64,000 bases of DNA. Origin: Owenia fusiformis. Lineage: Eukaryota > Annelida > Polychaeta > Sabellida > Oweniidae. Made by a program: the position numbers and the translations under genes. Location of the stretch: the NCBI GenBank assembly GCA_903813345.2, contig CAIIXF020000003.1, positions 13,034,931 through 13,098,930 of the forward strand, written 5' to 3'. The notes under the pieces were generated by a model. It was given only the letters and a program-made list of their open reading frames with translations, had not been told where the DNA came from and ran no database searches. The first letter of the stretch is position 1. Every line of letters begins with the position of its first letter. Shown here piece after piece: positions 1 through 64,000 of the stretch.

Positions 1-78
1 CGTTCAGGTTGCACAATGTCGGTGTGCAACGTCGTATAACGCGTCCCTTAGTCTAGAAGGTCATCGTGACCTGATTAC
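1..78 (+). repeat. R1 element fragment, interrupted by a second R1 copy
   Basis: These 78 bases match an internal part of R1 (about 26,013-26,090 in copy B and about 230-308 in copy A). At the sequence gattac the match stops and a new R1 terminus begins. R1 has therefore inserted into R1, at a TA, as the other copies also show. The rest of the host copy lies outside the window or is lost. Confidence 0.75.
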
Positions 79-811
79 CCCCCTATCACACCAAACTAGT
101 TCTTACCCGTTCTTGCCAGTCCTACGAAAACGTCGTAAAACGGGCTCAATCTGGCTGTGGTCGGGAAATATGTCTGAAATAATTAGCTTCTTCGTTCTTA
201 AACAGTCTTCAATACGTCCATCGCGTTCGCAGTTCGCTCAGGTCGCACCACTCGGTGTGCAACGTCGTAGAACGCGTCCCTTAGTCTAGAAGGTCAACAT
301 GACCTGATTACAGAACGTTATGGTCGCCATCGAATTTTGAATCGATTCAAAATTCTAAAATCACATTCCCGTCTGAGAACGTTCATAAAGTTCGTAAATA
401 GACCTTAGAAAGTTGCAGCTACGTTCATTCCGTTCGAACACAGTTTAAAACCAGTTTTGAAGAACGCAGTAGCAACTTGTTTGGTGTGATAGCTATATTT
501 TTGCTTACTCGTTCATAAGCAGTGTTAGATACGTTCTTAATCAGTTTAAACCCGTTTGCAATTAGTTCTACCTCGTTCTCAACACGTCCTCAGACAGTTC
601 AACTCGTTGTTAAAACGTCCCTAGTAGGATTGAAGTACGACGGTTCCGTTCGTAGTACGTCCAGCTCGTCGTTAGTACGTTGTCACTCGTTCTAATTGTA
701 GAACGTGCCGACCACGAGAACATTTTGAGCATTGTCTAAGTTCTAGAGGACCTACCCGTTCGAGTACGTTCGATGAAGTTTGTAAATAGATCCCAAACGG
801 TTCTTAGTAGG
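79..811 (+). mobile_element. R1 TIR element, copy A, 3' end missing
   Basis: It begins with the R1 terminus CCTATCACACCAAACTAGTT and is colinear with complete copy B (25,855-26,664) at high identity up to about 808. The last ~70 bp, including the right TIR, are absent and unrelated sequence follows. It has no coding capacity and is therefore non-autonomous. The interior is dense in CGTT, CGTC and ACGT motifs, see Findings. Confidence 0.8.
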
Positions 812-2590
812 TCCAACTATATTAATGTTGGCCATATGACATTGATAGAATGTGTGACATTACATGGACTTCAATTTGAATCCCGGTCAATGTAATATCT
901 GATACGATCCTTCGGGAGGACATTTAATAGTAAAATGATGTAATCTGGTGCTGACGCATGACAGGTTACAAAGTAGCTTTGTAAAACTATTCCAATGTGA
1001 TATATCAAATGCTGTCGTTATGTGTAGGATTCACGAATCCATTTGCATTCGTTCGACTTCACTTAGAAGAGAGATTCTGTTAAACAGTAGCCTACAGCCT
1101 TTGTGGTCAAATACTGGTAGATTACACTCCAAATACAATAACAAAATTCCAAAAACTGACCTACACGTTTCGATGACGTCCATGGTCTGATTGTTATTGC
1201 TACGAGCAAAATATTATCTTCCCTAAAATGATCACATAATAAAGAAATACATTGCACACGCATCTTCGAATTCCTAGTGGTTGGAGCAACTAGGAGATGT
1301 CGCACACGCATTCATTCTACTTTATAGTCAACATACATTCAATGTTACAAATAGCTGAAACTAATATCAAATTTTATGTTATACTCGGCAAATAGCGAAC
1401 ATTCGTCATGGGACTGACCCTGGTGGGTGACGTCTGGCAGGTTTGAAATATCTCGAACCTTCCTTTCTATTACTGTTATGGTTATAGCGAGATTGCATTA
1501 ACTTGTTAGGAGTTTGGATTAATGGTCTTTCCAAAGACGTATAGTAATTGGAAAAAATGAATTCATGCTAAAAATACGTAGTCTGGTCTTTCTTTTGCAA
1601 TTATTGTTTCCTCACCCCGGAATAGTCTGACAACGGTACAGTCAGATACCGTTGTCACAAATGGCAGATTGTCATGAACTGTATGTTAAATAGAGCACCT
1701 AGACTAAATTCCATTGGAATAACAATCAATTAAAGTGTCTTCACTCATTGTACAGTTAAAGCTACACATCGCTCAAGAACACAATCTTGGGTTGTTCAAG
1801 GGTCAACTGTAAGATTTTTAGCTTTAATGAAAGTACAATTTAATTTGGCGTATTTAGCAAAGTATATACAATGGTGAAAGAATGGGGCAAATCTTGTATA
1901 CAAATAATCACGATAAATGTGTCAATAGGGAGGTTAAGATTAGCGTAGAAATATACGTGTCCCTATCCCTATCCGTATGTTTGTTACGGATACGTAACGC
2001 GGATTGGATAATGAATAATGCGGATTGGAAAATGAGTTTAAGATTAAAGTAAAAGGCTACGAAACCGTATGCTACAATTTATGATAAAATTAACATCCTA
2101 ATTATAGAAGGAAAACGTACCATGTTGTATACCATGTCCATTCGGTGACGTATAATATATGGATGGTTATAAAGACTGGGTCAAATCTGCCAGGTGGTTT
2201 ACTAGAAGCGGAATAAAAGCTGTAAACTTACGGACTGAGATGTCCAAGTTCATATTTTTTAGTCCATTCTCGTGATTTCTCAGTATATGTACCTCAGAGC
2301 CACTCAGACTATTAACAGTAAGTAAACTGTGTATAAACAAGCCATAAAATGACAAATCCAGAACAGGAACGTGGTCATATTGTAAATGATAAGGTTTCAA
2401 ACGCAATGTCGTTAGACGACTACGTATGAATTCTATGGACGGCATCGTGTTGTATTAGATGTACATTAGGTATTTTGCGGACGGTTACGTGTATGTACAT
2501 CTTTCAAGTTAAGGTTGCTAGTTCTGATAGCCTCTTTCCATGTAATTGTTATAATGGCTAAGAAATGGAATATTGAATTGCTTATATTTG
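812..2590. other. AT-rich intergenic sequence, no gene recognised
   Basis: Only short scattered open frames occur, none with a recognisable domain. A patch at 868-925 (a tttgaatcccggtc motif, then a ccttcgggaggaca motif) vaguely recalls a SINE or LINE tail but is too short to call. A short hairpin repeat at 1,614-1,670 is listed separately. Confidence 0.5.
1614..1670 (+). repeat. Short dispersed repeat with an 11-bp stem, copy 1
   Basis: The stem TGACAACGGTA / TACCGTTGTCA encloses an 8-base loop. A second, slightly diverged copy with the same flanking words (ccggaatag... and ...cacaaatggc) lies at 4,586-4,642. It is probably a terminus or remnant of a small DNA element. Confidence 0.55.
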
Positions 2591-2597
2591 TTTTCAG

Positions 2598-2777
2598 GAC
2601 TCGCAAGAGACGCTCTTGTTTGAGCCTCTATAGGGCAAGGAAAAAAGTGTGTCTTGCTTTATTAATGAAACCAATTTAAGTCAAAAAGATAGCAATGAAG
2701 AGGCAAAAGAAGAATTAGCATCAATTACTGATGATTATGACAAAATTAATAACAATGAATCGGGGATACATATTTGA
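2598..2777 (+). pseudogene. Exon-like segment of an unrecognised gene, one in-frame stop
   Basis: A good splice acceptor (tttgttttcag, ending at 2,597) is followed by a 60-codon frame that starts DSQETLLFEPL, meets a TAG at codon 12, then continues with an acidic, hydrophilic run rich in Glu, Asp, Asn and Ser (for example KDSNEEAKEELASITDDYDK) to a TGA. The composition looks more like a C-terminal coding exon than random AT-rich DNA. If the frame is real, the TAG means either that the gene ends there or that it is decayed. No domain was recognised, and upstream exons are not visible. This is a weak call. Confidence 0.25.
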
Positions 2778-3514
2778 ACGAAGTTCGCGTAACCGTCAAT
2801 CAATTTTTGGCGTAACCGCAAATTAAAAATACAATATTATGGCTTAAGTAGAACATATTAGGTGGTTTCCAATGATGCTCGATTGGCTTTTTATGGTTGT
2901 ATGTAGGTTACATCTATATACCCCGAAGTCGTTAGGCAATGTAAACCATGCCCTAACGACAAAATAAACAAATTACTAAATTTTGTGTAGTTTTGAATTT
3001 CAAACTCAACAGTTTTCGCTTATTTCATGTTATCCCCGGCCATCAATTTGCAAAGAATGCGTTCAAAATATACATTACTAAATGCATCACCGAATGCGAT
3101 GCCTACAAAAATCGTTCATCCTTTCGTTGATAACCGTTAGAAGAAAATAATGCACCAACCTTAGTTTTCTGTTCCATCGCGGCCATTTTATTGGATAAAT
3201 CATTGATCGTAGTTTTCAGAGGTGTCGTAACCGTCATGCTATAACACCGTGACTATATAGTCCCTGATCTGATTTCCAAAAGGGCTCTAGAAAAGGGGTT
3301 TTGTTGTCCGGTACTTTCCCACATAAAATGATTGTACCGTTTGAAAGAACAGACTTCCCTCATAAATAAAACACCTCTTATATAGATAGAAACAGGGGCA
3401 AAAGGCACCAAAATGGGGTCAGACAAGGTGGCATTCTGAAGTCTCATTTTCTTGTCATCACGATTTCAGGAAAACCACCATATGGATTTACTTCAAATTT
3501 TCACACATGTTACA
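2778..3514. other. Intergenic, nothing recognised
   Basis: AT-rich sequence with no supported gene and no obvious inverted or tandem repeat. Confidence 0.45.
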
Positions 3515-3720
3515 TGGCAAGTCATATGACAGAATATTCCTCCCATTGAAATAACAGAGGACGCGAAAAATGGCTTTGAAGCTCTGTAACCTTAGTGTTC
3601 ATAAGTAAACTGAACACTTAGCGTACAAAAGAGAATTCAATTTTCTATATAAAAATATTTTTTGGTGAATCTTTTACTGGATAGATATCCTGAAATGAGA
3701 TTTGCCCCGAACCAACCAAA

Positions 3721-3940
3721 TTTCTGATACACTGTGATCGCAGTCGGGATCGTCTGAAGTGATTAATAGGGATGTTACCATATTAATCATGATAAACAGT
3801 GGGTGTAGGTCGGATTGCCCGATTGTTATTGATATCCCTGCATTATACTTCGCATGTACTGTGTTTTAAAGTCCAGAGTTTGAAAATGTTTGCCAAATGT
3901 TGATCTGTTTCATCAATAAGGTTATCTATGGATATTGGAT
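3721..3940 (+). repeat. Inverted long-range duplicate of 44,945-45,175
   Basis: Read in reverse complement, 44,945-45,175 gives the same ordered words: CACTGTGATCGCAGT, TATTAATCATGATAAACA, TGTAGGTCGGATTGCCCGAT, CCTGCATTATACTT, GTTTCATCAATAAG, with indels between them. This is a diverged interspersed repeat or old duplicated segment, lying here between the two halves of R2 copy 1. Confidence 0.6.
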
Positions 3941-4244
3941 ATGATAGCTAATTATAGTCAAAACGACAACCTCTTGAAATGGTTTCAAATCAAGAGAAGA
4001 CTTCGGTTTTCAATACCCGACAGACCAACTTCATAACTGCTTTTTAAATAAGAATTGGTTCATCACAAAGTAGTTGGTACACTGTTTCTTGATAAGTGAT
4101 TCTGTATTGGCATAACATTTCAGTAGTTTGCCCAAAATGTATACATGTATCACCACAGTGATTACTTGTTGCAAGAAAAAACATTCGTCAACTACTTCAG
4201 GACTAAATACGTGTTGATACTAGCTACTGTATATATTTCGTGTT

Positions 4245-4288
4245 GTTAGGTCGACCTAGGATGAAGAGACATCCTAGGGTCGACCAAC
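4245..4288. repeat. Perfect-stem hairpin around a SalI-like palindrome
   Basis: GTTAGGTCGACCTAGGAT is followed after 8 bases by ATCCTAGGGTCGACCAAC. The two 18-base arms pair apart from two single-base slips. There is no tract of T after it and no gene before it, so it is not a terminator. It may be the core of a tiny palindromic element. Confidence 0.6.
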
Positions 4289-4585
4289 TTTACTTTGGTA
4301 TCCATTGTTGCATAGCAATTGAGTCATTTACTGTTTTATTATGTTGCTATGAATTATTCGTGTTGCTCATCAATTCGCCCAAAAGCGGCCCTAATTTCTG
4401 AGGTTAACTGTCTTTCTCCATCTCGGTTTAATTTATTTAAGGTATGTAATCAAAAAGCGAAGTAGATATTGTTGAAACTGGCCCCAAAAGTCCACCATGA
4501 TTGATATTGGATCGTGGGGTCACATTTTCAAAAAGTCTATCGTCTAAAAGGCAGTCTTATAAATTATAGACATTGTCAGAAACAC

Positions 4586-4642
4586 ACCGGAATAGCCTGA
4601 CTACGGTAAAGTCAGATACCGTTGTCACAAATGGCGGACATA
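4586..4642 (+). repeat. Short dispersed hairpin repeat, copy 2
   Basis: Second copy of the repeat at 1,614-1,670, with the same orientation and the same borders; one arm base has changed (gactacggta). Confidence 0.5.
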
Positions 4643-5417
4643 CCGTCGCTTTAACTGTTTAATCACTTGGTCCTCATTTCATGGGATTTTATCGTCGCCA
4701 ATTCTGTGCATACGTTAAGCTCTTGTGATAATGTATCTATGAAATCCCATTTTCGATCAAATTGGGTCGTGAATCGCCTCACTATAGCGTCTTCTATATC
4801 GTCAATGACAACGGAATCTGAATTTGAGTAATTTAGAAAGACAACAGCATATGGTAATGGTGTCCGTTGTCACATAACTCATTTTGATCGGTTAAAATAA
4901 AGACATTATTTCAACTATAGAACATTATTAAACCCGCACATTACTCGAAAAAGCAATATTTCGACATAAATTACTTTTATATTTTCATACAGCCAACAAG
5001 ATTGCTTCCATTTCCTATTCGTTTACATGGGAATACCGATTTTCAAAAATTCATCAGATACATCATCAATTTTCGACCTTTGTAATTGAGGAAAAAATTG
5101 GGAAAATTTAGAGGCATTGGAAATGAAGTCAAGTTACATTCCCATCAATATTATAGTTTAGTTTAGTTAAGTTTATTTATTTATCTATAGTGTTCAGTCT
5201 AATACAATTCAATAAAATATTAAAAAAATTACAATGTTACCCAGCCCACCTTGGGCTTATTAACCACTGTACGTATGTTAACAATAGGATGTACAAAATT
5301 AATACACGGAAATCAATATCACATGTTCTCCGCAATTTTACAGGTATGTTCCCTAAAAAGAAATTCAATTTTGCTACCTTCATTATCCAAATCTTTAAAA
5401 TTTACCTCATCAAAGTG

Positions 5418-6433
5418 CAGGGTGTCCCGGAACTCATGATAATTTTTGAGGGAGATATGAGGCATACATGATTTTTCTTTGAATTTGGTGCACTAGTTAA
5501 ACATACATTGGGGAATAACTGGCCTGAATTCTGGGTACATATCTTTCATATTTTCGAATTTATTGACATTTGAATTCTACATCGCCAAAAAACCCGGAGT
5601 TGTCAGAAATATGTCACATTTTGTCAATTCATACACACATTTTTTTGTATTAGATTAGTTGAGCATGTTCCTCATATTTATTAAGCACTTTGATAAAATG
5701 ATATAAACATTTTGATAGAGACCCCATACATCAACGGATTGTATATTTGGTTCGGTGAAGGATCATATGACATGTTCCCGTGAGGGACTAAACGAAATGT
5801 CCCATTTGCTTGGCAATATGATTTTGCATATTGACAATGCATCAGTGCATAAGTCACTACATGTCAGTATTTCACCCAGTTTACTTTCTACTGAGACTAT
5901 TACTTTATATATATAGCTCCATATTCTTGTAAGATGTTTCTCTACGAGACTTTCATTTCTTTTGGGACCTTAAACAAAGATTAGTGGGCCATGTCTCTGA
6001 AACAGAGGAGGAATTAAATCATGTTGCTTCAGGGGAGCCTATGGGAATGGATAACAGCAATTCAGAATGTGTATAAAGAGTAGCTGAAAAGACATCAACT
6101 GCAGATAGTATACTACAAGGAGAACTACTCTGAAGAGATACGTTAGCTAATGTAGCGAAATGCTGAAATAATTCAATAAAACCAATGCTGTTATAGTAGA
6201 GAAGTTGTGTAAATATTATCAAAATGTGACCTAAATTGTTGTATTTCTCTGACTACACCGGGCTTGGTGGCGGTGTAGTATTCAAATATCAATAAATTCG
6301 AAAATATAAAAGATACGTGCTTGAAATTCATGTCACTTATTCTTCAATGTATGTTTAATAAGTGCACTAAATTTGAGGAAAAATCATATATGCCTTATAT
6401 CTCCCTCAAGAAGATCTGTTCTGGGACACCCTG
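5418..6433. mobile_element. R3a foldback MITE (CAGGGTGTCCC ends), 1.0 kb
   Basis: The ends are CAGGGTGTCCC...GGGACACCCTG. The arms stay similar for about 165 bp (5,418-5,583 against 6,265-6,433), sharing GAGGGAGATAT, AAACATACATTG and TTTTCGAATTTATTGA. There is no coding capacity. It sits inside R2 copy 1, so it arrived later. It shares only its terminal motif with R3b, R3c and the element at 60,486, suggesting one transposase moving unrelated interiors. Confidence 0.85.
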
Positions 6434-6582
6434 TAATATGTTTTTTCTCAGATCATCATAAGTATTATAAGTATTTTCGTCACAGGTTATGTAAATAGAA
6501 ATTCAAATATAAAGAGAATAAAGAGAATCTAACACGTAGTTCAATGAATTGGCTAAGGTTGCCAAACTTATGGAGGGGAGTG

Positions 6583-6990
6583 TATTAAAACATCATACGG
6601 ACTATTTTGTTAAAAATGCGCGCCCACCGGAAATAAAAATTTAGAGCAAACTGGAGAGTAAAGTAGTGACCTTAAAAGAAGGCTATTGAGCTAGTGTTTT
6701 ATAGATTTACATAGATGAGCATCATTATCTAGAACCTTAAATACAATACCTAGATGTTGAATTAAAGGCCGACAATGCAGTGTGAAAATGTTAAGTACTT
6801 TCCGAGGATTATCATTATCCTCAGCACTGATGTTTAAAGGGAAACAGATTCATTTATGAATTCCAGTCTTGCGGATTAATTTAATGAATTGGTAAATCGT
6901 CAGTACACGCAAGTTGACGTCAGTTTTTGCCAATATATGAGAAGGCCTTTACATCTATACTTGTGATATGTGTTGTAATATGAAAATAAA
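6583..6990. other. Intergenic, nothing recognised
   Basis: A short AT-rich stretch between the end of R2 copy 1 and the start of the block I homology. Confidence 0.4.
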
Positions 6991-7094
6991 TGCCTATGAG
7001 GACCTATTCCAAATATCTGATATATGAGGTACATTGTAGTTTGGCCAAGGAAATCAAGGTGACCTAAATCGGATATAACTAACGTGTCTTACTT

Positions 7095-7323
7095 AAAGGT
7101 CTATGTGCAGTATGGCAAGTGATTTTAGAAAATGAGCCTAACATTTTTATAAAAGTGACGGGGGGGGGGGGCAATCCATAATTTTTCAGGGAGTTAAATT
7201 GATATTTCACTATGATGGGGACTTCACCTGAAATAAAACATATTGTTTATTGATGGCCAGAAAGTACCCATGGTTAAAGATATGACCGTCTAAAATCTCT
7301 TGCCATACTGCACATGAACCTTT
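7095..7323. mobile_element. R8 MITE, 229 bp
   Basis: The TIRs are AAAGGTCTATGTGCAGTATG on the left and, read in reverse, AAAGGTTCATGTGCAGTATG on the right, extending to about 33 bp. A run of G lies inside. Block II is continuous at the equivalent site (about 46,952), reading from gtcttactt into the downstream flank. A partial second copy lies at 34,480-34,648. Confidence 0.85.
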
Positions 7324-9089
7324 CAGAATTATATCACTGATTCAGTTCGTTTAGTCAGGTTACGCATACTCAATCTTTATCTTAGATTAATTAAGTTACG
7401 TCACACTTTTTCAAAAAATTGTTCGATCCGATCGTAGAAGCATAAATGAAGTCCTTTGAAGAAGGATGATCCGATTGTAGAAGCATCGTCATTACCATTA
7501 TTACACACTGGCAGTTAACATGTTATAGGATATTGGCTGTTCAGACGAGATACCCAATAAAGAGCCTAGTTGATTTATTTCTCTTAATCATTTTATGACA
7601 TAATGGATTGTACAGATTTATTTTGCTTAAAGGAGAAACCTTGGATTGAGAGGAACTACATTTTATTTTGCTTAAAGGGGAAACCTTAAGTATTTGATCT
7701 CTTCATTTTACTCGATATATTTTTGTTCCCTCAGGGAACATTAATTACGCTTTGAATAAGCACGATCTGAGCATTGTGCTCAGAACAAAATTTATTTAAA
7801 ACTAATTGGGTTTCCGGAAGAGGGGGAAAGCCCCAGAGCTTAACAGAAAACAAATATACTAACGTCCCTTGCATACCACCTTTGTTTGCGCAAAGGAGCA
7901 CGTAGGTTATCGCAAACAATTTCAAACGATTTTAACTTGAATTCTGAATATTTTCTGATCACTAACATGGGTGTATCTTTTAGATCCATTCATTATCTTC
8001 AAGTAAAGTATATAATGTATAATGATAATTTAGTTAATCAGACCAAAGTGGACCAATCAATATGCTTTTTCAAAAATGTTGACCTAATGTTCACCAATAA
8101 TACAACCTTTTATTATATTGTTGAATGCATGATTAGAATGTGTTTTGAGACTTGTTCGATTTCCTAAAAGGAAAATTTGATTGCTCCAGGGACTTTAAAT
8201 ATACTGAATTTGGATGACCAAAATGAACTGAAACCAGTGGATAGCATGATGTTTTTCAATGGAGAAATAACACGGGGGACACTTTTCCTAAAGCAATTAA
8301 GTTTTTCTTTCAAGAAATATTTGATACATTAAAATAGAGGATAGTAATGCATTAAACAATGTAAAAACTGATTGCATTTTTGGTGAAAATGAGGTCAACA
8401 TTTTTGAAAAGTGAGTTGATTGGTTGATTGCGAGACTAAGTTAAATATCTTCGAATTTGCTTGACTTAATTATTGCTGTCTATAATTTTCTTTGAGATAG
8501 TGAATGGATCTAAAAGATACACCCGTCTTCATTGTCAGAAAATACTCATAATTCAAGATCTGAAATTGTTCGTGCTTCTTTTCACAAGTAAGTTTTCGTT
8601 GTGATATTTAAATCGATGTTAGCACATTCATTACCTTTTTTTATCTTGATCCAAAATAACAAGCTATGATATATATATATCAAAACGCCAGAAATTAACA
8701 GAGTATTATTCCAATACAGATTTACATGATAGATATAGATCTTCTTTGAACCCTGGGGTTATTCCCCCTGGGTTTCCGGCTAACAATTTGCTTCATTTAT
8801 CTAAGAAAAATACTACAAATGTCACATCTCGCCTTTTAGAGGTTTAAGAAAAAAGTTATTCAGGTATGTTTTATAGATTCCCAGAGAATATAAGCATCGT
8901 TATCATAAATCTTAAACGCTGCAGTGCGTAGTTCCTTTTCAGTGATTTGCGTAGCGTTTATTAGGGATTTAACTTTATCCGATGGATACTATATAAATAT
9001 ATATGGGGATACCAACACAACATAATTTTCGTATACGCCACTAAAATCGTATCCGATCCATATGGCGTCGGATACTATTTTAAAAAATA

Positions 9090-9230
9090 TTTTGAAAAAA
9101 AAAATATTTGAAAAATTTGAAATTTTGAAAAAAACTGGAAAAAATATGAAAATAAAATTATAAGAATAAAAATATGAAAAATTGGAAAAAATTGATAAAG
9201 TATTTGGAAAAATGTGAAAAGCTCGAAGGT
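9090..9230. repeat. A-rich low-complexity tract
   Basis: Irregular reiteration of words such as TTGAAAAA and AAATATGAAAA. It lies immediately before the palindromic element at 9,313. Confidence 0.6.
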
Positions 9231-9312
9231 TATATGCTCAGTAAAAATGAGTTAGATAACAGCAACTTGAGGTCAAATTATTTGAAGTCCATACAAAAAT
9301 AGCGACCATCGG

Positions 9313-9480
9313 ATAAATATGATATCCTATGATTTTCTCGGCTATCATTTTTATCCACTCTTGGATATCGCGGATCTCCACTCATTCGCTGCGCTCACTC
9401 GTGGAGATGAGCGATATCCACTCATGGATAAAAATAGTATCCCCCAAAAATCATAGGATATCCTCTATTTATACTAGCCA
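9313..9480. mobile_element. R9 palindromic MITE
   Basis: Two ~75 bp arms share GATATCCTATGATTTT, ATTTTTATCCA, GGATATCGC and a CTCCACTCATTCGC-type centre, and meet almost without a spacer around 9,390. Small open frames crossing it are by-products of the palindrome. Confidence 0.8.
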
Positions 9481-10710
9481 TATACTAGGCATACGAGTTG
9501 ATAATAAGCAAGGCGAAGATGTGGGTGATTTTGAAATCGTATGAATTTGAACAAAGAACTTAGAAAATACTTCTTGACAGTTTGCTTACTCCAAAATACC
9601 CTTGAATAAAAATATCTACCTCTAGAATTTGCAGCAACACAAATAACATATGGTTTACTTAGCAAATATCTTCTAAATATTGACTATTCTATTGAAAATA
9701 CGACGTGCTCAAGTGTGGGGTATTTTGTAAAAGGCAAATGGTGTAGTAGCTTTGCCTGTGGCCATTTTGTTCCTTGTAAGATGGTATTTCACATTCCAAT
9801 CTGTTAACTAAGCAAGATAGATATCGCCAATTTGCAAGTCAGATTACTTCTCAAACAAAAATCCTTCAATGCCTTTTTACTTATAGTGTGTTCAAAGGAA
9901 ATAAGTTACCCAGAACTCAAGTTAAATAGTTTTCTCTACTGAAGTTCTACTTACACTAAGAAAGCTAATGATTAGTTACAAGCTTGGTGCATTTTGCATT
10001 GATATACGTTAACTGGTCATACTAGCGATAAATGAGGAGTTAATACTCAGAGAGCTGAGAAGGGGCAGTTAGGAAATTCATGTCTTCATCAGTGAGGTTT
10101 TTATAACGTTTGATCGGAGAAAATAACTAATTAAACGACATAGGAGCGGAGAGTATCAGAATACAAACAAACAGACTACACTCGCTTCTAGGAGAAAGAC
10201 CAATATATCACTCGCATTGCATCCCAAGTTTGAAGTCGGTCTTTCATAAGCTGGAATCTAGCAAGAGCTGAAACAATTTTGTAATTTCCGCAGACTAACT
10301 TGCCTACCGTGATACTTATGGAACTTGCAGCAATAAGGAAAACACTTTTGAAAGGAAAGACCTGGCACATACATCTCGGAGTAAATTCAAAGGTACGTAC
10401 TTGATACTAACAACAGATGTATCGGGATGAAATCGTAAAAATCATAGAATCCTAATGGAACTATTGAATATGGAATAAATCATATATGCTTCACTGGAAC
10501 ATTCATCTTGAAAAAAGTCGAGTCGAATATACACACACGTTTTTTAATATCGAAATGCCTTGACATCAAAGATTTCTTATTGGTTGTCAGAAATGAGTGT
10601 TACATTGCCGGCAAATATTCTGATCTGTCATTCGCCTATTAAAGCAGCATACACCAATCAGTTCGTATATCAATTGAAAAATGACTCGACGCACGTTTGC
10701 CTCGCTCGGA

Positions 10711-10740
10711 TATATATAAGTACATTGTCAGGAACGGAGC
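10711..10740 (+). promoter_or_regulatory. Candidate TATA promoter of the GPCR gene
   Basis: The sequence tatatataag at 10,711-10,720 lies about 150 bp before the GPCR start codon. An ordinary TATA spacing would place transcription start near 10,740. This is inferred from position and motif only, and AT-rich DNA yields such motifs by chance. Confidence 0.3.
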
Positions 10741-10807
10741 ATCGGTGGAAATAATCTTAAATCGTGATGATAAACGTACTTTAACAAAAATCATTACAAT
10801 ACTTACG

Positions 10808-10818
10808 TTTGTTTCCAG
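10808..10818 (+). promoter_or_regulatory. Candidate splice acceptor in the GPCR 5' leader
   Basis: The pyrimidine-rich tract ending gtttgtttccag at about 10,818 is a good acceptor 46 bases before the ATG. It suggests that the coding exon is preceded by one or more non-coding exons, which would also make the TATA upstream irrelevant if the leader exon lies farther away. No convincing donor was found nearby. Confidence 0.35.
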
Positions 10819-10864
10819 TGATATCTAAAGACGTTCAACGATTACGACAAGAATACAATTTGCG

Positions 10865-12106
10865 ATGAGTCTCGATGGCACATTTAATTATTCAATTGAA
10901 GGAAATAACAATGGTTCGGAATCGACGCTTGGAGGAGGAATTTATGAGATACAGGATAATGATTTGACAAACTTGATGCAAAATGAAAGTTCGTATTATG
11001 AATATGAACAGGATTTTTCACATATATATCCACTTGTTTCCGTTCTAAACATGTACATCACCCCAGTTATCATCATCGTTGGACTGATCGGAAATTTCAT
11101 ATCATTCATGATTTACGGAGTTGGAATCCAAAGGCACCAGTCGTCCAGTGTATATTTGGCTTCTATCGCAGTTTCCGACTCGGTGCTCCTTATGACCGTA
11201 TTCGGAACCTGGGTAGAACATTTCAACGTAAATGCATATAATCGTAGCGTCCTGTGTCAGATGAACATATACCTATCTTATACATGTGGGTTTCTTTCGG
11301 TTTGGTTCCTCGTCTGCTTTTCTACTGAACGCTACATCGCCGTCTTTTTCCCGTTTAAGCGGCACATCATGTGTACAGAAAGACGCGCCAAAGCTGTGGT
11401 CATAACGGTAACACTCATAGGACTGTTGACGTACTGTAGTACACTGTGGACAACTGGGTTGATATATTTTCAAGAGAGATGGCAATGTGCACAGTTAGAG
11501 GGCACTCATCACTACCACTCCGCCCTTACGTACATTGACATAGCCATAACCTTCTTCATCCCATTCCTCTTGATATTGGTCCTTAACTGTAGTATCATAT
11601 ACAAGATAGCGTTGTTCTATCGGCATCAGGGAGGAAACGCCGCTAGTGCTACAAATAGCGCCACTGGATTGATACTAAGGAGGTGCTCAGGTCGCAGCGG
11701 TGAAGAACATAATGTTCAAATGAAAGTCACTGTCGTCCTTGTAGTCATTTCAATAGCTTTCCTTGTCCTAAATCTACCGAGTTACAGCTTGCGAGCACTT
11801 GTTCTGCTTTCTCCAAGGATTCACACGGACATGTCATTAGCTGCCGATGGTATAGTTCTCCTACAGCAAGTTTGCCAGGAGCTCTATTACACAAGTTTTG
11901 CCATCAACTTTTTTCTATATATTTCCTGCTCGAAACAATTCAGACTTTCCTTCGTTAAATATGTCAAAATGTTTCGACATAGTTTTGTCGCGTGTTGCAA
12001 GAAATGTCGCATAAGTTCACGGAAACGACTAAGAACTGAATCTACAACGTCGAGCCTACCTGCAGCCCGTAAAACACAAACAATCAATCTCACGAACCTT
12101 AAATAA
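10865..12106 (+). CDS. Rhodopsin-family (class A) peptide-type G-protein-coupled receptor
   Basis: A complete 413-residue receptor in one exon. The N-terminus (1-58) is hydrophilic with sequons at N8, N16 and N40, plus N126 in the first outer loop. Helices lie at about 59-84 (GN at 76-77), 96-117 (LASIAVSD), 131-157 ending in ERY (155-157, the DRY equivalent), 176-200, 221-248 (P233), 287-314 (NLP, P305) and 330-353 (NFFLY at 349-353 in place of NPxxY). C131 and C208 are placed for the conserved disulphide. The basic tail has a Cys cluster (377, 378, 381), likely palmitoylated. No N-terminal signal peptide is needed or seen. It would sit in the plasma membrane and couple a probably peptide ligand to G proteins. 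The overall pattern recalls invertebrate FMRFamide/TRH-type receptors, but the ligand cannot be assigned. It is the only intact host gene here and is absent from the paralogous block II. Confidence 0.9.
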   Translation: MSLDGTFNYSIEGNNNGSESTLGGGIYEIQDNDLTNLMQNESSYYEYEQDFSHIYPLVSVLNMYITPVIIIVGLIGNFISFMIYGVGIQRHQSSSVYLASIAVSDSVLLMTVFGTWVEHFNVNAYNRSVLCQMNIYLSYTCGFLSVWFLVCFSTERYIAVFFPFKRHIMCTERRAKAVVITVTLIGLLTYCSTLWTTGLIYFQERWQCAQLEGTHHYHSALTYIDIAITFFIPFLLILVLNCSIIYKIALFYRHQGGNAASATNSATGLILRRCSGRSGEEHNVQMKVTVVLVVISIAFLVLNLPSYSLRALVLLSPRIHTDMSLAADGIVLLQQVCQELYYTSFAINFFLYISCSKQFRLSFVKYVKMFRHSFVACCKKCRISSRKRLRTESTTSSLPAARKTQTINLTNLK

Positions 12107-12391
12107 GGTAAATGACCATACACAGTGAATTCAGCCATTCCCGACTACTCGCAGCAGCTAGCGTTGCTTCCCCATTGACAGTGTTCCTGTAAGGGAGAAA
12201 ATTGGAAAATACTCTGATTGATCGGTGATGGATCCTCCCCGGATTAGCCCATGTGTCCCCCCTAGGAGACGCCCGGCGGACTAAAACATTTATTGAGTAG
12301 ATATTGAAATTAAACTAAGCGTAATGTATAAATGAATTACAGAGATTCGTCACTTTAATTCAAGAGATTATTACTGCGTCTTCTTAAATGG

Positions 12392-12397
12392 AATAAA
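12392..12397 (+). terminator. Candidate polyadenylation signal of the GPCR gene
   Basis: AATAAA about 290 bases after the stop codon is the first canonical signal downstream on the plus strand. The base composition makes chance occurrence easy. Confidence 0.35.
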
Positions 12398-13103
12398 TCT
12401 CTATCAAGATAAGTTCGGTTACAAGAATAACTATATATTTTCATGGAAAAGACATGTTCATCATGTTGAGAAAATTTAACATCGTCCTATTCTATTAGCT
12501 TTTGTTTCCCAAGCCATGAAAGTAATCAGTCATTTTTAGCCATGGGTACCGTTGCAAGGCGGATACTCATTCCACATATATTTTAACAATTGTATCAATG
12601 AATCTTTTAGAAGGACAATGTTTTGTTCTAGCAGCATCATAGAAAACCTCTCTTTTTGTTGTCATAATGATCAAAGGAAAGACTGTTGTTGACAGTATTT
12701 TCTCATTTATTATCTGAATAAGAAAAGCACAAATTGCCCTCCTAGACCCTTCGATTATATATTTTTTAGTTTCTTGACACCGAAACAAACATACGTGTCA
12801 TATATTACAAAACTCTAGAACGTGTATGATTGAGAATTGCAGCTACGAACTTTGAAAACGATTCGCTCGGTGCAAAGTCAAGTACATAAAAATGTAATAT
12901 ATTGCAGATACGATCATGCCAATCAATGCTAATATCTCATTTTGTTCTCTTTGTTTAGCGTGAAGCATCAATTTCATCGATACGCATCAAGAAATAATAT
13001 TTTGCTATTGTAATGTCGAGCTGGTTTTATACAGGGTGTCCCGAAAGTATGGGGCGCCCTTTAGGTAAACATATACCAATGCCTCCAAAGTATGTGTCTT
13101 AAA

Positions 13104-13790
13104 GATTCTCGCAATCTTTATCCAATCAGCGTTTGCGAGTGTGTCGGCTCACGTATAAAAGGCGAATCCAACTCAAATCCATGCAGGGGTGTATGAGGTA
13201 CTCGAATAAGAAAGAGCTCGTGAAATCTGAATTTATATGCACATGGTCAATGTTTACACATGTTTGGAGTTATTGAAGAAAATGTGATATGGGTGTGGTT
13301 CCGAATTTGAAGTCATTGCTGGAAAATATGATTTAAATACGTGAAATTATATCTATAAATACAGCACTAAAAATAACAGTACACGTATGATTGTGTTCAG
13401 AAATGTTTGAAACCCTTACGGAAGATTCTGTTTGCATTTTGTCACCATTGCTCTTTCTTCCAGCATTCTAGTGCTGTTTGAATGAATATATTAATTAATG
13501 TATTTCTAACTAAAATATATCACAAATTTCTTATAAACCAGAAACATTTAGATCATAAAAAAATTATTCAATACTTGAGTGAGCACGATATGCAAGGGTT
13601 ACTAAGTTGACACAGTAAATGACCACTGATATTGTGTTAGTCCATGCACACAGCGTAACACCCCTCACTTTCATAGTGAAGTGACTAATTGGTTTATGTT
13701 TACGTTTTAATGTGTTTTGGGTTCCTTGTTACAGCAAGGGGGGCCAGTAAAGTAGACTAACATGTTTGCATGGCAAGTTTTGATCGAATA
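13104..13790. other. Extra segment inside R3c, with CCAAT and TATA-like motifs
   Basis: R3b has no counterpart for these ~690 bp. R3c homology stops after tatgtgtcttaaag and resumes at about 13,791 with gagacactttaaag. A CCAAT (13,122) and TATAAAAGG (13,154-13,162), 32 bases apart, resemble a small core promoter on the plus strand, but no reading frame follows. TIRs for this segment were not found. Confidence 0.5.
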
Positions 13791-14389
13791 TGTGAGACAC
13801 TTTAAAGCTCAGCCAAAGTTACATTGATTTGCAAAGTATTATGGTTCAACTCACAAATGGGAAAAAGTTACAGACATTTGAAAACTTAGTACTCGGCCAA
13901 AAATATAGTTTATTTCAGTATCTTAGAAACAGGCCTGACCTGAATGTGACAGAAAATATGGGTGCTATTGTCGAAGATAGGATGCATATTGAGTTCTAAA
14001 AAGAGGACGTTGAGGGTAGATACTCCAAGGACACTCTTCAAAATGCCTTCAAAAGATTTTATGAGGATTACAAAAATATGAAAATATGAAAAACATTGCT
14101 GCTGTTAACACGGCCATACACCGACTATTATTTTGGTGTAAAACTGATTATAACTATGGTCAAACACTAAATCTTAAAATGCCTGTGATTTTTTCCCATT
14201 TGTGAGTAACCCAGCAAACAGTGACGTCCATGTAACGTCACTCATATGTGGTATATAAGTTCACTGGAGACGTTGTATATTTCCGTTATATAAACGTCAA
14301 AGCAACGTAAAATTGTGACATTCAGCAAAACGTCGGTGGATGGTTAAAAAATGACGTTGTAGTAATGTGTTAGTAAAGTTCGAAATTTG

Positions 14390-16120
14390 TGCTGGTGTGA
14401 AAAACGTAACAATGACGTTGAATTTTTACCAGTTTGGTTCATTTGCAACGTAATATAAACGGTAAAATTTAACGTTGTCGTAACGTTTTTTAAATGTGTA
14501 AAATATTTGTAAGTGCAGGAAACATTACAAAGACGTTGCAGTTCTCACCAAATTGTTTCATTTGCTACGTAATATAAACGGTAAAATTTGACGTTGTCGT
14601 AACGTGTTTTAAATGTGAAAGATATTTGTAAGTGTAGAAAACGTTACAAAGACGTTGTGTTCTCACCAAATTTGGTACATTTGCTACGTAATGTAAACGG
14701 TAAAATTTGACGTTGTCGTAACGTGTTTTAAACGTGAAAGATATTTGTAAGTGTAAAAAACGTTACAAAGACGTTGCACTTCTCACCAAATTGTTTCATT
14801 TGCTACGTAATATAAACGGTAAAATTTAACGTTGTCGTAACGTTTTTTAAATGTGTAAAATATTTGTAAGTGCAGGAAACATTACAAAGACGTTGCAGTT
14901 CTCACCAAATTGTTTCATTTGCTACGTAATATAAACGGTAAAATTTGACGTTGTCGTAACGTGTTTTAAATGTGAAAGATATTTGTAAGTGTAGAAAACG
15001 TTACAAAGACGTTGTGTTCTCACCAAATTTGGTACATTTGCTACGTAATGTAAACGGTAAAATTTGACGTTGTCGTAACGTGTTTTCAACGTGAAAGATA
15101 TTTGTAAGTGTAGAAAACGTTACAAAGACGTTGCACTTCTCACCAAATTGTTCCATTTGCTACGTAATATAAACGGTAAAATTTGATGTTGTCGTAACGT
15201 GTTCTAAATGTGAAAGATATTTGTAAGTGTAAAAAACGTTACAAAGACGTTGTGTTCTCACCAAATTTGGTACATTTGCTACGTAATGTAAACGGCAAAA
15301 TTTGACGTTGTCGTAACGTGTTTTAAATGTGAAAGATATTTGTAAGTGTAGAAAACGTTACAAAGACGTTGCACTTCTCACCAAATTGTTTCATTTGCTA
15401 CGTAATATAAACGGTAAAATTTGATGTCGTCGTAACGTGTTCTAAATGTGAAAGATATTTGTAAGTGTAAAAAACGTTACAAAGACGTTGCGTTCTCACC
15501 AAATTTGGTACATTTGCTACGTAATGTAAACGGTAAAATTTGACGTTGTCGTAACGTACGTGTTTTAAATGTGAAAGATATTTGTAAGTGTAGAAAACGT
15601 TACAAAGACGTTGCAGTTCTCACCAAATTGTTACATTTGCTACGTAATATAAACAGTAAAATTTGACGTTGTCGTAACGTGTTTTAAATGTGAAAGATAA
15701 TTGTAAGTCTAGGAAACGTTACAAAGTTCTTGTTTTCCCACCAAATTGGTTCATTTGCCACGTAGTGAAAATGGCTAATTGTAACGTTGTCAAAACATGG
15801 TTTGAATGTGAAAAATATTTGTAATTGTAACACACGTTACAAAGACGTCATTTTCTGACCAAAATGGTTCATTTTCAACGTAGTGCAAACGGTTAATTTC
15901 AACGTTGTCGAAACCTGTTTTCAATTGAAATGTAAAAAAATATTTGTAAGTGCAGGAAACGTTACAAAAAGACGCTATGTCCTCACGAAATTGGTTTATT
16001 TGCAACGTTGTCGAAACAGTTAATTTTGACGTTGACGAAACGGGGTTTAAACGTGAAAAATACATATACATGTATGTGAAAAAGAACGTGACAAAGACGT
16101 TGTGGTCTCAACAAATTCGT
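14390..16120 (+). repeat. 119-bp tandem array inside R4 (about 14-15 units)
   Basis: The landmark acaaagacgtt recurs near 14,525, 14,645, 14,764, 14,883, 15,002, 15,121, 15,240, 15,359, 15,478 and 15,602, then in decayed form to about 16,095. Each unit holds several ACGT cores, several of them 11 bp apart. The stretch 14,450-14,806 is repeated almost exactly one 357-bp (three-unit) step later, a higher-order repeat. Units at the interior edge are most diverged. Confidence 0.95.
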
Positions 16121-16347
16121 TTAATTTGTGACGTGAAGTAAATGTTAAATATATAACGAATATACATGTATGCCTCGAGTTGTGGTAACTTTAAATACTG
16201 ATCGGTGGAGGCACAGGCATATGTTGGCTCACACAGATGAACTTAACGTGGTAATTGAGAGTGAGAGTGGAAATATGATGTAAAGAAAACGTTTCTCCGA
16301 CGTTGTAATTTTGCCATGGGTTATTGCTGACAAAAGTCTGACGTTCT

Positions 16348-16524
16348 GTCCCGGTGTAAAAGAAATTATGGTCCCCTGGGGATTATGGTCCCCTTTCTTA
16401 AAGGCCCTTACTGGCCCTGATTGTGGATACGATAATAAGGGAGAGTTGTATTTAGGTCACCATATAAATCAATGGAAAGTAGGACCATAATTTGATAGGA
16501 CCTCCTACCCTTTTACACCGGGAC
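16348..16524. mobile_element. Small MITE, ends GTCCCGGTGTAAAAG
   Basis: Perfect 15-bp TIRs GTCCCGGTGTAAAAG...CTTTTACACCGGGAC enclose 177 bp. Subterminal ATTATGGTCC and GGACCATAAT also pair. Non-coding, inserted in the R4 interior. Confidence 0.85.
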
Positions 16525-16530
16525 TAAAGT

Positions 16531-16812
16531 TTGCGAATTATCGGTAAATTGACTAAAACTCCACTCTTCCGGCGATTTGTCAGACTTCGGGACAAAAATT
16601 TTAGTCCCTTTCAACAAGGGCGAGCGTTACAAACGAAAAGTACATCGTTCGCAAATTTGATGTATTTCTCGTTCGGCTTTTTATCGTATTCTGTTCTATC
16701 AACCAATAGAAATAGAGGAATTCCCGCGTCGAAATCAACATGGAGGACAGTTCCAAGTTCAAGAATATTGCTGCTTAAAAGCAACTTGGGAGCCGTACTG
16801 CCAGCTTTCGAA
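16531..16812 (+). other. Possible first exon inside R4, unrecognised
   Basis: An open frame from an ATG at 16,531 runs through TWRTVPSSRILLLKSN and meets a strong donor (GAAG/gtaagaatg) at about 16,812. A CCAAT at 16,700 and a second ATG in good context (caacATGG, 16,740, reading MEDSSKFKNIAA then stop) fall within it. It may be the 5' exon of a gene in the element, or chance. No domain is visible. Confidence 0.2.
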
Positions 16813-17108
16813 GGTAAGAATGATGCATGCATGTTACACAATCACCAAAGGTTAAAATGAAAGCATTCCATGGCCGGTACTTGCAGCGAGAACACAAATA
16901 ATCTCATGTGAAAGTTGGGATCGTTTCAATTTTCAAAATTTTTGTCAGTTGTACTAATTAGACTTTTGAATATTCTGATATTTGAATCGATGTTATTGAT
17001 TTTCAATTTCAACACGATTTTCAATCATAATTCCTGGTTCATAATTTTCGTTAGGTCAATTACAAGGGGTCCAGGGGTCAATTAACCATCAGCGACTTTC
17101 AAGTTAAA

Positions 17109-17930
17109 GTAGATTTCATGGCCTGACTTCGTCGGTAGAACTTGAAAAATAAGATTTATCTGAAGATTAGGAGTCTTACTTACCCTCTAGAGGTTAGAAC
17201 ACACATTTTGATGAAACCATATCAGCTATGTTTTGTTCATGATGAAGCATAAGCACAGTACTTGATTGAAATTTGTGTTAATGCTTTTTGGACTTTTCCA
17301 TTTTCCTCGTGTTTACTTCCGGGACTGCTTTGCCTCTATCACAAAATACTGTGTTGACCTTGACCTTTACTTTTGTGACATATCATCCAACCATGTCTGA
17401 TGTAAAAATAATTAAAATATTTGAAGATAATGTTTTGTGGTCTCTTCTGCAGACGAGTTTAGGACAGGGCGGGGAGGATGGCCTGTTCTAAGATAGAAAA
17501 AGTGCATGATCTACAGTTGAACTATTGGTCTGAATGAAATGCTGCGCGGAAAGTATGAATGGGTAGTCAGCTGTATTAGTCTATTAATATTCTAGGACCT
17601 GTTTGTGATGCTTTATAATTTAGACCAAAGTGTAGACGAATTCACGCACATGTAAATTATAAAATCAACGAACAAAGATTCAATTTTCACAAATGTTCGG
17701 TAATTTATCGTATTGAAACTTCCGGAACTTACTAGGAAATCATTCATTTTCACGATCCATAATTTACCTTTTGGATATTGTGCTAAATGCTCTATAGTTG
17801 ATGCAACAAAGGTGATAGAGTTTCATTAAAATGTGTGTTCTAACCTCTAGAGGGTAAGTAAGACTCCTAATCTTCAGGTAAATCTTATTTTTCAAGTTCT
17901 ACCGACGAAGTCAGGCCATGAAATCTACTC
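17109..17930. repeat. Inverted repeat, ~110-bp arms, 0.6 kb spacer
   Basis: Arms 17,109-17,217 and 17,820-17,930 match in reverse complement with only a few differences. They share TCATGGCCTGACTTCGTCGG, GATTAGGAGTCTTACTTACC and CTCTAGAGGTTAGAACACA. The outer ends resemble no element terminus seen elsewhere here. It is a foldback element or an inverted duplication; the high identity implies youth. Confidence 0.85.
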
Positions 17931-18217
17931 TAGATCCGGTCCCTGGGATCTGGCGCAGAGGTGTTGATTGGATGGTGAAGTGTTTATGGCAAATGGTTTA
18001 TGCAGTTATCTTAATCTTGATGGTGATCTCTGTTAGATCTACCTCTTTCAAAGAATATACATTGCCCGGGGAGTCAGTGATTGCCATCTTTAGCCTGATA
18101 GATAATCATGATGGCAGAAATACAGAAATACACAAACATGTATCAGTTTCATATGCTTTAGAAAATGTACATGTTTGCGAACAAATAGTTCAGAAGACAA
18201 TAGAATCGTCGATTTAA
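17918..18217 (+). CDS. Small ORF with signal-peptide-like segment, possible captured exon
   Basis: 99 codons. From the internal Met at residue 19 (17,972) it reads as a credible secretory start: a hydrophobic core (about residues 26-39, YAVILILMVISV), then SFKEYTLPGESVIAIFSLID. This very loosely recalls the first strand of class C GPCR ligand-binding domains (a PGD-x-Phi-x-GG-Phi-F pattern), but the key Gly residues are missing. The 5' end overlaps one inverted-repeat arm (17,820-17,930) and the 3' third lies in another (18,134-18,244), an odd setting for a host gene. It may be an exon captured by R4, or chance. Confidence 0.2.
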   Translation: MKSTLDPVPGIWRRGVDWMVKCLWQMVYAVILILMVISVRSTSFKEYTLPGESVIAIFSLIDNHDGRNTEIHKHVSVSYALENVHVCEQIVQKTIESSI

Positions 18218-18397
18218 TTCCTCACTTAAGTTACATAAACGGTTTTTCGAAAAACAGTTAAGATCTGCACTTTTAACCCGAACCGTTTGTGTAACTTAAG
18301 TGAGGAATTAAATCGATGATTCTGTTGTCTTCTGAGCTATGCCTATTTTTCGCAAACATGTTCATTTTCTAAAACATATGATGCTGATACATGTTTG
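18134..18397. repeat. Long hairpin, ~110-bp arms with 36-base loop
   Basis: Arms 18,134-18,244 and 18,281-18,397 share ACTTAAGTTACA/TGTAACTTAAGT, GAGGAATTAAATCGA, TTCAGAAGACAA and TTTAGAAAATG. The outermost parts are more diverged than the centre. An RNA copy would form a long near-perfect duplex. Confidence 0.85.
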
Positions 18398-18783
18398 AGA
18401 GAAAAAATGTTGTGGGGATTCTGCCTACAATGCGTGAAATAAGGAAAAAAGAAAAATCGTACCTTCGACGTTCCGACATTTTGTTACCAAAATGAACCGT
18501 TTCGGTAACCAGTGTAATCGAGCGGATCACCAGTGAATAGATAGCATACTATATTTAGGGAGTTCTTTAATTTTTTTGAAAATAACATGGCAGAGAAGCA
18601 TTGAAATATGAGGTCACAGATATGATAGCTAAACTACAAAACAAACTAAAATAAACAAAAGTAAGAACATGTATAAATGTTTCTATTTTTACATGTTCTG
18701 TTTCAATGTGGTCCTTTAATTGCTTATTTTTTAGATTCAGAGAAGTTCCAAACATTCAAAATTTTACTGTAATCTCATCTACT

Positions 18784-18936
18784 CTACGACCCCCACTTAA
18801 ATTTGTAAAAAACATAAGTGCGGGTAACCAAACTCGTCTGGCCCTGTTATCCACTCCCTGATTCTGAAATGTCGTAGACTAACAACGTCAGGCGTAGATA
18901 ACTGGGCCATACGGGTTTTTGTTAAAGTGGGGGTAG
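18784..18936. mobile_element. Small MITE, ends CTAC..CCCCCACTT
   Basis: The left end CTACGACCCCCACTTAA and the reversed right end CTACCCCCACTTTAA pair, as do the inner GTAACCAAACTCGTCTGGCC-type stretch and GGCCATACGGGT. About 150 bp, non-coding. Confidence 0.75.
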
Positions 18937-19461
18937 AATGCGATAAATCGCATGATGTATGGTCTCTCTAAAATTCTCTTATTTTTAACATGGGAAATCG
19001 TCACTTCAGCAAATTCACATGTCATTTATTTATGTTCCAAAATTCACCCTATGCAGACAGAGCCTGTGGGAAATATTGGGTGCGGAGCAAATGAGCGGAG
19101 GGTGCTGAGCTAACGGTCATTTTTGAAAAAATTCTTTCAAAATCATGCAGTTTTCACCATTTTGAGCACTTCTCAAGTGATTTTGTCCATATTTGGGCCA
19201 AAATTGTCAAATGTGAACCCCCCCCTGGAAATTTTTGAAAAATGAACCCCCCTTGGCAAATCCTGGCTACGGGCCTGATTATTGATATTTATATTTTTTA
19301 ATCGAAATGGTGTTTGTTATAAGCACACGCCTTTTAACAATTGATAGAGACTGAAAAGTGTATTTCATCTTCAGCAAATCTGAAATTAAGCTTTGTTTTT
19401 ATTGATCGAATTCAATGAAAGTTAATTTCTTTTAAGTTAAGTTAACTTTTATCAGCCTTTA

Positions 19462-20118
19462 AAAAAACTACTATTGTCATCTGTTTTTCCATCTTAGTGT
19501 ACAATAGTTCTCTACTCTGTTTTCAGAAGTAGGAGATGAACCAGATTTTTGTAGCTTTCATCCATGATAACCCTGAGACCTTGTTGGTTGTGTTTAGATG
19601 ATGGTGTTTCATACTAATCAGGTATATTATTTCATCGTTTGATTTAATTAACTTGCATCATTTGTGGCTCTTTGCTTCAGAAAGTATTCATTTGTATTTA
19701 ATGCAGTTATTATTTAACTTTCACAGTTTCACAGCAAATGAGATACTGTAAATTGCTTTAATTTGGTGCTATTTAATTTGGCGCCCTGTGCAAATTTTAA
19801 AAGTATGACTGCTATATAATTAAGTTCTTTTAAAAGGTTTGAACTTAATCCTGATTGACACAATGTTAAAACATCTCAGTAGATTTACTCATCATATTCA
19901 CAATTTAAAGGTCTTATCTTAATCAATACAATTTGAAATAAAAGTATAAAATAAAGTAACAGTCTTTTAAAGTACTACTATTGTCCTCTATTTTCCCATC
20001 TACCTATTCTGTTTTTAGGATTGTTGTAGCCTTCACCCATGATAACCCTGAGATGATTTTGGCTGTGTTGAGATGAGTGGTGTTATGCTAATCAGGTAGG
20101 CCTATATTATTTCTAGAG
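19462..20118 (+). repeat. Diverged direct repeat, two ~150-180 bp copies 506 bp apart
   Basis: The copies at 19,462-19,640 and 19,968-20,118 share ACTACTATTGTC, TTTTCCATCT/TTTCCCATCT, TTGTAGC, CATGATAACCCTGAGA and CTAATCAGGTA. Each has a tttcag or ttttag acceptor-like word before the shared core, as duplicated exons would, but no sustained frame was seen. Confidence 0.6.
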
Positions 20119-20492
20119 GTGTCACACTGACCCGAAGTTGACCTGCCATATTTTATCTCAGAAAGTTAAGAGTCATTCTCAGGTATCTACTTTCCTACCG
20201 TTCCAACATTTCAAATTATTATCCAATAGAATATTTTAATAAATAGATCTCTAGTTAAATCATTGGATGAAGATTATGAGAGTCAACGAAGGAATGTTTT
20301 GGCTATATGATTCTACTGTAGAAATACAAAAGGATAGTACAAAAAGCTACTAGGGATCTATAAACAGAGTAGTCCCAAAAAGTCTCCTGAGACAAAGATC
20401 AGATCTGGTGGAAGAATGATTACACCCTCAGGTGCATTTTCAGATAACCAACTAATAAAATGTTTATACTACAAGTCTCTAAAATATTTCAG

Positions 20493-20591
20493 ACAAACTA
20501 GCAGTACAAGCAGAATGGAACATTTGACGGTTTGGAAGTTAGGCAGTCTAGAGTCCTCTGAGCTTGGGGAGTTGCGAGGAAAGTGACTTCG
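20493..20591 (+). other. Possible exon in R4 interior
   Basis: Acceptor aaaatatttcag and donor cg/gtaagt bound about 99 bases. One frame is open for most of it (MEHLTVWKLGSLESSELGEL) but hits TGA just before the donor. It would have to be a terminal or untranslated exon. Weak. Confidence 0.15.
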
Positions 20592-21613
20592 GTAAGTCCA
20601 GGTTAATCTATTATTCATTATAGAAGTATTTTATATATATTAAGTTTACAGCAGAATCAAATCTAGCAAGATCCTTGTCATTCTATTCTAAAAATATAAA
20701 GTGCAGACTTTACTTCAGGAATACTAGAGTATTTTACCAAAGAATTTTACAATTATGTATTTTATTTTATATATATGGCTTCCATATTTATATTTGGAAG
20801 AATTTAAAAAATTTCCAGATTTTCGCACTTTTAATCCTCAATAACTTACTGATTTACAACACATTGTAGACCTTTGAGACATATTGTATCTGAGATTGTA
20901 AAGAATAGATCGCTAGCTCAATTTTGGTTGAAAATGACACTGCAAAATATACAGAGTGGGTATGGGTATACAGGTTACATTTCATACTTTTCAATAGATT
21001 GATTTTTTCCAGGAAAATGTCCAAAAACAAGCAGAAATGGCAATGTGTTAAACATGCAACCAGGGAAACAACGACTGAGCTGTACAAGTCATTTGAAAAA
21101 ACATTTGGAAAGTGATGAGGACCAATGAGAGCTCATGCTTTCAAGGAAAAATGAACACTTAGCATAAACAATATCTGTTCCGAGAAGCAAGCCAGTTTGA
21201 ATTAAATTTTTATCTCTATGACAAGTAACGGGACAATACTTTTAAGATTGCATAGATATAATGGCTTCATATCTGAAACATGCAATTTTTCTAGATTTAT
21301 TCCCAACTTAAAATGGTCATTATTGCTTTTTGAAAATCAATACCATGTTAACTAATAGAGCATTTGTTCAAGCTCAAATTAGAATATTTATTCATTCCCG
21401 TTCAGAAAAATAACAATATAACCCCTAAACAGTTAGGCTATAGATAATTACATTCATAGTAAAGGGGGTGAATAGATCTGCCGAGATCTGGGCACAATCT
21501 CGGAAATGAAATATCGAAATATCATCAAAGTTAATCCCATACTTAGTAGTGTTATAGGTAAATAACATGCGGGAATATAATTGATATCTGAGTTGAGCGG
21601 GAGATATACAAGG

Positions 21614-21751
21614 GTTATGTACTGGGAGGTTTTGGATACAGGTTTTATCCCAAGGGAAATATGTGTATATCCCGACGGACCGCAGGGACCAAGGGATATA
21701 CACATATTTCCCGAGGGATAAACCCTGTATCCAAAACCGACCGTACATAAC
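21614..21751. mobile_element. Palindromic MITE, ~60-bp arms
   Basis: The arms share GTTATGTAC, GGTTTTGGATACAGG, TTTATCCC and GGGAAATATGTGTATATCCC around a 19-base centre. Open frames on the minus strand across it are palindrome by-products. Confidence 0.85.
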
Positions 21752-22449
21752 AGATGTATTTCATACCTACTGATGTTCTTGGTACGTCATATACCTTATA
21801 AAGTTCCAAAATTCAAAAATATAATTAAGATAAACATTTTCTTGGTGTTTTAAAGTGGTTTTTAAGTTTCTGAGATTATCAAACTCATAAATGTGAAAAT
21901 CTTTTTTTCAAAAATGTGAAAAAAAATTTGGGGAAAAATGGGAAATTTCAATGCATATTTTAATTCTCATAATCTACTAAGTATAGGATAAATCAGTTAT
22001 TAAATGCTCGATTTTTGATACAGTGTATATCCCTCAGTAAATACAATATAGTCACGATTTATTAGTTAAAATATGCCTAATTCAATTTTAAGACAAGCCA
22101 GAACGGCAAATCTCCCCTGCCCCTTAACCGTTTAGTGGTTAATAATAACTCAATAAAACTAGATTTTTGATAGATGACATACGAGACTGTAATTATATTT
22201 AAGTTCAATTCTGTGTGTCAATATTCTCTATTTGGATGCTCAAAAAATTCTTGTGTATTAACTCATTAATTATTGGAAAAACAATATACATTTGTTAATA
22301 AGTCAAAGCATAAGTTAGTTGTGTTTTACCTTCACATGTGAAAATGTTAGGCTTAGTGTGTTATATATAATTTTACTGAACATCGGTGTCTACATCTTCC
22401 TGTACAGGAACTTTAAATTATGTTCATGTAATGATTCATTTAACTGGAC

Positions 22450-25200
22450 GTTAGTCATTACTATCACTATATCTTGTTGATGGCATAATTAAGGTTACTA
22501 GAACATTCCTTGCATGTGTTGTCCTAACTTGATGTAACCAGAAGTTATGAATTTGCCATGTATGTGACAAGCACGTTACAGTCTCTTTATTTTGGCAAAG
22601 TCGTTGTTAAGGTTGGTACTACATTCCTGGCTCGTGATATCTAAGTCGAACGTAACTTTTATACTCATTTATGCGTGTCCACACTTTCCTTTGCCTACAA
22701 CGTTCTATAGTTAATGTTACCAGAACTTTAACTTGGCCACGTATATGTGACGTTGCATTAGCACGTTACAGTCTGTTATTTTATTTTTGCAGTCATTGTA
22801 AGGTTGCTACTACATTCCTAGCACATGATATTTAAGTAAAATGTAACGTTGTATAAACATCTGTGCGAGTCCAGACCTTCCTGTGCCTACATCGGTCCAA
22901 GACAAACGTTACCAGAACTTTAAACTGGCCAGGTATATGTTACGTTCAAAGCACATTACAGTTTCACTATTTTTGCGAAGTCATTGTTAAGGTTGGTTCT
23001 ACATTCCTGGCACGTAATATTTAAGTCAAATGTAACGTTCTTTAAACATCTGTGCGAGTCCACACCTTCCTGTACCTACAACGTTCCATAATTAACGTAC
23101 CAGAACTTAAAACTGGCCACGTATATGTGACGTTGCATAAGCACATTACAGTCTCGTTATTTTTGCGAAGTTATCGTTTAGGTTGGTTCTACGTTCCTGG
23201 CACGTGATATTTAAGTCAAATGTAACGTTCTTTGAACATCTGTGCGAGTCCACAACTTCCTGTACCTACAACGTTCCATAATTAACGTATCAGAAATTTA
23301 GATTGGCCACGTATTTATGACGTAATGTAAGTACGTTACATTTTCGTTATTTTGGCGAAGTCATCGTCTAGGTTGGTTCCACGTTCCTGGCACGTGATAT
23401 TTAAGTCAAATGTAACGTTCTTTAAACATCTGTGCGAGTCCACACCTTCCTGTACCTACAACGTTCCATATCAACGTTACCAGAAATTTAGATTGGCCAC
23501 GTATATATGACGTAATGTGAGTACGTTACATTTTCGTTATTTTGGTGACGTAATTGTTAAGGTCGCTACTACGTTCCTGACACGTGATATTTAAGTCAAA
23601 TGTAACGTTCTTTAAACATCTATGCGAGTCCACACCTTCCTGTACCTACAACGTTCCATATCAACGTTACCAGAAATTTAGATTGGCCACGTATATATGA
23701 CGTAATGTAAGTACGTTACAGTTTCGTTATTTTGGCGACGTAATTGTTAAGGTCGCTACTACGTTCCTGACACGTGATATTTAAGTCAAATGTAACGTTC
23801 TTTAAACATCTGTGCGAGTCCACACCTTCCTGTACCTACAACGTTCCATATCAACGTTACCAGAAATTTAGATTGGCCACGTATTTATGACGTAATGTAA
23901 GTACGTTACATTTTCGTTATTTTGGCGAAGTCATCGTTTAGGTTGGTTCTACGTTCCTGGCACGTGATATTTAAGTCAAATGTAACGTTCTTTAAACATC
24001 TGTGCGAGTCCACACCTTCCTGTACCTACAACGTTCCATATCAACGTTACCAGAAATTTAGATTGGCCACGTATTTATGACGTAATGTAAGTACGTTACA
24101 TTTTCGTTATTTTGGTGACGTAATTGTTAAGGTCGCTACTACGTTCCTGACACGTGATATTTAAGTCAAATGTAACGTTCTTTAAACATCTATGCGAGTC
24201 CACACCTTCCTGTACCTACAACGTTCCATATCAACGTTACCAGAAATTTAGATTGGCCACGTATATATGACGTAATGTAAGTACGTTACAGTTTCGTTAT
24301 TTTGGCAACGTTATTGTTAAGGTCGCTACTACGTTCCTGACACGTGATATGTAAGTCAAATGTAACGTTCTTTAAACATCTATGCGAGTCCACACCTTCC
24401 TGTACCTACAACGTTCCATATCAACGTTACCAGAAATTTAGATTGGCCACGTATATATGACGTAATGTAAGTACGTTACAGTTTCGTTATTTTGGTGACG
24501 TAATTGTTAAGGTCGCTACTACGTTCCTGACACGTGATATTTAAGTCAAATGTAACGTTCTTTAAACATCTATGCGAGTCCACACCTTCCTGTACCTACA
24601 ACGTTCCATATCAACGTTACCAGAAATTTAGATTGGCCACGTATATATGACGTAATGTAAGTACGTTACAGTTCCGTTATTTTGGCAACGTTATTGTTAA
24701 GGTCGCTACTACGTTCCTGACACGTGATATGTAAGTCAAATGTAACGTTCTTTAAACATCTGTGCGAGTCCACACCTTCCTGTACCTACAACGTTCCATA
24801 TCAACGTTACCAGAAATTTAGATTGGCCACGTATTTATGACGTAATGTAAGTACGTTACATTTTCGTTATTTTGGTGACGTAATTGTTAAGGTCGCTACT
24901 ACGTTCCTGACACGTGATATTTAAGTCAAATGTAACGTTCTTTAAACATCTATGCGAGTCCACACCTTCCTGTACCTACAACGTTCCATATCAACGTTAC
25001 CAGAAATTTAGATTGGCCACGTATATATGACGTAATGTAAGTACGTAACAGTTTCGTTATTTTGGCGACGTCATTGTTAAGGTCGCTACTACGTTCCTGA
25101 CACGTGATATTTAAGTCAAATGTAACGTTCTTTAAACATCTGTGCGAGTCCACACCTTCCTGTACCTACAACGTTCCATATTTAACGTTGCTACAACTTG
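22450..25200 (+). repeat. 190-bp tandem array at the right end of R4 (about 14-15 units)
   Basis: The landmark gtacgttaca recurs every 190 bp: 23,331, 23,521, 23,711, 23,901, 24,091, 24,281, 24,471, 24,661, 24,851 and, with one change, 25,041. Older forms lie at about 22,570, 22,760, 22,951 and 23,141. Units toward the TIR are nearly identical and those toward the interior are diverged. Variant patterns (tttggtgacg, tttggcaacg) recur at 380 and 570 bp, showing multi-unit duplications. The unit differs in sequence from the 119-bp array, but both are rich in ACGT. Confidence 0.95.
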
Positions 25201-25365
25201 AGACATATATTCTGACGACGTTATCACAACGTAAAATTGTTAGCTGGGAAGACCATGATACTTGACAAATCAATGTAACTTTGGATGAGCTTTAAAATGA
25301 CATACTATATATGGCGACATTGGTATGTCTGCCTAGGGGGGGGGGCATACTTTCGGGACACCCTG

Positions 25366-25854
25366 TATATACTATTATATAATTTACATGTATTGTACGA
25401 GGTGGAAACCTTGCAAATGAGTTCCTATTTTATTTAATGATTCCAATTGCTTTGCAGGTTAATATGAGCATTTTGCTGTTTACACGTGAAGAATATGACA
25501 CTTCAAATCGCATCTGTTAAATGGTGATTAAAATGCTCTATGTTCCCGACTGATGAAGGATAGTTATCGTCCACAATGATTTACTTAATCAGTAATAGAT
25601 TATTTATAAATTGATCGCATCCCATCATATTTCAAACATAATGAAGGGTAAAAGGACAAACATAAACACACTGACGATAATTGTATGCTAAAGTAACAAA
25701 AGAACGTGATAGAAGTCTGAACACAATGTATTTTTGCTGTATTAAGTCCAGAACATAAATAAAACAATGAACTGAAAGGCAGAAAATATGGCATTGAGAT
25801 GTCGCTCCTATTAGTAATTTGGTTTTTCTCTGGAATCGCGTCTTCGATTTCCTA
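25366..25854 (+). repeat. Block I, continuation beyond the R3c insertion
   Basis: Homology to block II resumes directly after the R3c right end. Shared words include TTTACATGTATTG/TTTGCATGCATTG, GACTGATGAAGG/GACTGATAAAAGG, CAGAACATAAATRAAACAATGAAC and AAGTCTGAACACAAT/AAATCTAAACACAAT. No gene was recognised. It ends at or near R1 copy B. Confidence 0.7.
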
Positions 25855-26664
25855 ACCCCCCTATCACACTAAACTATTCCTTACCCGTTCTTGCCAGTCC
25901 TACGAAAACGTCGTCAAACGGGCTCAATCTGGCTGTGGTCGGGAAATATGTCTGAAATAATTAGCTTCTTCGTTCTTAAACAGTCTTCAATACGTCCATC
26001 TCGTTCGCAGTTCGTTCAGGTCGCACCACGTCGGAGTGCAACGTCGTAGAACGCGTCCCTTAGTCTAGAAGGTCAACATGACCTGATTACAGAACGGTAT
26101 GGTCGTCATCGAATTTTGAATCGATTCAAAATTCTAAAATCACATTCCCGTCTGAGAACGTTCATAAAGTTCGTAAATAGACCTTAGAAAGTTGCAGCTA
26201 TGTTCATTCCGTTCGCACACAGTTTAAGACCAGTTTTGAAGAATGCAGAGGCAACTAGTTTGGTGTGATAGCTATATTTTTGCTAACTCGTTCATAAGCA
26301 GTGCTAAATACGTTCTTAATCAGTTTAAACCCGTTTGCAATTAGTTCTACCTCGTTCCCAACACGTCCGCAGACAGTTCAACTCGTTGTTAAAACGTCCC
26401 TCGTAGGATTGAAGTACGACGGTTCCGTTCGTAGTACGTCCAGCTCGTCGTTAGTACGTTGTCACTCGTTCTAATTGTAGAACGTGACGACCACGAGAAC
26501 ATTTTGAGCATTGTCTAAGTTCTAGAGGACCTACCCGTTCGAGTACGTTCGATGAAGTTTGTAAATAGATCCCAAACGGTCCTTAGTAGGTCCAGTCCGT
26601 TCGTATGCAGTTGAAGCCCGTTTTCGAGAACGCAGTGAGAACTAGTTTTGTGTGATAGTAGGGT
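25855..26664 (+). mobile_element. R1 TIR element, complete copy B, 810 bp
   Basis: It runs from ACCCCCCTATCACAC to GTGTGATAGTAGGGT and is flanked by TA at 25,853-25,854 and 26,665-26,666, the duplication typical of Tc1/mariner-type elements. No coding capacity. It is the reference copy for the motif spacing described in Findings. Confidence 0.9.
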
Positions 26665-26761
26665 TAATCACTGTTAGACAATATCGTCTAGCTTTTAGAA
26701 ATGTTATCGGTTTGGAATTTGTTGATTTGTAAATAAAACTGTAAGTCATGCATGTAGACCA

Positions 26762-26846
26762 TTGCTTTTGTTACATTGACGTACAGTAAGTCGTATAAGT
26801 AACATATATTTGTAAAATAACGGACTTGTCAATGTAACAAAAGCAA
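26762..26846. mobile_element. Small MITE, ends TTGCTTTTGTTACATTGAC
   Basis: A 19-base TIR pair (right arm GTCAATGTAACAAAAGCAA, one base different) encloses 85 bp. A related half (tgttacattgacgttc) recurs at 27,054. Confidence 0.8.
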
Positions 26847-26849
26847 GGG

Positions 26850-29800
26850 GCTAAATCAATATACTGTACATACATAAACATACATAATTATATATGAATT
26901 GCAACTTCATTTACAAAACAAATTCCGAATCAAAGAAACGTATTACAACTAGACTATATTTTCTAGCTTTGTGCCAAATTATAATCTGCAACGTAAGTAG
27001 GTGTAAATCAAGAAAACAAAAATAACGTAACCAGGATGTTTATCCATTCTGTTATGTTACATTGACGTTCCGTCAAAGTAACTAATTGTGGAACAGTGCT
27101 AAAGTCGTATTCTTATAATATTCAGTACTGCGATTGGAAGAGCATGTTAGCGAAACGAATAGGCGTTAACTATCTGTTTGGCAGGATCTTTCAAATAACT
27201 AAAGTCTAGGTCTCTTTTTATGATTTATTTGATTTAGAAATTCATTACTCTTAAGCAATTTCATAATAAACGAGACAAGAATTTTCACCTATAGGCCTGC
27301 TCTTTAACGTCCAAAGGATTCAAATAGACAAGAATAACATTTCATCAATGAGGGATCGGGAAGTCAAACGAGATATTTTAAATGGAACTTTGATTTGTTA
27401 GGGTGAATTACATATAACGATGGTCAAACTGGAGAAATACACACACATTTGTATACATATACATGTCTGAAATATATTTGTATGGTTCACGTACGAATTT
27501 ATTTAGCTTTGTTTTATTGCTTTGTCACAGTTGTTGGTATGGTTTATAGGACTTGACTGTTCATTTAATTTTTACCTTTCGCACCATAGATTGACTCTTA
27601 GTTAAACGCTGTTGCCGTACAAGCAGCGCCTGCAACCACTACTGGCATCGCTTCATAAAAAGTAATAAAAAAGGTTATAAGCAATAAAAAGCTAGTGATC
27701 CTTATCCTTATCATCAAAGAATGTGCTCTTGCTATATATATACTACAGTGTAATATGTAATGTGGTGTAAACTGCACAGTATACGCCCAGCGTCTTGTGC
27801 ATACCTTGTTATTCAAATAATTATAATATGAAAATAAATATAACATACATGTAACATAACATAACGTAACATAACATAAAGCAACGTGCATCGGATAAAA
27901 TCATAGCTAGACTGGTAAAATTGAACAAGTTCAATTCAAAACTCCAGTGGATTGCTGACTTTTTTAACCTTGAGATTGATATTAACATTTGATTTTTTTG
28001 AAAGTATTAGTGACATTAGTGATTAGTCGAGGAGACGTGAACTGTTACCTAAAAGCTGAGTCAAGTAGAAGGTGAACCAGAAGCCAAACCTCAATTATGA
28101 TGACAGATGAAAATTTTGACAAGTCTTTCCTTAAATCTGAGTCAACTAGAAATTAGACAACAATTGTGACTATAGTCATCGATTTGCCAGTTAGAGAGCT
28201 GTCATCTTAAAGCTGAAAACAAGGAAAACCAGAGATTTGACCTAGACATTGATCTGTTGTAGGCTGTACGTATATATATGTATGTCATTTTATTTGATTC
28301 CAATATGTAACTGGTAATTTTCAAATCATGTTTTTCCTTGGACTCATTGACGTAACGATATCACATCACTTTTTGAGATTTCAAAACGTCATGTAGAATC
28401 TATAACTCGATCTGGAATCCTGGGGAATTTTTCCACCATATCTGATACCCCAAAAAGTTGTATAATTGTGGATAGGGTTGTTATAAAGCCTAATCATCGC
28501 ACACAGAAATAGCTGTGAAACAATAGGGAGTTTAAGTTTGCATACTATAAAATCGAAACGCCAACCTATGCGTATGACCAATCACCCATACAAATGAATC
28601 GCTTAAATATTTGCCGTTCACGTTTAGGTTGTGAAAAACATTGCACGCTTAAACTCTCTGCTATCTCCATTTCCAAGGGGTAAGGCCACCATTTCGACAG
28701 AAATGATCAGTTATATTCCGTAGTAATGTATACAAATTCAGTGCAACGGATCATAATGAAGTAACTAAGTCTACAATTATATTTGTAGATTTAAGAATCT
28801 TGATCTCCTGAATGTTGATTTGTATTTCGGTTGGGTTCTGCTTAAGTGACCTGCGTAAAATGAGAGTAGTGGATTGGCATTGTCTGGGATGAGGATATGT
28901 TGCGTTCCTTGCTTGTTAGTTCATTGCATCGAATAGGATAGTTTCTAAATAGCAGAAAAATCAATGAGATCTCACTCCAAAATCTTTGGAAAAGTGGCTT
29001 AATTTCATGATTTATCAAAGAGTGTTAGTTGAATTATTGTATAAAACTTGAATGATATACCACATGATGACCCTGTTTATGTACATGTTGTGATTAAACA
29101 TGCAAATGTTGATTGTCATACAAATAATCCAAGGTTTTAAAGAATTTTAGCATTGCATCTATGCTATACTATCTATACTATTAGGGGTGAAACAGAAGCG
29201 GGAATACCATTAACTCGATCAAAATATAATATCATTGTTAAGAACGACTCCTTTTTCACGTACTTTGTATGCAGTTTTTAAATTTTTTTCATTCACTCTT
29301 ATCACTGGCTTCATAAAATGCCAGATTTATATTTAGTAATTACGGCATTTTAAAAACAAGTGATCGAGAAAAGTCTTGCAATCAAGCTAGTCGATGCAAT
29401 ATGAAATAAGATGTAAATATGCAATACAATACAACACAATGAAATCGACCGAAATGCTTTCTCTGACTAAATCACATTGGCTAAATAGGTTGAGATTCAA
29501 AGATATATTTTCAAATATTCTTGTAATTTTTAGTTTGGCTCAGATACGTAGCTCATATATCATCGAGACGTGGGCACTGGCCAGAAACAAGACGCCGCGT
29601 TCCATAATCCCTAATTAGTTCATTATAGTTGGATTGTTGGAGATGTCACCAGACATGACAAAATCTTTACTGTAGAATACAATGACCCTAGACAGGTTAT
29701 GTGTTAATCAATGCTTATTGTGATTTCTGAATGAAATATGGCAAAACGCTTCCTGCATTATGTAGTTGTTGACTAAATATAGAATGTAATAACTGAAATC

Positions 29801-31187
29801 ATCGAGGTTGAGATGTCTGAGATTGTGACTTGTCACCATAAAGGCAGATTAGTAATTGTATTGAATGTACTTGAAACCAGTTTATCGTGATAGTTTAGAG
29901 AGCTGGAGACTGAGATAAAACCATTGATCAATGTGAAGTTCAGAACTTGCAACATCTTCCAGCAGAGACAACAAAACCCACGAGAGCTATCCACTACGCG
30001 AACGCATATACCATCCGTAGTCGAAGGGTATTTCACTTCTTTCAAGATAATAAATGAAGTTCTTTGAATGAAGGATGGCATATACGCATTACGCACTTTG
30101 AACGTTCTAAAAACCAAACGACGCCAACTTGAATTGCGTGTACTGGCGAAGAGGACTTGAATAAAATTCGTTATTTATTATATTGGTGGTGTTCGTTTGG
30201 ATACGTTTGTACGCACAATTGCGCTTTAAGTTCGCATGCACTGATATATAGAGATGGAAAAAAATATGACAGAACCTTACTTGTGCTGGTAGGACAAATA
30301 TACTAAGATAGTATATTAGAGAATCCTGGCTGTAAGTCACCTAGTTCCTTCAATGGTTTATCAATTGGATTTATGTAAAACAACGAGCTTTTCAACGAGA
30401 TACCAAAGCTATTTAGCAAACACTTCAATTGAGTAGGTTATTGGAAAAAGTCATAAAACTGCGTTGATATTTTGATACGACTTTGAACACAAATAACCTC
30501 AATATTCATAAGTATGATTTTGAAAGACGAGCTATCATATGTATTAAACTGTCATTTGTTGAGTAAATCTTTTCAGTAACCGATTAATATACCGAGCTTC
30601 TTCTTCAGGCCCACTTTGCGTAGTTTCAACATTTTGGGGCAAAATAAAGACTCACATCCATAAAATATCCAAGAATTTTTAGTTACTTAATACATGCACT
30701 TTGTTTAACCATGGACTCTGTTTTCTATGTGAGTTTTTTTTCTTGGTTCAATATCATGTTTCAATGATTATATTTTTCTTTTTTCTTCTTAATTAAGTAT
30801 AGTGGGCCTTTAAGATACACAATCAGTCTTGACTCCAAAGAAGGGAAAATTAATATCTAGTAGTCTTATTGAGTTGATTTAAGATACTTCTGAAAAGTAA
30901 AACAGACTTGTAAATATACTGTATGTACAAGGTGATCCAAAACGGTAAGAACTTTCCCAATAATGAAGGAATCTTCATGATTTCTTATCTGTAGATTGAA
31001 TGTTCAATGGAAAAACGATTAGTAAACTTGCAAATTAAAATATATCTCATTTTCCGCGAAGGAATGCTCTGATACAAATGCATTCAAAAAAGTAAGTTAG
31101 AAAATCGGTCTTTTCTAAAAGTCATCAATAAACGAGCCAGTTTATCTTTGATAAAAATGAGTAGATATGACATATCAATGATACTAT
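26850..31187. other. 4.3 kb without a recognisable gene
   Basis: AT-rich sequence with many short frames, none with a recognisable domain or convincing exon structure. The only repeat noted is the short AACAT microsatellite at 27,840-27,882. Confidence 0.5.
27840..27882 (+). repeat. (AACAT)n-type microsatellite
   Basis: Imperfect tandem taacata/taacgta units. The open frame on the opposite strand (Cys/Tyr/Val-rich) comes from this repeat. Confidence 0.8.
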
Positions 31188-31763
31188 ACATGGTGTCCCG
31201 AAAGTATGCCCCCCCTAGGCAGACATATTCCAGCGTCCTCATACTATGTGTCATATATCATTTTAAAGCTTATTCAAAGTTACATTGATTTGCCAAGTAC
31301 CATGGGTTAACCTCCAAATGGGAAAAAGTTACAGTCATTTTATAAGTTAGTGTTTGTCAAAATAAAGTTCAATTTTACACCACATTACTAGTCAATGAGT
31401 CCCCCTTGGCCATGTTAACAGCAGCAATTATTTTCAGATATGACCTTAAAAGCCATTCAAATATGGGTGTGGAATTTCATAACCCTTTTAAAACCTGTTA
31501 AGGCACTTTGGAAGAGTTTCCTTAGAGTTTCTACCCTCACCGTTCTCTTTTTCCAACTCAATATCCATCCGACCCGAAAAGAATTGCTGCTGTTAAGATG
31601 GCCCAGGAGGACACATTGATTATTGATTTGGTGTAAATTGAACTTAATTTTGACCAAACACTAAATTTTGAAATGCCTGTAATTTTTTCACATCTGAGAG
31701 TTGAACTATGATACTTGGCGAATCAATGTAACTTTGGATAAGCTTTAAAATGATATATGACAA
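31188..31763. mobile_element. R3b foldback MITE, right terminus missing
   Basis: It starts with GGTGTCCCGAAAGTATG. The two ~260 bp arms (31,188-31,450 and about 31,560-31,763) are reverse complements sharing CATTTTAAAGCTTATYCAAAG, TTACATTGATT, TTAACAGCAGCAATT and AAAGTTCAATT. The final ~40 bp with the second CAGGGTGTCCC end are absent. Best template for the R3 family. Confidence 0.85.
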
Positions 31764-33099
31764 TGAATGAAAGCAATCCAAAAAATGACTCAAATAATGT
31801 ATAAGACTTTTTGTCAATTTTGCACCGAGTGCCTTCAAACTTTTACAAATTGTACCTGGAAGTATTGCAACTAAAATTGTGAAGTTTCAGAAAAAATGAA
31901 AAAATGCGGGTATACAACTCAGATTCAAGTATAATTTCATATTAATAATATTTATTTAATTTCTTGGAACATCACTCTGTATAATAGTCTGCACAATTCC
32001 CAATTGAGTTTTTAAAAAGACCCAGTTTGAAGCCAGTCATCAAATTTGATAACGTACCTGCCCGCAAGACCACTGCAGCTAGAGGAGCATAGCAGGTCTT
32101 GAGATCTAATACCATGCACCATACCCTTCTGAATATGCAATATCTAATTTTACTTATATGGAGAAAGAAATGCTAATCGACGCGGTAAGACCTTTAAAGA
32201 TTAGAAGGGCCATCTCGAAGTTTTCCAATCGACCGTGCGTGACATTTCCTCAAATGAGTCCACCCGTGTGTTTGAGTCATGGATACAGAGTGCTACTCTT
32301 GTACTGACCAAAGTGGAGCCTACTTTCAAAGTAGATGATATAGAGGAATATGTAAAGCAAAATGTAATTCCCACCAGTTTTTGCATTTCAACTTTGATAT
32401 GGGATGTGACCTACATAAAAAAGTTGACCTGATTCGCGAGCATCGAAGACATAATTGTTAACTAAGCATATATAGAGTCTCTTATGTAAGCTCTTTTAGT
32501 AGGCGAGATATCTGGAAAGACAAATAACTGTAGATCGAAGATTGCAATCAGTCTAGGAGAGGACCCATAAAGACGTGCGTTGATAGCCTAGCTGTCGTCG
32601 AATTCAAAAATAGTCCTTAAGAAAAAGGCCTTTTCAGACGTCGTTATAGATACATCGGCGTAGATCTGATGAGCATTGCGTCTCGTTTTACATTCCGCAG
32701 TTGCTAGTTTAATGAAGGAAATCGTATTTTAGAAACGGTTGGTTGATACAACATATATTACAATATTTAATCTTTAATTTTAGATTGGTTGCTGAGACTC
32801 ACATAGTTGATCGAACGTTTCCTCTAAAAGCTTTTAAGTATACGTCGTTTCTAACTGTAATCCTGGCTCCAACCCTTACCGCATATTTGATATTCTTACC
32901 GAGAATAAACCTTTTTTTCAATTTGATTTTCGATATTTGGCATATTCATGTTTTGGAATTCTAATTTCTCGAAACTGATGCAAAATCTTTGAGGATAATG
33001 ATTGACGTGAATGTAGAGAACCTTTAAATGAATGTTTTCCTCGAAATGCAAACACAAATATCGAAGTATAATGCGAAAAACGGTACAAAATGATCTTAC
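31764..33099. other. Mostly unassigned; decayed coding-like patch at 32,170-32,432
   Basis: The plus strand reads an open stretch at about 32,163-32,310 and, in another frame, 32,235-32,432, with VLTKVEPTFKVDDIEEYV followed by an SFCIST segment. This recalls the small fold in ORF1 proteins of some non-LTR retrotransposons (V-x3-P-x5-D-I-x2-Y-V ... SF), so a decayed LINE piece is possible. The rest shows nothing. Confidence 0.25.
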
Positions 33100-34000
33100 A
33101 CGTCGCACGAAACTGGGGACAATTAGCGTAACATTATGGCGTCAAAAAAACAAGACAAAACAATGAGCAGCATAGGGCGCAAACAGCCTTACAACGTCAA
33201 AAACGACAAGCGTCACATTTTTGTCAAGTTTAGTCAACCTAAAAATAAAATACTTTATCCTTATCTAATCATGACAAAATTCACAGGGTAGCAAGATCTC
33301 GAGGACAATATTTCTAAAATGTTTTTGAATTTTAAAAAACGGTCAAGAAATTTACTTGGGGCGTTGGTAAAAATTGATATGTATGGAATTTGTGGTAAAA
33401 AATCGATGCGTCACCTTTTTTTCAAGTCTCGAAAACCAGCTCTTATTTTAATATTATTTGCGAAATAAACAAACTGGTTATTGTTTTGTAAATTTCGCCA
33501 TGACAATATTGTGCAGTTAATTTTTTTCAAATTTGACTTGAATTAGAAGGTTAAATTAAGGTAAACTTATTGCTCGTCCCATTCGCCTTCAAAACCTTAC
33601 ACAATTTTGAAAATTTTAAAAGCGTTCATATATGATAATTTGAACTGTAGCCGTTAAGCAATTGTGACGTCATAAATGAACATGTTCCATTGAATAAATT
33701 GTGAAATTTTAGTGGGATTTTGATCATTATTTCAAAAGTTATTCCAATTTCAACGAGCCCTGTAAGTGTAAAGTGTTACGTCTAACAGCGTATTTGACGA
33801 TGTCGGGATATATTTAACTTTAAAAATATGTTGGATCCCATCAAAATTTTGAAGAAAAAATAATTTCACTGAAATGCGAATAAAAAATACGTCAAAATGA
33901 TATATAAAACACATAGCTAGCTTTTTAAATAGGCAGAGATTAACGCTCAAAGCTGAAATCAGCCCGTATTTTCCGAATTGTCCCCAGGTCCGTGCACGTC
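33100..34000. mobile_element. R11 TIR element, ~0.9 kb, ends near CTGGGGACAATT
   Basis: Inverted termini GCACGAAACTGGGGACAATT (33,105 on) and, reversed, GCACGGACCTGGGGACAATT. Non-coding interior. It abuts the R6 left end at about 34,049. Confidence 0.7.
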
Positions 34001-34479
34001 ATATCTAGATTTTGACCCAGACTTTTGAGCTTAAAAGTAATCGAAGTTATGCCTAGGTCACATAGCCACCGGGCGCCGGCCGATGAGTAGTCATCGGCCG
34101 ATTTCTAAATCGACCGGGCGCCGGTGACTTTTCACCGATGTCTTGATCTAATCGTGAGTATGGTCACTTTAGTACAGGCATCGTACGGCGCCCGCAATCA
34201 ATTGAATCTAAAAGACATCGCACGGGTATCGCAAGGCTATCTGCCGATGGCCGTACGGCACCCACCAGGACATCGGTCGATCTACAGGCCTCTAGATTTA
34301 TACTAAATTCTTGTATGACCCAGTATGACTGTTCCACATGGCATGAATGCAAGATTTGAAAACTAAATACTTCGATAGACAGGACTTCCAGGATAATAAT
34401 GTTTTCATGCAATAAAAATCAGAAAAAGAAGATCCTCTTTTCAGTAAATAGGTTCAATATTTAGAAAAAAAGCTGACAT

Positions 34480-34648
34480 GGGGTCCCTATTCATAATTTG
34501 ATTGTTTAATTGATATTTTTACTATCATGGGTACTTCAATTGAAAGAAAACATATTGTTTTCATAAAAACACTGTATTTATGCCCAGAAGCTCTCATGGT
34601 GAAAGATATGACCGTCTGAAATCACTTGCCATACTGCACGTGGTCTTT
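34480..34648. mobile_element. R8 MITE, partial second copy
   Basis: It matches the right two thirds of R8 at 7,095-7,323: ATTGATATTT, ACATATTGTTT, GATATGACCGTCT, CTTGCCATACTGCAC. The left TIR is not present. Confidence 0.7.
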
Positions 34649-35498
34649 TCATCAAAGTGCACCCTGACCTTAATTCATTTTTAGATCTTTCATATAAACA
34701 AATACTACACTCCCCTCCATAAGTTTGGCAACCTTTTTTCCCCATTGAACTACGTGTTAAAGCCTCTTTACATTTGAATTTTTATTTACTTAACCGGTGA
34801 TGAAATAGCTTATAATATTGATGGAAACGTAACTTGACTTTATTTCCAATACCTCCAAATTTTCTCAATTTTTTCCTGAATTACAATAGGTCGAAAATTG
34901 ATGATAAATTTGATGAATTTTTGAAAATCGTCATTCCCATGTAATCCAATGGGAAATGGAGGGTTCGGGGCAAATCAAAAATCAGGATATATTTTCAGTA
35001 AAAGATTCAGCAAAAAATATTTTTATATAGAAAATTGAATTGTCTAACTTTTTTGATTACTAAGTGTTTAGTTTATTTGATGAATATTAAAGTTACAGCG
35101 TTTCAAAGTCATTTTTGAAAATAATTTTTCGCCTCCTTTGTTATTTCAATGGGAGAGGTTTTTTGAAAAACAATTTTGACTTTAAAGCCCTATAACTTTG
35201 TTGAACCTGAAGAAACATATCAATTTTTTGTTAAATAAAGCTAGCAAATTCAATTGCCTGCCTAACTCGTATTTTTTGCAAGGACTCGGATGGATGGATA
35301 TTCTGTCATATGACTTTCGGCAAACCTACCATTTCTCATTGGTTAACATGGGAATGTCGATTTTCAAAAATCATCAAATCTATCATCAATTTTCGACCTA
35401 TTGTAATTGAGGAAAAAAATTGAGAAAATTTGGAGGTATTGGAATTAAGGTCAAATCACGTTCCCATCAATAGTTTAAGTATTTTCATTGCAGGTTAA

Positions 35499-35501
<3 letters not shown>

Positions 35502-35535
<34 letters not shown>
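35502..35535 (-). repeat. Poly-A tail of the LINE (34 T on the plus strand)
   Basis: An uninterrupted run of 34 T on the plus strand, preceded on the minus strand by repeated AATA words including AATAAA. It fixes the 3' end and the minus orientation of the element. Confidence 0.95.
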
Positions 35536-35537
<2 letters not shown>

Positions 35538-35654
35538 TTATTTATTGGAAACGCTTTTATTACAGCGGAACACAAATGGTTCTTCCAGACATTGGCAAAA
35601 CATTTAAAAGCATATATCAGTTTACAGGCATTATATATAAGAAACTAAAACATG

Positions 35655-38600
35655 TTATTGGGTCTGGGGTTTATATACACATTTTAAAAGACCCTTTACA
35701 CATTTATCAAACTTAAAAGCTTCTTCTTGTCCCCACAATGTAAAAATGTCCTCACCTAAGGCCCAACATGTTTTAATTTGCACACTGGCTGATAGAAGAC
35801 CCGACGATAGTGCTGGATTACATTTTTCAATAACATTTTTATAAAAAGTATTTCTATCATTACCAAAGAAAGGGCAAACAAAAAGTCTATGTTGGATGGT
35901 GTCTTTTACATTTTTATCACATAACGTACATATTCCATTTCCCTGTCCCCATTTTTCGTATTCTGTTTGTAAGCCAAAACACCCTGATCTAGCTTTGAAC
36001 TTTAATTTTTGCCCATAGAAGTCAAAATCTGTGGTCAGGTAGTTTTTTAAGAAGGGATGGGGATTTAGACATCGATACAGTGAGAGTGAAGACTTTTCAT
36101 TCAATGCAGATTTAAAATTATTAAGCCTTTCTTGATCTGATATTTTGATAAGGGCCTGATACCAGTCAATATCATCTCTGTAGATAACATCATCCAGTCC
36201 ATATTTTGTTAGGATGGATTTTATGTTTGAAAAGTAAGGGAATGCTTTGCTTTCATCATTAGCACAGAAGCCATCATACATAGAATTAAATATCTTTTTG
36301 TGTAATGACCCTTCTTTGATATTACATTTTAGATATATAAAGTAATCTATTTGCCTTTTTTCAATGACATCAACAAGAGGTCTCCAGCCTAAATCACCTA
36401 AAAGTGCTTCTCTGGCTGGGCAACACCTAATTTGGAGAATTGATCTCCCAATATTATATTGCATTGATTTCATTTTATCCGTGTTAGTTTTGTTTAACAT
36501 GAATATAGGACAGCCATGAAGAATGGCAGGGACAAACATTGAGTTGTACATTTTCTCCCCAAATTTGAGACGCATGACATTACAGTGTTTTGTCAAAGTG
36601 GAGACTATCATACCTTGAATTCGTTTAGATTTTTCAGCAAGGAAGTCAATGTGGCCAGAGTCTTTTAGAGACCGATCAAAATATATCCCTAGATACTTAT
36701 AACTTTTAACCTCAAATAATTCATGGCTGCCTAAGATCCATTTTTTATTTTTGTCAATTCTTTTCCCAATGACCATAACCTTTGATTTTTTAGGGCTAAA
36801 ATTGAACCCCCATTTAATAGAAAAGATGTCAGCAATTTTTAACATTCTGTTCATTGTAGATTCATTTTCGGCAAGTAAAACAACATCATCGGCGAACATA
36901 AGAACTGGGACCTTTTCATTTTCAAAAGGTAACCCTATATCTTCATTGTTGAACATTTCAACAAGGTCGCTCATAACAAGGGAAAACAGAGTCGGGGAGA
37001 GGCAGCAACCCTGTTTTAGGCTGTAGACAGGGTTGCACTCTTCCCACTCTGTTGAAATTGTTCCAAAAATCACTTTGCTTTTAACTCCCACATATAATTC
37101 CCTCAAAATGCGCCAGACTTTGCCTTGAATCCCCTTTTCCCATAATCGTAAAAATAAAAGGTCCCTGTTGACCACGTCGAAGGCTTTAGAGATGTCCAAA
37201 AAAGATAAATAGGTCTTAAGGTTGTTGTTTTTCCTCATGCTACAGATACCTTTGAGGGCAAAAATATGATTTTCTAATCTCAAACCTGATCTAAAGGCGC
37301 CTTGCAAGTCACCCAAAACGTTATTAACTTCGAAAAACTTCAAGATCTTAGATTCCATAATAGAGGTGAAAAGCTTGTAAATGTTAGAGTTTATTGTTAT
37401 GCCTCTATAGTTGTCAAGTATTTCCTTATCTGAATTCTTGTGAATGGGAAATAAAAGACCTTCTTTCCATTCTTTTTGTTCTCTGATCTTCACTTGATAA
37501 AATATTTCAGATATTGATTTAATTATAATAGGCCCCCCTTGCTTCAGAAATTCATTTGGAATTTGATCTGTTCCACATGCTTTACCATTACTTAACCCTT
37601 TGATACATTCGGAAACTTCACCTTCATCAAATGTAACATCAAATAAAGCATTGTCTGAAAATGTAGATGACATATGAAGCTCTCTAAGTTGCTGAGACAA
37701 GTCTGTTTTTACTGAACGATCATTTACATTGTTGGGACCAACATTTTTCCAGTATTTAGCAATTGACTGAGATACTTTCCGAGGGTCAGTTATTATACAT
37801 TTTGGGTCATCTGGGTCTTTTATTTGTATTGGGTGTCCTGCTTTTGCATTGAACATTTTTAATGTTTTCCAAAAAGATTTTGAATTAGATTTCTTTGAGG
37901 CATTCTTTGTGATAGTCTTAATATGGTTTTGAATGTGTACTTGTTTAATCTTATCACGAACTTGCTCTTTTCTTTGAATATATAAATCCCACATTTCTTG
38001 CAGCACATTGGGGTCGCATGTTTTGGCGCGTTTCCAATACCTAAAGAAACGACATGCTTCCCTTCTATTTTTGATTAATTGTTTGATTTCTTCATTCCAG
38101 AATGATACATAGTTGGGGGAGATTACCTTAGTTCCCACGGACCCATAGGCTGCCTCTTTGACTTTACCCTTCCAAACTGCCCATGCTTCCTCAATATTAG
38201 AGTATAATGAAATATCCCAGGAATTAAATTGTTTTGTTATAAGTTGCTGGAACTTTGTCCAGTCTGTATTTTCTGAGATTTTCCAACTTGGTGTTTTAAT
38301 TACTTCATTTGACATTTTATTTTTAGATTTGGATTTAGAATCTGACCCGCAACAAGAGCCTTCAACAACAAGAAAAGCGTGGCTGCTGCCAATAGACACA
38401 TCGTGATTTTCATGAATAACCATTTTATCATAAATACTCATAAATCTGTCATTGACCAAAATATAATCAAGTGTGGATGACTGGTTGTTGCGGGCCCATG
38501 TTACCTCACCTTCACATTCTTCAGTTAAATTAAGTATAGTACAATTGGTTGCCTCACTGAGGACTTCTATGAATTTACCATTGTGACTGCTTTGACCACT

Positions 38601-39200
38601 ATTGAATACTTTTATGCGTCCATTAAAGTCACCCATAAGGAGGGTACATTCGTTGCTATTATCAAATTGAGAAATGTCTTTGATTAGTTCCTCAGTAAGG
38701 GCTTCTGTAAGAGCAGGATTCTTCCCATCATTTGGAAAGTATGCAACTCCAACATTAAGAATTACATTGACTATCTTTACCTTTAACCAATATCTTTCAA
38801 ATTCATCATTAAGTGAATCTAAGTGGTTTTCTTTTAAAATAGTAACTTTATCTCTTTTTATGAAAAAACCAACACCACCACCAGATCTATTGACTCTGTT
38901 CTTACCAAACCATTCATATTCCTTATTACTGACAGTAGGGGTATTCGAGTCTTTGAAAAATGTTTCACACACTCCTACAATGTCAAACTGTTTCATTGAC
39001 AGAAGATTATCAAGCTCGTGTTGTTTTGCTAATCCTAAGTATTCTACATTGTTGAATGCGATACTTAAAGGAAAATTGGCATTGTTCTTGCGTTTGTGTG
39101 CACCCCTTCGTGAACGTTTATGTAATTTACGAGGCTTTGTGTGTGATCTAGGGACATTATCTTTGCATTGTGGGGATGGGGCGATAACTTCACCAAGAAT
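35655..39200 (-). CDS. LINE ORF2: AP endonuclease, reverse transcriptase, C-terminal CCHC
   Basis: Open from the ORF1 stop (39,201-39,203) for 1,181 codons. The first ATG is at 38,996 (1,113 aa), but that Met lies inside the endonuclease: the 68 codons before it include the family's start strand (LSIAFNNVEYLGLAKQHEL). Numbered from that Met, endonuclease motifs are ETFF (11-14), MGDFNGR (121-127), TLDYIL (175-180) and SSHAFLV (204-210, where SDH is usual). Reverse transcriptase follows: NYRGITINS (529-537), LQGAFRSG (564-571), FLDISKAFD (599-607), LKQGCCLSPTLF (660-671), FADD (701-704) and YKYLGI (766-771). A C-x2-C-x10-H-x4-C finger lies at 1023-1041. The protein nicks target DNA and primes reverse transcription there. 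Translation probably needs re-initiation or TAG read-through, since ORF1 is in the same frame. Confidence 0.95.
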   Translation of the reverse strand: MLGEVIAPSPQCKDNVPRSHTKPRKLHKRSRRGAHKRKNNANFPLSIAFNNVEYLGLAKQHELDNLLSMKQFDIVGVCETFFKDSNTPTVSNKEYEWFGKNRVNRSGGGVGFFIKRDKVTILKENHLDSLNDEFERYWLKVKIVNVILNVGVAYFPNDGKNPALTEALTEELIKDISQFDNSNECTLLMGDFNGRIKVFNSGQSSHNGKFIEVLSEATNCTILNLTEECEGEVTWARNNQSSTLDYILVNDRFMSIYDKMVIHENHDVSIGSSHAFLVVEGSCCGSDSKSKSKNKMSNEVIKTPSWKISENTDWTKFQQLITKQFNSWDISLYSNIEEAWAVWKGKVKEAAYGSVGTKVISPNYVSFWNEEIKQLIKNRREACRFFRYWKRAKTCDPNVLQEMWDLYIQRKEQVRDKIKQVHIQNHIKTITKNASKKSNSKSFWKTLKMFNAKAGHPIQIKDPDDPKCIITDPRKVSQSIAKYWKNVGPNNVNDRSVKTDLSQQLRELHMSSTFSDNALFDVTFDEGEVSECIKGLSNGKACGTDQIPNEFLKQGGPIIIKSISEIFYQVKIREQKEWKEGLLFPIHKNSDKEILDNYRGITINSNIYKLFTSIMESKILKFFEVNNVLGDLQGAFRSGLRLENHIFALKGICSMRKNNNLKTYLSFLDISKAFDVVNRDLLFLRLWEKGIQGKVWRILRELYVGVKSKVIFGTISTEWEECNPVYSLKQGCCLSPTLFSLVMSDLVEMFNNEDIGLPFENEKVPVLMFADDVVLLAENESTMNRMLKIADIFSIKWGFNFSPKKSKVMVIGKRIDKNKKWILGSHELFEVKSYKYLGIYFDRSLKDSGHIDFLAEKSKRIQGMIVSTLTKHCNVMRLKFGEKMYNSMFVPAILHGCPIFMLNKTNTDKMKSMQYNIGRSILQIRCCPAREALLGDLGWRPLVDVIEKRQIDYFIYLKCNIKEGSLHKKIFNSMYDGFCANDESKAFPYFSNIKSILTKYGLDDVIYRDDIDWYQALIKISDQERLNNFKSALNEKSSLSLYRCLNPHPFLKNYLTTDFDFYGQKLKFKARSGCFGLQTEYEKWGQGNGICTLCDKNVKDTIQHRLFVCPFFGNDRNTFYKNVIEKCNPALSSGLLSASVQIKTCWALGEDIFTLWGQEEAFKFDKCVKGLLKCVYKPQTQ

Positions 39201-40568
39201 CTAGAACCGGTTGAAATCTTGGTGCCCTTGGTCCACCATCCTGTTTGCAGGACATCTTGAGACTTTGTGTCCAAGCTGATTGCACCCACGGCAACGTACG
39301 GTGGCAGGGTGCCAACATGAGCTAGTGAGGTGGCTGGCCTCCCCACATTTGATGCATCTTAAGGAGTGTCCTTGTTGAGGTTTAGATTGTTCGTGAGTTG
39401 TCGCATCTGTTTGATTATTGGGAGATTGGCGAGCGTTATTTCTATGTTTCTTGTTCACTGTTGTCCAGTCATTGGTTCCATGATTGAGGTCATCATTATT
39501 GTTATTATTATCTTGGTTCTGTTGATTCTGTTTGTTGAAGGCATTCTTGTTACGGTTATAGTACGGTTTGGTAATGTCCTTGCCTTTCGTTTTGAGCTTC
39601 ATATTGATAGCCAATCGGTTTGTTCCTGGTTTCGATAAGTGGAGGCCATCACCATGTAAAAACCCATCATTAATGGAATTGTCTTGGAGCTTAAACGAGA
39701 GGTCATTGTTTATGAAAGTGACACTTGCATCTTCATCAGAGCAGATGCCTTGTAGTGTGGCATTGACAGTGTCAACCTTTTCTTGGGCTGCTGGTTTATC
39801 TGTGCGAGGGCATATACTAGACACAACTACTTCATTAGCAATGTTTTTGGCTCCTTTGATAAGCAGCTGGTATTGTTTAGCGATATCTTCTGGGGTGTTA
39901 TCTTTGCTGCAGTCGTTGCTACCTACTTGGAGAATGACCCTGTCATATGAAGCATTATTGTCCGTCAGTGATTTATGTACATCGTCCACTGTTCCACCTC
40001 GAATGCATTCAACTTCTGTGTTATGCAGTTTATTTGTATCAAAGTCTCGAATAATTGAGCTTCCGATAACCAGTGTCTTTGGTAATCCAGACTCAGTGCT
40101 ATGAGTTTTTGACAGCTGTGAGCGTAACTCTCGGCATTCTTTGTCTAGTTCGCAACATTGTGCTGTTTTCATAGCTAGCTGACTGACCAAGTCCGCATTA
40201 GTCTTTTGTAGGCCCTGCATCAGCTTATTTGTTGTATCTATACTAGACTGCATGGTGGATAGTGCTTTAAGGACTGCTGTTACATCATTCTTTGTTGTAA
40301 GTGACTTCTTTGGTCTCCCTTTGGTTTTTGGGGTCTTAGATATAATAGCACGTGGTCTCAGAGTTCGTATGGCACTAGCATCAACACTGCTAGTTTCCCC
40401 CTCCCTCTCATCTTCAGATTCCAGTTGTGTTTCTTGGATCAGATTGACTGATGTAGTGAGGCCAGAGGTCATTGAAATGTCACCTTGTTCTGATTGTGTT
40501 GGTGACTGTGAGCCCAATAGTTGGCTTACAGTTGGAGAATCAGACTCTGAAGCAATATTAGTAGCCAT
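39201..40568 (-). CDS. LINE ORF1: coiled coil, SGNH esterase-like domain, two CCHC knuckles
   Basis: 455 aa. Residues 1-75 are acidic, Ser/Thr-rich and probably disordered. A basic patch (80-94, KTPKTKGRPKKSLTT) precedes a predicted coiled coil (about 97-155). An SGNH-hydrolase-like domain runs about 164-325, with block I LVIGSSII (166-173), the GSND block (216-219) and HGDGLH (305-310) giving the Asp/His pair. An Asn/Gln-rich linker leads to two C-x2-C-x4-H-x4-C knuckles (405-418 and 426-439). By family, it is an RNA-binding chaperone of the retrotransposition particle; the esterase's role is unsettled. The start is the first ATG after the 5' UTR, about 312 nt from the element's 5' end. It ends in TAG in frame with ORF2. 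Confidence 0.93.
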   Translation of the reverse strand: MATNIASESDSPTVSQLLGSQSPTQSEQGDISMTSGLTTSVNLIQETQLESEDEREGETSSVDASAIRTLRPRAIISKTPKTKGRPKKSLTTKNDVTAVLKALSTMQSSIDTTNKLMQGLQKTNADLVSQLAMKTAQCCELDKECRELRSQLSKTHSTESGLPKTLVIGSSIIRDFDTNKLHNTEVECIRGGTVDDVHKSLTDNNASYDRVILQVGSNDCSKDNTPEDIAKQYQLLIKGAKNIANEVVVSSICPRTDKPAAQEKVDTVNATLQGICSDEDASVTFINNDLSFKLQDNSINDGFLHGDGLHLSKPGTNRLAINMKLKTKGKDITKPYYNRNKNAFNKQNQQNQDNNNNNDDLNHGTNDWTTVNKKHRNNARQSPNNQTDATTHEQSKPQQGHSLRCIKCGEASHLTSSCWHPATVRCRGCNQLGHKVSRCPANRMVDQGHQDFNRF

Positions 40569-40974
40569 ATCAAGCCAATTACTGGTCTACTGCAAGGTTG
40601 TCCTTATGAGCTTAGCCTACTGACTGAAGCCAATTAATCCAAGTGTTTATCAGCCTGTACTATTAGTTCTGAACTTTCTCAAAATATCCAGAAAAGTTTG
40701 TGCTAAAAACTCTTTTGGTACTAAAGTTTATTCTTTAAAAGTTTCTCTATGCGTTCTCAATATGTTCATGAATGTCTCTGCAAAAGTATGTGATCAGACT
40801 TTGCGTCCTTCTTGAGATTTTTGTAAATTTGTCTGGAGCAAAAATTGTGTGACTTTACACTTTACACTAAGCTACTATAGTAAGTAAATAAAAATTCAAA
40901 GGTAAAGAGGCTTTAACACGTAGTTCAATGGGGGAAAAAAGGTTGCCAAACTTATGGAGGGGAGTGTACTCGTA

Positions 40975-42150
40975 TGTCTACTCCCTGTCCATCCGATGCT
41001 ATTAGCAAAATTCCCTATTTCTGCATCTTTCTTTTGTCTGTTCTCGTAAAGAGAATTTGTTTGGTCATAAAAATATGGCTTCAAAGAAATTGGCAATTTT
41101 TTCTTCTATTTCAAGTGGAGTAAGGGAACATGGGACAAAACGGCCCCCTGGGGCAAAGGGGCCCATCGAAATATCTTTTGAACTATAAAAAGATGGTTCT
41201 TCAAAAGTCACATAATCGAATTTTAAAATTTCCGCCACCTTTTTCACCCCCCATTTTTAACCAAGCAGCGTCTCGCTTTACGTAAGAGGTAATTCTACTT
41301 TTCACTCTCTTTTTTTGCAAATTACCCCTCCCACGAGTATCTCTATAAAATCCGGCAACAATAGAATATGGTTTTGGTTTAACATTTTACATATAGATTG
41401 CATATTTATTCTTTATTTGTAAAAATTTCGAGCTTCAAATATTAGGTAAATTAAAATGACGTCTATTTGAAAATTCACATGTCTTTGGGGCAAAGCGGCC
41501 CACATATGTTATAATATACAAAATCTTATTGTACAAGAACATTTGATTTTCAAACATAACGATTTTAACATTTGGTTTGTACCTTATTTCCTTCCGACAC
41601 ATATCGAATGACTAGAATTATGGTAGGGGTTAAGAATACTTCATCTGTCAAAGGTTTGAACGTCTGAGATAAGATGTGTGTGGATGAGTCTTGTAATTGA
41701 TTAATTTTGGTTTTAAACCCATGTAACTGAGGGTGGGCCGTTTTGCCCCACCCATGGGCCGTTTTGCCCCACTTTCGACAATATTTTTGACCATTGAAAA
41801 ATCACAGAAGATAGTCCTAGGCAAGTATAAAACACTCCAAAAATGTAAACCACAAACCATTAAACAGATTAAAGTGGAACATCAAAGTGCGCGATGATTG
41901 ACAGATGAGAAAATATCCCGTACAGAACAACTTAAAACTAAATTTTTAGGGCCGTTTTGCCCCATGTTCCCTTACCCTCTTCCCTAGACACATCTAAATC
42001 TTTATCATCCACCAGCTCACTAGCATTGTTATTGTCTTTTCCCACCTGTCTTCCGAAGGCCTTCCTCATATATGGCCCATTGGCCTTATCCCCTCTATCC
42101 TAAAGCCTTTGGCGTATTAACTGTTATTGAGACAGTGAACTTTCGTATTA
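40975..42150 (-). pseudogene. Coding-like fragment on the minus strand, split by a MITE
   Basis: On either side of the 41,120-41,975 element the minus strand reads like protein. Upstream (about 42,110-41,978) it contains GPYMRKAFGRQ and ASELVDDKDLDVSREE; downstream (41,118-41,067) it contains PLEIEEKIANFFEAIFL. The frame is lost soon after. Lying inside R6, it could be a remnant of that element's transposase or a host exon. No family was recognised. Confidence 0.3.
41120..41975. mobile_element. R10 TIR element, 0.86 kb, ends GTAAGGGAACATGGG
   Basis: Termini GTAAGGGAACATGGGACAAA and (reversed) GTAAGGGAACATGGGGCAAA, followed by ACGGCCC on both sides. The motif GGGCCGTTTTGCCCCA recurs twice internally at about 41,735-41,772. 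Non-coding. Confidence 0.88.
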
Positions 42151-42806
42151 AAATTGTGACCCTTGAAAATACTGTACTCACAAAAACATTCAGAAGATTT
42201 TTAAAATAAATGATTTGTAATAGTATATGCATGAGTGAATATACGCATAAAAATGTATCACTCTATTCAATGTGTATGGCAGACATATACGATTAATGTC
42301 AATATAAGAACGACTAGATCGACCCACCCACCAAGCCATTCAAATGTGTGTCATTATTTTACAGTAAGCCTAATCGTTCCATTTATGTTTTATAAAAAAT
42401 CTCTGACAGTGTGTAATAATTATGATTCCTTACCTCATTCTTTTTAATACCTTTATATCACTTTATAAGTAATCATTATTAAGATTTATCAAACAAATCA
42501 GCACGCAAAATCCCAAGATGACCGTGCGATGCCACCGGGCGCCGTAAGATAATCGTACGATGACCGGGCGGGACACGGCCGGGTAGGTACCGATGAGTTT
42601 GGTTGAGAAAAAATCGCCAAGACATCGGCAACTTTTATCTCCGCGATAAAACTCTGCCGGCGCCCGTACGATGTCTAAAAATCGGCCGATGAGTGGCGAT
42701 CATCGCCCGGCGCCCGTACGATGCCCGGGCTCGCCGGCCGATTTCAAACAAAATACTCATCGGCCGGGCGCCGTAGTGAAAATCGGAGCCTATGTGACCA
42801 AGGCAT

Positions 42807-43670
42807 TAATTGACATGTTTAGGTCAAAAAACAATCGTCATCATCCATATTAAAGTGAGCGGGGGTTATAATTATAGCTATTGTTGATAGCGTATATTGG
42901 AGTAAAAGTGTATATTTAATTTATCCACTGATAGACAATTATGAAAAATAAATAAAGAATAAAAACGCATTATTTGTTTGATAACTGTGTCTTGTTTTCA
43001 TGTTGTTGATGACTACCCGCATTCAACTTTACTCCTTAAAAGAGAGCTTCGTCTTCACTAGACTGCGCGCAGGGTAATTGATGAGATACTGTAATTGCAA
43101 AACCTGTTGAAAAATTGGACAGCATATGAATGATATCAGGATTCAATTGAAGCACGGTTTCCTTTAAATTCCGAAATTCCAAAATGATACTCCTTAACAA
43201 ATTATTTTTGTGTATAAATATTTCATTGACTACTAGCTCATGGACAATAAGCCAGGATATTAGAACGTATGCAATTACACTTAAAAACGTCTTCGCAATA
43301 AACCATCGTCAGTATCATCCTACAATGGGAACAGAAGAATACCTCAATGAGACTTATCTCAGTCAAACATTCCCCATATGAGAGAATTCTCTTGTGTATA
43401 TCAGTATCATTGGTGGATCCAGAAGCTTACAAGGAGGGGGCACATATCAAGTCTGGAAACAATTTCCAAAACATTTTTGGGCTCATATTAACCCAAATAA
43501 TGCCCAAAAGGCCCATTAAACTTTGGGCCCCCTTTTATTTTTGGGCCCAATGCCAAACCCCTGGATCCGCCAGTGAGTATACTATCCACATGATCAAATG
43601 TGCTGAATTGTGTTTTATGGATTATTGCGTTGGTTGTGCGGACTGCGGATGTATGTTGGTTCCGCTCTAA
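42807..43670. other. Intergenic; short match to 62,880-62,945
   Basis: 43,025-43,085 (ctccttaaaagagagcttcgtcttcactagactgcgcgcaggg) is a diverged copy of 62,890-62,943. No gene was recognised elsewhere in this stretch. Confidence 0.4.
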
Positions 43671-44025
43671 ATATATTTGGTAAGACAAGAATAGCCATGA
43701 TGGCAAGGCCGCCACCTATGTTATACCAAACCGATATTGGGCGCTGGCACATGCCATGTGACAAAGTAGCGTGAGATATAGCGTTAATTATATTTGGTAA
43801 GACAAGAATAGCCATGATGGCAAGACCGCCACCCATGTTATACCAAACCGATATTGGGCGCTGGCACATGCCATGTGACAAAGTAGCGTTAGATATAGGG
43901 TTAATTATATTTGGTAAGACAAGAATAGCCATGATGGCAAGGCCGCCACCCATGTTATGCCAAACCGATATTGGGCGCTGGCAAATGCCATGTGACAAAA
44001 TGGCGTTAAAATACCGTTCCACTAT
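43671..44025 (+). repeat. 117-bp minisatellite, about three units
   Basis: tatttggtaagac recurs at about 43,674, 43,791 and 43,908, i.e. every 117 bp, and units are nearly identical. Because 117 is divisible by three, open frames persist on both strands (39-residue repeats, on the minus strand containing QRPISVWYNMGGGLAIMAIL). No start context or flanking coding signal supports a gene. Confidence 0.9.
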
Positions 44026-45431
44026 AATGCGCCTACACAGCATTAAGTAATTTGTTTCAGGAGTCGTAGCTGCCGTTTTTATGATTTCCTAATGGTAAGA
44101 TTCCACATTGACTTAGAAACCATTTCCTATTCAAATATCTGATTCGTACCAACCGCTCTTAAAACGTTAGGACCGTTGTTAGGCATTTGCTATTTAAAAT
44201 ACAGTGCGACACGAAAGTTGCATAATTTGTTTGTCTATAAGAGTTGTCCTTTAGCAAATTTAAAATAGACACAATGTGAAAGCTCTTCCAAAAATTCCAG
44301 TGTGAAGCTTAACTTTGTAGATACTATTGATTTTGCCTTGTACTTCCAAGGAATGAAGTCCATTTAATTTAACACATAATGATTTAGTTGTCGTTGATAA
44401 ATCATTATAACCTATTGCCAAAATTATGTTACAAAAGGTGTGTGTCGTCCAGTTGTGCCAGCAAACGAATAGACGACATATTTGTAACGCTCATAAATGT
44501 GCATTTAGGTAAGCTTGTCATCTGAAACTTCTTGTGGAGTTGCAAAATGGAGTGTAGTTATAATGTGCCAAAAAAGTCAGAATTTCTTCAGACAAAAAGT
44601 TATGAAACAGTGTGGATGGGTGTCATTTTTATTGTGTCACGCGATAGTTCAAATGATATCCCCATGAGCTAATTTTCTTTTTTTCATCCATTGTCTCGAT
44701 CTCAAAAATTTACAAGAAAATTGCTTCTGATATACCAACACTATACTTACACTATGTATTAAATAAACAAAATATAGTTTTGTATACTTCAGGGAGTGGA
44801 AACGCGTAGAGTATTTTCGTGGAGTACACAGGAAATACAATTATAAAATCGCCATCATCTTCAAACTTATGTTCTGCGTAGTTTTATTCTGTATAATCAG
44901 GTCTCCTAGACTTCCAACAACGCGAACCCTCCCAAAAGCAATCATGTGATTTATCTTATTGATGAAACAAGTTAAATCATTTTGTGGTAAATCTTTGGAC
45001 ACATTGACTTGAAACACAGCAATGTAAAGTATAATGCAGGATGCATATTAAAAAACAATCGGGCAATCCGACCTACACGGATGTTTATCATGATTAATAA
45101 AGTAACATCCTTTAATGTTATTAATCATTTCAGACAATCTACACTGCGATCACAGTGGATCAGAAATCCAGAGCCCATGTTTTGTCAGGGAATAATTTCA
45201 AAGGATTATTTATTAATGCTATAGTAGTAAGAATTATGTTTAGTTAGGATTTATAGTTTTTTTGGATTGAAAATTAAATTTTGTTCTATATGAAAGTCGG
45301 AAAGTGAAGGAGTACTAATAAATAAAGAACTTAACCAGCAAATGAAGTAGATAGTCTGCCAAATTTTGAAAATCAACAACTTATTGACTTCCTTTTATCA
45401 TTTTTACAGTTTTAATATGATCACAATGAAA
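44026..45431. other. Intergenic; includes inverted partner of 3.7 kb repeat
   Basis: 44,945-45,175 is the reverse complement partner of 3,721-3,940. No gene was recognised. Confidence 0.5.
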
Positions 45432-45626
45432 CTAAGCTTGTACTCGTGAATGCAACTAACGGTTGTTGGCTACCGGATAAACCTACTATTTCATTGGCAA
45501 CTCATTTAGATATAAATGGTATAATTATAGGGTAGGTATAATTCATATTTAAATTAGTTGTTCTTAAAACAGTAGGTTGGCCCGATAGCCGATAGCCGTT
45601 ATATGCATTCGCGAATACAAGCGCAG
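45432..45626. mobile_element. R13 palindromic MITE plus adjacent partial copy
   Basis: Ends CTAAGCTTGTACTCGTGAAT and (reversed) CTGCGCTTGTATTCGCGAAT, with paired GGTTGTTGGCTACCGG-type and AACCTACT-type inner words; 195 bp. A left half of a second copy (CTAAGCTTGTATTCGGGAAC) follows at 45,670-45,760. Confidence 0.8.
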
Positions 45627-46212
45627 TAAGATGCACAGACGACAAACAGTTAAACCTATAGGGGCCCAACTAAGCTTGTATTCGGGAACGCAACTTTCGG
45701 CTGCCGGCTTCCGTATTAATCTACTACTTTATGGGCAATTCGTTTAAATATGACTAGTACCTGCTACTATTCCATTTATATTTTAAAGGGGCAACAAGAA
45801 CTGTAGAGAGAAAATTCGATCAGGTCAATATTTTGCTTAACATCTTATTTGACATACTTATTTTCTTAAAATGTATGGTAAAACTATCAATTTCAGAAGA
45901 AGAAGAAGAATTCAGTTCAAAGCTTCTATAAAGGGAGTCCCACTTATAGATTTTAAGATTCACCATGTTTCAAGAAAAATATCAGCTGAAATAATGTTCA
46001 TCCATTTTTCTTCGAAGATAATAAAATAAATGTTAGTCTTGATGAAATATACAAACTTAAATATATTTTGACACTGGTCAATGATCGTTGAATGGCAGGA
46101 ATGAATGATTTGTAATGTGACTTTGAGGTTCGACTACAAGGATATTCCCTACGTGATCCAATTAGATTTAAATTAAGCACCATAACGTTTATAGTATATC
46201 GTGACGTAATTT

Positions 46213-46372
46213 TATTATAAATTACAAAATGTTATATAACAATACTTTTTTGCCGAAAGGGCTAACACCCAATACAAGGGTGATGGAGGGGAATTGGTAA
46301 CCTGGACCCTTTACGGTTGTTAGGCCTATCAGCAAAAAGTATTGTTATATACCATTATGTAATTTATGATAC
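46213..46372. mobile_element. R14 palindromic MITE, ~160 bp
   Basis: Arms TATAAATTACAAAATGTTAT and (reversed) CATAAATTACATAATGGTAT continue into TATAACAATACTTTTTG on both sides, leaving a ~70 bp centre. Confidence 0.85.
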
Positions 46373-47248
46373 AAGTACGTCATCATATTATATAGCCACC
46401 AGACACACTACAGCTTCATAAATAGTGTATTGTATAAAATGTTATGTGATAGTACTGCTGAATAAAAAATTCTATCACGCAAGTCAGTGTGTTAAATGGC
46501 GGATTATTGCTTCTAATCACAGTCTATAAAGCGATTTCTAAAATATTAATATTACACAAATGTTGCATTTAATTTAAGTGGACATTTTTTTCTGTCCGTT
46601 CCAGTTGGGCGTTTTCACTAGTAATATTTTACGAATCATAAACATTACTGTATCATTAAGAGGTATTCACCAAAAAAGAATAACATATTATTTATTTACT
46701 ATTCATATAGTGTATATATTTACATAGATTACCATCATTAGAATGTCAAATTGTTAAATTAAACACAGGTGAAACAATAAATTATTTTATATCTGACATC
46801 TTTATAATTGTGTAAATACATATGTGTGTTATAAAAGGAAATTCCAATAAAGACATTTTACTAATATCCTGATCACGGTGCTGCTGGGAGAAATATGACA
46901 TAGTTTAGTCTGGAAATCAAGCTGACCTAAACTTGATAACTAATATGTCTTACTTGAAACTTGAAACTGATTCAGTTCATACAGCCAGATTACGCCTACT
47001 CGATCTTGATCTTGAATTGATTTAGTTATTTCACACTTTTTGAAGAAAGGATACTAATTCGATTTGATTCAAGAAGCATCATTAACACCGTTATTAATTG
47101 CTTACATGCAAAAGGATATTGGCAGTTCCGAGCAGATACCTAATTTATAGCACTTCTTTTAATGATTTCCTTAATACCTTAATGGTATATATGACCTCAT
47201 GAATTACACTCACATACTACACTTTATTTTGCAAACAGGGTCACCCTT

Positions 47249-47366
47249 AGTATTTGATCAACCTCGGTGACTCTTCTCCTTCATTTCTCATCTCCTTCAT
47301 TTCACTCCGTATATCGATATAAGGAGTGAAATGAAGTAGAAGAGTCACCGAGGTTGATCAAATACT
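47249..47366. repeat. Near-perfect palindrome private to block II
   Basis: AGTATTTGATCAACCTCGGT... reads back from 47,366, with ~52-bp arms differing by one 16-base insertion (ccttcatttctcatct) and single bases. Block I at the same place (about 7,695-7,725) has the single-copy word agtatttgatctcttcattttactcgatat and no second arm. Confidence 0.9.
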
Positions 47367-48795
47367 ATACAATATTGATCAAATACTATATATATTTTAT
47401 GTTTTATCCATTTGAAAGTCAGCATGTAGTTTCATCATATCTGAATATCGACTTACATCTTTAGGAAATAGATTTAAAATTTGAATGGGGATGAGTCTGT
47501 CATTGTGCTTTCACATTTACACATACAGTAACTGAAATCGTTTGGTTTTCGATGCCTTTTTAAAAATATTTAAAATTCGGGTATCACACTGACAAATTGG
47601 CTAATTTATCTAATCAAAGACGATAAGGCCATCGGATGGGTTACTTAGGAGAGAGGGATTTACATCGCCCATGTAGAAATCCCCTAAATTGGAATAAAAG
47701 CCAACATTTTTAATGACCCCTTTTATTCTTGATTTTATTGACTCATTTTCAATGTTACAGTCTTGCCTATTAAGATTTTGATGAAACATGTATCCGGGTA
47801 TGTTTTTTTAAATTCCAAGAGAAGATGAGCATACGTACATGTATCTAGAGTCTGCAGTGAGTAGTACCTTTTCGACGTTTTATCAGCGTTTATTTATTCC
47901 AAAATACACTTGGTAAAAACATTTCTTGCTCTGACATTTTCACCAACACTGGGTAGCTTAAAGTGTCTGTGCGATGCTCATCAGAATACAGTATAGAAAC
48001 TATACACGTTGAGTTGATCCTGTTACATAACTCAATGCTTTTTAAAATCTTACAACCAAAAGGCATTGAACCATGAGGTGATTTTGAGAAGCGTTACTCC
48101 TTTCTGGCCAATCAGAGTACAGTATAACATGAACACTTTTGAATTTACATTCGAGTTGCATAACACATTGCCGATTAAAATCCATAACCGGTTCTGATCG
48201 TGACGTCATGTTTTTTCCGGGAAATCTTACTTTGGCACTGAAAGACAATCAGATGAAGATGTGAGTCTGTTGGTATACTGTTTCTACCAACCAATACCCA
48301 TTGAATTTATTTGTGTAAAAAAAATGGAAATTACTGAATTTGCACTTTAAGGTTTACTTGAAATAACATTCATGGAATCTTAGAGAAATTGACCATTGAA
48401 AATAAGGCGTGTGCAGACGTATTCGACGTTGACCTTGATCGCATTTTGAGTGTTTTGAATTTTTGTTTGGAAATAAGTCGGAATTCAAAATTTGAAGTGA
48501 AAAAATGATTTTGATTTTGGATTTTGTAATTACGACATGACTACCTGATAATAAGGTCAAGGTCATAACATCATATTTGGCAAGAATATCGATGTTGGAT
48601 TCTGGGAGACAATCCTCCTTGAGGTAAGTGGTGAAGTAGCTTTCTTGAAGTGGCTAGTTTGTCCCTTGAATGCGTTATTTCACATTCCAATCTGAATAAA
48701 CAAGATTATTATCGTCAGTTTGCACTTCTCAAACAAAAAGTCCTCGTTACTTGATCTACATTACTTGATTACGTGATCAAAGAAAATCAGTTATT

Positions 48796-50329
48796 TAGAA
48801 CTCAAGTATAAGAAAGCTAATTATTAGTTACAAGCTTACGAGACGAAATCTTATCAAGTTAAAATCAATCAATAGAATAATATTACTTTTTTATGGGAAA
48901 GAATTGTTCATTATGATGTGAAAACTCGGTAAAGTCCTATCCTATTAGGCGTTCGTGTCCCCATCCCAGGCAAGCAATCAGTGATCTGCACCCATGGGTT
49001 TCACAAGGATGATTAAATCAGATATTATTTTACTATTGTATCAATTGGGTAAAGGCAATGTTTTGTTTTGGCAGAGTTAGTGAAGACATTTCATAATGTT
49101 TGGTACATGTATGGTAAAAGAAAGTGATATTGACACTTGAATAAAAAGGGAGTGGGCTCCATACCTTGGAAAGGAGAAATGGAAGGCAAGGGATAATAAA
49201 TGGTAATGGTACATCGAGTTATTGGGCTTCTTCTTCAGGATGCAATGGGATGTGATTATGGCATATAGTGTATTTTAGTATTTCCATTATGGTCCCCGTT
49301 TTTTCACGGCGGTTGGTGATCGGCGGTTGGCGATCGGCGTCTATTACAACTATCAATAACTTCACAAATACGTACTGTTTACACTGACTAAATGTTTTTT
49401 AATAGAAATTGAAATCTGACTTTAGATTTAAGAAGTGACCTCCAGTGACCTTCTCAAGATCAAAAAAGGTTAAAAATGGTCGAAAAGACTTGCTTTAAAT
49501 TGACCACATTTATAGAAATCATTTACAAGTCCAAATATGACTTGAGATTTGAGATTTGACCTTCGATGACTTTCTCAAGGTCAAAAAGGTCAAACAGTTA
49601 TTTTTTCAAAATCATCTACAAGTTCTCAGAAGTTCAAATCTGATCATAGATTAAAGATTTGACCTTCAATTACCTTCTCAAGGTAAGAAAGGTTAACCTT
49701 TGATCATTTCCATTAAATCAGTCTATTTTCTCAATTATGTACAATATCATACTTTACACAATTACATGTACACTTCTCATAATATTTCACAAATCATTGT
49801 AAATACCATCATGTGGCACCTAATACTCCCTTTTGGGGGTAATAGCCACTACAACCTGCTGTAAATATGTTACATTGATTTTAATTTCAAAAAAGGTAAA
49901 AAGGTATTTTTCAACTTGTTTCAAATTGACCAATTTACAAAAATCATCTTCAAGGTCTGAGCAGTTCAAATCTGACTTAAGATTTAAGATTTGACCTTCA
50001 ATGACCTTCTCAAGGTCAAGAAAGGTCAAAAATGTATTTTTCAACTTGCTTCAGATTAATCAAATTTTATTTTCAAAATCATCTACAAGTTCTCAGAAAT
50101 TCAAATCTGACTTTAGATTTGAGATTTTACCTTCAATGACCTTCTCAGGGTCAAACAATTTCCTTTTTCAAAATCTCAGAAATTCAAATCTGATTTAAGT
50201 TTGAATTCATAGTATTGTGAGCAACTAGGTGGTGACATTTTGTTAATGCCTTGTTTTGACCTATTGACACCTAATCAAAGATATGGGTCATATATTGTAA
50301 AATTAGAACACGTATAATTTGGAATTATT
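48796..50329 (+). repeat. 1,534-bp tandem duplication, unit 1
   Basis: Repeats immediately as 50,330-51,863. By eye only two differences were seen: G at 49,478 against T at 51,012, and T at 49,950 against A at 51,484. The junction shows TT microhomology. Contains the TGACCTTCTCAAGGTCA-bearing internal repeats. Confidence 0.97.
49415..50215 (+). repeat. Diverged internal repeats with TGACCT(N5)AGGTCA cores
   Basis: Five units at about 49,450, 49,568, 49,670, 50,002 and 50,138 share AAATCTGACTTTAGATTTAAG, then TTGACCTTCAATGACCTTCT, then AAGGTCA. They recur in the duplicated unit (plus 1,534). Not coding. Confidence 0.8.
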
Positions 50330-51863
50330 TAGAACTCAAGTATAAGAAAGCTAATTATTAGTTACAAGCTTACGAGACGAAATCTTATCAAGTTAAAATC
50401 AATCAATAGAATAATATTACTTTTTTATGGGAAAGAATTGTTCATTATGATGTGAAAACTCGGTAAAGTCCTATCCTATTAGGCGTTCGTGTCCCCATCC
50501 CAGGCAAGCAATCAGTGATCTGCACCCATGGGTTTCACAAGGATGATTAAATCAGATATTATTTTACTATTGTATCAATTGGGTAAAGGCAATGTTTTGT
50601 TTTGGCAGAGTTAGTGAAGACATTTCATAATGTTTGGTACATGTATGGTAAAAGAAAGTGATATTGACACTTGAATAAAAAGGGAGTGGGCTCCATACCT
50701 TGGAAAGGAGAAATGGAAGGCAAGGGATAATAAATGGTAATGGTACATCGAGTTATTGGGCTTCTTCTTCAGGATGCAATGGGATGTGATTATGGCATAT
50801 AGTGTATTTTAGTATTTCCATTATGGTCCCCGTTTTTTCACGGCGGTTGGTGATCGGCGGTTGGCGATCGGCGTCTATTACAACTATCAATAACTTCACA
50901 AATACGTACTGTTTACACTGACTAAATGTTTTTTAATAGAAATTGAAATCTGACTTTAGATTTAAGAAGTGACCTCCAGTGACCTTCTCAAGATCAAAAA
51001 AGGTTAAAAATTGTCGAAAAGACTTGCTTTAAATTGACCACATTTATAGAAATCATTTACAAGTCCAAATATGACTTGAGATTTGAGATTTGACCTTCGA
51101 TGACTTTCTCAAGGTCAAAAAGGTCAAACAGTTATTTTTTCAAAATCATCTACAAGTTCTCAGAAGTTCAAATCTGATCATAGATTAAAGATTTGACCTT
51201 CAATTACCTTCTCAAGGTAAGAAAGGTTAACCTTTGATCATTTCCATTAAATCAGTCTATTTTCTCAATTATGTACAATATCATACTTTACACAATTACA
51301 TGTACACTTCTCATAATATTTCACAAATCATTGTAAATACCATCATGTGGCACCTAATACTCCCTTTTGGGGGTAATAGCCACTACAACCTGCTGTAAAT
51401 ATGTTACATTGATTTTAATTTCAAAAAAGGTAAAAAGGTATTTTTCAACTTGTTTCAAATTGACCAATTTACAAAAATCATCTACAAGGTCTGAGCAGTT
51501 CAAATCTGACTTAAGATTTAAGATTTGACCTTCAATGACCTTCTCAAGGTCAAGAAAGGTCAAAAATGTATTTTTCAACTTGCTTCAGATTAATCAAATT
51601 TTATTTTCAAAATCATCTACAAGTTCTCAGAAATTCAAATCTGACTTTAGATTTGAGATTTTACCTTCAATGACCTTCTCAGGGTCAAACAATTTCCTTT
51701 TTCAAAATCTCAGAAATTCAAATCTGATTTAAGTTTGAATTCATAGTATTGTGAGCAACTAGGTGGTGACATTTTGTTAATGCCTTGTTTTGACCTATTG
51801 ACACCTAATCAAAGATATGGGTCATATATTGTAAAATTAGAACACGTATAATTTGGAATTGCA
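50330..51863 (+). repeat. 1,534-bp tandem duplication, unit 2
   Basis: Second unit, followed by the single-copy flank that matches block I (attgcagc, about 12,835). Confidence 0.97.
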
Positions 51864-52540
51864 GCAAGTTGCTTTAAAAACGGTTCGCTCAGTGCAAAGT
51901 CAAGTACAAAAAATGTAATATAATGCGGATACGATCATCCCAATCAATGTTTAGCGATATACCCATCAAGAGATAATGCTTTTGCTGTAATGTTGCGCTT
52001 ATTTTATTATGTTATTTGCATGCATTGAATGAGCTGGGCACCTTGCATTATGATTTCCCAATGTATTTAAACGCGTTGAATTGTATAATAATTCTGATAT
52101 GTTATGATCGCGCTGTCATCCTGAATATCACTAAGTGTAATGTGAAGTTTACACGTTGTAAACGTTCAAAACATAAAGCTGGATATCGCATCAAAATGAT
52201 AATTAAAATTCCATAGGGAAACTGTTGATATCCGCGACTGATAAAAGGTTGTTTATTGTCCATAAGGATTTTATTTAATTACATATTATGAATTATTTAT
52301 ACAATGATCGCGATATTGTAACAAAGTGATGGCTAGAGCGACTAACATAAGCACTCTGGAAACAAATGTTTTTTGAAATAACAAACGTTAGAAATCTAAA
52401 CACAATAGGTTTACGCCACTACGCTATTCAAATTAAGTATTTGCATATCGCTCTTTTCAGAACATAAATGAAACAATGAACCAAGGGGCATCGGAATGTA
52501 ATTTTCATATATTTGGACTTTCCCGGGAATTAATACGGCA

Positions 52541-53080
52541 TCCATTTAATTATTGAGGTCACCGTTTTTTCTTTATTATCAGCATGCTACTGACGATTAT
52601 TTATTCTTATTCTACCCAATTGCCGAAATGAAATCTAAAATGAAAGAAAAAACTAAAAACTTGAAAAACCCATATTGAAATATTAACGTTTGTTATATTG
52701 GTTCACTATATAATGATACAGGGTGACCCTGAAGAAACGTCAATGATGTTGACATTTCAATACTGCTGGACTAATCTTCTTGACACTTGACACAAATGTT
52801 CCATAACATTTATTGAGTTAATATCTCAAAAATAAAGCTTCTACTATATTTGATTGATCGATTTTATGGTTACTATGTTAACCCGATGTGACATTGCACG
52901 GGGCATGATATTTGTTTTATTAGAAAATTGGATGAAAAGTTCCGAAAGACAACATTACTATATGACTTAATTAATTAAAGGCAACCTTAAGTGCCTGCAA
53001 CCTGTGTACTAGCTTCATACTTGAGCAAAATAGAGCCTCGAAGTGCTCTTCTTAGTGATTGCTAAATTACCTCATCTGCA
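52541..53080. other. Intergenic; possible lone R3-like terminus at 52,719
   Basis: tacagggtgaccctgaagaa at 52,719 resembles the left CAGGGTGTCCC end, but no matching right end was found. Nothing else was recognised. Confidence 0.35.
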
Positions 53081-54580
53081 CTAAGGTTCCGATACACCAT
53101 CGGAAGGCTGAGAGTGTCAGCTTTAAGAATCTAACTTCCATTCGAATTTTCGCTGAATGCAAAATTAGATATTAACCCTTTTCTTACCAAGGGATAAACT
53201 TAAGAAATCAACCATGCTTTTTCAATCAAAATATATTTTGACAATCGAATGCTATTTTCAATCTAAATGTTCATAACAGCACAGTTTGTGGTCATGGCAA
53301 CACATCAGTATATAATAATGATGTTTACACTTTTGTTGTTAGGATTACACGTTCACGTTAAAATGACCACCCAAATATCCATGAAAACGATGTCAACTTT
53401 CTTTTTACAGCATAATTTTTCATTGATTTTTCATATAAAACACAAGAATGTGTATGTATGTGAAAATATATGGTTTCAGAGTGCCTATACATGTACTGTC
53501 TAAGAAACTATTCAATGGAATATCACTCCATATTAGACATTATGTATGCTTAAGATGGAGTTCTACACGAGAGTGAAATAAAAATATGCTGTATGAGAAA
53601 ATAGGTGTGACAATAGAGGTCAAAGGTCAATGTTTGGCTTGATGGATTCCACTTAAACTTGATAGGTAGTGCATCACCCATACCACTTGTTTAGATGACA
53701 GGTAGTGCTGAATTAATTATATCATTGATAAGTAGACATATAAGAATACATTTAAAAAGATAATTAAGTTCAGAGGAATACCCAATGTTTAGTCAAAGGT
53801 GCATTTTCTCATGCTTAGTCAATTCACGGTTGCTGTAATCTTCATATTCTCAGGAGAAGGTTAGCAATTGGTATTGTACATTCCTATATATGCAAATTAC
53901 ACATTAAAGTACAAATTATTTTCAAATATCAAATCTCATTTCTACTGAAAACAAAACTTCTGACGCATTTTGTAGCATTATGGGATCCCTACACTTAATG
54001 ACCCCTATCTCTGCCTATCTGGGTTCAAACTCTTAAATATTCTCAAAAGTATAATTTAGCAAAAAATAATCCATTCTGGCCACACGGGTTCTTGTCATTT
54101 TGAAATTGATTTTCATAAAATTAATAAATGACCCTTTGGGGATGAAAGGGTTAATATCTAATTTTGCATTCACAAAAATGAAATGGAGGTCAGAATCTTA
54201 AAGCTGATTTTCAGGTTTCCATGGTGTATTGGAACTACACACTATTTTCAAATATCAAATCTCATTTCGACCGAAAACAAAAATTCTGAAGCATTTTGTC
54301 GCATAATGGGGCCACTGCACTTAATGACCCTTATCTCAGCCTATCTTGGTTCAAACTCTTAAATGTTCTCCAAAGTATAATTTGACATTGTTATTGAAAA
54401 CCTAAAAATAATCCATTCTGGCCATAGGGGTATTTGTCATTTTGAAATTGATTTTCATAAAATTAATAAATGACCTCCTGGGGATGAAAAGGTTAATATC
54501 TGATTTTGCATACACTAAAAATTCGAATGAAGATCAGATCCTTAAAGCGGATTCTTTCCAATGGTGTATTGGAACCTTAG
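53081..54580. mobile_element. R16 TIR element, 1.5 kb, ends CTAAGGTTCC
   Basis: CTAAGGTTCCGATACACCAT and (reversed) CTAAGGTTCCAATACACCAT start arms about 105 bp long (sharing TTAATATCTRATTTTGCAT reversed). Inside, 53,917-54,240 and 54,241-54,566 are a ~325 bp direct tandem repeat of the right-arm region. A perfect AGGTCAAAGGTCA (53,618-53,630) lies inside. Non-coding. Confidence 0.8.
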
Positions 54581-55949
54581 TTCATATAGATGGTCAATTG
54601 TATCACCCTAGTTTGCTCTACTATCATCAAAAGTATCATTTTGCAATCGATTGTCTAGCAATGCACTAGACAAAGTCCGAGAACAGTTTAAGTAAACAAA
54701 ATCATTTACGTCAAAACATAAAAATAAACACTCGATCTCGTGGAAAACAGTAAATTCCCATTAGATGTCCTACTTTGCGAAAGCCAAGAAACGTTTATCT
54801 CTTCGCTCTAACAACGTTGTAAATTACCCGTTGCTTTCAGTCAGTCAACAGCCAACCTACTGCTTTTATAATGCGTATGATGTCATTATTCATGGTTTTC
54901 AACTGTACAACAATATATTTTGTAACAAATTTATCATCTTTATTAAACAACATGAAATGCCTGCTCTCAAGGATTTCATCTATCATATACCCCTTGACAT
55001 CCATGCACAAAACGTTGCAGTTGTTGCACAAAATGGCAAATTTTGGTTATAGACCAATCAAAATCAAATGTTTCCCTATTTTTACCAAATAAATCATAAT
55101 CAAAACCAATGAAATTCTATGTTAGGATTTCTCCAAGGAATGTGTATGCAAAATGAGGTGACTAAACTCTTAAAAGTGAAGAAATGAGAGTAAATATACA
55201 GACTTGGGACTTGTGTTGTCTCGGCTACTATATTAATCATGTTTGCCACAAAGGTTGCTCTTGAAACATCAGATCTATAATCCAATCTTAATACCGGTCA
55301 CTTTATACTTTATACTATAAGAAAATAAAATCCCAAATATCCCAACCCAAACCAATCAGTGAACAAGGAAACAATGGCAAATGACCCACTTATTTTTCCA
55401 AGGTCATATGAAACAGCCTGGTTCATATCCTGTGTGCAAAGTCTAGTGATACACTACCAGAAGACGAAGCTCTCTTTCAATAAGTGAAGTCTAAAGAATG
55501 GAAAGGTTGCCTTCTTCCAAATGTTCTATTATGAACTGGGACATACTGTATGCAATTGTAGTGTTTCACTATCATTGTTATCATATCACAATTAAATCTA
55601 TATAGATATGATATGTAGATATGATATATGTATATATGTAGAAATGCTGTAGCATATGATCTCAAACAGATGCAAAGCATCCGATCACAGTATTATCACT
55701 CTTGTATTCAAACCTTATTCTTTTGCCGATGAATGTTATGATAATGAGGTGCCATTATATCATGATGTAGAGGATCCAAATGAGGGTCTTAACTCTTTAG
55801 ACCTGCATTTTACAATACTAGATCTATGCCTGATAATTTTATGACTTCGCCTAGACTTACTGATATTGTATTAGATTTTAGAGGGGACGAGTTGTCTAGG
55901 GGATGAGTTGTCCAGGGATGAGTTGTCTAGGGGATGAGTTGTCCGGTGA
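54581..55949. other. Intergenic, no gene supported
   Basis: The longest frame (54,765-55,052 plus, 95 codons, MSYFAKAKKRLSLRSNNV...) shows no domain and has overlapping frames on both strands. A TA-rich microsatellite lies at about 55,595-55,640. At 55,885-55,945 the word gatgagttgtcyrgg recurs four times as a short tandem. Confidence 0.45.
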
Positions 55950-56530
55950 CTAAAATAATTAGCTACTTCGATCATAAACAGTCTTCACTACGTCCATGTC
56001 ATTCGCAGTTCGTTCAGGTCACACCGTGCTGGTGTGTACACGTAGTATCACGTACTACTTGATATCCGATTGCATAACGACGTTAACGCGTCCCTAGTAG
56101 AAAGTAAATCATCTCGTTTGAAATACGTTGTTAGAGGATTTAATAACAAAAATTAAACGGTAATAATTTTGAAATAATTCAAAATTCTAAATCACCTTCC
56201 CGTCCGAGCAAGTCCAAGAGGTTCGTAAATAGACCGTATAAAGATGCAGCTACGTTCATTCCGTTCGCACACGTTTAAACCCAGTTCGGCAACATTTTTA
56301 AGAACGCAGTGGCAAATAGTTTGGTGTGATAGCTATATTTTGCCAACTCGTTCATAAGCAGTCTTTAATACGTCCTTAATAAGTTTAAACCTTAGATTAG
56401 TTGAACGTATTAGTTCTACCTCGTTCTCAATACAGTCTCAGAAAGTTCAACTCGTTCTAAAAACGCCCCTACTAGGATTGAAGAACGGCAGATCTGTTCG
56501 TAATATGGACCCGCTGGTCCTAAGTAGAAT
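55950..56530 (+). mobile_element. R1 element, copy D, diverged and truncated at both ends
   Basis: Colinear with the middle of copy B (AATAATTAGCT, ACAGTCTTCA, GCAGTTCGTTCAGGT, CGTTCATAAGCAGT, GTTCTACCTCGTTC, AGGATTGAAG) but with many more differences than A to B. It is therefore the older copy. Confidence 0.8.
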
Positions 56531-56845
56531 GTGAATGTCGCAAATACGACCTCTATATTAATTACAACAAAGAAGTATTGCTTATGGATAAAACAAAGTG
56601 TCTTTCCTGAGCCTCGGGTCTGTCGTCGATGCTGTCGATTAAATAGATCAGAGCCGCAGAAGACAACATTTTTGCGAAGAACTACAGTTTATTTTACACT
56701 AAATCTACCAGGACGGGAAGTAGTAGAATTACACTCAAAAACAAAAACTGTTAATTTGAAACTCATCTTTCCCAAGTTCAAAGAATCTGTCACTAGTGTC
56801 ACTATAAATAAGGTATAAAATAAATCCAATGTATGGGCATGTGTA
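56531..56845 (+). other. Spacer between two R1 copies with a 95-codon frame
   Basis: An ATG frame (56,531-56,818) runs with VFPEPRVCRRCCRLNRSEPQ and LPGREVVELHSKTKTVNLKL. It looks somewhat protein-like but no domain was recognised. Being trapped between two transposon copies argues against a functional gene. Confidence 0.2.
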
Positions 56846-57640
56846 ACCCTACTATCACACCAAACTAGTTTTTACTACGTTCTCGAAAACGGGCTTCAAC
56901 TGCGTATGAACGGACTGGACGTATAATAAGAACCGTTTGGGGTCTATTTACAAACTTCATCGAACGTACTCGAACGGGTAGGTCCTCTAGCGTCCTCTAG
57001 AACTTAGAACATGCTCAAAAATGTTATCGTGGTCGATACGTTCTACAATTGGAACGAGTGACAACGTACTATCGACGAGCTAGACGTACTTCGAACGGAA
57101 CTGTCGTATTTCAGTCCTACTAGGGACGTTTTAACAACGAGTTGAACTGTCCGATGACGTATTGAGAACGAGGTAGAACTAATGCATTACAAACGACTGC
57201 TGAACGAGTTAGCAAAAATATAGCTATCACACCAAACAAGTTGCCACTGCGTTCTTAAAAACTTGTTTTAAACTGTGTGCGAACAGAATGAACGTAGCTG
57301 CAACTTTCTAAGGTCTACTTACGAACTTCATGAACGTTCTCAGACGGGAAGGTGATTTTAGAATTTTGAATCGATTCAAAATTCGATGGCAACCATACCG
57401 TTCTGTAATCAGGTCATGATGACCTTCTAGACGAAGGGACGCGTTATACGACGTTGTACACCGACGTGGTGCGATCTGAACGAATTGCAAATGAGATGGA
57501 CGTATTGAAGACTGTTTATGAACGAAGAAGCTAATTATTTTAGACATATTTCCCGACCACAGCCAGATTGAGCCCGTTTTACGCCGTTTTCGTAGGACTG
57601 GCAAGAACGGGTAAGAACTAGTTTGGTGTGATAGGGAGGT
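56846..57640 (-). mobile_element. R1 TIR element, copy C, complete, inverted
   Basis: Runs from ACCCTACTATCACACC to GGTGTGATAGGGAGGT with TA on both sides (56,844-56,845; 57,641-57,642). Orientation is opposite to copies A, B and D. The 168-codon open frame across its minus strand is a by-product of repeat composition. Confidence 0.9.
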
Positions 57641-57642
57641 TA

Positions 57643-60600
57643 TACTCGGGGTGGAAAGTTTTCTAAGAGGCTCCGTTAAGGAAAAAATGACTTTTTGAGC
57701 TGGATGGAATTTCTGTGTATTTTTTATTCTATTAGGGTGTCCTGCATAAGGGATTTCGCCTGCGAAGCATATAACTCTTGCGAACATATCTAAATACTGG
57801 TCCGAAGAAGACATACCTTGAATATTTTAGAAAAGAATTGGCTAAAAATGGAAACTACAAAAAGTCAAAATGTTCAACTCAAACAAAGTTGTAGCTATTC
57901 TATATCAATATTATGTGTTATGTAAGGTTTCTCAGATGTTTCAGGACCCTCAGTAGTGTACTTGTGTCTAGAAATGTGACATTTAAGGACAAAATTTGGC
58001 ATTTTTTAATCATTTTTGCTTTCAGGATTAATATATAGTTCCTTATATCTTGAGTTTGATGCTGACTGGTTGTTGCAATTTTGATTAAATGTGTGCTTGT
58101 ACATGTGTTCTTCCATTTAAGGTATAGAAAATGAATAGTGGACAACCAATGTTCATATGAGAGCGTTCAGATCTCCCCTACCCCATTTATAATGCAAAAT
58201 TACCCAAAAATATGAAAAAATAAAATAACTTGACATTATAAACTTTAACAAAGTTGTAGCTATTCTATATCAATATTATGTGTTATTTAATGTTTTTAAG
58301 ATATTTCAGAACCTTTATCGGTATACAAGTGGCTAGAAATGAGACATTTAAGGACAAAACTTTGCATTTTTTTATCATTTTCGCTTTCAGCAGTAATATA
58401 TAGTTCCTCATATCTTGAGTTTTATGCTGTCTGATTGTTCCATTTTCAATCAAATCTGTTCTTGTGCATGTCTTCTTCCATTTAAGATATAGAAAATGTA
58501 TAGTAGACAAACAATGTTCACATTAGATCTTTCAGATCTCCCCTTCCCCATTTATTATGGAAAATAAACGAGAAATATGAAAATGTAAAATAACTTGACA
58601 TTATAAACTTTAACAAAGTTGTAGCTGTTCTATATCAATATTATGTGTTATTTAATGTTTTTAAGATTTTTAAAAACCTTTATTGGTATTCAAGTGGCTA
58701 GAAATGAGACATTTAAGGACAAAACTTGGCATTTTTTAATCAATGCTGCTTTCAGTAATAACATATAAATCCTTATATCTTGAGTTTTATGCTGACTGGT
58801 TGATGCATTTTTGATTAAATCTGTTCTTGTACATGTCTTCTTCCATTTAAGGTATTGATAATGTATAGTGGACAAACAATGTTCATATTAGAGCTTTCAG
58901 ATCTCCCCTACCCCATTCATTAGGGAAGATGACCGGAAAATATAAAAAATAACTTCAAATTACCAGTATAAACTTTAACAAAGATGTAGCCATTCCTTAT
59001 GTGTTATTGAATGGTATGATTAATGTTTCAGGACCTTCATTAATATACTAGTGTCTAGAAATTAGACATTTAAGAACAAAATTTGGCATTTTTTATCATT
59101 TCCACTTTTAGCAATAACATTACTGTATTTCCTTTTATCTTGAGTTTTATGCTGATTGGTTGATGGATTCTTGAACAAATCTGTTCTTTTGCCTGCCTTC
59201 TTTGATTTAAGGTATTTAAACATGTATATTGGACAGCCTGACATTGTATTAGAGCTTACATATCTCCCCTACTCATTTATTTTGAAAAAATAACCAGAAA
59301 TATAAAAACCAAACAATTTCAAAGTATAGACTTTAACAAAGTTGTCGCTATTCTAGATCAATACTATGTATTATTTGATATTTTTCAGATGTTTCAGGGA
59401 CTTCATGAGTATACAAGTCTAAAAATTAGACATTTAAAGTTGAGTTGCAAATGGGGCGGGTATTCTCTATCTTTGTCTATTTGGGCTTTCTGGTAATAAT
59501 ACGTTGCAAACTGCTCATGAATCTATGCAATGTATAGTAGAACACTTGGAATATATTTAAATGTAATGGGGTATAGTGATAATTATAACCAGTGATCAAG
59601 CCATATTGGTTGAATTCCCTTATATCAATTGCAATGTTGTCAAAGGCTTGGTGATTTCCATATTACACCTAAGGGCTGAAGGGTGGTGTAATTAGGAAGT
59701 TCATGATGGATATTGGGCTTGGGGATATTTTGGTAAATGCAAACATTGTGAAATGAATGAAATGAAGAAGTTGACACTCTCCTTATGGCCATGTCTATTA
59801 CAGTGCTGCAGACAAGACAAAGGAATTCAATGTTGAGAGAATTTGTATTCAGTCTGATGATACAGAATTGAATATATATGATCTAAAATATATCAACAAT
59901 CACCATTCAACTAAAAATATAAACAACTATTGCTGAAAGTGAAAAATTGTCATTTTGCCCATTTATGTGTCATTTCTTGATTCTAGTGTGCAAATAAATG
60001 TGCTAAACTTTTGAAAAGTTTAAGAATATTAACATGCAATAATAACATTTGTGTTGGTTTTCTTATTAAATGGTGGAGGGCAGATCTTAGACCTCTAATA
60101 AAAACATTCGTTGTCTTACATACATTTTACAGATTCAATAGAAAACATATATGAATCTATCATCAAACAATTATAATTGTGGAAAATTAAATGCTACTGC
60201 TAAATGCAGAATGCTAAAAATGCCAAATTTTAGACATATGTAATCAAATGAAGGTTACATTAAATAATACATAGTATTGATAGAGAATAGCTACAATTTT
60301 GTTAAAGTTTATGATTTGAAATTACTCTTTCATTTACATTATAAATGGGGCAGGGGAGACATGAAAGCTCTAATATCAACATTGGTTTTCCAATATACAT
60401 TATTTATATCCTAAATGGAAGAAGACATGTACAAGAACAGATCTGACCAAGAATGCACCAACCAGTCAGCATAAAACTCAATATACAGGGTGTCAAATAA
60501 GTCCCGTCCCCCTGCTACAGCTAACACCTTAACAGAATGTGCCTAGTGTGATATACCATTGGAAAGATCATCCAAAGTTATGTTAACATACCAACTCTCA

Positions 60601-62566
60601 AGTATTTTGGATGAAATTTACCTATATTTTTATGATGTCTTTTAAAATTAACGTGCTCTCCTTTAAGTAGCTTTTTGCGTCAAAATGACAAGGATATGAC
60701 CTCAGAAATACATCAAAAAATAATCTTTTTCACATTCCACTTGTTACAAAAAGGTTTTCACCACTTTTCTTGCACCTCTATTTTCTACACATCTAACCCT
60801 ATCCAGAAATAGGTCAAATTCATCGCCATAAACATATTTAGTTATATTTTGGTCCTGTGACCTTTCTTATACACGATTCTTAAAATCGTGCCAAATTGCC
60901 ATGTTTCTAGGCATATGGTCACCTCAATTGATACAATGTAAAGATTTCTGAGATTGATTGACATGTGTCAGATATATGCCAATCAACGAAACTTTAAAAG
61001 ACCTTTCCAATGATATATCACACTTGGTACCAAATATCTTGGTTTTGGCTGTAGAGGGGGGGGGACGGGACTTATACTTAGGGACCTATACATTATTGCT
61101 GAAAGCGAAAATGAAAAAAAAGCCAAGTTTTGTCCTTAAATATCTCATTTCTAGGCATTAGAATACTAATGAGGGTCCTGAAACATCAGGAAAAGATTAA
61201 ATAATGCATAGTTTTGGCATCCATAGAATAGGTACAACTTTGTAAAAGTTCATAATTTGAAGTTATTTTACTTTTTATTAATATTTTCCTGTCATTTTTC
61301 CTAATGAATGGGGTAGGGGAGATCTGAAAGCTCTACTATGAACATTGGTCATATCCACTATACATTTTTTATATCGTAAATGAAAGAAGACATCTACAAG
61401 AACAAATTTGACTAAGAACGCACCAACCAGTCAGCATTAAACTCAAGATATAAGGACCTATATGTTATTGCTGAAAGTGAAAATGGTAAAAAAGCCATGT
61501 TTTGTCCTTAAATGTCTCATTTCTAGGCACTAGTTTACCAATAAAGGTTCTGAAATAAATAAATAACACATAATATTGATATAGAATAGCTACAACTTTA
61601 CTAAAGTTTATAGTTTCAAGTTATTTTATATTTTCATATTTTTCTTATAATTTTTCATTATAAATGGGGTAGGGGAGATCTGAAAGCTTTAACATGACCA
61701 TTGGTGGTCCACTATACATTTTCTTTACCTTAAATGGAAGAACACATGTACAAGTATAGATTTGATCAAAATTGCAACAACCAGTAAGCATAAAACTCAA
61801 TATATGAGGAACTATATGTTACTGCTGAAAGCTAAAATGATCTTAAAAATGCCAAGTTTTGTCCTTAAATGTCTCATTTCTAGGCACTAGTATACCAATA
61901 AAAGGTTCTGAAATATCTGGAAAACATTAAATAATACATAATATTGATATAGAATAGCTACAACATTGCATGTTAAAGTTTATAAATTTATGTTATTTTA
62001 CATTTTCATATGTTTCAGTAATTTTTCATAATAAATGGGGTAGGGGAGATCTGAAAGCTCTAATATGACCATTGGTGGTCCAATATACATTTTTGTATCT
62101 TAAATGGAAGAAGACATGTATAAGAACAGATTGGATCAAAATTGCAACAACCAGTCAACATTAAACTCAAGATATAAGGAACTATATGTTACTGCTGAAA
62201 GCGAAAATGATCAAAAATGCCAAATTTTGTCCTTAATTATCTTATTTCTAGACACTAGTAGACTAATGAAGGTCCTTAAACATCTGAAAAACATGAAATA
62301 ATACATAGTGTTAATATTAAATAGCTATAGTTTTGTTTGAGTTGAACATTTTGACTTTTTGTAGTTTCCAATTTTAACCAATTTTTTCTAAAAAATTCAA
62401 GGTATGTCTTCTTCGGACCAATATTTAGATATGTTCGCAAGAGTTATATGCTTCGCAGGCGAAATCCCTTATGCAGAAAACCCTAATAGAATGAAAAATA
62501 CAGAGAAACTCCATCCAGCTCACAAAATCATTTTTTGCACAATTCTCACACCTTCCACCCCGAGTA
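57643..62566. mobile_element. R17: 4.9 kb foldback element with tandem-repeat arms
   Basis: Ends TACTCGGGGTGG...CCACCCCGAGTA, flanked by TTA (57,640-57,642 and 62,567-62,569). The outer ~250 bp match in reverse (TGCGAAGCATATAACTCTTG, GACATACCTTGAAT). Inward, each arm holds tandem units of roughly 300-400 bp, with landmarks TATCAATATTATGTGTTATT, AGATCTCCCCTACCCCATTT and TTTAGGACAAAA-type words: left at about 57,885, 58,245, 58,610, 58,980 and 59,330, and right about 60,290-62,330. A ~0.85 kb single-copy centre lies at 59,450-60,290. A 3-bp TTA duplication would suit PIF/Harbinger, but no transposase is present. Confidence 0.85.
60486..61078. mobile_element. MITE with CAGGGTGTCA end, inserted in the right arm of R17
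   Basis: The left end CAGGGTGTCAAATAAGTCCC and then GTCCCCCTGCTACAGC pair with the right-hand gctgtagaggg...gacgggacttata. The right terminus lacks the CAGGGTG part. R17 tandem-unit sequence is continuous on either side (aactcaatata / acctatacattattgctg). Confidence 0.8.
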
Positions 62567-64000
62567 TTAAATTCTTATGAAATAATAAAGGTAACGGTGT
62601 TATTTCAGTGATTCCATACTTATTTTGAAATTAAATCAACCCAAGAATATATTATCAGACAATTCCATTCTTTGCCAAAATTGTGTACTTTTCTTTTAAT
62701 CATCTTTTTCTGAGGTTTAAGAATATATTTACATTCAATAGTCTAACAATACCATGATTTATGCCTGCCTTATTGTTTGGAGGCACTCAAATCGTTTATG
62801 GTCGGACGCAATCACATGTGGTCTGCTTTTTGTACCATGTTGTGTGTGTGTTTGACTTTCTTGATGTATTACCCTTTTCATTCGTTCGACTTCGCTTCTT
62901 AAAAGAGCGTTTCATCTCCAACTAGACTCTGAGCGCAGGGTGTTGATGTATTGCGGTGGCCTATATATTTGAATGGTTCATTGCTTCCACATTAAGCCAC
63001 TATTAAATGTATGCCTCAATATGAACAGTATAACCAAGGGACAATTTAGTGATGAAATTAGTTTGGCTTAGGACTGCGGAAGCATCGTAAACGTGACGTT
63101 GAACAAAAGATATAGCACATTGATTAGGGTAGTCATTTTGGATGTTGATTACACTAGTTCTGCAAATGTACGAAGTGGATTAAGAATATAACTATGCATA
63201 TAACTATGAAAGGGAAATTGGTAAACTTCCTAGAATGTCAAGATAAGGCTGTGCCAAGTGTTAGATGGAGCATTACCCCCAGCTCGTTTGAAATTTTAAA
63301 TAATTGACTTAAGATTTGGATATCATCATATCAATATATGATGATAGCCACGTGTTAAGTCAATTGAACCAAATAAAATAATAAAAACAAAACTTTGAAG
63401 AGCTGACGTACATGTACTTTTGAAATTCAAAGGTTAGGTCAAAATTGTTCTTGACAACATTCTTTATCATATTTTTACATTTTAAATATTGTAAATGATG
63501 ATTTTGCACACAGTACTTTTCAGATATGCACTGACTTGACTTTTACAAGGTTGTTAAGACCTCAATAAACTTAGAATGCACCTGAACACCATGCCATAAT
63601 CACTCCTCACTATGGTTATGGGTGATCTGGGGGCATTTTATATACTTAGTACTACGGATCCTTTCTCAGTGTGTAAATGCAGAAAGGCGTATTGCTACAT
63701 TCTTTAATCCAGCAACATTAGACATAGGGATGTTTAGATAATTGGGTAAAAAGTGCATCGTCTCGTTTGAAGTGTCAGTCTAAGTAGTCAAATCACGTTT
63801 CAAAGATTTCCTCAGCCTTCGAATCTTTCTTAAAACTGTTATCCCAAAGACGAATGTCTGAACAGTTATCTCATCCCCAGGGATAGGATCAGTAGGATGA
63901 CATCGTTAGAGAATATAGATTCGACCAGATTGGATTTGCCAGAGATCTTACAAAAATCAGCTCTTGGACTAAACGTGAATATGATTATGAGTAACACAAG
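62567..64000. other. Intergenic to window end, no gene recognised
   Basis: 62,890-62,943 is a diverged copy of 43,025-43,085. A small palindromic word (gatttggatatcatcatatcaatatatgatgatagcc) lies at 63,317-63,352. Nothing else was recognised. Confidence 0.45.

Follow-up and report, generated by a model that had tools for sequence, protein, structure and literature searches.

In the 64,000-nt window (C3:13034931–13098930), the whole stretch of DNA analysed in this study, the element R1 carries short words with a GT core that recur about once per turn of the DNA helix. This phasing is real and extends more widely than the preliminary description of the window could see, reaching diverged R1 copies, long relatives of R1 and two further Harbinger-like regions. 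R1 is an internally deleted, non-coding MITE derivative of a PIF/Harbinger-type DNA transposon, and the phased words occupy parts of both ends of the parent element and are absent from its coding part. A mechanism in which a protein of the element would bind the words is plausible, and the phased arrays offer a reason why this MITE has retained 800 bp of non-coding sequence and has not shrunk to its terminal repeats.

The R1 element and its long relatives

The reference copy, copy B, occupies positions 25856–26663 on the plus strand and is 808 bp in length, with its ends set by the alignment of fetched copies. Comparison of the flanks across copies places the target-site triplet TAA at 25853–25855 on the left and TTA, with a middle base unlike that of the left triplet, at 26664–26666 on the right. 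Imperfect terminal inverted repeats of about 29 bp were aligned at both ends (25856–25884, plus strand; 26635–26663, minus strand). The two halves of R1 have around 125 bp in common at 75%, and R1 is thus partly a doubled unit. The element also contains a perfect 24-bp palindrome at 26111–26134, an exact pair that is also listed in 22 of 39 R1-matching loci. Three further copies are present in the window: copy A (78–815, plus strand; 96.6% over the aligned part), copy C (55947–56526, plus strand; 89% and 79% in its two aligned pieces) and copy D (56858–57634, minus strand; 87.6%). Copy A sits within an older R1 copy, adjoining an R1-like fragment at 1–78 with the insertion at TTA, and as the loci L004 and L009 have matching R1-like flanks as well, R1 inserts into itself. 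The preliminary description had called R1 a MITE, which is borne out by its short length, lack of coding sequence, high copy number, homogeneous size and terminal inverted repeats. An Rfam search of the whole window gave no family reaching the gathering score.

In the searched genome (498 Mb in 525 contigs) the 26-base right terminus of R1 has 3528 matches with at most three mismatches, whereas the same terminus read backwards has none, and 36 of the 49 rows listed, with the window row among them, have a length of 808 bp. Target sites were compared in 48 fetched two-ended copies, with the window row omitted as a duplicate of L001 and with L016–L018 having flanks in common. The left and right triplets are identical in 32 of these copies (20 TTA, 11 TAA and one TCA) and unequal in the others (13 TAA/TTA, two TTA/TAA and one CCT/TAA); 47 of the 48 copies have TWA or TCA directly beside R1, and the fourth base is variable. 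The duplication is therefore of 3 bp with a preference for TWA, as for PIF/Harbinger. Among the unequal triplets a left TAA with a right TTA (13) is far more frequent than the reverse (two), as if the element-adjacent middle base were supplied by the element or the donor side. Two other placements were rejected: piggyBac, considered since the ends begin with CCC, would require a TTAA duplication, which R1 does not have, and the plant PIF-like subgroup has terminal repeats starting with G(N)5GTT (PMC2213677), whereas the ends of R1 start with CCCCCCTATCACAC and CCCTACTATCACAC.

The placement of R1 as an internally deleted PIF/Harbinger-type element rests on long relatives with R1-like ends, TTA flanks and a transposase. 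The first relative, recognized on contig C1 from a DDE_Tnp_4 match near an R1 right terminus, is about 6.0 kb in length, with R1-like left and right ends of 79% and 80%, respectively. The second, on contig C8, was found via a transposase fragment 90% alike that of C1 and is about 5.6 kb in length, with left and right ends of 86% and 81%. Each has TTA on both sides; terminal inverted repeats are found at their right ends, and their left ends are alike. The DDE_Tnp_4 matches between the R1-like ends are on the minus strand (L073:2744–3496, E = 1.9e-31; L071:2017–2391, E = 7.6e-11), and the transposase reading frames are broken in both copies. A second reading frame, ORF1, is present in the C8 copy, where it is convergent with the transposase. 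ORF1 is a putative Myb/SANT-type protein. Its best Pfam match is a weak one to MADF (E = 0.013; a score of 16.3 bits where the cut-off is 22), its only matches among the sequences of solved structures are homeobox proteins with E values of 0.5 or worse, and its structure model is poor (pLDDT 55.8).

Elsewhere in the window, the reading frame at 10829–12106 is a rhodopsin-type receptor, a duplication with a step of 1534 bp lies at 48791–50624 (100% identical over the 300 bp compared) and two adjoining long reading frames of 1181 and 461 amino acids on the minus strand at 35655–40586 resemble, judged by eye, a LINE that encodes an endonuclease and a reverse transcriptase.

Helical phasing in R1, its relatives and other families

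The preliminary description proposed that CG-containing words in copy B are locked to the helical repeat. The 13 positions that it gave between 26289 and 26467 are all correct, as are the steps between them (22, 21, 21, 11, 20, 11, 22, 9, 11, 9, 11 and 10), and 12 of these words are CGTT or CGTC, the word at 26417 being CGAC. Its seven later positions fared less evenly: 26536, 26598 and 26619 are CGTT, 26547 should read 26546, and 26483, 26494 and 26577 are CGTG, CGAG and CGGT, respectively, so that the outer right CGTT words towards the right terminal repeat are those at 26536, 26546, 26598 and 26619 (26536–26622, plus strand). The same words do occur in copies A and D, but the diverged copy C, to which the description had extended them, has fewer, with four of ten right-side words in common with copy B and four words remaining against 11 in R1.

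The phasing itself was confirmed by comparison with dinucleotide shuffles. The 31 CGTY words in 25861–26652 have a power of 9.53 at a period of 10.3 bp, a value that was reached in none of 500 shuffles between 9.5 and 11.5 bp and in one of 500 when all periods between 5 and 30 bp are allowed. The core of the finding is the array at 26289–26470 on the plus strand, as judged from word positions, shuffles, chains and the ranking of 3-mers; in the right half CGTY has a power of 8.27 at 10.7 bp (0/500 shuffles). The words of the left half (25886–26213, plus strand) are more weakly phased, with 21/500 shuffles as high for CGTY and 0/500 for CGTT, and in the left stretch subjected to the chain test the longest chain has five words, which is not significant (152/300 shuffles). 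The CG dinucleotide on its own is weak (21/500), and [CA]GT[TC] is a better word, with a power of 12.5, where 16 is the maximum, in the right array of the consensus. The unit is rather A-NNN-[CA]GT[TC]C than the CGTT of the preliminary description. Coding was rejected as the source of the period, as copy B has no long reading frame and the spacing differs from 3.

The right array of the R1 consensus forms a chain in which 15 GTY words span 165 bp at steps of 9, 11, 10, 11, 10, 11, 11, 9, 11, 31, 11, 9, 11 and 10. Comparable chains are found in the long relatives: 20 words over 231 bp at the left of C8 (mean 10.50), 17 over 244 bp at the left of C1 (mean 10.61) and 13 over 145 bp, on the minus strand, in the inner right part of C8 (mean 10.36). 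The four chains have mean periods of 10.31–10.61, and none was equalled in 300 shuffles, whereas an outer chain of seven words at the right of C8 was equalled in ten of 300. In the spectra, CGTY is phased in the R1-like parts of the right ends of C8 and C1 (0/1000 shuffles each), while [CA]GT[TC] is the phased word in C8 left at 480–840 (4/1000, against 275/1000 for CGTY) and in C1 left beyond the R1-like part (0/1000, against 31/1000). No phasing was found in the 437-bp R1-like left end of C1 (CGTY 504/1000; [CA]GT[TC] 271/1000), in C1 right at 3680–4080 (401, 51 and 99 of 1000) or in the 3.4-kb coding part of C8 (438, 611 and 77 of 1000 for three words). The scan hits at 5701–6080 and 6301–6540 of L073 fall in a minisatellite outside the element, past its right end, and were excluded. 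When 77 units were folded on GTY, A was found at position −5 in 79%, C (61%) or A (25%) before GT, T or C after it, C as the next base in 56% and A at +6, which is the −5 place one turn on, in 69%; within each array, all of the words are on one strand.

Forty further copies were taken from the first 43 exact matches of the right terminus listed, all on C1, a selection that favours copies with a good right end, and 36 of them are phased by the criterion of at most 10/200 shuffles. The copies that fail are L038 (12/200), L040 (22/200), L063 (59/200) and L066 (200/200), and the last three contain only short pieces of R1. Among the 15 copies with less than 92% identity in the best match, 14 are phased, 11 of them at no more than 2/200, and L045, which is 71% alike in its best match, still reaches 9.99 of 13 at 10.1 bp. 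The autocorrelation against shuffles that the preliminary description had proposed, run on these 40 copies, gave peaks that persist in the diverged copies: the pooled lags of the 15 number 27 at 10–11 bp (shuffle mean 4.7, maximum 10) and 49 at 20–22 bp (mean 5.8, maximum 12), against five at 15–16 bp (mean 4.8). All 74 of the strongly phased CGTY windows in the window and L001–L074 are R1-like.

Ten further Harbinger-like regions, L075–L084, were scanned with [CA]GT[TC]. Phased windows were found in two, L075 (1521–1740) and L076 (1301–1580), where they adjoin inverted repeats resembling ends, and in none of the other eight (L077–L084), the ends of which are unmapped. Similarity to the R1-type transposase is 56% for L077, 53% for L078, 51% for L076 and 48% for L075; L077 and L078 are thus closer yet blank, and unless the fetched DNA missed their ends, a rule for the whole clade is disfavoured. 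L075 and L076 are the only families independent of the original finding. In L076 a right chain of 14 [ACG]GT words (0/200 shuffles) and a left chain of four [CA]GT[TC] words (1/200) were obtained, whereas the L075 case is weak, since its left chain of ten [ACG]GT words was equalled in 21/200.

In 142,598 bp of control DNA, composed of the window and L002–L030 with R1-like DNA masked, the same scan marked no phased window. A genome-wide habit was likewise rejected, since DNA masked for R1-like sequence and two satellites (136,497 bp) has a modest CGTY excess at lags 11 (16) and 21 (13) over a mean of 6.4 but no phased window. The window contains two ACGTT-rich tandem arrays, with 119-bp units at 14401–16062 and 190-bp units at 22569–25189; self-similarity at lag 11 has z values of 3.8 for the 190-bp and 2.9 for the 119-bp satellite.

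Possible explanations and constraint on the words

Sites phased along one helical face, as the preliminary description suggested, are still the most likely reading of the R1 words, although the binding of a protein to them is something that we infer. The best explanation, which we would put at about an even chance, is that the arrays serve as sites at which a Myb/SANT-like protein of the element itself binds. The ends of the parent carry runs of the unit A-NNN-[CA]GT[TC]C about one helical turn apart, and R1 has kept these end sequences. At each end, the putative Myb/SANT/MADF-like ORF1 protein would occupy neighbouring words along a single face of the DNA and bring in the transposase, which would cut at the terminal repeats and reinsert the element with a 3-bp TWA duplication; helical phase would then matter for transposition. 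Repetition of a unit of some ten bases at every turn fits a protein stacked along one face. In PIF/Harbinger elements, ORF1 has been credited with DNA binding and the transposase with cutting (PMC2836001), and the Myb-like protein of zebrafish Harbinger3_DR recognizes a 9-bp subterminal motif (PMC9710019). The core of the Myb motif YAACKG (PMC7172335) is AAC[GT], to which [CA]GTT is complementary; the likeness is a lead only, since Adf-1, a MADF protein, is reported to read other trinucleotide repeats (PMC11893794). It is a more tentative suggestion, and one that we consider doubtful, that a group of Harbinger transposons would assemble its transposition complex along one DNA face, with 13–20 consecutive weak sites per end, one per turn, coated by a Myb/SANT-like protein as a linear filament and with helical phase, more than exact sequence, being kept by selection across families; the closer but blank L077 and L078 make it somewhat less likely.

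Alternatively, the array may be what is left of a minisatellite whose unit, of about 10.5 or 21 bp, multiplied by duplication; it would have no function and would have been inherited by all R1-family copies, a reading that we regard as rather unlikely. Ten of 22 merged indel events of at least 4 bp between R1 and its relatives, counted by hand, are of 9–12 bp; this cluster, which includes young copies (L044, −11; L037, −12), is a sign of slippage between neighbouring units. TRF reports a 22-bp repeat at 26281–26335, and self-similarity at lags 11, 20 and 21 is partly left after the words are masked. At the base level no constraint was found, as the divergence of CGTY columns is 1.08 times that of the remaining columns (a ratio no higher was obtained in 533 of 798 label shifts). 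The preliminary description had held that decay of the motifs faster than their flanks would speak against its reading; in young copies the difference is in this direction, CGTY columns changing at 1.34 times the rate of other columns, but a ratio this high was reached in 59 of 798 label shifts, and selection would not be expected to act on copies once inserted. The ordinary base-level divergence also counts against the binding-site explanation, as do the weak matches and poor model of ORF1, the eight blank Harbinger-like regions, the unphased stretches of C1 and the order of steps, in which compensation of phase is not clear (470, 775, 47, 108 and 1240 of 2000 permutations as good).

The evidence for selection on the words is mixed, with right-end words above neutral simulation and left ends mostly not, and the right-end part of it stands against a functionless minisatellite. 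CGTY phase power exceeds nearly all neutral simulations (at most 15 of 400 as high) in eight of 13 comparisons, six of seven in the right half and two of six in the left, where the ends decay mostly like the simulation; the remaining five comparisons are within the neutral range (42–199 of 400), and [CA]GT[TC] stands at 20 of 400 or fewer in five of 13. In the right half, 93 of 125 CGTY words are shared with the relatives; for CG words of other kinds the figure is 50 of 132, and the median across 61 word classes is 0.50. In the left half, 59 of 102 CGTY words are shared (median 0.50). These counts are not independent tests, as the relatives have a common history and the one-sided simulation starts from R1 alone. 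The minisatellite explanation is further opposed by the position of the arrays in the ends and not in the coding part, and by the phased GT-core words at a near-equal period in two further families of unlike sequence.

Another explanation, also improbable in our judgement, is that helically spaced base steps and not words matter, through curvature, a positioned nucleosome or an architectural host protein. AA steps are phased in copy B (3/500 shuffles), and in the right array of R1 AA lies about half a turn from CG (5.1 versus 9.4 bp from GTY) and WW opposes SS (4.1 and 9.7), while at the right end of L076 SS (10.0) and WW (7.3) equal or exceed GT (6.8). However, in the R1-family arrays GTY is locked more tightly (R of 0.63–0.75) than WW (0.13–0.28), [CA]GT[TC] ranks above plain dinucleotides in the right half of R1, and the words keep to a single strand in each array. 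When all 3-mers were ranked by power, a GT-core word came first in six of seven segments, one of them tied (GGT with AAA in the right segment of L076), and AAA led in the terminal repeat of L075. This ranking, together with the shuffles of copy B, the 14 phased copies among the 15 diverged ones and the blank control DNA, contradicts a chance pattern from picking words post hoc, within the limit set by the common ancestry of the copies, and although the words were picked from the sequence itself, a choice for which single-sequence statistics cannot fully correct, we consider chance highly improbable.

Comparison with known systems

None of the papers listed by a literature search, with most subscription journals outside its scope, describes helically phased arrays in Harbinger ends. 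In PIF/Harbinger elements binding and cutting are split between two proteins, and end recognition in zebrafish is described as resting on one 9-bp motif. The R1 family resembles rice Ping/Pong with mPing and zebrafish Harbinger3_DR in the 3-bp duplication, the DDE_Tnp_4 transposase, the second reading frame and the high-copy miniatures, and differs from the published descriptions consulted on these elements in its runs of 13–20 words, about one per turn, over 145–244 bp. The PIF/Harbinger element MtPH-A6-4 of Medicago truncatula has a 60-bp tandem repeat with a triplicated 12-bp motif (AAACNNCTTATT), which would correspond to one motif per 20 bp or so if evenly spaced; unlike R1, it has long clean repeats, a different word and a plant host. 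The subterminal repeats of hAT (Ac/Ds) and CACTA (En/Spm) elements present, as in R1, many short words near both ends, which in those elements are bound by the transposase, but they belong to other superfamilies with other proteins, and their spacing is irregular.
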